In this document: piece after piece, positions 1-34,322 of the stretch
Layout: every line of letters begins with the position of its first letter
How positions within the stretch are numbered: position 1 is the first letter of the stretch
NCBI GenBank assembly: GCA_938016265.1
Contig: CALLWB010000080.1
Coordinates: 1-34,322 of the forward strand
Length of the DNA: 34,322 nt
DNA from: an uncultured Saprospiraceae bacterium
GTDB lineage: Bacteria > Bacteroidota > Bacteroidia > Chitinophagales > Saprospiraceae
Reading direction: 5' to 3'
The notes under the pieces: generated by a model
What the model was told of the DNA's origin: nothing
What the model saw: only the letters and a program-made list of their open reading frames with translations
Database searches by the model: none
Position numbers and translations under genes: made by a program

Positions 1-52
1 AATGTCAATGAACTTATTTCTTATTTCCCTCACTTCTTCCGTGAAGGGAGTG
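1..52 (-). other. Probable rRNA operon leader (start of transcript running off the left edge)
   Basis: Read on the minus strand, this stretch lies directly downstream of two tandem strong promoters. It contains AAGTTCATTGACATT (positions 15-1), which closely resembles the TTCTTTGACAT-type box found in Bacteroidota 16S rRNA leaders. A short CTTC/GAAG hairpin lies between the promoter and this box. The rRNA gene itself is not in the window, so the assignment rests on the leader motif and the promoter arrangement. Confidence 0.5.
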
Positions 53-83
53 CAAAGATACAATCTAAATTCTATCCCGCAAA
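53..83 (-). promoter_or_regulatory. Promoter P1, Bacteroidota consensus, probably for rRNA
   Basis: On the minus strand a TTTG -33 box (83-80) is followed after 19 nt by the -7 box TATCTTTG (60-53) and then by GCACTCCC. This is a full match to the Bacteroidota primary sigma consensus TTTG-N19/20-TAnnTTTG, and it points off the left edge. It is proximal to the rRNA-like leader. Confidence 0.75.
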
Positions 84-399
84 TTTTTTACTACCTTTTT
101 TTAAATAAATTTGACAACTCTTTTTCTACTCCTCTAAACCCTCTCTCGTCAAACTATTTTCTTCCTAAATTCCCTTCGAAATCTAGCCGCTTTTACTCCG
201 TTTCTTTCTCCTCTTTCTCCCTAAGCGGTTGCAAATGTAGAAAAAGATTTCACAACTTCCAAGCTCTTTTCAATTTTATTCAATCTTTTTTGCGAAATTC
301 GGCGAAAGCCTTGTATTTAATCAGCATTCACAGTAAAAAAAAGTTATCGTTCTTTGTAAAACCCTACTTCTTATTGATTTTATAATTACATTTATTTGC
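84..399. other. Gene-free AT-rich, pyrimidine-rich spacer
   Basis: No convincing coding sequence is present. An open frame on the plus strand (2-385) is rich in Ser, Phe, Leu and Asn, matches no recognisable family, and overlaps the two minus-strand promoters. The stretch serves as the divergent upstream region between the rRNA-like transcript (-) and the glycosyltransferase (+). I do not see a clear plus-strand promoter match. Confidence 0.6.
232..263 (-). promoter_or_regulatory. Promoter P2, upstream tandem copy
   Basis: On the minus strand CTTG (263-260) is followed after 20 nt by TACATTTG (239-232) and then GCAACCGCTT. It has the same orientation and architecture as the promoter at 53-83, about 180 bp upstream of it. 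Tandem strong promoters followed by a GC-rich start region are typical of rRNA operons in this phylum. Confidence 0.65.
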
Positions 400-1707
400 A
401 TGAAAGAAAAGGATTGGCTTTTATATTTTGCTGGCATATTTTTGATCTCCCTAACCTGGGTGTTTGGGTATCGTATAAATCAGTCTACTTTTTTGCCTCT
501 TTTTTCTTCTTATCTGCTGTTTTTTTGTGCCTATGTATATATATATAGGTATACTTTTTCTGAGCAATGGGTTTGGAGGTTTTTGGTTCTAGGTTTAATC
601 CTGCGGTTTATGCTGATTTTTGCCTTGCCAAATTTGTCGGATGATTATTATCGATTTGTTTGGGATGGACGGCTTATTGCGAATGGTTTGCATCCTTTGG
701 CGGAACTTCCCCGCTATTATTTGGAGCAGGGAGTTGCTGGAGTAGATGCGTCTTTGTTTGAGCATTTGAATTCGAAGGAATATTTTACGGTGTATCCGCC
801 AGTTTGTCAATTGGTCTTTAGTTTTTCGTGTTTGTTGTTTCCGAACTCGGTGTTTGGGAGTGTGGTGGTGATGAAGTCCGTGTTTTTCCTATTTGAAGTT
901 GGAAGTGTTTTATTACTGTTGAAACTATTGGATCAATTTAGGTTGCCTACTAAGTCTGTATTGCTTTATGCATTGAGTCCGCTTGTAATACTGGAGTCTT
1001 TTGGAAATTTGCACTTTGAAATCGCGCTTGTCTTTTTTGTATTGCTATCTATTTATCTGCTTTGCAAGGGGAAATGGTGGTGGTCTGCAATAGCGATAGC
1101 ACTTGGAGTAGCTTCAAAGTTATTGCCACTAATGTTTTTGCCGTTTTTGATCAAACGGTTTGGTTGGAGGCGGAGTTTGGGGTATTTTTCGATTTGCGGT
1201 ATGGTTATTCTTGCGCTATTCACTCCATTGTTGTTTGGATTTGTTGGGAATTTTGGAGAAAGTCTGAACCTGTATTTCCAGCGATTTGAGTTTAATGCAA
1301 GTTTCTACTATTTATTCAGATCGATTGGTTATCTATTTACAGGGTTTAACCTAATTGCTGTATTTGGACCATTGTTGATTTTGATTGCTGCGGGGCTTAT
1401 TCTTCGGCTAGCTTATAAGGAAGTGAATCTTTCTATGCACCATTTCACTTTGATGTGTCTTGCCTCGATGACTTTGTTTCTAGCTTCTACTACCACCGTT
1501 CATCCATGGTACCTGACCAGCATTGTGGCATTTTGTGTATTGACAAGATTTCGATTTCCAATTTTGTGGTCGTTGCTTATTATGTTAACATATGCCAACT
1601 ATTCTGGAGTGGACTATCATGAGTATTTATGGGTAGTGTTCGTGGAGTACTTGTTGGTCTTTGGTTTGTTAGGATGGGAGTTGAAGGCAGTGATTGGTAG
1701 AAAGTAA
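400..1707 (+). CDS. Polytopic membrane glycosyltransferase (GT-C fold, DUF2029/GT87-like)
   Basis: This 435-residue protein is hydrophobic almost throughout, with roughly ten to twelve membrane segments. The first long loop carries an acidic pair (D81, D82) and D89 in the context SDDYYRFVWDGR, followed by a YPP motif near residue 132. An HPWYL motif lies near residue 370. This layout is typical of GT-C enzymes that transfer mannose or other sugars from a polyprenyl-phosphate donor to an acceptor on the outer face of the inner membrane. The start at 400 follows the end of the gene-free spacer, and no Shine-Dalgarno is expected in this phylum. It converges on the SxtJ-like gene, 46 bp away. The specific sugar and acceptor cannot be told from sequence; lipid or glycan modification is an inference. 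Confidence 0.75.
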   Translation: MKEKDWLLYFAGIFLISLTWVFGYRINQSTFLPLFSSYLLFFCAYVYIYRYTFSEQWVWRFLVLGLILRFMLIFALPNLSDDYYRFVWDGRLIANGLHPLAELPRYYLEQGVAGVDASLFEHLNSKEYFTVYPPVCQLVFSFSCLLFPNSVFGSVVVMKSVFFLFEVGSVLLLLKLLDQFRLPTKSVLLYALSPLVILESFGNLHFEIALVFFVLLSIYLLCKGKWWWSAIAIALGVASKLLPLMFLPFLIKRFGWRRSLGYFSICGMVILALFTPLLFGFVGNFGESLNLYFQRFEFNASFYYLFRSIGYLFTGFNLIAVFGPLLILIAAGLILRLAYKEVNLSMHHFTLMCLASMTLFLASTTTVHPWYLTSIVAFCVLTRFRFPILWSLLIMLTYANYSGVDYHEYLWVVFVEYLLVFGLLGWELKAVIGRK

Positions 1708-1753
1708 AAGGTAATGCTTAAAAACACAGATTCAACAAAAATCAATTGACAAT

Positions 1754-2122
1754 CTACCACGGATGCTCCAAATCAGTCGACCGATATCGATGATTCCGCT
1801 CCTTAAAATAAGTCCGCTTACCTGGTTTCAAATCCAGCGAATCCCTATTGAAAAACCGATATAAAAGAGCAATCGGCGTTAACATCAAAAAAAAGACAAC
1901 AGACAACAATACATGCGCATTCACAAAACCAACCACCTTCAGTAAATTCGTCCAACAATAAGACAGCCCATCCACAAATCGATCAGACAATAAAGAACAC
2001 AATCCAACAACAAGCGCCACAACGATAAGTACATCCAAACGAAAAAACCAATACAAAATCAGTAGAAAAACAACCACTGTAAGCGGTATTTCGTACTTCG
2101 ATTTTAAAGATGATTTATGCAT
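1754..2122 (-). CDS. SxtJ-like membrane protein
   Basis: This 122-residue protein has two to three hydrophobic segments (about residues 13-45 and 58-90) and a basic, polar tail ending in LEHPW. Size, topology and position behind a carbamoyltransferase and a DUF5989 protein match the SxtJ family, named from the saxitoxin gene cluster. In Bacteroidota and many other phyla it travels with NodU/CmcH carbamoyltransferases. It is the last gene of a three-gene minus-strand operon, 21 bp after the DUF5989 stop codon. Its molecular role is unknown. A membrane anchor or partner for the carbamoyltransferase is an inference from the conserved gene order. Confidence 0.7.
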   Translation of the reverse strand: MHKSSLKSKYEIPLTVVVFLLILYWFFRLDVLIVVALVVGLCSLLSDRFVDGLSYCWTNLLKVVGFVNAHVLLSVVFFLMLTPIALLYRFFNRDSLDLKPGKRTYFKERNHRYRSTDLEHPW

Positions 2123-2143
2123 GCCATTCCTAGTAAAAACGAG

Positions 2144-2293
2144 TTAAAAAAGGGTGTAAACAAACGAACCAACGGCCGACGACTCCGCCACCACCAGCAG
2201 TATTCCCACTAGCAAAATAACCAGAATCAACGGCAACAACCACCACTTTTTCCGTTCTTTTAAAAACAATAGCAGATCTTGAATAAACTCCAT
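2144..2293 (-). CDS. DUF5989 small membrane protein
   Basis: This 49-residue gene is easily missed because of its length. The minus-strand frame begins MEFIQDLLLFLKERKKWWLL and ends AVGSFVYTLF. It has an N-terminal amphipathic stretch, a basic-aromatic KERKKWW collar, one transmembrane helix rich in Ile, Leu and Val (about residues 19-36), and an AESSAVGSF segment. This is the pattern of the DUF5989 family, which is found between carbamoyltransferase and SxtJ genes. It starts 15 bp after the carbamoyltransferase stop codon. A longer overlapping minus-strand frame at 2130-2357 runs through it in another register and looks spurious. Function is unknown. Confidence 0.85.
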   Translation of the reverse strand: MEFIQDLLLFLKERKKWWLLPLILVILLVGILLVVAESSAVGSFVYTLF

Positions 2294-2308
2294 ATCGTTG
2301 GTTAATAG

Positions 2309-4150
2309 TTATTTGTGAATGGAAGATTGGGTTGGTTGCTCCTTTGAAAACAGACAATTATGAATGACCAGATAGTCCATCTCCGTTTTCATAAAACACT
2401 GATAGGCATCTTCGGGCGTACAAACAATCGGCTCGTCCTTCACATTAAAACTAGTGTTAATAAGTACTCCAAATGTAGTAATTTTTTTAAACTCTTGGAG
2501 CAGCTTGTAAAAACGAGAATTGTAGTTGCCATCTACTGTCTGAATCCTTGCAGAATAATCGACATGCGTTACCGCAGGAAAGCAGGATCGCTCGACATAC
2601 AGTTGCTCCATCATCCCTAGATTTTGGTAATTCGCTGGAAGTGGTTTTCGATGGGCTGCACGGATTTTCTTCACCTGCAACATATAAGGAGAAGGGCCGT
2701 TGACCTCAAAATACTCTGCGCTATCCTCCAGCAAAACACAAGGAGCAAACGGCCGGAAACGCTCCCTATTTTTAATTTTCTGATTGAGGATTGACTGCAT
2801 TACCGGACTTCTGGCGTCCCCCAAAATGCTACGATTGCCAAGTGCCCGAGGGCCAAATTCCATTCGACCCTGAAACCAACCGACGACTTGACCTTCTGCA
2901 AGCAGTTTTGCCGTTTGTTTTGCCAGCTCCTCAAAATTGTCGAATTGAACAACGGGCGCTTTTTCTGTATGGTGGCGTAGCGTTAACTCATGAATTGTCT
3001 TTTCGAAGGACGGACCGAGATAGGTGCCTTTCATCGAATCCAAGCCATTTTTTTCCAAACCTTCCTTACCATAATATATATGATTGGCGGCAAGTGCAGC
3101 TCCTAGGGCACCTCCGGCATCTCCTGGTGCTGGTTGAATCCAAATCTGATTAAAAATTTTGGCGTCTTCCAGTTTGCCATTGGCGACACAGTTTAGTGCT
3201 ACACCGCCTGCCAGACATAAGTTTTTGGAGTTGGTCAATCGCTTAGCTTCCCTAGCCAAAAGCAAGATAATCTCCTCGGTAACATGTTGAATCGCCAATG
3301 CTAGATCCCTATGAATCGTAGTAATTTCCTCAGTTGGTTTTCTTCGTTTTATTCCGAACAATTTCCCCCATTTTCCCTCATGAATCATCCGTTTCCCGGT
3401 CGCATATTGGAAGTAGGATTGTTCTAATCTTATGGAACCGTCCTCTTTTATTTCTACCAGATTCTCTTTTATCTGCTTGACAAATCGCTGATAGTTTTCA
3501 GAGGAAACATTCCCGTAAGGGGCCAATCCCATCATTTTGTACTCCCCAGAATTCACTTTAAATCCCAGGAAATAGGTGAAGGATGAATACAGCAAACCCA
3601 GCGAATGTGGAAAATGTAATTCTTTTAATACGGTCAATTCCTTGCCTTGTCCGTGGCAGATGGTGGCGGTCGCCCATTCTCCTACTCCATCGATGGTCAA
3701 AATTGCAGCTTCTTCAAATGGAGAAGGGTAAAAGGCACTTGCGGCATGCGATAAATGGTGCTCTGGGAATAGGAGTTTCAACGATTTTTTGTCGAAGGGT
3801 TCGATTTCCAGGAGTAGTTTTCGGAGGTTTTGTTTTAGGAATAACTTTTCTTTTACCCAGATTGGAACGGATTGGATGAATGAAATAACGCCCTTCGGTG
3901 CGAAGGCATAGTAGGTTTCGAGCAGGCGCTCAAACTTGAGGAAGGGCTTGTCATAAAATACGACAGCGTCCAGTTCTTCCAACCGACATCCACTTTCCTG
4001 CAAGCAGTATTTGATGGCGTTTTCCGGAAAGGAAGGGTCATTTTTTTTCCTTGTGAATCGTTCTTCCTGAGCGGCAGCGATGATTTCACCGTTTATAAGA
4101 ATAGCGGCGGCTGCGTCGTGATAGAAAGCGGAGACTCCGAGTATTTTCAT
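2309..4150 (-). CDS. Carbamoyltransferase, NodU/CmcH family
   Basis: This 613-residue enzyme covers the full family length. The N-terminal Kae1/YrdC-like ATPase fold shows GVSAFYHDAAAAIL (residues 5-18), HHLSHAASAFYPSPF (131-145) and DGVGEW (154-159). The middle has LAGGVALNCVANGKL and PAPGDAGGALGAALA. The C-terminal carbamoyltransferase lobe has GRMEFGPRALGNRSILGDAR, RPFAPCVL and LINTSFNVKDEPIV. Members use carbamoyl phosphate and ATP to make carbamoyl-AMP and carbamoylate a hydroxyl on a sugar, antibiotic or other small molecule. It is first in an operon with DUF5989 and SxtJ-like membrane proteins, so the acceptor is probably a cell-surface or membrane-associated glycan (inference). No glycan gene cluster is visible around it apart from the nearby glycosyltransferase. 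Confidence 0.93.
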   Translation of the reverse strand: MKILGVSAFYHDAAAAILINGEIIAAAQEERFTRKKNDPSFPENAIKYCLQESGCRLEELDAVVFYDKPFLKFERLLETYYAFAPKGVISFIQSVPIWVKEKLFLKQNLRKLLLEIEPFDKKSLKLLFPEHHLSHAASAFYPSPFEEAAILTIDGVGEWATATICHGQGKELTVLKELHFPHSLGLLYSSFTYFLGFKVNSGEYKMMGLAPYGNVSSENYQRFVKQIKENLVEIKEDGSIRLEQSYFQYATGKRMIHEGKWGKLFGIKRRKPTEEITTIHRDLALAIQHVTEEIILLLAREAKRLTNSKNLCLAGGVALNCVANGKLEDAKIFNQIWIQPAPGDAGGALGAALAANHIYYGKEGLEKNGLDSMKGTYLGPSFEKTIHELTLRHHTEKAPVVQFDNFEELAKQTAKLLAEGQVVGWFQGRMEFGPRALGNRSILGDARSPVMQSILNQKIKNRERFRPFAPCVLLEDSAEYFEVNGPSPYMLQVKKIRAAHRKPLPANYQNLGMMEQLYVERSCFPAVTHVDYSARIQTVDGNYNSRFYKLLQEFKKITTFGVLINTSFNVKDEPIVCTPEDAYQCFMKTEMDYLVIHNCLFSKEQPTQSSIHK

Positions 4151-4208
4151 TTGGTGTTATTTTGATGAAAGTACTGGGGGATTGTATTTGTAATTGCTCA
4201 AAGCTATA

Positions 4209-4240
4209 AAAAAGGGCCGTACAGTAATGCACAGCCCTTG
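4209..4240 (-). terminator. Rho-independent terminator downstream of susD-like gene
   Basis: AAGGGC (4213-4218) pairs with GCCCTT (4235-4240). On the minus strand the stem is followed directly by a run of T residues (reading TTTTTTATAG). It lies 24 bp after the susD-like stop codon and separates that operon from the carbamoyltransferase operon, which is transcribed in the same direction. Confidence 0.75.
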
Positions 4241-4263
4241 TTTTTATTTATTTACAGGAAGAA

Positions 4264-5577
4264 TTATTCTACTTCAGAAACAGGTCTTGGGAATTGTTCC
4301 CAAACATCGTCTCCTACGCGATCTATAGGAAGATCTCCTAGTCTACCTGTTCTTCTCATATCAACCCATCGATGCCCTAAGCCAAAAAGACTATACCGTC
4401 TTTGCCTTAAGACTTCGTTCATCAACTCAGCGTCTGTTGGCGTTGTGCCTGCCCCCATAAAGGCGGGTAGTCCGGCTCCAGCTCTTACTGTGTTGATTGC
4501 AGTTTCTGCTGCTGTATTATTACTTCCAATATTAGCTTCTGCTCCGATTAGGATCAGCTCCTCGTTGTTAATGTAAGGTACCACGTCATCTAAAGATTGG
4601 TAAACCCAAACATCGTAGTCTCCATTCAAGTCATCCAAGGCTAAATTGCCGCTTGCTCTCAATAATACTTTTGACAAACGCGTATCTCCTGCCTCTGCAT
4701 CATCAACGAAAGAAGGATGTGCAATAATCGCATCCGCCTGATCAGGAACTCTAAAGATATTGTTTGCAAAATCACCACCAGCAGCAGAGTAAAAACGAGC
4801 TGGGCCCATGGCAAGGCTTCCACCGCTGTCCATAAAAGAAGCTGCGAGTTGAGTTAAAGCATCTGCTTTATTCCCTTGATAAAGAGAAATTCTTGCACTT
4901 AAAGCACGGTTAAATGTTCCAAAAGATGCTGGGTCATCAAAACCAGCCATTGCTGACGATAAGGAGAACGAAAACTCAGAACCAGCTTGCTCCAAGTGAG
5001 CCATGCCTTCTGTAAGCATTGTCTGAATTGCGGTAAGCGCAACCGTATAATTTTCGAAGGGACCTAGATTTTCACTATCTGAAACATCTGTCCGGATACC
5101 ATTGGTATACTGTAAGTTAGCCGCTAAGTGCAACTCATAAGCTTGAAAGGTTTTCGCAAACCCAAGGTACCCTTGAAGTTCTTCTTGAGTTAAAACGCTA
5201 GAGTTTTGAGCAGAAGCAATAAGAATGTGTAGATTTCTAACTGTTTTGTACCGCCCAAAGTAAGGTCTGGTGCCATAAAACCCGGCATTGTCGAGTGTTG
5301 AAGCTCCTTTTCCTAATACCTCTCCAGTATAACGAGGATCAGATCCAGTAAAGAAGTAATATTCCCGACCAATGATAGATACTACATCGTAGTAAAATCC
5401 AATTTCTTGGCGCAATAAATCTTCTGATCCAGTGACCAATGTCTGTAGTTGACTTTTACTTGCATCGACAAGAACCCCTTCCACACTAGGCCCATTGGGA
5501 TTTGGAATTTCATCTATGTTGCAACTGAATACAGTGAAACAAAGAAGAAACGGTATGATATATTTTAGTTTTTTCAT
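4264..5577 (-). CDS. SusD/RagB-family outer-membrane nutrient-binding lipoprotein
   Basis: This 437-residue protein begins with a lipoprotein signal peptide (KKLKYIIPFLLCFTVFSC, lipid-bearing Cys19). The body is helix-rich and SusD-like. The C-terminal section EELILIGAEANI, AINTVRAGAGLP and LRQRRYSLFGLGHRWVDMRR is characteristic of the family, where GHRWxDxRR is a frequent signature. SusD proteins form the lid of a SusC TonB-dependent channel and capture glycans, peptides or other large nutrients at the cell surface. It starts 23 bp after the SusC-like gene, so the two are co-transcribed. At about 440 residues it is shorter than many glycan-binding SusDs (500 or more). No glycoside hydrolase lies nearby, so the substrate cannot be assigned. 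Confidence 0.93.
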   Translation of the reverse strand: MKKLKYIIPFLLCFTVFSCNIDEIPNPNGPSVEGVLVDASKSQLQTLVTGSEDLLRQEIGFYYDVVSIIGREYYFFTGSDPRYTGEVLGKGASTLDNAGFYGTRPYFGRYKTVRNLHILIASAQNSSVLTQEELQGYLGFAKTFQAYELHLAANLQYTNGIRTDVSDSENLGPFENYTVALTAIQTMLTEGMAHLEQAGSEFSFSLSSAMAGFDDPASFGTFNRALSARISLYQGNKADALTQLAASFMDSGGSLAMGPARFYSAAGGDFANNIFRVPDQADAIIAHPSFVDDAEAGDTRLSKVLLRASGNLALDDLNGDYDVWVYQSLDDVVPYINNEELILIGAEANIGSNNTAAETAINTVRAGAGLPAFMGAGTTPTDAELMNEVLRQRRYSLFGLGHRWVDMRRTGRLGDLPIDRVGDDVWEQFPRPVSEVE

Positions 5578-5600
5578 AACTATATATTATTTTTTTTAAA

Positions 5601-8573
5601 TTAAAATTTGGCAGAAAGGTGAATATCAAATCGTTTAGAGGATGGGAATGGAAGTACCTCAACACCCGTTGATAATCCACCACTTCCAAAGTTAGAAACC
5701 TCAGGATCATAACTGTTGTAGTTAAAGATATTAACTATGTTGTTTCCAGAAAATCCAATTTTCAACTCTCTTACACCAGGGATCAATTCTCCTGGAATCG
5801 TGTAATAAAGACCGATCTCTCTCAATCTCAAATAACTAGCATCTTCAATATATGGATCTGTATTAGAACCAAGAACGCTAAGTCTGTAAGGTCCATTTGC
5901 AAGTTCTCCGTCAGGATCAAGTCCCGTGTCATCAAAGTCGTGTGTTGTTTCATTCAAATCAAACAATAAAGTTGAAAGGTTGATGTTATCACCACCTTGT
6001 TTCCAATGCCAGACAAAACTAAGGTCTAGTCCTTTGTACCCAATGTTATTCATCCAAGACAATTGGAAGTCAGGTTCTGCGTTTCCAAATATTTGAAGAG
6101 TGGCATCTCCTGTTCCATTTAATGTTACAGTAGGATTTGGGCCAACACCGATAATAGTAGTCGGGCTAAATCCTTCCTTAACCATAAGATTCCCAAGGAA
6201 ATCAGCAAATCCACCTGTTGTATAAGCAGGTACATTCAGCTCAGTTACTTCGGAAGTGTTTTTCCAGAAACCAAATCTAGTACCCCAATTCACATCTTTT
6301 GTCTTTAAGATTCCAAGACTTAGTCCCAGCTCTACTCCTCTGTTTTGAAGTTTTGCAGCATTGGTTACTTGTTGAGAAAATCCTGAAGAGGAAGGTATGT
6401 CAGCATTTAATAAAAGGTCTTCTACGTTTTTGATATAGTAGGTCGCATCAATAGAAAATCGTTTCATCACTTCAACGTCCAAACCAAATTCAAGTTCTTT
6501 TTGTCGTTCTGGGCCTACTGTCGAGTTTCCTAGTAAAGAAGGAACAGATACACCAGCAGAACCATCAACGATAGAAGAATTAAGTGTTGTAGATTTTGCA
6601 CCGAATTGGGCGAAATTTCCTGATTCACCATAAGCAACACGCAATTTCAATTGAGAAATCGTGCTTAAGTTATCCATAAAACCGAAGTTTTGGAGATTGA
6701 CTGCAAGGTTTGCTTTTGGATAGAAGTAAAGTTGATTGGCATCTCCATTGTTGGAAGATTTGTCTGCTCTAAATCCTATAGTCGCTAGAAACAAGTCGTC
6801 GTAGTTAAACTCCTCTTGAACGAAAAATCCTTTATCTTTCTGAATTCTTCTGTTCTGTGATACGGTTCTTGTTCCAGCCTGATCTAGGTTCGTTTCAGAA
6901 CCAATCATATTAGAGGCTTGTCCTAGAATTGTATTTCTATTAAAGTCTTCTTGAGTTACACCTGCGGAACTTGTGAAAGACATTCCATTCGCCAAGTAAA
7001 TGCTATGAACTAAAAATGCAGCTAAGTTGCTGTTCAAATTTTTAGTAAATCCTTGAACAGATACTCCATTCAAACCTGCTCCGTCTCTTTGAAATTGTAA
7101 GGAGTTAGGAAAGAGTGCAGTTGTATTCAAGTTATAAAAATCAGCGCCCCCTTTCATGATGAGTTTCAAGGAGTTTCTATCCGTTGTGATGATTTTTGTT
7201 GTTAATGTCAATCCTCCTAAAAATCGATTGACTGATTCGTTGTTAGTTACCTGTTCTGCAGTCTCCAGGAAGTTGGAAGGTGCATAAGGATTGCTAGGAA
7301 AAAGTCCAGTAACTGGATCCTTTTTCAAATCGGCAAATCCAGGAGTAGAAGAAAAAGAAACTCCCATAGTCGTCCCAGAGTTGTCGTTATTGAAAAACCC
7401 TCTGTCTGCAGAGGAGTTGATGTAATTTGAAGACAATCCGATTTCAAATATTTTTGAAATTTTATGATCCAGATTTACTCTGACTGAAGCTTTTTTATAG
7501 CCAGTATTTTTTACGATACCATCTTCATTCTTATAAGATCCACCGATGTAAAATTTGGTTTTGTCTGTACCACCAACAACACTAAGACGTGTATTGGACA
7601 ACAACCCTTTATTCCCATAAAGTAAATCCTCGTAGTTTGTAACGCCATTGTTTCTGAAGTCATCAATATTACCAGCGAATGCGCTGTTTAATACGCGGTC
7701 TTCATTCCACTCTCTAACCCCTAGTTTTCTCAACTGAGAAGTTACCCCAACGGACTGAGAAACACTAACTACAGTTTCTCCATTGCTCCCTCTTTTGGTA
7801 GTAATGATAACGACACCACCAGCAGCTCGTGATCCATAAATTGCTGCAGCAGAAGCTCCTTTTAGGATTTCTACAGACTCAATGTCACCTGGATCAAGGT
7901 CGGCAAGTCTATTAGATGGATTATCTTGATTGGAGGTACTTCCACCAGAAGACGCCGCTGATACAACGTTTAGCCCTGAAGGGATTGAAGAGTTGTCGAT
8001 ATAAACACCATCTACAATAACCAATGGTTGAGAGGACCCACCAATTGAGGTAATCCCTCTAAGTTTGAAGGCAAGCCCACCACCTGGTGCTCCAGAAGAT
8101 GCTTTAATCTCTGCCCCTTTGAATTTACCGTACAGGGCAGACTCTAGGCCGGATGCAGGGGCCACTTCCATTAGTTCGGCGGCGTCGATTTTGGCGACTG
8201 AATTCGCGAGATTTTTTCGCTGGACGGTTGTTGCCAGACCAGTGATCACGACTTCGTCGAGTACGCTAGTGCCTTCTGCCAACACAAAATCAGCCTTACT
8301 GTTTGCTTGGCTCACCGCAATTTCTTGCGAATCGTAACCAGTATAAGAGATGACAAGCGTGTTAGCGCCTTCAGGAATTCTAAGCGAATAGGTGCCGTCT
8401 AAGCCAGTAACGGTACCAATCGTTGTTCCTTTTACCACTACGCTGACACCGATCATTTCGAGGCCGTCGGCATCTTTGATCGTACCGGTAGCGGTATACT
8501 GTGCATAAAGTCCGCCTGATAGAAAGAGTATCAGACAGAATGCACTACAAAATTTAAAAAATAAGTGCTTCAT
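5601..8573 (-). CDS. SusC/RagA-family TonB-linked outer-membrane transporter
   Basis: Taking the start at 8573 gives 990 residues with a clean signal peptide (MKHLFFKFCSAFCLILFLSG, cleaved near AQ at residue 25). The open frame extends 27 codons further upstream to 8654, but that extension would bury the signal peptide. A carboxypeptidase-D-like regulatory domain (about 26-100) is followed by the TonB box DEVVITG (about 106-112). The plug domain has LVIVDGVYIDN and SVEILKGASAAAIYGSRAAG. The rest is a long 22-strand-type barrel ending in DIHLSAKF with a terminal aromatic. It imports a large substrate across the outer membrane together with the SusD-like lipoprotein just downstream. No anti-sigma/ECF sigma pair and no degradative enzymes are adjacent, so it is not part of an obvious polysaccharide utilisation locus. 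Confidence 0.95.
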   Translation of the reverse strand: MKHLFFKFCSAFCLILFLSGGLYAQYTATGTIKDADGLEMIGVSVVVKGTTIGTVTGLDGTYSLRIPEGANTLVISYTGYDSQEIAVSQANSKADFVLAEGTSVLDEVVITGLATTVQRKNLANSVAKIDAAELMEVAPASGLESALYGKFKGAEIKASSGAPGGGLAFKLRGITSIGGSSQPLVIVDGVYIDNSSIPSGLNVVSAASSGGSTSNQDNPSNRLADLDPGDIESVEILKGASAAAIYGSRAAGGVVIITTKRGSNGETVVSVSQSVGVTSQLRKLGVREWNEDRVLNSAFAGNIDDFRNNGVTNYEDLLYGNKGLLSNTRLSVVGGTDKTKFYIGGSYKNEDGIVKNTGYKKASVRVNLDHKISKIFEIGLSSNYINSSADRGFFNNDNSGTTMGVSFSSTPGFADLKKDPVTGLFPSNPYAPSNFLETAEQVTNNESVNRFLGGLTLTTKIITTDRNSLKLIMKGGADFYNLNTTALFPNSLQFQRDGAGLNGVSVQGFTKNLNSNLAAFLVHSIYLANGMSFTSSAGVTQEDFNRNTILGQASNMIGSETNLDQAGTRTVSQNRRIQKDKGFFVQEEFNYDDLFLATIGFRADKSSNNGDANQLYFYPKANLAVNLQNFGFMDNLSTISQLKLRVAYGESGNFAQFGAKSTTLNSSIVDGSAGVSVPSLLGNSTVGPERQKELEFGLDVEVMKRFSIDATYYIKNVEDLLLNADIPSSSGFSQQVTNAAKLQNRGVELGLSLGILKTKDVNWGTRFGFWKNTSEVTELNVPAYTTGGFADFLGNLMVKEGFSPTTIIGVGPNPTVTLNGTGDATLQIFGNAEPDFQLSWMNNIGYKGLDLSFVWHWKQGGDNINLSTLLFDLNETTHDFDDTGLDPDGELANGPYRLSVLGSNTDPYIEDASYLRLREIGLYYTIPGELIPGVRELKIGFSGNNIVNIFNYNSYDPEVSNFGSGGLSTGVEVLPFPSSKRFDIHLSAKF

Positions 8574-9364
8574 CGGGAAAAATTGTTTAATTATAAAATT
8601 GTTTGAATAGCTAAGTAAAGCCCTTGGAATCAATATATAGTATGGAGATTCCAAGCAGGTTATTAATGATAATTCTTTAAAATATCAGTTACAAAGAACG
8701 TAATATAATTTTATATGAAGAATTTTAGAGCATGATATTTACTTTTGAGCTGTCTGCTTGATTACAATTTGTGTCTTTTTTGTAGATGCCTTTTCTAAAT
8801 CAACCTTCTTTTTTAACCTGATCTTCAAAACACAAAAAATCTATTATTATCTATTTTTTTCTAAAAACTTATAAATAATCAGGTTTATATAGAAATAAAA
8901 ACCAACCAAGCGCTCCTCAAAGTACAAATGTTAACTACAAAACTTAATGCGCATATTTTTTATCATAAAATTCATAAACAAAAATATTATTCAATAATTA
9001 TTTATAGTCAAAGAATATAATTTCTAACTCAATCAAATTAACAGGCAATTAAAACAGAATTCATTATCATTTGTTTTTCAACTAATTAAAGAAAAACATA
9101 ACAATAAAATCAAAAATTCAACTCCCCCAATATCAATTTAAAATTTGCCTTACAAAAATAAAAAACATGAACAAAAACTACCCTGCAACTCTTCAAATAA
9201 AAAAACATCAAAATCAAAAAAATCGGGTGAAATTCAAATATTAACATCCAATAATGAATGTTTTTTAGCGAAAAATGACACTGCCCTCTTCCCTAACTTA
9301 GTAGTGAATCAAAAAATAATTTATCTGATTTTTTCTGTAAACCTATTTTTGAAAACCTACTATT
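8574..9364. other. Long AT-rich divergent intergenic region
   Basis: About 790 bp without a credible gene separates the divergent susC-like and SprB-repeat genes. The sequence is strongly AT-rich with many A-tracts, and the open frames in it are low-complexity. A TATTTTTG -7-like box lies at 9344-9351, only 13 bp before the start of the SprB-repeat gene, but its -33 box is weak. I see no convincing promoter for the susC side. Such long AT-rich upstream regions often host several regulatory sites; none is identified here. Confidence 0.6.
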
Positions 9365-12300
9365 ATGCGAATTCCAAGTATCAAATCCGTCCTTTTAAAT
9401 TTACTAGCTCTACTTTTTATTTTCTTAAGCTATAATGAAGGTAAGGCGTCCCACTCTATGGGCGCAGACCTCACCTATCAATGCCTAAGCAATAATCAGT
9501 ACCGCCTAAAACTTAAATTTTACAGAGATTGCGTAGGCGATCCAGCAGACAACACAGAAACTATCGAAATAGATGGCTGCGGAGTTAGTACTTCCGTCAC
9601 CTTAAATCTAGTTTCTGCAACAGAAGTATCTCAATTATGCCCCGGCCAACAAAGCACCTGCAATGGAGGCGGCCTCCCAGGCACTGAAGAATACATCTAT
9701 GAGGGAATTGTTACCTTAAACACAGTCTGTTCCAACTACCAACTTTTCTGGTACAACTGCTGTCGAAATGGAGCGATCACCACACTAGACAATGCAGCAT
9801 CAGAAGATTTAGCGTTAAATATCACGCTAAATAATCAAGTAGCTCCTTGCAATAATTCCCCCATCTTTAACAATTTGCCGACGCCCTACGTTTGCGCAGG
9901 AGAAAATGTCAACTACAGTCATGGGGTTACCGATCCTGATGGCGATCAACTCGTTTTTGCGCTGGTCAATTGCGAAAACTACTGGGGATCGGTAGACTAC
10001 GCACAAGGGTTTAGCGGCACAAACCCCCTGGATACATACAATGGAGTCAATATAAATCCGAATACAGGGCTGATTACTTTCCGTCCTAGTTATGCGCAAC
10101 AAGCGGTCTTATGTGTCCGCGTCAGAGAATACAGAAATGGAGTTTTGATTGGAGAAACCATCCGGGACATGCAGTTTATTGTTGAAAACTGCAACAACAA
10201 TCCACCAATAGCCGGCCCCTTCGTACAAACTGGAAATCGCACTTATACCGCTTGCGGAGCAGGACAAAATTTCTGCCTGACCATAAATGGATCAGATCCA
10301 AACAACGGAGATAATATTACTATGAATTGGAATAATGGTATTCCTGGCGGAACTTTCAATGTTGCAGGCAACAACACAGCCAGCCCAACAGCCACTTTTT
10401 GCTGGGCGCCGACCACAAATCAGACGGGCTCTTACAACTTTACGGTAACCGTTACGGACAACGCTTGTCCGCAACCTGCCTTCAATATTTACAACTATAC
10501 TATTAATATTTCGAATAATGTTCCTAATATAAATCTAGGAGCTAACAAGGGGATATGCCCTGGAGAAACCGTACAGCTCAAACCTGCCGGAACTGCACAT
10601 CCTGCACCAGGAGTTACGTATTCATGGTCGCCGACTGCCGGACTGTATAATCCGAACGCTCCTACTACAAATGCTACGCCTGGATCAACGACAACCTATA
10701 CGCTTACAGCCACCAGCGCGCTAGGCTGTGTAAAAACAGATCAAGTCACAGTCACAGTATGGCCAAGGCCAAATTTTACAATTACTAGAGAATTAGAAAA
10801 TTGTTCATCAGGAAGCGCCACCCTTGTAACAGCAACATCCACTGGAGCAGGCCTTGCCCCCTACGATTTTGCCTGGTCTACTGGAACCATAAAAAACAAC
10901 ACCACCTTCAGCACCACAACAGTAAACCCGGCAGTAAACACCACTTATTCTGTTACGATTACTGACAGTAGAGGTTGTGAGCGAGTCAAATCATATACCG
11001 CACTGGCAAACCCTCAACTAACTCTTTTTCTGTTGCCTACGGATGCCAATTGTTTTAATAGTGATGATGGTAAAATAACCACAAATTTTTCTGGAGGATA
11101 CGGTCCATTCACCTACTCTTGGACAGGCCCTGGAGGACCTTATAGTACTGCTAATATTACTGGGCTGGGGCCTGGAAACTACACACTGGTTGTAACAAAT
11201 AGTCAAGGGTGTACCGTCTCTGCTTCCACTACAATTGATGAGCCATCAAACATGCCAGTAACAACAACTTTAATAGCGGGACTTGATTGTTTTGGAGATT
11301 CCGATGGGGTTGCTGAAGTAAAGATAAGTGGAGGTACTCCTCCCTACAATGTCATTTGGGACAGCGGGGCTACCACACCAATAGCAAACAATCTAACCGG
11401 CGGTTTGCATCGAGTTTCTGTTTACGACGCCAACGGATGTCGGAAAATAAGAACCATTGACGTCACCAGCCCATCTAATATTTCAGCCACAACCACGCAA
11501 ACAAGCCCAGTCGATTGTTTTGGAGGCAACAATGGAGCAGCAACAGTAACAGTAAACGGGGGTACTCCTGGCTATACTTACTCCTGGGATAATGGAGCAA
11601 ACAGCGCTTCAACAAACTCCTTAAACGCTGGCGTTCACACCGTACAGATTACTGACGCCAATGGTTGTAAAAGAAATAAAACGGTCACCATAACTCAACC
11701 TGCTCAACTAAACGTGGTCAAAGAAATCCATGAGCAAATCATCTGCCATGGAGAATGTTCTGGCAGGATTCGAGTAATAGGCAATGGAGGAGTTGCCCCT
11801 TATACTTATGTTTGGAATACTGGCTCCCAGGCAAGAACGATTTCCAACTTATGTGCAGCAAACTATAGAGTAACCATCACTGATGCAAATGGCTGTAAAA
11901 AGATTAGAAGCCTCAATATTGTAGAACCTACCCAACTAAATGTAAATGCAAACGTTATTAGCAATGTTCCCTGCTATGCCCAAAGTACTGGTTCAGCAAC
12001 AGTTTCAGCAAATGGAGGAACTCCTCCTTATAGTTATTTATGGGACAACGGTGATGCGACTGCCACTACGAATTCCCTAAATGCGGGAGCACATACCGTT
12101 TCTGTTATTGATAGCAGAGGTTGTGTTGTTACGGACATCATTACCCTTACACAACCCCCTAGTTTCCCCGTGAATCTATTCATCGAAAATCATGTAGCCT
12201 GCTACAACCAACAATCTGGCGTCGCCAGAATAGTTGCCAATGGAGGAACTCCACCTTACAACTTTACCTGGTCAAATGGAGAGAATACTGCAGTCGCTTC

Positions 12301-15300
12301 AAATCTACCAGCCGGAACTTTTCGAGTCACAGTAACAGATGCAAATGGCTGTCGTCGAGTAAGAACTTCAACGATAACACAACCTTCCAATTTAATAGGA
12401 ACTGCAGATGAGTTTGCTCCAACATCCTGTTGGGGAGTTAGTGATGGAATTGGCAGAGCCAATATGTCAGGAGGCACCCCTCCTTATACTTACATATGGG
12501 ACACAGGCAACACGAACAAAACTGCAGCAAACCTATCCGTTGGCCAACATCGTGTAACTATTACCGATGCTAATGGATGCAGAAAAGTGAGAACAGCAAC
12601 AATAACAGAACCTCCAAGAGTACGTGTACTAACAGAGATCAGAGAAGACATCACGTGTGCTGGAGCATGTGATGGAAGAGTTCGGGTATATGGAGCGGAT
12701 GGTCTTGCACCCTATACCTATTTATGGGATAATGGCTCCATAGGACGAACACGAAATAACCTTTGCTCTGGAACCGTTAGGGTAACAGTGACCGATGCAA
12801 ATGGCTGTGAACGTATTCGAATTTACAATTTACCAGATCCACCAACATTAACCACCATCACTAGTGCCATCAGTCATGTTCCTTGTGCCAATCAATCTAC
12901 AGGTACAGCCTCAATTGTAGCAAATGGTGGTGTTGCCCCCTATATTTATGCTTGGGACAATGGAGTTGCCACAGCTACAAACAGCACCTTAGACCCAGGC
13001 ATGAACTATGTTACCCTAACCGATGCTAACGGATGTACAAAATTGGATTCGGTATTTATTAATAATGCGACACCATTCCCAGTAGTCCTCGCTATAGATA
13101 GTCATGTGCTTTGTTTTAACCAATCCTCCGGACAGGCTCACGTTAATGCTTCTGGTGGTGAAGCACCCTACAACTACCTTTGGTCTAATGGGGAGACCAC
13201 TTCCGCAGCAACGAGTTTACCCGCAGGTATTGTTAGAGTGACAGTTACAGACTCCAATGGGTGCAGAAAGGTAAGAAGCAGTACAATTACCCAGCCTGCA
13301 GCAAATTTTGTGGGTACAGCAATAGAAATCACCCCCGCAACCTGTTGGGGAGGAAGTGACGGAAGAGGAAGAGCAGATATGACCGGCGGTACTCCTCCGT
13401 ATACCTATTTATGGGATACTGGTAGCTCAACGCGCAATGCTTTCGATTTGAATGCAGGATTGCATCGAGTAAGTATTTATGATGCTAATGGGTGTCGAAA
13501 GGTACGAACCGTTACCATCACTGAACCAGCCCAAATGAGGATTTTAACAGAATTCAGAAATGAGATTACCTGCGCAGGGGCTTGCGATGGAAGTGTTCGG
13601 GTATATGTGGAGGACGGAATCACACCCTACACTTACTTGTGGGACGATGGCCATCAGGGACGCAAACGAAGTAATATATGTGCCGGGCCAGTCAGAATAA
13701 CAGTAACAGATGCTAATGGCTGTCAACGCATTAGAAATTATAATTTCCAGGATCCTCCACTCTTTCTAACTTCGATGAATGTTATTACAGATGTTCTTTG
13801 TCTAAATACTAGTACAGGAAGGGCGAGGGTAACCCCAACAGGAGGGGTTGCTCCATATACCTATCTCTGGGAGGATGGCACTGTAAATGCCACCCACAAT
13901 GCTTTGCCCGCAGGAACACATTTAGTATCTATTACGGATGCAAACGGTTGTGTAAAAGTTGATACCGCTCTTGTAAACAACGCACCGGCCTTCCCAGTAG
14001 CAATGGTCATTGACAACCATGTACAATGCTTCAATCAAAGTAATGGAGCGGCACACGTTACTGCAAATGGAGGTACCCCACCATATACCTATATTTGGTC
14101 AACAGGAGCAAACACGCCAGCAGTTACAAATCTCGTAGGAGGTGTAGTCCGAGTTACCGTCACCGATGCCAATGGGTGCCGAAGAATCAGACAAGAAACG
14201 ATCACCGAACCTACTGAGAACTTCCTTGGTGTTGCTGTAGAAGTAACTCCGGCGACTTGCTGGGGAGCCAGCGACGGAAGAGGAAGGGCAGACATGACTG
14301 GTGGCACACCTCCGTATTCCTACTTATGGGACACTGGAAGAACTAACCGAGCAGCAAACAATTTAAATGCGGGGTTGCATAGAGTAACCATCTACGACGA
14401 CAATGGATGCCGAAGAGTAAGGACGGTAACGATAACAGAACCAGATCGAGTTCGGGTACTATTAGAGTATAAAAATGAGGCCACTTGCAACGGAGTATGC
14501 GATGGAAATATAAGAGTATATGGAGATAGTGGTGTCACTCCTTATACTTACTTATGGAGTACCGGCCACAATGGAAGAACAAGAAACAACCTTTGCCCTG
14601 GGCCAATAAACGTTACCGTTACGGACGCAAATGGATGTTCAAGAGTTCGGTACTTTAATATTTTTGAAACGAATGGTATTGTTCCAAGCATCGTTTCAAA
14701 TTCTCCTGCGTCTTGCTCCAGCTGCACAGGTACTGCCAACCTTCAAGTCACCGGAGGATTCCCACCCTACAATTATTTATGGTCTTCTGGAAGTACCCTA
14801 CAAGACCCAATCGACTTATGTCCACTTATGAATTATGTGACGATAACGGACGCAAATGGTTGCACCACAACTGCAGAAGTAAACATTGGAAATACAGGCC
14901 AGGGAACGATTTCTGCCACTGTGAATCTGGACAAAAGTGTGGGTTGCAACAACTCCAACGACGGAGGCGCAACTGTAACAGTAAATGGAGGAGCAGGCAA
15001 CTATTTTTTCACCTGGGATAATGGGGAGATTACCGCTTCTGCAATCACACTTTCTTCTGGGAATCACAGTGTCACGATTGAGGACGGAGGTGGATGCACC
15101 ACTGTTGCCACCATCATGATTCCATTAGTGATGGTAGATCACGACAATGATGGCGTTTGCGATGTAGACGATCTTGATGATGATAATGATGGGATACCGG
15201 ACATTATGGAGTACGGCTGTGATGAAGGAACCATTTTTTCAATTGGTTGTTCCATGACTGACCCTAACATGGATGACGACGATGATGGCATATTAAATTA

Positions 15301-16771
15301 TCAAGACCCTGATTGGGCAGATTGTGGGGCAATCAATACAAATGGTATTTGTCAATCTGTAGATATGGATGGAGACGGCATTCCAAACCATATGGACCTT
15401 GATGCTGACGGAGATGGCATTTTCGACATTGAAGAAGCAGGTGGAACCGACGTGAATAATGACGGAGAAGTAGACTATCCAATAGCAGGCGATCCCACTT
15501 CTATGACCGATCTTGACGGAGATGGATTGAGTGACGATTTGACTATTGACACAGACGGAGACGGCATTCCAGATGCATCTGTTGACACCGATACCAATAG
15601 TTCAATCACTGAAACTTCGCTCCCGGTTATAAATACTGACGGAACAGGCGGGCCAAACTTCCTTGACATTGATTCTGATGATGATGGGCTTTCAGATAGT
15701 TTGGAGGACAGTCTTGCGCTAAACAATGGAGATACAGACGGCGATGGTGTCCCGGATTATATCGACCTTGACTCTGACAATGATGGCATTAATGACATTG
15801 TAGAGGCAGGAGGTGTTGATCTTGATGAAGACGCATTAATTGACGATCCGCTTGATGAAGCTAGTATTTTAATCCCTACAGATTCGGATGGAGATGGTAT
15901 CCCGAATTACTTGGAAATTGACTCCAACAATGACGGCATTACTGACATTAGTGGCACTACAAATGCCGCTCTTGATATGGATGGAGACGGTGCGATAGAC
16001 AATACGTACGATCCTGATGGCGATGGTATACCAAACATAGTAGATGGCCAGCCCAACTTACATGGAGACTCAGAGCGCGGTGTGATTGGCAAGATCAGAT
16101 TACTTTTGGAGGGTCCTTTTGATCTAGGAACAGGATTGATGTCGGATTATCTAAACACGAATAATTTGATTCCTGTAACAGAACCTTATACCGCACTAGG
16201 ATTTGATCATTTGGGAGGAGGAGGAGAAACGGTTTCTCCAACTGTTTTTGACGTAACTGGACCAAATGCTATTGTAGACTGGGTTTTCTTAGAATTGCGG
16301 GATGCTGCAGATTTTTATCAAGTGGTGGCTACAAGGTCTGCTTTGCTGCAGGCGGATGGAGATGTAGTTGATTTTGATGGCGTTTCTACGGTATTCTTTT
16401 ATGGAGTAGCTGATGCGAATTATTATGTTATTGCTCGGCACCGAAATCACTTGTCAGTAATGACGCCTGGTTCGCTGCCAATGAATGGATCTACTTCCTA
16501 TCTGCATGATTTCACGACTGGTTCTGCTTATGGTATTCTGAGCTTTGGAGATGTTCAAAAAACAGTAGGTCCTGGCAAATTTGGACTCTACGAGTGTGAC
16601 TATAACCAGGATGGAGAAATCAATGCAGCTGACCGAAGCACCGCATGGAATACCCGAAACCAAACTGGCTATATCAGTGAAGACTCCAATTTTGATGGGG
16701 AATGCAATGCCAATGAACGAAGTCAAGTTTGGAACAACAGAAACAAAGTATCGCGAGTACCAGAGAATTAG
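9365..16771 (+). CDS. Giant SprB-repeat surface protein (putative adhesin, 2468 aa)
   Basis: The signal peptide (about 1-28) is followed by an N-terminal module beginning ASHSMGADLTYQC (to about 275), a cadherin/Ig-like module (about 277-387) and a PKD-like module (about 391-470). Eighteen tandem SprB-type repeats (about 553-1920) of about 76 residues follow, each with a GGTPPYTYLWDTG-like core and an ITDANGC end. Residues about 1925-2235 hold an Asp-rich, thrombospondin-type-3-like calcium-binding series (DxDGDGIPD units). Next comes a beta-rich module (about 2245-2405), then two EF-hand-like loops, DYNQDGEINAAD (2412-2423) and DSNFDGECNANE (2440-2451). SprB repeats are known from the mobile gliding adhesin of Flavobacterium. 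No YPNP-type (type A) or gliding-associated (type B) T9SS sorting domain is visible at the C-terminus. Adhesion or a cell-surface role is an inference. The terminator at 16809 follows. Confidence 0.88.
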   Translation: MRIPSIKSVLLNLLALLFIFLSYNEGKASHSMGADLTYQCLSNNQYRLKLKFYRDCVGDPADNTETIEIDGCGVSTSVTLNLVSATEVSQLCPGQQSTCNGGGLPGTEEYIYEGIVTLNTVCSNYQLFWYNCCRNGAITTLDNAASEDLALNITLNNQVAPCNNSPIFNNLPTPYVCAGENVNYSHGVTDPDGDQLVFALVNCENYWGSVDYAQGFSGTNPLDTYNGVNINPNTGLITFRPSYAQQAVLCVRVREYRNGVLIGETIRDMQFIVENCNNNPPIAGPFVQTGNRTYTACGAGQNFCLTINGSDPNNGDNITMNWNNGIPGGTFNVAGNNTASPTATFCWAPTTNQTGSYNFTVTVTDNACPQPAFNIYNYTINISNNVPNINLGANKGICPGETVQLKPAGTAHPAPGVTYSWSPTAGLYNPNAPTTNATPGSTTTYTLTATSALGCVKTDQVTVTVWPRPNFTITRELENCSSGSATLVTATSTGAGLAPYDFAWSTGTIKNNTTFSTTTVNPAVNTTYSVTITDSRGCERVKSYTALANPQLTLFLLPTDANCFNSDDGKITTNFSGGYGPFTYSWTGPGGPYSTANITGLGPGNYTLVVTNSQGCTVSASTTIDEPSNMPVTTTLIAGLDCFGDSDGVAEVKISGGTPPYNVIWDSGATTPIANNLTGGLHRVSVYDANGCRKIRTIDVTSPSNISATTTQTSPVDCFGGNNGAATVTVNGGTPGYTYSWDNGANSASTNSLNAGVHTVQITDANGCKRNKTVTITQPAQLNVVKEIHEQIICHGECSGRIRVIGNGGVAPYTYVWNTGSQARTISNLCAANYRVTITDANGCKKIRSLNIVEPTQLNVNANVISNVPCYAQSTGSATVSANGGTPPYSYLWDNGDATATTNSLNAGAHTVSVIDSRGCVVTDIITLTQPPSFPVNLFIENHVACYNQQSGVARIVANGGTPPYNFTWSNGENTAVASNLPAGTFRVTVTDANGCRRVRTSTITQPSNLIGTADEFAPTSCWGVSDGIGRANMSGGTPPYTYIWDTGNTNKTAANLSVGQHRVTITDANGCRKVRTATITEPPRVRVLTEIREDITCAGACDGRVRVYGADGLAPYTYLWDNGSIGRTRNNLCSGTVRVTVTDANGCERIRIYNLPDPPTLTTITSAISHVPCANQSTGTASIVANGGVAPYIYAWDNGVATATNSTLDPGMNYVTLTDANGCTKLDSVFINNATPFPVVLAIDSHVLCFNQSSGQAHVNASGGEAPYNYLWSNGETTSAATSLPAGIVRVTVTDSNGCRKVRSSTITQPAANFVGTAIEITPATCWGGSDGRGRADMTGGTPPYTYLWDTGSSTRNAFDLNAGLHRVSIYDANGCRKVRTVTITEPAQMRILTEFRNEITCAGACDGSVRVYVEDGITPYTYLWDDGHQGRKRSNICAGPVRITVTDANGCQRIRNYNFQDPPLFLTSMNVITDVLCLNTSTGRARVTPTGGVAPYTYLWEDGTVNATHNALPAGTHLVSITDANGCVKVDTALVNNAPAFPVAMVIDNHVQCFNQSNGAAHVTANGGTPPYTYIWSTGANTPAVTNLVGGVVRVTVTDANGCRRIRQETITEPTENFLGVAVEVTPATCWGASDGRGRADMTGGTPPYSYLWDTGRTNRAANNLNAGLHRVTIYDDNGCRRVRTVTITEPDRVRVLLEYKNEATCNGVCDGNIRVYGDSGVTPYTYLWSTGHNGRTRNNLCPGPINVTVTDANGCSRVRYFNIFETNGIVPSIVSNSPASCSSCTGTANLQVTGGFPPYNYLWSSGSTLQDPIDLCPLMNYVTITDANGCTTTAEVNIGNTGQGTISATVNLDKSVGCNNSNDGGATVTVNGGAGNYFFTWDNGEITASAITLSSGNHSVTIEDGGGCTTVATIMIPLVMVDHDNDGVCDVDDLDDDNDGIPDIMEYGCDEGTIFSIGCSMTDPNMDDDDDGILNYQDPDWADCGAINTNGICQSVDMDGDGIPNHMDLDADGDGIFDIEEAGGTDVNNDGEVDYPIAGDPTSMTDLDGDGLSDDLTIDTDGDGIPDASVDTDTNSSITETSLPVINTDGTGGPNFLDIDSDDDGLSDSLEDSLALNNGDTDGDGVPDYIDLDSDNDGINDIVEAGGVDLDEDALIDDPLDEASILIPTDSDGDGIPNYLEIDSNNDGITDISGTTNAALDMDGDGAIDNTYDPDGDGIPNIVDGQPNLHGDSERGVIGKIRLLLEGPFDLGTGLMSDYLNTNNLIPVTEPYTALGFDHLGGGGETVSPTVFDVTGPNAIVDWVFLELRDAADFYQVVATRSALLQADGDVVDFDGVSTVFFYGVADANYYVIARHRNHLSVMTPGSLPMNGSTSYLHDFTTGSAYGILSFGDVQKTVGPGKFGLYECDYNQDGEINAADRSTAWNTRNQTGYISEDSNFDGECNANERSQVWNNRNKVSRVPEN
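11021..15120 (+). repeat. Eighteen SprB-type tandem repeats with a 915-bp four-repeat superunit
   Basis: Single units are about 225-231 bp (about 76 aa). From the sixth unit on they recur in a fixed order of four types. The type with Cys-Trp-Gly (CWGxSDG) begins its Cys codon at 12428, 13343 and 14258, exactly 915 bp (305 codons) apart. A four-cysteine type (CxGxCDG) occurs at units 4, 8, 12 and 16. Copies are close in protein but differ at many synonymous positions, so the array is not a recent expansion. Confidence 0.85.
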
Positions 16772-16808
16772 GCTACCAATCTATTACGCGACTACTAATC
16801 AAACGATT

Positions 16809-16848
16809 GTGAGCAATACCTAACTAAAGGTATTGCTCACTGTTTTTT
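16809..16848 (+). terminator. Strong rho-independent terminator of the SprB-repeat gene
   Basis: A perfect 13-bp stem (16809-16821 with 16828-16840, core GAGCAATACC) and a 6-nt loop are followed by TG and a run of seven T on the plus strand. It lies between two convergent genes, 37 bp after the SprB-repeat stop codon. On the minus strand no T-run follows, so it works mainly for plus-strand transcripts. Confidence 0.92.
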
Positions 16849-16874
16849 TATCTGGCCGTTTTTTGAAAATTTTC

Positions 16875-19800
16875 TTACTTATAATTTGCCTTAACTATTC
16901 GGTGTTCGGAGTGTTGCTTGTTGGAGTTTTCTAGTTGGATAAAATACACTCCGGGAGCAAATTCCGACAGGTCAAATTCAAACGAATTAAACCCGCTCGA
17001 AAGATCTTTTTGCATTACTGCAATTCTTTCACCTAAGGAGGAGAAGACATTCACATTCACATAATCATTTTCTATGGAAGAATAAGTAACAATACTTATC
17101 AATCCTTCCGTTGGATTTGGGTACACCTCATTTTTAGGGTCCTTGTACTTAGAGCCTGTGTTTACTGTCAATACATCACACACGAACTCGGAGGATCCAT
17201 CCAAATCTAACTGAGAAATTTTGTAGTAATAAGTGCTTGCAAAAATAGCTTCAGGATCAGTAAATCTGTAGGTTGTCTGTTCTGTAGTCTCCCCACTACC
17301 ATCTATCCAGGCGATCGACCTATAGTCCAATCCATCTTCACTGCGATGCAAATAAAAGCCTTTGTTGTCAATTTCGAATTCTGTTGTCCAGGTTAAATCA
17401 ATTCCTTTTGTAGTAGATTCACCAGAAAAAGAAGAGCACTCTATTGGTAAGACTAAATCATTGCAGAAGAAACTGGCTAAATCGTTGCACATGCAGTTTT
17501 CTTTGCCTAGGCTATTCATCGGTTGTATCGTACTAACCACACCTAATGTTGGATCACAGCTACCCACTACCACCCCACTGAATGTAGCAGTTGCACCAGC
17601 AGCAAGCGGCCCTGGAATAACAATACTTCCAATTGGAGCCCCAGTAGCTGCTCCTGTAGCATCCGCACAAAATACTTCAACATACAAAGAGTCATTCGCT
17701 GGAAGATCGGAACCAGAATTCACAATATCCCCTTCCAATTGGAATGAGGTACCAGCAGGCCATGAGGAATAGAATCCGCATAAATTGTCCAGAGCAAGAT
17801 CTGGTTTTTGAATTTCTATATCAATACTTTTCGACCCAGAAACCACCCCAATTTCAGGGCAGAATCCTCCAGGAGCAGTTGCACAAGCAGGTCCGGGAAC
17901 AGAGATGACATTTTCAAGCAGGATCAACTTTGGTGTAGAACAACCACCATCAGGGGTATTCATCACGTCAATAGAAAACATGACTTGAGAACCATCAGTA
18001 ATTCCTGCTGGATAGGCCATTTTTAACTTAGTAATACCAGAGACGTCTGTTATTGCGTCTATAAGTGTTGGGCAACTTGGAACTGCAGTGGCCGGCATGC
18101 AAGCAAAAGAATTCGCTACATATTCAATCCCTTGTGGAATGGTGATGTAAGCAGTGTCATTCCCAGAAGTGGATCCACCAGTAAACAGTACATCAAACTC
18201 AATAGTTTCTGCATTTGTGCAGCCCTGAAGCGGATCAGAGGTAATTGTATTTATTGTTGAATATGGAGGCGAAACTCCTGCAATATCAATAGGAGGAGTT
18301 ACACTTGTAACCCCATCTCCTAGTGCCGGGCCAGTACATGGCTGATCACCATGAGCAATAAACTGAAATCTTGATCCAGCAAAAAAGCTACAATCTGTAA
18401 TGAACTTCATTTGAACTTTCACATTTCTATCTTCTGGCACCAATGCGTCCTGTGTACCTGGAATCCCATCCATGCTAACTGCAGAATGCTGGTTGATTGC
18501 TATATTCGCTAAAGACCCGTTAATGGTAGCTGGAATGGCTTCCCAGGCGTTGCTGCCCCCTGGATATTCTACGAGTGGATCGCCTGCCAATGTCAACCCT
18601 GTCGCAAGTAAAATATCTAACGATGGATCAACCAGATAAGACAATTGAGAACTATTTAACTCTATCTCATAAAATAAGGTATCGCATAAATTCTGAGCGC
18701 CGATTGGCCATTGCGTTCTATTTATTTGTACTTCTGACTCGACAGGTTTTACTTCCAGAATGGTTTCGGCTGGCGTACAATTTAGAATTGTTGGATCCGA
18801 TGGATAAACGCCACAATCGAAACTTGACAAAACTCTTAACTCATCAGGTTCACAGGATGTATATTCAAACTCAATACGTATTCTATATGTTGTTCCTCCA
18901 GCTAGCAAGTCAGTCAATTGTATCCATTTTCCGTCTGCATAATTGAGCGTCGTTATAGGAATTCCTCCATTATTTAGGTCTAGTACATTGGTTACATTGA
19001 TTCCAGACAACAAATCTTCAAACCCAACCCAGACATATTCCGCATCTCTTGCACCAGTAGTATTTCTGATTTCAAGATCCCAGAACTCTACTGGTTTGGT
19101 TGCGGAGATACAACCTGTTAAATCGGTCACGGAAAGTGAAGGTTGTCGGTTGGTAAAAAATCTGCTTTTTTCTACCAAAACAGGATTGTAACAGCTTGGA
19201 TCATCGAAATCTCCTGCTTCTGTTGTGTAAACTTTATAATCAACATTGCCAGGCACAGAACCACAAGTAGTCATCAGATTGAATGCTACCCAATAACCAG
19301 AGTGCCCGGTAACTATCATATCACCTAATGGCCAATCTCCCGTGTTTACCCAAGTGAGCCTATTCCCTACGATAGTTGGAGGTGGTAAATTAGTAACTAT
19401 TTCATCTCCGGGGTAACCGTCAGCGGGGGTTCCACGTGACCAAAGTTCAGGAGTAACCGAAGGATCAAAAACATCACCAGTGTTTATTACGACTACAAAA
19501 GAGTCGACCTTTGCATATGGTCTTATTTCACCCGGATATATGTCACTTGAACCATGCATAAAACGGTAGGACATCCAATTGGAAAAAGAGGTACAACCAT
19601 TGTTGACACCACCACTTCCTACCCAAAACTCGTATTCTCTTTTGTGAAGATATAGTTCAGATCCCCAGGTATCACAATACATTTCTTCGTTTGTGATTGG
19701 GGCTAAATTGTAATGCTTAAACCTCAAATCTGCCAAGGTGGTGGAGGGGATATTTTCATAGGAAGCGTTTTCCAGAATTTTCACATCAATATACACATCG

Positions 19801-22067
19801 ACTGAGTCATCTTGTTCAAACATAAATCCAGCTGGCAACCCACAAACCGGGTCTCCAATAAGTGGAGTAAAATCCCAGTGATGAACTATCGTATCTGCGA
19901 CTATTGTTTGTACAGGTGCGGGCATCTCACAAGTATAAGTGACGTCTGATGAAACATCAATAATATCTACTTGCCCTCCAGATACTGAAAATGCCTCACT
20001 TCCTCCGGGCATGGTGTATTTCATTTCAAGGTGTGCATTGTCATAGGAAGTAGCTCCTATCTGTGTTGAAACTGCATAAATCCGAACGCTATCGCACGGT
20101 AATGCAGTCTTTAAGTTTTGAGCGGGAAGTGTAGCAGGATCAGCCAGTGTTGTACCAGAAGGATCTGCATATCCTAAATTTAGTCGCTCCGACCAGGAAT
20201 TGTAGGTGGTCAAACCGCCGTCTACACAACCTGGGCAATGTGGCACGAGATTGAGGTCAGTACATCCCCATTCTTGTATACATTCACAGGAGTTATCGCA
20301 ATTATAAACTACGCTTGTTGCTATTTCTAATGGTTCGCCATCCCATGCTGCGCAGGAGAAAGTGATGTCTGTAGTGAAACATACATTAAGTTCTCCTCCA
20401 TTGTTTAGTTTTCCTGAAACCATTAGCGTGTCTCCATTTGCTGTGCCAGTAGCGAGCGCCCCATCCATTGTTGGATTGCCAGCATAAGTAACACCAGCAG
20501 GTAATATCATTTGTAATGAAACAGTATCAGTAGGACAACCAAGGCCTCCATAAATACCAAGTCTATAACTTTGGCAAACTTCAAATGTGATGGTCTGATT
20601 GTCTGCAACATCTGTTGGTCCAGCTGCGGTGGTTCCATCTGATATTTCATAATAAGAAAGATGATTCGATCGAGAGATAATAGAAGTTTCTTTCGCTGCG
20701 CTGCATTGATCAAGGTAACAAGTTTGATTTTGGAACCTCTGATAATAATGATAGGTTGGGCATTCGACCTTACAATCATATTCTACTTCTACCCGAACAA
20801 CAACAGACTGGCCGACTGGCAAATCGTCATACTCCCCATCGCCATCGAGGTCATCAAGTCCAACTCCCGCTCCATCCGGATCACTGGCAAGTTCCGCCAT
20901 ATTTACAAACTGAGGAGAGTCAATACCATTTCCATATCCATTAACCAGAGTATCTGTTAGTGGAGTTCCATTGATAGAAAAATTGGCAAAATGCTCATGT
21001 GTCTGGAATAAAATTGAGTTAGAATATCCCATTCCAAACTTAAATATCATTCCATAGGCAGTTCCTGCGCCGACTTCAGCTTCTGTACCATTGTTCGTAT
21101 AGGTAACTTCGAAAATAGCGTTTGTGCAGGAGTTTCCAGAGGAGAAGAGGGCTTCCTGAGTAGTAATATTAGGAACTCCATTTGCAATATTAATTTGGCC
21201 GTTTTTTACTTGTTCCTGGCAAACACTGCTGCTGCATCCCCATCCTGCTACATAGGAGGAAGAAGGACTACAATTTTTTATAGTAAAGTTTTCTGTTATT
21301 GTTATTTCCTCCCCGTTGTCAAAACAGGCATCTGCATTACCAAAACCAGAAATAACTGCTGCATCCAGCGTATAGAAAACCGTATCTCCACTTACATTTG
21401 TTGGTACCACGGTTGTCCCGGAGGCAGTCAAGGAATTATGTGTATTACCAGAATTGACGGTATAAAAATCTACTTCATTTAAACATCCAAATCCACCATT
21501 TGTAATCTTTATATCTCTATCGTGTGTTGAATTTACTGCTCCGGTAACACTAGGAGGTTGTAAAAGAGACATAGATGGAAAGAGGACGTCATAAGAATTG
21601 ATTAGTGGATCTAGTTCAGAAACAACAAGACCTAAATCCGAATTGACATACACGGAGTCTTTAAATACCGTACCCGCTTGGGCAGCAAGCAACGCCTCAC
21701 AATCAGCAGTTCTAGTGATTGTAAAGGTCACCATATCTCCTGCTATTAAATCAGGAGGCGTTATCCTTATTATTGGAGCATTCAAATCTGCAATTGATTC
21801 TTCGAAAACGGTAAGTCCATTATTTGAACTTACGGTTGCAACAGAACCAGGAACATACACGATACCAGGAGGTAATTCCAATGTAATATTGCAATTGTCA
21901 GCATCGTTGTTCGTAATCGTAATTTCTACTGTTAGTTCACTATTATCCTGGCAGACACTAAGTCCTGCTGCTGGGCTTGGATAATCTATGGTCGCTTGTC
22001 CCAATATTTCACCTATGGAAAATAGATATAAAAAAAGTAGTGCGAGCTTTAGCTTGTTAACATTCAT
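16875..22067 (-). CDS. Large secreted cell-surface protein with T9SS type A sorting domain (DUF11-like repeats)
   Basis: This 1730-residue protein has a signal peptide (about 1-24, ending ILGQA). A series of beta-sandwich segments resembles DUF11/conserved-repeat modules: VEITITNNDADNCNITLELP near residue 50, and later repeats of the pattern 'xGxxVxFTIxxxxDC'. Many cysteines are spread through the body. Residues about 1545-1640 form the fibronectin-like module commonly found before the sorting domain (ECSSFSGESTTKGIDLTWTT). The C-terminus from residue 1649 (YPNPTEG, then SLGERIAVMQKDLSSG and APGVYFIQLEN) is a classic type A T9SS sorting domain, so the protein is exported by T9SS and retained at the surface or released. 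It converges on the SprB-repeat gene. A structural or adhesive surface role is an inference; no catalytic motif is visible. Confidence 0.88.
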   Translation of the reverse strand: MNVNKLKLALLFLYLFSIGEILGQATIDYPSPAAGLSVCQDNSELTVEITITNNDADNCNITLELPPGIVYVPGSVATVSSNNGLTVFEESIADLNAPIIRITPPDLIAGDMVTFTITRTADCEALLAAQAGTVFKDSVYVNSDLGLVVSELDPLINSYDVLFPSMSLLQPPSVTGAVNSTHDRDIKITNGGFGCLNEVDFYTVNSGNTHNSLTASGTTVVPTNVSGDTVFYTLDAAVISGFGNADACFDNGEEITITENFTIKNCSPSSSYVAGWGCSSSVCQEQVKNGQINIANGVPNITTQEALFSSGNSCTNAIFEVTYTNNGTEAEVGAGTAYGMIFKFGMGYSNSILFQTHEHFANFSINGTPLTDTLVNGYGNGIDSPQFVNMAELASDPDGAGVGLDDLDGDGEYDDLPVGQSVVVRVEVEYDCKVECPTYHYYQRFQNQTCYLDQCSAAKETSIISRSNHLSYYEISDGTTAAGPTDVADNQTITFEVCQSYRLGIYGGLGCPTDTVSLQMILPAGVTYAGNPTMDGALATGTANGDTLMVSGKLNNGGELNVCFTTDITFSCAAWDGEPLEIATSVVYNCDNSCECIQEWGCTDLNLVPHCPGCVDGGLTTYNSWSERLNLGYADPSGTTLADPATLPAQNLKTALPCDSVRIYAVSTQIGATSYDNAHLEMKYTMPGGSEAFSVSGGQVDIIDVSSDVTYTCEMPAPVQTIVADTIVHHWDFTPLIGDPVCGLPAGFMFEQDDSVDVYIDVKILENASYENIPSTTLADLRFKHYNLAPITNEEMYCDTWGSELYLHKREYEFWVGSGGVNNGCTSFSNWMSYRFMHGSSDIYPGEIRPYAKVDSFVVVINTGDVFDPSVTPELWSRGTPADGYPGDEIVTNLPPPTIVGNRLTWVNTGDWPLGDMIVTGHSGYWVAFNLMTTCGSVPGNVDYKVYTTEAGDFDDPSCYNPVLVEKSRFFTNRQPSLSVTDLTGCISATKPVEFWDLEIRNTTGARDAEYVWVGFEDLLSGINVTNVLDLNNGGIPITTLNYADGKWIQLTDLLAGGTTYRIRIEFEYTSCEPDELRVLSSFDCGVYPSDPTILNCTPAETILEVKPVESEVQINRTQWPIGAQNLCDTLFYEIELNSSQLSYLVDPSLDILLATGLTLAGDPLVEYPGGSNAWEAIPATINGSLANIAINQHSAVSMDGIPGTQDALVPEDRNVKVQMKFITDCSFFAGSRFQFIAHGDQPCTGPALGDGVTSVTPPIDIAGVSPPYSTINTITSDPLQGCTNAETIEFDVLFTGGSTSGNDTAYITIPQGIEYVANSFACMPATAVPSCPTLIDAITDVSGITKLKMAYPAGITDGSQVMFSIDVMNTPDGGCSTPKLILLENVISVPGPACATAPGGFCPEIGVVSGSKSIDIEIQKPDLALDNLCGFYSSWPAGTSFQLEGDIVNSGSDLPANDSLYVEVFCADATGAATGAPIGSIVIPGPLAAGATATFSGVVVGSCDPTLGVVSTIQPMNSLGKENCMCNDLASFFCNDLVLPIECSSFSGESTTKGIDLTWTTEFEIDNKGFYLHRSEDGLDYRSIAWIDGSGETTEQTTYRFTDPEAIFASTYYYKISQLDLDGSSEFVCDVLTVNTGSKYKDPKNEVYPNPTEGLISIVTYSSIENDYVNVNVFSSLGERIAVMQKDLSSGFNSFEFDLSEFAPGVYFIQLENSNKQHSEHRIVKANYK

Positions 22068-22524
22068 TGTTTTGATTTTTTAGATGGTCACTAATTAAAC
22101 TGCAGATAATTGGAATTGCAGGTCAGCATTTTTTACTAAAAACGTGACATTCAAAACATTTTTTCATTTTAACACAGACTAATTCAAGCTGCATTTGAGA
22201 CAAAATTCAGTATCAAAATTATAGCCTTTGGAAATATTCGTATTATAAAAAATTAAATGGTTTTATTTTGGATTGGAGATTAGTGGATTGAAAACGAATG
22301 TCGTAGGGTTGAACCATCATTCGCAATCTGTCAATCGTTTTTGGGATATCGATAGGAAAGTTTGTAGCGGACATCTAAGAAAAGTACAAAAGATATTAAG
22401 TACTAACCTGTATTGATCATTTGTGGTTTGTAGGCATCGGGAGAGGGCGAATGATGATTCGCTCCTACAGCTATAATCTATTCAAAAAGCGATGGAACCG
22501 TCGTGAATGCGTTGTTACTGTCAA
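22068..22524. other. Intergenic region with a REP-like palindrome
   Basis: This gene-free stretch of 457 bp separates the large secreted protein (-) from the rhodanese gene (-). It is AT-rich on its right (upstream of the secreted-protein gene, 22080-22270) and more mixed nearer the rhodanese gene. It carries a short palindrome, GCGAATGATGATTCGC (22447-22462), flanked by GAG/CTCCTAC, of the kind often dispersed in genomes. No promoter matching the Bacteroidota consensus was found for the secreted-protein gene. Confidence 0.55.
22447..22462. repeat. REP-like short palindrome
   Basis: GCGAAT and ATTCGC form a 6-bp inverted repeat around GATG, with partial pairing extending into GAGG and CTCC on the flanks. 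Palindromes of the form 'GGGCGAAT...ATTCGCCC' are commonly dispersed in bacterial genomes. Only one copy is seen in the window, so the repeat status is an inference. Confidence 0.4.
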
Positions 22525-23028
22525 TTAATAGACTTTTTCTCCTTTTTCCAGCCATTGGCCCCACTTTTTATTGTAGGCGTGTACTTTTTGGGTGGTGCCG
22601 TTTTCGTCCACGACTTCGTTGCCTTGGTTGACCCATTCAAAAATACTACCGTACAGGTTGTAGACATTTTTGTATCCTAGTTCTTGCAATTTTTCTCCTA
22701 TTTTTTCACTTCGATAGCCGACTGAACAATAGACTACAATCGTATCGTCTTTAGATAATCCGGCGAGTTTTTCCTTGTCAAAGGACTCATAACCAACACA
22801 TTTTGCATTTTGAAGATGGCTGACGTCGTATTCAGATTCAGGGCGGGCGTCAAGCAATATTGGACTTTCGAGTTCTTTCAATTCTTCGCAGGTGATATAG
22901 GGTACGGTTTGGTCCAACAGTCCATCCAGCATTTGCTCGAAAGAAACGTTTTCACTTTTCTGAGCGATTCCAGAACATCCCATCATTCCGACAAAAAGAG
23001 TTAACAACAAGTACTTCGCGTGATTCAT
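22525..23028 (-). CDS. Rhodanese-domain lipoprotein
   Basis: This 167-residue protein has a lipoprotein signal (LLLTLFVGMMGC, Cys18) and a single rhodanese domain (about 42-135). The features are the CH2A-like segment LLDARPESEYDVSHLQNA (58-75) and the active-site loop CSVGYRS with catalytic Cys101, followed by GYKNVYNLYGSIFEWVNQG. Rhodanese domains transfer sulfane sulfur or sense redox state. The lipid anchor places this one in the periplasm or at a membrane. It is divergent from the FAD oxidoreductase/polyferredoxin pair, with a 201-bp shared upstream region. That suggests, without proving, a link to periplasmic sulfur or redox chemistry. Confidence 0.9.
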   Translation of the reverse strand: MNHAKYLLLTLFVGMMGCSGIAQKSENVSFEQMLDGLLDQTVPYITCEELKELESPILLDARPESEYDVSHLQNAKCVGYESFDKEKLAGLSKDDTIVVYCSVGYRSEKIGEKLQELGYKNVYNLYGSIFEWVNQGNEVVDENGTTQKVHAYNKKWGQWLEKGEKVY

Positions 23029-23074
23029 ATTGAACTTTTTAAAAATTGTTTTGTAAACTACGATTGTGATAAAT

Positions 23075-23082
23075 CAAAGATA
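23075..23082 (-). promoter_or_regulatory. Candidate -7 promoter box for the rhodanese gene
   Basis: On the minus strand the box reads TATCTTTG, an exact match to the Bacteroidota -7 consensus, 46 bp upstream of the rhodanese start codon. No good TTG is found at the expected -33 distance, so this is a partial match. Confidence 0.45.
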
Positions 23083-23229
23083 AGGCCATTGTTGGAAAGA
23101 TGCACGATTGGGTGTGTCAATCCAACGACATCCTAATCATATTATTTACCAAAAAATGTACATTTACATAGAAAATAAGTTAATTAGTCCCTTCGGACCT
23201 GGTTTTTTAATGATTAATACATTGAGAAT

Positions 23230-24570
23230 ATGCACATAGCAATAATTGGAAATGGAATAAGCGGAGTCACTGCAGCCAGACACCTACGAAAACAAAGTGA
23301 TCACAAGATTACGCTGATTTCAGCCGAAACGGATCATTTTTTTTCGCGGACAGCGCTGATGTATATCTACATGGGGCATATGCGATACAAGGATACTAAG
23401 CCTTACGAAGATTACTTTTGGAGTAAAAACAGAATTGAGCTGCGAAAGGATTATGTAGAACAAATAGATTTCCAGTCTAAGATATTAAATATGAAGGGCG
23501 GAAATTTGAAGTACGACAAACTGATCCTTGCTGTTGGTTCAGCACCCAACAAATTTGGTTGGCCTGGTCAAGATCTCAAAGGCGTTGGTGGACTCTACTC
23601 TTTTCAGGATCTCGAAAATATGGAAGCCTACAGCCCCAATCTAAAACACGCCGTCATTGTTGGTGGTGGGTTGATTGGTATCGAAATGGCGGAGATGTTT
23701 CACAGTCGGCACATTCCTGTCACTTTTCTTGTTCGAGAAGCTAGCTATTGGAATGGCGTCCTCCCGCCTGAAGAGTCCGCAATGATCAACCGTCACATCC
23801 TTGAACACGGTATCGACTTGCGACTAAGCACGGAGCTGAAAGAAATCCTCCCCAACGATAAAGGAGAAGCCACCGCCGTTATAACCAACAAAGAAGAAAA
23901 AATCGATTGTCAGTTTGTAGGACTTACCGCCGGCGTACATCCAAACATCCGTTTTCTGAAAAACACAACGTTGGAGGTCCAAAAAGGTATTTTGGTCAAC
24001 GAATACCTGGAAACTAACCTGCCTGATGTCTATGCAATAGGAGACTGCGCGCAAGCAGAAAACCCCTTACCTGGAAGACGGCCAATTGAAGCAATCTGGT
24101 ATACAGGACGAATGATGGGAGAAACCGTCGCCTACAATATTTGCGGGAAGAAGATTGCCTACGACCCAGGATTCTGGTTCAACTCGGCCAAGTTTTTTGA
24201 TATCGAATATCAAGTCTACGGCACAATGCCCGCAAAATTACCGGAGGACCACGAAACCCTCTATTGGGAGCACACCGACGGCAAAAAGAGCATTCGAATT
24301 AATTATAATAAAAACACCCAGCAAGTAGAAGGTTTTAACTTGATGGGTGTCCGATTTAGAAGCGAGGTTTGCGAAAAATGGATCAAGGAAAAAACGGCCA
24401 TCAAAGAGGTACTGCAAAACCTTGGACTGGCCAATTTCGATCCTGAATTTTATCCGCAATTTGAGAAGGATGTAGTCGCAACCTACAACAATAAAACTGG
24501 GGAAAATTTAAGGTTAAAACCCAATCAGAAACTGAACGCAGTGCAGCGTTTTCTTAAATCATTTTCGTAG
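23230..24570 (+). CDS. FAD/NAD(P)-dependent oxidoreductase (pyridine nucleotide-disulfide reductase fold)
   Basis: This 446-residue flavoprotein has the N-terminal FAD Rossmann motif IIGNGISG (residues 5-12). The second Rossmann motif for NAD(P)H is VGGGLIG (144-150), and the FAD-closing motif YAIGDCA lies at 268-274. There is no CxxxxC redox pair near the N-terminus, so it is not a disulfide reductase. It more closely resembles ferredoxin/rubredoxin reductases and the flavin part of NirB-type proteins. A C-terminal extension (about 330-446) is less typical. The next gene starts 24 bp downstream and encodes a membrane iron-sulfur protein. The pair probably moves electrons from NAD(P)H to iron-sulfur centres at the membrane (inference). 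Confidence 0.87.
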   Translation: MHIAIIGNGISGVTAARHLRKQSDHKITLISAETDHFFSRTALMYIYMGHMRYKDTKPYEDYFWSKNRIELRKDYVEQIDFQSKILNMKGGNLKYDKLILAVGSAPNKFGWPGQDLKGVGGLYSFQDLENMEAYSPNLKHAVIVGGGLIGIEMAEMFHSRHIPVTFLVREASYWNGVLPPEESAMINRHILEHGIDLRLSTELKEILPNDKGEATAVITNKEEKIDCQFVGLTAGVHPNIRFLKNTTLEVQKGILVNEYLETNLPDVYAIGDCAQAENPLPGRRPIEAIWYTGRMMGETVAYNICGKKIAYDPGFWFNSAKFFDIEYQVYGTMPAKLPEDHETLYWEHTDGKKSIRINYNKNTQQVEGFNLMGVRFRSEVCEKWIKEKTAIKEVLQNLGLANFDPEFYPQFEKDVVATYNNKTGENLRLKPNQKLNAVQRFLKSFS

Positions 24571-24594
24571 GAAATTCCATCAAAAAATAGTTCT

Positions 24595-25968
24595 ATGAGT
24601 CAGGTAAATAGTAGTCTAGCCCTTTCTAATCCTCAGCAACTTGAAATAAGTGCACTTCAAAAAGTAGCCCTTGCTTTGGTTGGACTTGGGTTGTTGGTTT
24701 TAATCATCGCTTTTGCTGGTGCTCAGGTTGTTTCGTCCTGGGTGATGTTTCGAATTTCATTTTTTGGGATTGCTATGGGCAGTCTTTTATACACGCAACA
24801 GGAGTACAAAAACAAACCGGAAGGGATTAAAAACAATGGTGTCTTTTTTAAAAGCATTTCCTCGGGGGGCGTTGTTGCGTGGATATTGGGTATTGTGGTC
24901 ACGGGCTTTTATGTTTGCTTGTATTGGTTTCCTGCCTTGTTGGAAGGGATCATTCGAATGCATGATGGGTTGAGTATGATCTTGCGTGGAAAAATTGCGG
25001 ACCAATGGTTTGTCTATGGGACGTTCTATACGGTGGCGGTATTGTTGATGGGAATAAAATTCATTTACAAATATCGGCACAACAAATATCAGACAATTCG
25101 GACGCTTTCCGTGATGTTTTTCCAACTTGGGTTTGCTTATTTGCTTCCTGCTTTTTTGGCGGCGATGAATCAACCGGAGGAGTATTTCTCTTACTTCTGG
25201 CCTTTAGATTCTTATGCTTTACGTCCTGATTGGATTGGTAGTAAAGCAGGGATTGGCAATTTTGGGTATTTTGTAATCATCACTGGATTTTTATTGCCGT
25301 TTGTCGTGACGCCCATTCTTACTTATTTGTATGGTAAGCGGTGGTACTGCTCTTGGGTTTGTGGTTGTGGGGGTTTGGCAGAAACGGCAGGCGATCCTTT
25401 CCGACAACTGTCCGACAAATCAATGAAAGCCTGGAAAATTGAACGATGGATGATTTACTCTGTGCTAGTCGCAATAACCTTATTGACCGTCTTACTTTGG
25501 GTCAATCATCAAACGCATAATAACTTGCTGGGCGGTATTACAGAGCCGTATAAAAAGACCTATGGTTTTCTGATCGCTCAAATGTTTTCTGGAGTGATTG
25601 GTGTTGGGTTTTATCCGATCATGGGGAGTCGTGTTTGGTGTCGGTTTGGCTGTCCGATGGCGGCGATACTTGGTTTACAGCAGAAATTCTTTTCTCGGTT
25701 TCGTATTACTACGAATGGAGGGCAGTGTATTTCTTGTGGTAATTGTTCGACGTATTGTGAGATGGGGATTGATGTGCGGCATTATGCGCAGCGGGGGCAG
25801 AATATTGTCCGGGCGTCTTGTGTTGGTTGTGGGATCTGTGCGGCGGTTTGTCCGCGTGGGGTGCTGAAGTTGGAGAATGGATCGGTGGATATTGATCAGC
25901 GGACGGAGGAGTTGAAGACGATTCATATTTCTGCGGATGAAGTGGGGATTTTGGAAATGGATGCGTAG
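24595..25968 (+). CDS. Membrane polyferredoxin, NapH/NosR/RdxA-like 4Fe-4S protein
   Basis: This 457-residue protein has about five to six membrane segments (around 25-45, 95-118, 140-158, 172-190, 225-245, 288-305). Two membrane-facing cysteine motifs are present: CSWVCGCGG (252-260) and CRFGCP (349-354). Two ferredoxin-type clusters follow at the C-terminus: CISCGNCSTYC (378-388) and CVGCGICAAVCP (409-420). CxxxCGCGG/CxxxCP-type motifs are typical of the NapH, NosR, RdxA and CcoG families, which carry electrons from quinol or flavoproteins to periplasmic reductases or to copper-centre assembly. It is co-transcribed with the FAD/NAD oxidoreductase. No nitrate, nitrous oxide or cytochrome oxidase genes are near, so the final electron acceptor is unknown. 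Confidence 0.87.
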   Translation: MSQVNSSLALSNPQQLEISALQKVALALVGLGLLVLIIAFAGAQVVSSWVMFRISFFGIAMGSLLYTQQEYKNKPEGIKNNGVFFKSISSGGVVAWILGIVVTGFYVCLYWFPALLEGIIRMHDGLSMILRGKIADQWFVYGTFYTVAVLLMGIKFIYKYRHNKYQTIRTLSVMFFQLGFAYLLPAFLAAMNQPEEYFSYFWPLDSYALRPDWIGSKAGIGNFGYFVIITGFLLPFVVTPILTYLYGKRWYCSWVCGCGGLAETAGDPFRQLSDKSMKAWKIERWMIYSVLVAITLLTVLLWVNHQTHNNLLGGITEPYKKTYGFLIAQMFSGVIGVGFYPIMGSRVWCRFGCPMAAILGLQQKFFSRFRITTNGGQCISCGNCSTYCEMGIDVRHYAQRGQNIVRASCVGCGICAAVCPRGVLKLENGSVDIDQRTEELKTIHISADEVGILEMDA

Positions 25969-26553
25969 GAGAGTTGGTCTAAAAAAATTAGATTACCCTC
26001 AAACAACGTTATTTTGCCCTATTTTAAGTGCTTGTTTTATTAAGTTAAAGCAATCGCAGCGGGTATGTTTATTTTTCCCAATCAATGAAAAAACGACCAG
26101 AAGCCGATCCAACGGTGTGCCAGTCCAGACAAAAAATCTTGTTAAAATAAATCGGCAGCCGACGCTGTTGTCCCTCAACACTATTTCAACGGACTCCCAC
26201 TCGCTTGCTACAAAAGTAGTCTGTAGAACACCGAGGATAATCGGGCAGATTTAGAAAAATAAAACAAAATCGTTTTGGGGACGTTTAAAAAATAGGCGAG
26301 AAAAATTTAATGTGAAGATTGGATCCCACAGGTTTCGCCGTCGCGGTTTCTTGACTTTTTGAACAGTTGTTCAAAACGCTGCGGGATGCTGAAGAAATCT
26401 GGCAGCGCAGCGGTCTATTTTTCGGCACATGCTTTGCTTTATATAGGGGTGAAGTTTTAAAGCAAAAAGAAGGAGACATTTTAAACCTGAAGTTTTGAAG
26501 GACTCTTATTTAAAATTGTCGTATTTTCGTAATCCACATCAAATTGATACAAC
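25969..26553. other. Intergenic region with palindromes, no gene
   Basis: This stretch of 585 bp has no supportable coding sequence. It contains a perfect operator-like inverted repeat (26357-26376) and a second hairpin from CGCTGC/GCAGCG about 30 bp further on (around 26378-26409). TATTTTCG at about 26521-26528 is a near-match to a -7 promoter box for the first thioredoxin-like gene, with a poorly spaced -33 box. Confidence 0.5.
26357..26376. promoter_or_regulatory. Perfect 20-bp inverted repeat, possible operator
   Basis: TTTTGAACA and TGTTCAAAA are exact reverse complements around a 2-bp centre. GAACnnnnGTTC is a form often bound by TetR-family repressors. No regulator gene of that kind lies in the window. 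It sits about 180 bp upstream of the first thioredoxin-like gene, far for a simple promoter operator. Confidence 0.35.
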
Positions 26554-27729
26554 ATGAGATTATTAGTACTTATAGGAATTATGGCCTTTTCAGGGCTTTT
26601 TACTACCGCTCAGGCAGAGGGAATTGAGTTTTTTAAGGGCACTTGGAAAGAGGCGCTTGCGGAAGCTGAACGGACGAACAAACTGGTATTTGTAGACGCT
26701 TACACTTCTTGGTGTGGGCCTTGCAAACGAATGGCAAAAGAGATTTTCCCGCTGAAAGATGTTGGGGAGTTTTACAATGCCAACTTTATCAACATGAAAA
26801 TGGATATGGAAAAAGGCGAAGGCCGGACAGTCCGATCTAAGTACAATGTCAATGCCTTTCCTACGTTTTTGTTTGTCGACCATTCTGGCAAGTTGCAGTA
26901 CATGTCTAAAGGAGGAAAACCTGCCGACCGATTTATCGGAATGGGGAAAACAGCATTAACGAAAGTTGACTATACTGGCGACTATACTGACCGATATGAG
27001 GAAGGCGAACGTGATGAGGAATTACTCTACAATTATGCGTACGCCTTAATGAAGTCCAATAAACCGTCCTTGAAAGTGGCCAATGAATACTTGCAGACGC
27101 AAGAGGACAAAACCTCCGACAAAAATCTAAAATTTATTATGGATTTGGCGACAGAAAGTGATTCGAGAATTTTTACGATGTTTATGAAGAATCGGGCTAA
27201 AATTGAAGCGATGAGAGATGGTGCGTCTGTCAATGATAAGATCGAAGCTGCCTGCAAAAAAACAGTCGACAAAGCTATCGAATATAAGTCTACGGATTTA
27301 TTAGCGGAAGCGAAAGAAAATATGAACCAACACTATCCCTCACAAGCCGAAGCATTTGGGGTAGACAGCGACATGGCCTTCTTCAAGGCGACAGGCGATC
27401 AGGCAAACTACCTGAAGGTTTGTGACAAATACTTGAAGAAAACGGCTAAAAACAATGCTGCAGCGCATAATAGAATTGCGAGTTCACTCCTTTCCGATTT
27501 TGGAGAAGACAGCAAGGCGATGGCGAAGGCGGAAAGCTGGGCAAAAAAGGCAGCCGAGTTTGGCGGACTAAGTGAATACAACATGACGTACGCCAATATC
27601 CTGTATGCCAATGGCAAAAAACAACAGGCCCTCAATGCGGCTAAAACAGCGGCAGATTTAGCAAAAGCGGAAAACAAAAAACAAGGAAAGATCATGGCTT
27701 TCATCAAAAAGATCGAAAGCGAATTATAA
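26554..27729 (+). CDS. Secreted thioredoxin-like protein with C-terminal helical repeats (copy 1)
   Basis: This 391-residue protein has a signal peptide (LLVLIGIMAFSGLFTTAQA, about 1-21) and a thioredoxin-like domain (about 24-135). The active site is WCGPCK with Cys54 and Cys57, and the cis-proline is in NAFPTF (Pro103). Lys/Ala-rich helical, TPR-like segments follow from about 150 to the end. The family acts in the periplasm as a disulfide reductase or isomerase, or as a sensor; substrates are unknown. The adjacent downstream gene encodes a paralogue, and the two align without gaps through about residue 110. The WCGPC motif is intact, so both are predicted to be redox-active. Confidence 0.9.
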   Translation: MRLLVLIGIMAFSGLFTTAQAEGIEFFKGTWKEALAEAERTNKLVFVDAYTSWCGPCKRMAKEIFPLKDVGEFYNANFINMKMDMEKGEGRTVRSKYNVNAFPTFLFVDHSGKLQYMSKGGKPADRFIGMGKTALTKVDYTGDYTDRYEEGERDEELLYNYAYALMKSNKPSLKVANEYLQTQEDKTSDKNLKFIMDLATESDSRIFTMFMKNRAKIEAMRDGASVNDKIEAACKKTVDKAIEYKSTDLLAEAKENMNQHYPSQAEAFGVDSDMAFFKATGDQANYLKVCDKYLKKTAKNNAAAHNRIASSLLSDFGEDSKAMAKAESWAKKAAEFGGLSEYNMTYANILYANGKKQQALNAAKTAADLAKAENKKQGKIMAFIKKIESEL

Positions 27730-27758
27730 TCGTCCGTACCTTTCGTTATTCCCATTTT

Positions 27759-27774
27759 GGTCGTAATTGCGACC
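27759..27774. repeat. 16-bp near-palindrome between the two thioredoxin-like genes
   Basis: GGTCGTAATTGCGACC is a perfect palindrome except for one T/G wobble pair, and TATTTTT follows on the plus strand. It may act as a weak terminator or processing hairpin between the paralogues. Similar GGTCGCAATT-type palindromes are, to my knowledge, recurrent in Bacteroidota, but only one copy is here. Confidence 0.45.
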
Positions 27775-27807
27775 TATTTTTCAAAAATAATGATACAAAT
27801 TACCTTC

Positions 27808-28980
27808 ATGAAAAATTACATAGTGATACTCCTGTGTGCCTTGTTTATAACAAGTTTGCAGGCGCAAGACAACGGCATTCAATTTGACAAAAACAAATGG
27901 GAATCGGTATTGGCAAAAGCCAAAAAAGAAAATAAATTGGTGTTTGTGGACGCTTACGCTGTGTGGTGCGGACCTTGCAAAAAGATCGCTAAAGAGGTGT
28001 TTCCTCAAGAGGAAGTCGGCTCGTTTTTCAACAAAAATTTTGTGAATGTAAAGATGGATATGGAGCGCGGTGAAGGCTTGGCCCTGGCGTCTGCTTATGC
28101 GGTGACGGCTTATCCGACTTTTTTGTTTGTGAATGGTAATGGGGATCTTGTACATAAGGGACTTGGCTATCATAGCAAGGAAGAATTTTTGGAGTTAGGC
28201 GCTGCAGCTATCGATCCTGCGAGACAACTCGTTGCCTTGACGATGCAGTATGAGGAGGGCAGTCGGGAGGAGTTGCTACTCAAAAACTATACAAAAGCAA
28301 AGTACGATGCGGGGGCGAAGGACTACGGCGATGTGGCTTTGGAGTACTTGAATAGCATTGGTGAGGGGCATTGGCACACCAAGGAGAATATGACATTTTT
28401 ACTGTCTTATGTTAGTAATGTTTACTCAGCGCCTTATAACTATTTGTTGGCCAACCGAGGGCAATTTGATGATGCATTTACCAAGCAGGTAGTGGACCGT
28501 CGGATTGCTGGAATGATCAAAAATGAGATTTATCGTGGTTCTGGAAAGTCGATTTCTTTGGAAGATATTGATGAATTGTATTTGAATGGTCTGCCTGAAC
28601 AGTCGGGTCAGCTATCGGGTAAGTTCAGAATGGATTACTATGAAAGAGCAGGTGATGCTACAAAATACGCAGAAGCGACGACTACCTATTTTGAGAAATT
28701 TCCATCTGACAACTGGAGTGAGTTGAATCAGTATGCGTGGTCTTTTTATGAGAATTTTGAGGATAGGGATTTGTTGGAGACGGCACTGGGCTGGGCACAA
28801 AAGTCGGTTAGTATTGACAATAATTTTTATAATAATGATACGGTTGCTGCGCTCCACTATAAGCTAGGGAATAAGAAGGAGGCAAAGAAGGCCGCTAAAC
28901 TAGCGATTAAGCAGGCTAAAGCTGGCGGGGAGTCGTTTGAGGAGACGGCAGATTTGTTGCGGCGGATTAAGGCGATGTAG
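27808..28980 (+). CDS. Secreted thioredoxin-like protein with C-terminal helical repeats (copy 2)
   Basis: I chose the start at 27808 (390 residues) because it places the signal peptide MKNYIVILLCALFITSLQAQ at the N-terminus. The open frame extends 17 codons upstream, to 27757, without any signal-like feature. WCGPCK carries Cys54 and Cys57, and TAYPTF carries Pro103, at the same residue numbers as in the upstream copy. Helical repeats fill about 150-390, ending in a basic amphipathic stretch. The intergenic gap to copy 1 is 78 bp. The two genes probably arose by tandem duplication, with the C-terminal halves diverging more than the thioredoxin domain. The helical half may bind a partner or substrate (inference). 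Confidence 0.88.
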   Translation: MKNYIVILLCALFITSLQAQDNGIQFDKNKWESVLAKAKKENKLVFVDAYAVWCGPCKKIAKEVFPQEEVGSFFNKNFVNVKMDMERGEGLALASAYAVTAYPTFLFVNGNGDLVHKGLGYHSKEEFLELGAAAIDPARQLVALTMQYEEGSREELLLKNYTKAKYDAGAKDYGDVALEYLNSIGEGHWHTKENMTFLLSYVSNVYSAPYNYLLANRGQFDDAFTKQVVDRRIAGMIKNEIYRGSGKSISLEDIDELYLNGLPEQSGQLSGKFRMDYYERAGDATKYAEATTTYFEKFPSDNWSELNQYAWSFYENFEDRDLLETALGWAQKSVSIDNNFYNNDTVAALHYKLGNKKEAKKAAKLAIKQAKAGGESFEETADLLRRIKAM

Positions 28981-28997
28981 GGGGAGTTGGAGATTGA

Positions 28998-29030
28998 TTT
29001 TGGGGTGATTACTATCCGTTTGGTTGGTCT
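28998..29030 (+). pseudogene. Rhs core remnant upstream of the orphan tip start codon
   Basis: The reading frame of the Rhs tip continues upstream of its ATG for eleven codons that read FWGDYYPFGWS. This is the conserved Rhs-core segment (xxDYYPFGxxMPGR) and it is cut off by an in-frame TGA at 28995-28997. The conserved core is therefore truncated at this point, and no N-terminal Rhs shell is present in the window. Confidence 0.7.
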
Positions 29031-29933
29031 ATGCCGGGGAGGAAATATCAACAGGGAAGTTATCGATTTGGCTTTAATGGTACTGAAAAAGTTCTTGAAT
29101 TAGGAGAGGGACATAACACTACATTTTTTAGAGAACAAGACACAAGAATTGGAAGGTGGTGGAGTTTTGATCCAAGACCAAACCTGTCGGTTTCTCCTTA
29201 TGCGATGATGGAAGGTAATCCAATTATGTATTCAGATATGTTAGGAGATACAATTATTGGGGATCAGGGAGGAATGGCTATTGTTAATTCATTCATAGAT
29301 TATTCAGAATCAGTAATAAAGAAGAGCGATACAGAAATAAGAAAACAATTTGAGGTTTCAACTAGCGAAGAAGTAGCCCAGATTAGAAGCCTATACCAAA
29401 CACAGCTAGATAAAATTAAGCAACTTAAAGAGAGTGAGAAAGTAACTGTTTATGCTAAAACTATTTCTAGGGAAGAGATGACAAAATTAGTCGGTCCTCT
29501 TGTTGGTGCTTTTACTCAATACGATACGGAATTAAATAGGATTGAAGTTGTTACTACGCCGAATCTGTGGCCTGGTAGAGCCCTTGGTGCACATGAATTT
29601 GAACATGCTTTTCAGTATTTAATTGGAGAACTTAGTTTTATAGATAATGGAAGTAGGTATGCTCATGCAGGTATTCTACATGATCTTGATGATGAAGTAA
29701 ACGGAGCAAAAGTAGAGTATCTTTATAACGGTAGTTACAATGTAAAGACCCATATCTTATCAGGCTTGATTAATGAAGATTGGTTGATGTCAGAGCGAGG
29801 GATTTATTCATCTCCTCCAGGGCCAATAAGTTATAATACGATCAATCCTCAAACAGGACAAACTTATTTGGAAATTATGCGAAATGCAAACATGAATCAA
29901 GTGCGCCAACTACATTTTTACAATATACCTTAG
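29031..29933 (+). CDS. Orphan Rhs core tip with putative zinc-metallopeptidase toxin domain
   Basis: Residues 1-72 match the end of an Rhs repeat-associated core: MPGRKYQQGSYRFGFNGTEK, RIGRWWSFDPRP and SPYAMMEGNPIMYSDMLGD. In full Rhs proteins this is where the C-terminal toxin is joined. The remaining 228 residues are the variable part and include HEFEH (188-192), a zincin HExxH motif, within GAHEFEHAFQYLIG. DDEVNGAKVEY follows 30 residues later and could supply the third zinc ligand (E222). A metallopeptidase toxin is therefore inferred. The gene has no signal peptide or Rhs shell of its own, so it looks like a displaced toxin cassette that needs recombination with a full rhs gene. The candidate immunity gene starts 13 bp downstream. 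Confidence 0.78.
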   Translation: MPGRKYQQGSYRFGFNGTEKVLELGEGHNTTFFREQDTRIGRWWSFDPRPNLSVSPYAMMEGNPIMYSDMLGDTIIGDQGGMAIVNSFIDYSESVIKKSDTEIRKQFEVSTSEEVAQIRSLYQTQLDKIKQLKESEKVTVYAKTISREEMTKLVGPLVGAFTQYDTELNRIEVVTTPNLWPGRALGAHEFEHAFQYLIGELSFIDNGSRYAHAGILHDLDDEVNGAKVEYLYNGSYNVKTHILSGLINEDWLMSERGIYSSPPGPISYNTINPQTGQTYLEIMRNANMNQVRQLHFYNIP

Positions 29934-29946
29934 ACCAAGAAGAACA

Positions 29947-30582
29947 ATGAAAATAACATTAACTGATGTCGTGGTTGTTTTTTTATTGGTATTTACATTT
30001 AGTTGTAAAGTTCAGCTTAAAAACATTTACAACAAAACATATAACAACTCTAATCAAAGCTATTTTGAAAGAATAACTTTTCAAGAGAATAATAGGTATA
30101 CCTTTGAAGTAATAACTGACCTACATCGCCAAAAAGGGGCTGGGAATTGGATACGAAAAAATGATACTCTTATCCTTGAAAGCGATTTTCAAAAAGAGGA
30201 CATAAAATTAGCTAGAATCGAAAATTGCAAAACGAACTTAGATTCATTTTCTAGGATAGAAATAAAGAGGAAAGTTGGAAATCATACATACATCTTTAAT
30301 GAGGGAATAATTTTAATTAATGATACCTTAAGAATCCTTAGCGGGAATAAAGTTGAAAAAAAAGATGAGTATACTTCAATGAAGGTTGTTAGCATCCATG
30401 GATTGGCTTCAAAAAATATTCCATTAAGGCTTGATAGAGATACTGTAGCATATCTTTTTGAGCTTCCAATAGGTAATTTATATGCCTATCCGTTTTTCAA
30501 TTTTGATCGATGCTTGCTAAGTACGGATAGTCTTGTGTTTCTTGGTGATAAAAACAGAAGTCCTTTTTATATCGCAAAGTAG
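29947..30582 (+). CDS. Small lipoprotein, candidate immunity protein of the Rhs tip
   Basis: This 211-residue protein has a signal-like N-terminus (DVVVVFLLVFTFSC, candidate lipid-bearing Cys20, with a somewhat atypical lipobox). The body is beta-rich and charged (RITFQENNRYTFEVITD, NDTLILESDF, NDTLRILSGN), as in small periplasmic lipoproteins. I recognise no family. It starts 13 bp after the Rhs toxin tip in the same direction. That is the usual place for a cognate immunity gene, and it is the sole reason for the immunity proposal. Periplasmic anchoring would suit a toxin that acts in the periplasm or on arrival. Confidence 0.55.
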   Translation: MKITLTDVVVVFLLVFTFSCKVQLKNIYNKTYNNSNQSYFERITFQENNRYTFEVITDLHRQKGAGNWIRKNDTLILESDFQKEDIKLARIENCKTNLDSFSRIEIKRKVGNHTYIFNEGIILINDTLRILSGNKVEKKDEYTSMKVVSIHGLASKNIPLRLDRDTVAYLFELPIGNLYAYPFFNFDRCLLSTDSLVFLGDKNRSPFYIAK

Positions 30583-31168
30583 ACAGTAAAAAGGTGTTCG
30601 GTATATACTCCATTCGCTGGCAGCAAGCGCACAAGGCTAAACACTCCACGCCTGCAATCTAGGCATTTGTTCACGTCCTCGCCACGCTAAAGCAGCCGCC
30701 ACAAAGCAGCTGCGGGATCACAAATACCTAGCTTGGCTCTGCACTCATTCCACATACACCTCACGACATTGTAGTCCGCTCATTTACGGCACTATGTCGA
30801 GCGCGCGCGAAAGCTACAACACAAGGCAAACGCTCACCAAGTCCCTATTCGCTGTGCTCGCTGCTCGGTCGGTGCGGTAGCTGCTCTAGGCTAATCCAAT
30901 CACACAGCAGCCACCTCTCCTTAAACTCGCAACGCTTCGCTTTTTGGTAGGCAGTACTAAGGAGTCAGTAATGGTTATGATCAGAATCAGTGATTGGTTT
31001 TGAGGTATTAGATTAGTGAAGACAAAACACGCCTTCTCTTGGCTTATCGCGCTTGATCGGAATGTGGAGGTGCGTGTTTAAATCCACTTCCAAATTTGAA
31101 TTTTGGCTAATGCAGAAAAGGCCAACGCGCGCAAAATACAAACTTGGAATTGGATCGATTTTATTAAA
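30583..31168. other. GC-rich, palindrome-rich non-coding block
   Basis: This gene-free stretch of 586 bp follows the toxin/immunity pair. The part at about 30600-30960 is visibly richer in G and C than the flanks and has no long open frame. Inverted repeats include CTAGGCATTTGT with ACAAATACCTAG (30660s and 30720s, one mismatch), a CGACAT...ATGTCG hairpin (about 30761-30800), and TTCCAAATTTG (31088-31098) with CAAACTTGGAA (31139-31149, one mismatch) enclosing a nested TTGGC/GCCAA stem. These folded modules resemble recombination or REP-type elements, but I cannot assign a family. Confidence 0.55.
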
Positions 31169-31351
31169 TTATGCATTCAACAAATAGTCAAAAGACAACA
31201 GAAAAAGCAAGAGTTTAAATGTCTTTTCTACTAACCAAAATAAGTTTTTTAGAAACTTGAATTTGGCTTCATCATTTTTGAGAATCCAGTAACCAACTGC
31301 TAGGAATGTAAGTGCAAATACAACCGTCAGGAACATAAGTGTATATTTCAT
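31169..31351 (-). CDS. Small membrane protein (60 aa, hypothetical)
   Basis: This 60-residue frame begins MKYTLMFLTVVFALTFLAVG (one membrane helix or signal-like segment, about 4-24), followed by a charged linker NDEAKFKFLKN and a second hydrophobic stretch (about 38-57). A TAAATTTG -7-like box lies upstream on the minus strand (31429-31422). A terminator-like hairpin sits between that box and the start codon. No family is recognised. Coding is plausible but not secure. Confidence 0.4.
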   Translation of the reverse strand: MKYTLMFLTVVFALTFLAVGYWILKNDEAKFKFLKNLFWLVEKTFKLLLFLLSFDYLLNA

Positions 31352-31367
31352 TTTTGTTCTTTTAATG

Positions 31368-31397
31368 AAAAAAATCTATAAGCTAAATGCCTATAGA
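31368..31397 (-). terminator. Terminator or attenuator hairpin upstream of the small membrane ORF
   Basis: On the minus strand TCTATAGGC pairs with GCTTATAGA (9 bp with one G-U pair, 5-nt loop) and is followed by seven T. It lies about 180 bp beyond the end of the XRE regulator, transcribed in the same direction, so it can end that transcript. It also lies about 25 bp downstream of the TAAATTTG box, which would make it an attenuator for the small ORF if that box is used. Confidence 0.5.
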
Positions 31398-31462
31398 CTC
31401 TTATGTCCGTTCGCGATCTCCCAAATTTACGAAGAGATTGTTAAAGGTACTGTATGATCATG

Positions 31463-31493
31463 TTTAATGTGTGCAGTTATCGTACACATTAAA
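31463..31493. other. Perfect inverted repeat, candidate recombination core or operator
   Basis: TTTAATGTGT (31463-31472) and ACACATTAAA (31484-31493) are exact reverse complements with an 11-bp spacer. The total span of 31 bp (for example 12-7-12) is compatible with a tyrosine-recombinase core site. No T-run follows on either strand, so it is not a terminator. TTAATGTGTG recurs at 32092-32101 inside the structured leader of the ATPase gene. Confidence 0.45.
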
Positions 31494-31579
31494 TTTATGA
31501 CAGTGTGGAGTTATTCCAGCAGCGATCTATTAATTGTGGGGTCTAATTTAGTGAAGAGGACGATTTTTTCTTTTAAATG

Positions 31580-31909
31580 CTATGAATATGCTTGTTTGGC
31601 TTTAAAATCTCTTAATGCCATATCAATCATGTTTAAAACGAACTCTTTGTTTTTATCAGGTAACTCAGAAATAAGTTCTAAGCGATGAATAGCTTTTTTA
31701 TCAAACTCCTGATTAGTTTTTCCAACTAAGAAATCAATACTAATTTCTAGTTCATCAGCAATTTTTGTTACGACATCAATAGATGGTTTAATATCACCTC
31801 TTTCGTACCGACCTACAACATCTCCAGATGTTCCGATTTTTTTTCCTAGTGCAGCTTGAGAAAGTCCTCTTTTCTTTCTTAGCAACATCATATTATCTCC
31901 AAAATTCAT
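31580..31909 (-). CDS. XRE-family transcriptional regulator
   Basis: This 109-residue protein has an N-terminal HTH of the Cro/C1 type (about 5-60): MLLRKKRGLSQAALGKKIGT, VVGRYERGDIKPSIDVVTKIA and LEISIDFLVG. The C-terminal helix-rich tail (about 68-109) probably mediates dimerisation. It is divergent from the ATPase gene, and the two promoters lie within about 75 bp of each other. It most likely represses its own promoter and that of the ATPase-recombinase operon, as in phage-like and integrative elements (inference). The 251 bp between the genes contains both promoters and the structured leader. Confidence 0.88.
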   Translation of the reverse strand: MNFGDNMMLLRKKRGLSQAALGKKIGTSGDVVGRYERGDIKPSIDVVTKIADELEISIDFLVGKTNQEFDKKAIHRLELISELPDKNKEFVLNMIDMALRDFKAKQAYS

Positions 31910-31950
31910 AATGATAGGTATTGAAAATGACTGTTATTGCAGCGTTTTGA

Positions 31951-31981
31951 CAAATATACTTGAATTAAAGGTCATAAACAA
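31951..31981 (-). promoter_or_regulatory. Promoter of the XRE regulator
   Basis: On the minus strand TTG (31981-31979) is followed after 20 nt by TATATTTG (31958-31951), an exact match to the Bacteroidota consensus. The start codon is 42 bp downstream of the -7 box. Confidence 0.7.
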
Positions 31982-31992
31982 TAAACATAGTG

Positions 31993-32024
31993 CTTGTTAT
32001 ATTAAGATATATAATGTAGATTTG
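31993..32024 (+). promoter_or_regulatory. Promoter of the ATPase-recombinase operon
   Basis: CTTG (31993-31996) is followed after 20 nt by TAGATTTG (32017-32024), a good match to the Bacteroidota consensus. It lies back to back with the XRE promoter, their -33 boxes about 12 bp apart. Transcription from here gives a 5' leader of about 130 nt that contains the structured element at 32063-32145. Confidence 0.65.
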
Positions 32025-32062
32025 TGAATAATCAGTCTTAAAAAACAATTTTTCAAGAAAAC

Positions 32063-32145
32063 AAGACACCAGCATGAAAGCCGACTATGAATTAATGTGT
32101 GGGCAAAGCACAAATGACTAGCTAAGGTCGGGGAGCTGGTGTCTT
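32063..32145 (+). ncRNA. Structured 5' leader element (long nested hairpin)
   Basis: AAGACACCAGC (32063-32073) pairs perfectly with GCTGGTGTCTT (32135-32145), an 11-bp outer stem. Inside, CCGAC (32081-32085) pairs with GTCGG (32127-32131), and an apical stem TGTGT (32096-32100) pairs with GCACA (32108-32112) around the loop GGGCAAA. It ends 15 bp before the ATPase start codon and follows a consensus promoter, so it should be in the mRNA leader. It could be a regulatory RNA, a stable small RNA or a folded DNA recombination site; the sequence does not decide. Confidence 0.55.
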
Positions 32146-32160
32146 ATATTTTAAATCGCT

Positions 32161-33711
32161 ATGAGCAAAGATACGTTGAATACGGTAAATCCAGAACACT
32201 TGACTTGGTCGGTAGCCTTGGACAAAAAACGATTGTTGGAAGTTGCGGTATTGGGTGGCGTGAGATTGGAAGGACTGGACAGAATGCGAGTGACGTTGAA
32301 AATACAATTAGGAGCACAGGTGATTAGACATGCGTTTGACTTGTATAATGATACTCAGTTGGAGCGGTTTGTTCGGAAAGCTGCGGAGCGGTTGGAGGTT
32401 GGGACGAGTGTTTTACAACATGTATTTAGTCAGTTGACGGAGCAGCTGGAGACCTACAGAATCCAAGCACTGAAAGACAAGGAAATGAAGACGATTACGA
32501 AGAAGACACTAAGCAATAAGGAAGTAGAACAGGCATTGAAATACTTGACAGATAAGCAGTTGATGAAGCGGACAGGCAAGGACATTGGAGCAAGCGGAGT
32601 TGTAGGAGAAGAAGTGAATCGACTATTGATGTACATCATTTTTACTAGCAGAAAAACAAGCAGACCGCTCCACGTGATCAGCTTCGGAAGTAGCGGAACA
32701 GGGAAAACGCATCTACAAGAAAGAGTGGGCGAACTGATGCCAGAAGAAGACAGAATCGAGTTGACCAGTTTAAGTGAAAATGCGTTCTACTATTTTGGCC
32801 AACGAGAACTACAAAACAAGCTGATTTTAATAGAAGATCTGGACGGAGCAGAGAATGTACTTTATCCGCTTAGAGAATTAATGAGTAAGAAGCGAATCAG
32901 TAAAACCATCGCCCACAAGAACAAACGAGGAGAAACAAAGACGCTCCATTTAGTAGTTGAAGGCCCCGTGAGTGTCGCAGGCTGCACCACCAAAGAAAAA
33001 GTATACGAGGACAACGCTAATCGCTCGTTCCTACTCTACTTGGATGAAAGTGAAGCACAAGACAGACGGATCATGACCCACCAGAAGAAACTCAGCGCTG
33101 GAAAAGTGAATCTGGAGCAAGAAATTAACATCAAAAATCTCCTACAAAACTGCCAGCGGATCCTCCGCCCGATAGCCGTTAGAAATCCGTTTGCGGAAGA
33201 ACTGGAATTACCAAAAGAAGTCTTCAAACCAAGGAGAACAAACGGCCATTACCTAGCACTAATCGAGGCAGTTACGTTCTATCACCAACACCAAAGAAAG
33301 GAACAAGCAGACGAGCAAACAGGCGAATTATACATCGAGACCACAATCGAAGACATAGCAGAAACGAACGAACTAATCAAGGAGGTATTACTAAGGAAAT
33401 CGGACGAGTTACCAGGAGCATGCAGAAGATATTTGGAGCGGTTGAAAGACTACTTGAAAACCAAGGAGAAAAACGAGTTTACGAACTTAGAAATCAGGAA
33501 GGAGTTGCGCGTGAATGCACAGAGCCAAAAGCGGTACAACCTAGCATTAAGAGAGAGTTATTTTATTAGAGTCAAATCAGGAACGAAAGCCACAGGATAC
33601 CAGTACGAACTAGTGAATGAAGCGGAGTATAAAAGTCTGAAAACCAGTATTGATAAGTTGCTAGATGATACGTTGGCTAATCTCAAAAAATCAAATTTAG
33701 TGGTTCAGTAG
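32161..33711 (+). CDS. P-loop ATPase of a tyrosine-recombinase mobile element
   Basis: This 516-residue protein has an N-terminal region (about 1-165) of unknown fold. An ATPase domain follows with Walker A GSSGTGKT (176-183), Walker B LILIEDLDG (221-229), a sensor-like GPVSVAGCTT (268-277) and a candidate arginine finger in DNANRSF (284-290). The helical C-terminal part (about 330-516) is charged and may bind DNA. The core resembles ATPase segments of CHC2/TOPRIM primase-like proteins found beside integrases, but no zinc finger or TOPRIM motif is visible here. The start at 32161 lies 15 bp after the leader hairpin. The recombinase gene begins 110 bp downstream. A helicase/loader or recombination-accessory role is an inference. 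Confidence 0.72.
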   Translation: MSKDTLNTVNPEHLTWSVALDKKRLLEVAVLGGVRLEGLDRMRVTLKIQLGAQVIRHAFDLYNDTQLERFVRKAAERLEVGTSVLQHVFSQLTEQLETYRIQALKDKEMKTITKKTLSNKEVEQALKYLTDKQLMKRTGKDIGASGVVGEEVNRLLMYIIFTSRKTSRPLHVISFGSSGTGKTHLQERVGELMPEEDRIELTSLSENAFYYFGQRELQNKLILIEDLDGAENVLYPLRELMSKKRISKTIAHKNKRGETKTLHLVVEGPVSVAGCTTKEKVYEDNANRSFLLYLDESEAQDRRIMTHQKKLSAGKVNLEQEINIKNLLQNCQRILRPIAVRNPFAEELELPKEVFKPRRTNGHYLALIEAVTFYHQHQRKEQADEQTGELYIETTIEDIAETNELIKEVLLRKSDELPGACRRYLERLKDYLKTKEKNEFTNLEIRKELRVNAQSQKRYNLALRESYFIRVKSGTKATGYQYELVNEAEYKSLKTSIDKLLDDTLANLKKSNLVVQ

Positions 33712-33791
33712 TTCATAGTGGTTCACTAGCAAAAGTGAACCACTTAAGTAGAAGAAAACCAGTTGATTAGTCCTAGTGGTTCAGTGGTTCA
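33698..33791 (+). repeat. TAGTGGTTCA repeat cluster before the recombinase gene
   Basis: AGTGGTTCA or TAGTGGTTCA occurs at 33698-33707 (inside the end of the ATPase gene), 33716-33725, 33774-33783 and 33783-33791, with an inverted copy at 33735-33744. Clustered short direct and inverted copies beside a recombinase gene are typical of arm-type or core recombinase sites, or of iterons. They also overlap the intergenic region where the recombinase promoter or attenuation signals would lie. Confidence 0.65.
33717..33744. other. Dif-like 28-bp perfect inverted repeat, candidate recombination site
   Basis: AGTGGTTCACT and AGTGAACCACT are exact 11-bp reverse complements around a 6-bp centre AGCAAA. 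The 11-6-11 layout is that of XerCD-type core sites. It lies 5 bp after the ATPase stop codon and 77 bp before the recombinase start. It has no T-run after it, which argues against a terminator. Confidence 0.55.
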
Positions 33792-33821
33792 CCGAAAAGA
33801 CATAAGCGCATCGAAAACGGC

Positions 33822-34322
33822 ATGAAAAAACTACTCCTAAAAACAACAAGTTACCTGTATATCGAAGCAAGTTTTACTGAATGGCTCGACATATTAGGCT
33901 ATAGCAAACAAGCAATTTACAACCTACCAACTCATGTCCGCGAGTTCCTATGGTGGTTGGAGCAAAGACAAATCACGACCTTATCCCAAGTAAATCAGTT
34001 GACCGTTGACGAGTATTACGAATGGTTGAAAACTAGGAAGAATCATAGACTTGGCGGAGGGCTAAGCAGTAGTTACATCAACAAACACAGGCAAGCGTTG
34101 CTCTTGTTTTTTAGTTATCTGCACCAAGCAAACCACGCTGATTTACAACGAGTGATATTAAAAAGTGAGTTAGCCGATAGTGCGAAAATCGAAGTATTAA
34201 CAAGGAAAGAAATCAAGGAGCTCTACGAGCAAACCCGAGGACATAATCTAGGGAAAAGAGCAGAAGTATTAAACAGCAGAGACCGAGCAATGTTAGCGGT
34301 TTTTTATGGTTGCGGACTTCGA
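33822..34322 (+). CDS. Tyrosine recombinase/integrase, 3' truncated by the window edge
   Basis: The first 167 residues are present. An N-terminal SAM-like, phage-integrase-type DNA-binding domain (about 5-115) includes YSKQAIYNLPTHVREFLWWL and SYINKHRQALLLFFSYL. The start of the catalytic domain follows: VLTRKEIKELYEQTR, then RDRAMLAVFYGCGLR, which carries the first catalytic arginine at the last codon of the window. The remaining catalytic residues (HxxR and Tyr) lie beyond the edge. It follows the ATPase in the same direction and probably belongs to the same operon. I chose the ATG at 33822 because translation from there has no interruption to the end. Confidence 0.85.
   Translation, partial: MKKLLLKTTSYLYIEASFTEWLDILGYSKQAIYNLPTHVREFLWWLEQRQITTLSQVNQLTVDEYYEWLKTRKNHRLGGGLSSSYINKHRQALLLFFSYLHQANHADLQRVILKSELADSAKIEVLTRKEIKELYEQTRGHNLGKRAEVLNSRDRAMLAVFYGCGLR

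What the first reader, a model, noticed from the sequence alone, without database searches (positions are those of the whole stretch)
31580..34322. Compact XRE / leader RNA / ATPase / tyrosine recombinase module without a recognised family
A divergent XRE repressor, a consensus promoter, a 130-nt leader with a long nested hairpin, a stand-alone P-loop ATPase and a tyrosine recombinase form one unit. The ATPase core looks like that of integrase-associated primase-like proteins, but it lacks zinc finger and TOPRIM motifs. The pairing of an ATPase with a tyrosine recombinase plus a conserved leader could be a transposon or integrative element type that has not been characterised.
Basis: partly seen in the sequence, partly recalled or inferred. 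Interest (0 to 1): 0.75.

Follow-up and report, generated by a model that had tools for sequence, protein, structure and literature searches.

The report
Mobile element that swaps toxin tips
The genes at the end of this window belong to a family of small mobile DNA elements that appear to insert at fixed spots inside the genes of bacterial weapon proteins (Rhs, CdiA), replacing the toxic tip and its matching immunity gene with new ones, which could explain how bacteria re-arm against their neighbours.

Summary
The parts are real: divergent RstR-type XRE gene, Bacteroidota promoter, stand-alone P-loop ATPase, tyrosine recombinase. Corrections: the leader hairpin is private to this copy, the recombinase is cut by the contig end, and the unit starts about 2.5 kb further left, at an Rhs core motif followed by an Rhs tip and a putative immunity gene (29007-30582). 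In 76 related loci XRE-ATPase-Tyr1-Tyr2 is nearly invariant and an Rhs core lies upstream in 44 of 46 loci with enough flank; often a second, cut-off Rhs core with an unrelated tip follows downstream. A longer form (CHC2/TOPRIM/ATPase plus XerC) sits at hemagglutinin/cdiA and rhs genes of Proteobacteria. E. coli alleles with and without it place it to the base, at the codons of the VENN motif of cdiA. Best reading: integrative elements whose attachment site is the carrier/tip junction of polymorphic toxins; integration replaces toxin plus immunity and pushes the old pair downstream. That would supply the recombinase the C-terminal-displacement model lacked. Recombination itself is inferred, not shown. 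The window's copy lies outside any rhs frame (ectopic or a relic), and its right end is not visible.

The parts
29007..29039 (+). Putative left attachment site: GATTACTATCCG TTTGG..., codons for DYYPFGWSMPGR of the Rhs core
   Evidence: Aligned with left cores of relatives; 26 bases after the stop of a thioredoxin-like gene, 3 open codons upstream
29007..29249 (+). Rhs core segment
   Evidence: Profile of Rhs cores from these loci, E 9e-27
29031..29933 (+). Rhs tip ORF (300 aa), putative toxin; no Pfam family
29947..30582 (+). Putative immunity gene (211 aa), by position only; no Pfam family
   Evidence: position as in relatives
31580..31909 (-). XRE repressor gene, RstR family
31994..32024 (+). 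Bacteroidota-type promoter TTG-N20-TAGATTTG
32063..32145 (+). Leader hairpin, 11-bp perfect arms; private to this copy
32161..33711 (+). P-loop ATPase, short form without CHC2/TOPRIM
33822..34322 (+). Tyrosine recombinase Tyr1, first 167 residues, cut by the contig end

Best explanation
The window holds the left part of a small integrative element (relatives: 5.8-8.9 kb) that trades the tips of polymorphic toxins. SHOWN by comparison: the element consists of [end of the carrier's core - toxin tip - immunity gene - XRE(-) - ATPase or CHC2/TOPRIM/ATPase - tyrosine recombinase(s) - optional cargo - right end]; it sits at a fixed coding site at the carrier/tip junction (several Rhs-core motifs in Bacteroidota; VENN in CdiA and DDPIGL in Rhs of E. 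coli); the incoming tip continues the carrier's frame; the displaced core and tip follow the right end behind stop codons; copies stack head to tail; natural element-free alleles exist. INFERRED: the recombinase (Tyr1; in Bacteroidota with a degenerate partner Tyr2) excises the element as a circle and integrates it by recombining a short core in the element with the same core in an rhs or cdiA gene; the XRE protein represses the recombination operon; the ATPase helps replicate the circle or load the recombinase; displaced pairs are a silent magazine that excision can restore. The window's copy belongs to this family but lies behind a thioredoxin-like gene, not in an rhs frame: an ectopic insertion or a relic.
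For: Conserved architecture: XRE 65 of 66, Tyr1 66 of 69, Tyr2 63 of 65, upstream Rhs core 44 of 46 loci with enough flank. Right-hand cores: 33 of 33 behind a stop, 30 within 45 codons; 24 of 58 left cores in frames open for at least 150 codons. Of 25 comparable tip pairs 21 are unrelated though the cores are 40-94% identical, 4 are identical tandem copies. Direct repeats beginning inside the rhs frame, also in finished plasmids. Evenly drawn sample: 12 of 395 genomes, 5 with two copies 5.9-8.5 kb apart; of the 10 genomes not seen before, 7 have an Rhs core on the left, 1 on the right only, 2 none. E. coli C10 against element-free Bongo: both flanks align and overlap by 25 bases coding GKNAVENN. 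The displaced tip occurs attached to cdiA elsewhere: all 23 listed rows other than C10 and C11 start at the same base, 22 annotated cdiA. ZYB39 has two identical copies, period 7,782 bp. A 1,359-bp cassette with the same right end but no recombinase is the active tip in one strain and an orphan in another. Tyr1 keeps R, K, H, R, H, Y in 68 of 68.
Against: No recombination or excised circle was observed. The window's copy is not in an rhs frame, its right end and Tyr2 are not visible, and no close Tyr2 was found in the genome (best 25% identity). 2 of 46 loci with enough flank lack the upstream core (L040, L070), 2 of 10 newly sampled genomes have no Rhs core, Leptospira plasmids carry the XRE-CHC2-Tyr-Tyr set without a toxin, Providencia has no labelled Rhs/CdiA gene beside it. 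16 of 46 loci show no downstream core in the 5 kb held. cdiA is annotated as frameshifted in C10 and C11 and the CHC2 gene in GXU-23-25-310 and A20. 5 of 21 orphan VENN junctions lack the right-end signature. The 76 loci are not independent: several come from one genome or overlap. Toxicity of the window tip is untested.
Confidence: 0.82

Rival explanations
1. An ordinary genomic island that uses rhs or cdiA as landing site and restores the broken 3' end, as islands do in tRNA genes; toxin change is a by-product.
For: Tyrosine recombinase, displaced 3' fragment, element-borne replacement end.
Against: The replacement is not a restoration: 21 of 25 comparable tip pairs are unrelated, and an immunity-like gene travels with the tip. 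Cassettes with only tip, immunity and right end exist.
Confidence: 0.08
2. Tips are exchanged by RecA-type homologous recombination between conserved cores (Jackson model) and the XRE/ATPase/recombinase block is a hitchhiker in the array.
For: Cores are homologous; some orphan fragments keep longer stretches of cdiA upstream of VENN, e.g. L117:27154.
Against: Fixed junctions; only 25 bases shared at the C10 site, 13 of them identical in the element's right end; a 152-base right end shared between full elements and cassettes; constant unit lengths in tandem.
Confidence: 0.08
3. A phage satellite or defective phage (XRE repressor, primase-like protein, integrase) that happens to use toxin genes as sites.
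For: RstR-type repressor; CHC2/TOPRIM long form; ORF6N cargo in one copy.
Against: No relative among viral contigs in one scan; in 50,697 phage records only 7 spindle-shaped-virus matches covering 27-31% of the query. I recognised no capsid or packaging gene in the copies whose ORFs I printed, but did not run these ORFs through a phage library.
Confidence: 0.05
4. The repeats and displaced cores are assembly artefacts of repetitive rhs genes.
For: Many draft contigs end inside the element, the window included.
Against: The same arrangement in finished plasmids and complete chromosomes.
Confidence: 0.02

Closest known systems
C-terminal displacement of rhs genes (Jackson 2009, PMC2935791; passages seen)
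   Same: Old tips end up in silent arrays downstream; circular intermediates proposed
   Different: [quoted passage not shown] here a recombinase travels with the tip and the junction is a fixed short site
cdiA-CT/cdiI orphan modules bounded by VENN (Poole 2011, PMC3150448; passages seen)
   Same: Modules run from one VENN sequence to the next; toxin plus immunity move together
   Different: No recombinase or integrase is mentioned in the main text (0 occurrences of integrase); here the VENN codons are the element's site
Integrons and their cassettes (recalled)
   Same: Tyrosine recombinase, stacked cassettes, promoterless ones silent
   Different: Recombinase travels inside the element; site is coding sequence of the target and the product is a fused protein; no attC-like structure was established
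Islands in tRNA genes (Islander, PMC4383910; listing and abstract start only)
   Same: Target gene split and regenerated, displaced fragment marks the end
   Different: Here the regenerated end is an unrelated toxin domain with its own immunity gene
XerC/D genes near polyimmunity loci (Zhang 2012, PMC3482391, passages) and integrase-like genes near Rhs loci of bee gut bacteria (Steele 2017, PMC5727410, passages)
   Same: Recombinase genes seen close to toxin or immunity arrays
   Different: No element, boundaries or site were described in the passages seen

Membership tests
Tyrosine-recombinase integrative element | Integrase with catalytic R-K-H-R-H-Y (residue set recalled) | tested here: met
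   Tyr1 of relatives 68 of 68 at all six; the window copy itself is cut before most of them
Tyrosine-recombinase integrative element | Fixed insertion site with natural empty alleles | tested here: met
   E. coli C10 against Bongo; not tested for the window copy
Tyrosine-recombinase integrative element | Excised circle / integration activity | not testable with these tools
   Only hints: a contig with 134-base identical ends (L025)
Integrative and conjugative/mobilizable element | Relaxase or transfer genes in the element | tested here: inconclusive
   None recognised in the copies whose ORFs were printed; no family search was made for them
Rhs polymorphic toxin tip | Rhs core before a variable C-terminal domain | tested here: met
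   Core 29007-29249
Rhs polymorphic toxin tip | Fused to an Rhs carrier with repeats | tested here: not met
   3 open codons upstream in the window; met in relatives
Rhs polymorphic toxin tip | Toxic, neutralised by the neighbour gene | not testable with these tools
   No Pfam match for tip or neighbour
DnaG-like primase | CHC2 zinc finger and TOPRIM domain | tested here: not met
   Absent in the window protein; present in long relatives L063 and L117
Integron | attC-like folded cassette sites | not tested
   Only the window leader stem was examined; it is not conserved

The most novel reading that the evidence does not exclude
This element family is a general engine of toxin-tip exchange in Rhs, CdiA and other polymorphic toxins across phyla: the well-known junction motifs (VENN, Rhs-core motifs) are attachment sites of its recombinases, orphan tip arrays are integron-like magazines written by it, and tip cassettes without a recombinase are moved in trans.
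Probability: 0.55. Interest if true: 0.95.

Novelty: new variant of a known kind. Interest (0 to 1): 0.87.

Why it matters
How polymorphic toxins change their C-terminal toxin together with its immunity gene has been open since displacement arrays were described: the 2009 model lacked a recombinase and the 2011 work saw modules bounded exactly by VENN. If a dedicated recombinase does it, the question becomes testable in a laboratory strain with a harmless reporter, junction motifs become predictable attachment sites, and orphan arrays can be read as a history of insertions. It would also be a class of mobile element that pays its host with a new weapon and the matching shield in one step.

Tried and rejected
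Leader RNA as a conserved part or a folded recombination site: rejected; Rfam gave two matches, both far below the gathering scores.

Plasmid or phage identity: tblastn in plasmids found 28 records and led to the Proteobacterial long form; phages gave 7 spindle-shaped-virus matches; the viral-contig scan gave no relative.

Solved structures: no convincing relative of the ATPase (best E 0.09).

The window's left flank: genus relatives match the thioredoxin-like genes at 67-71% identity and in part only, so ectopic insertion against loss of the rhs gene stays open.

Left against right open-frame length as a bare statistic (Mann-Whitney p 0.0025) is weak, because many left cores are interior copies of arrays or lie at contig edges; I rely on individual junctions. 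Two notebook statements are too strong: entry 7 says every orphan junction has the right-end signature (it is 16 of 21), and entry 5 counts about 55 further rhs insertions (these are genomes with a match; only L121, L123 and L124 were inspected).
Full report
WHAT IS THERE. The finding's coordinates hold an RstR-type XRE gene (31580-31909, minus), a Bacteroidota promoter (31994-32024), a leader with a real hairpin (32063-32145), a 516-aa P-loop ATPase (32161-33711) and the first 167 residues of a tyrosine recombinase that runs off the contig (33822-34322). The window is an entire contig, C80 of 146. No second copy of the ATPase, the recombinase part or the leader was found in the genome.

THE UNIT IS LONGER THAN REPORTED. 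A scan of one genome per species with the ATPase gave 88 relatives, of which the best 80 were kept as 76 loci; 74 of the 76 record titles are Bacteroidota, one is a Micavibrio and one a Verrucomicrobia MAG. Divergent XRE, ATPase and recombinase were visible at once; a second recombinase follows the first. Upstream of the XRE gene comes an Rhs C-terminal tip, starting at motifs such as DYYPFGM..MPGR..YRYGFNGKE, with a small gene behind it. The window has the same: Rhs core from 29007, tip ORF 29031-29933, a 211-aa ORF 29947-30582.

COUNTS. All 76 loci were examined; denominators are those with enough flank: divergent XRE 65 of 66; Tyr1 66 of 69 (missed L069, L074, L081); Tyr2 63 of 65 (missed L069, L081; in L081 both recombinases are present beside a broken ATPase); Rhs core upstream 44 of 46 (missed L040, L070); Rhs core downstream 30 of 46. 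The loci are not independent: several come from one genome or overlap. An Rhs core like the window's is rare elsewhere: 3 matches in the 7.44-Mb own genome, the window's included.

JUNCTIONS. 24 of 58 left cores lie in frames open for at least 150 codons; the others lie at contig edges or behind a stop, several behind another copy. All 33 nearest right cores are behind a stop, 30 within 45 codons. At the DYYPFGM site the left consensus is gATTA.TAtCC (40 ends) and the right consensus gATTAcTtc.C after a run of A (25 ends), so the exchange lies at or just beyond these codons. Other copies use other Rhs-core motifs: YRYGFNGKEKD (L013, L108), NHLGNVLVT (L107), WYDYGARF (L063, L068).

TIPS ARE REPLACED, NOT RESTORED. 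28 loci have a core on both sides; in 3 (L025, L027, L056) the right tip is too short to compare. Of 25 compared, 4 pairs are identical (tandem copies) and 21 show no blastp match although their cores are 40-94% identical.

EVENLY DRAWN SAMPLE. Of 395 genomes of the phylum 12 carry the ATPase, 5 of them twice, 5.9-8.5 kb apart on one strand. Of the 10 new ones 7 have an Rhs core on the left (L130-L133, L135-L137), 1 on the right only (L129), 2 none (L127, L134). Six left cores lie in frames open for 874-1604 codons; right cores lie behind stops within 40 codons. L127 stands beside a 2120-codon frame; in L134 a 6.6-kb repeat begins inside a 262-codon frame.

BEYOND BACTEROIDOTA. Of 28 plasmid records with a relative I opened ten. 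Aureispira and Aureibacter (Bacteroidota) show full rhs, small gene, XRE, TOPRIM or CHC2 protein, recombinase and next gene, rhs tip and again the same small gene and XRE; repeats, cut by the stretch ends at 5.7 and 4.7 kb, begin inside the rhs frame. P. aeruginosa, two Enterobacter and a Paraburkholderia plasmid have hemagglutinin-type genes or labelled toxin tips with XRE, CHC2/TOPRIM protein and XerC, Janthinobacterium an FG-GAP protein, Caballeronia an unannotated Rhs frame, Providencia no labelled Rhs/CdiA gene, Leptospira no toxin but ParA/ParB. Long forms carry CHC2 and TOPRIM before the shared ATPase, so the window's form looks like a shortened one.

WITH AND WITHOUT, IN E. COLI. Relatives of the Enterobacter CHC2 gene occur in 59 of 5426 genomes, 4 with at least 80% of the query. 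In these 4 the element is at cdiA; in GXU-23-25-310 one more module stands in front. cdiA is annotated as frameshifted in C10 and C11. C10 (L117) and element-free Bongo (L122) align on both sides: 4318-11307 with 5022-12025 and 19064-30194 with 12001-23130. The sides overlap by 25 bases of Bongo, CGGGAAGAATGCTGTTGAGAATAAC, coding GKNAVENN; the element's right end carries an imperfect copy, one base longer, sharing TGTTGAGAATAAC, and the cdiA frame meets stops there. The displaced tip is found in 44 genomes, 35 with at least 80% of the query; of 25 listed rows two are C10 and C11, and the other 23 begin at the same query base, 22 annotated as cdiA; 19 rows were not listed. ZYB39 has two identical copies, period 7,782 bp. 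A20, R12 and D6 have the same kind of element in an rhs gene, with the displaced core resuming at DDPIGL.

CASSETTES WITHOUT RECOMBINASE. In GXU-23-25-310 the active tip and its colicin-type immunity gene are followed by a 152-base copy of the element's right end (98.7%) and then the next core: a 1,359-bp cassette without XRE, CHC2 protein or XerC. A cassette of the same length with the same immunity protein is an orphan in SY038; a similar one of 1,415 bp is in CEC15. The right end occurs in 10 of 5426 genomes. In five loci (L117, L118, L119, L138, L139), leaving out the first site of cdiA itself, 16 of 21 core 13-mers (last base C or T) are preceded by TTGT as at the element's right end, 2 by TAGT, 3 otherwise; L120 and L122 share most of L117's array and were not counted.

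MECHANISM. Shown: architecture, site, frame, displacement, stacking, empty alleles. Inferred: Tyr1/XerC makes the exchange; Tyr2 is an accessory, since at the positions of the catalytic set (recalled) it keeps the second R, second H and Y in 64 of 66 but the first R in 11, K in 7 and first H in 6; XRE represses the operon whose promoter is conserved; the ATPase acts in replication of the circle or in recombination. Spread between cells may rely on plasmids, transformation or transduction.

THE WINDOW'S COPY. Its core begins 26 bases after the stop of a thioredoxin-like gene with 3 open codons upstream, so the tip cannot be made here as part of an Rhs carrier. Rhs fragments with the same motif lie on contigs C75 and C59; a same-genus genome has XRE and the start of the ATPase at a contig end beside an rhs frame open for 2229 codons (L099).

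LITERATURE. Ten searches of an open-licence library listed no title or abstract start describing this element; lists were capped and most subscription papers are not held. Passages only were read: PMC2935791, PMC3150448, PMC3482391, PMC5727410, PMC13183296 (Rhs tip arrays in Ornithobacterium) and PMC4487195 (not relevant).

VERDICT. A real, widespread unit; in kind a tyrosine-recombinase integrative element, but with a target and a cargo that I found in no described class. New variant of a known kind, interest 0.87.

Noticed in passing
window 31464-31494: A perfect 10-bp inverted repeat TTTAATGTGT / ACACATTAAA with 11 bases between, downstream of the XRE gene; part of it (TTAATGTGTG) recurs inside the leader hairpin.
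   Followed up: no
window 26554-28980: Two neighbouring thioredoxin-like genes directly left of the element; genus relatives match them only in part at 67-71% identity.
   Followed up: partly
L117:18925, L118:11133, L121:13960, L124:12930: The right ends of the cdiA-type and rhs-type E. coli elements share a subterminal stretch GGCGGTAGCGTGTT, perhaps a recombinase arm site.
   Followed up: no
L025:6058-6615, L102:1264-1830: ORF6N-type genes as cargo between Tyr2 and the right end (Pfam for L025; L102 by eye).
   Followed up: partly
L112:6079-11834: Leptospira plasmid with XRE, CHC2 protein and two recombinases followed by ParA/ParB and no toxin: a possible plasmid-type relative of the element.
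   Followed up: no
L030:820-3289: Three Rhs cores about 1.1 kb apart before the element, possibly a run of tip cassettes without recombinase in a Bacteroidota genome.
   Followed up: no
L072:579-7588 and L103:5472-8301: Further copies or remnants whose left Rhs core has no long rhs frame upstream, as in the window.
   Followed up: partly
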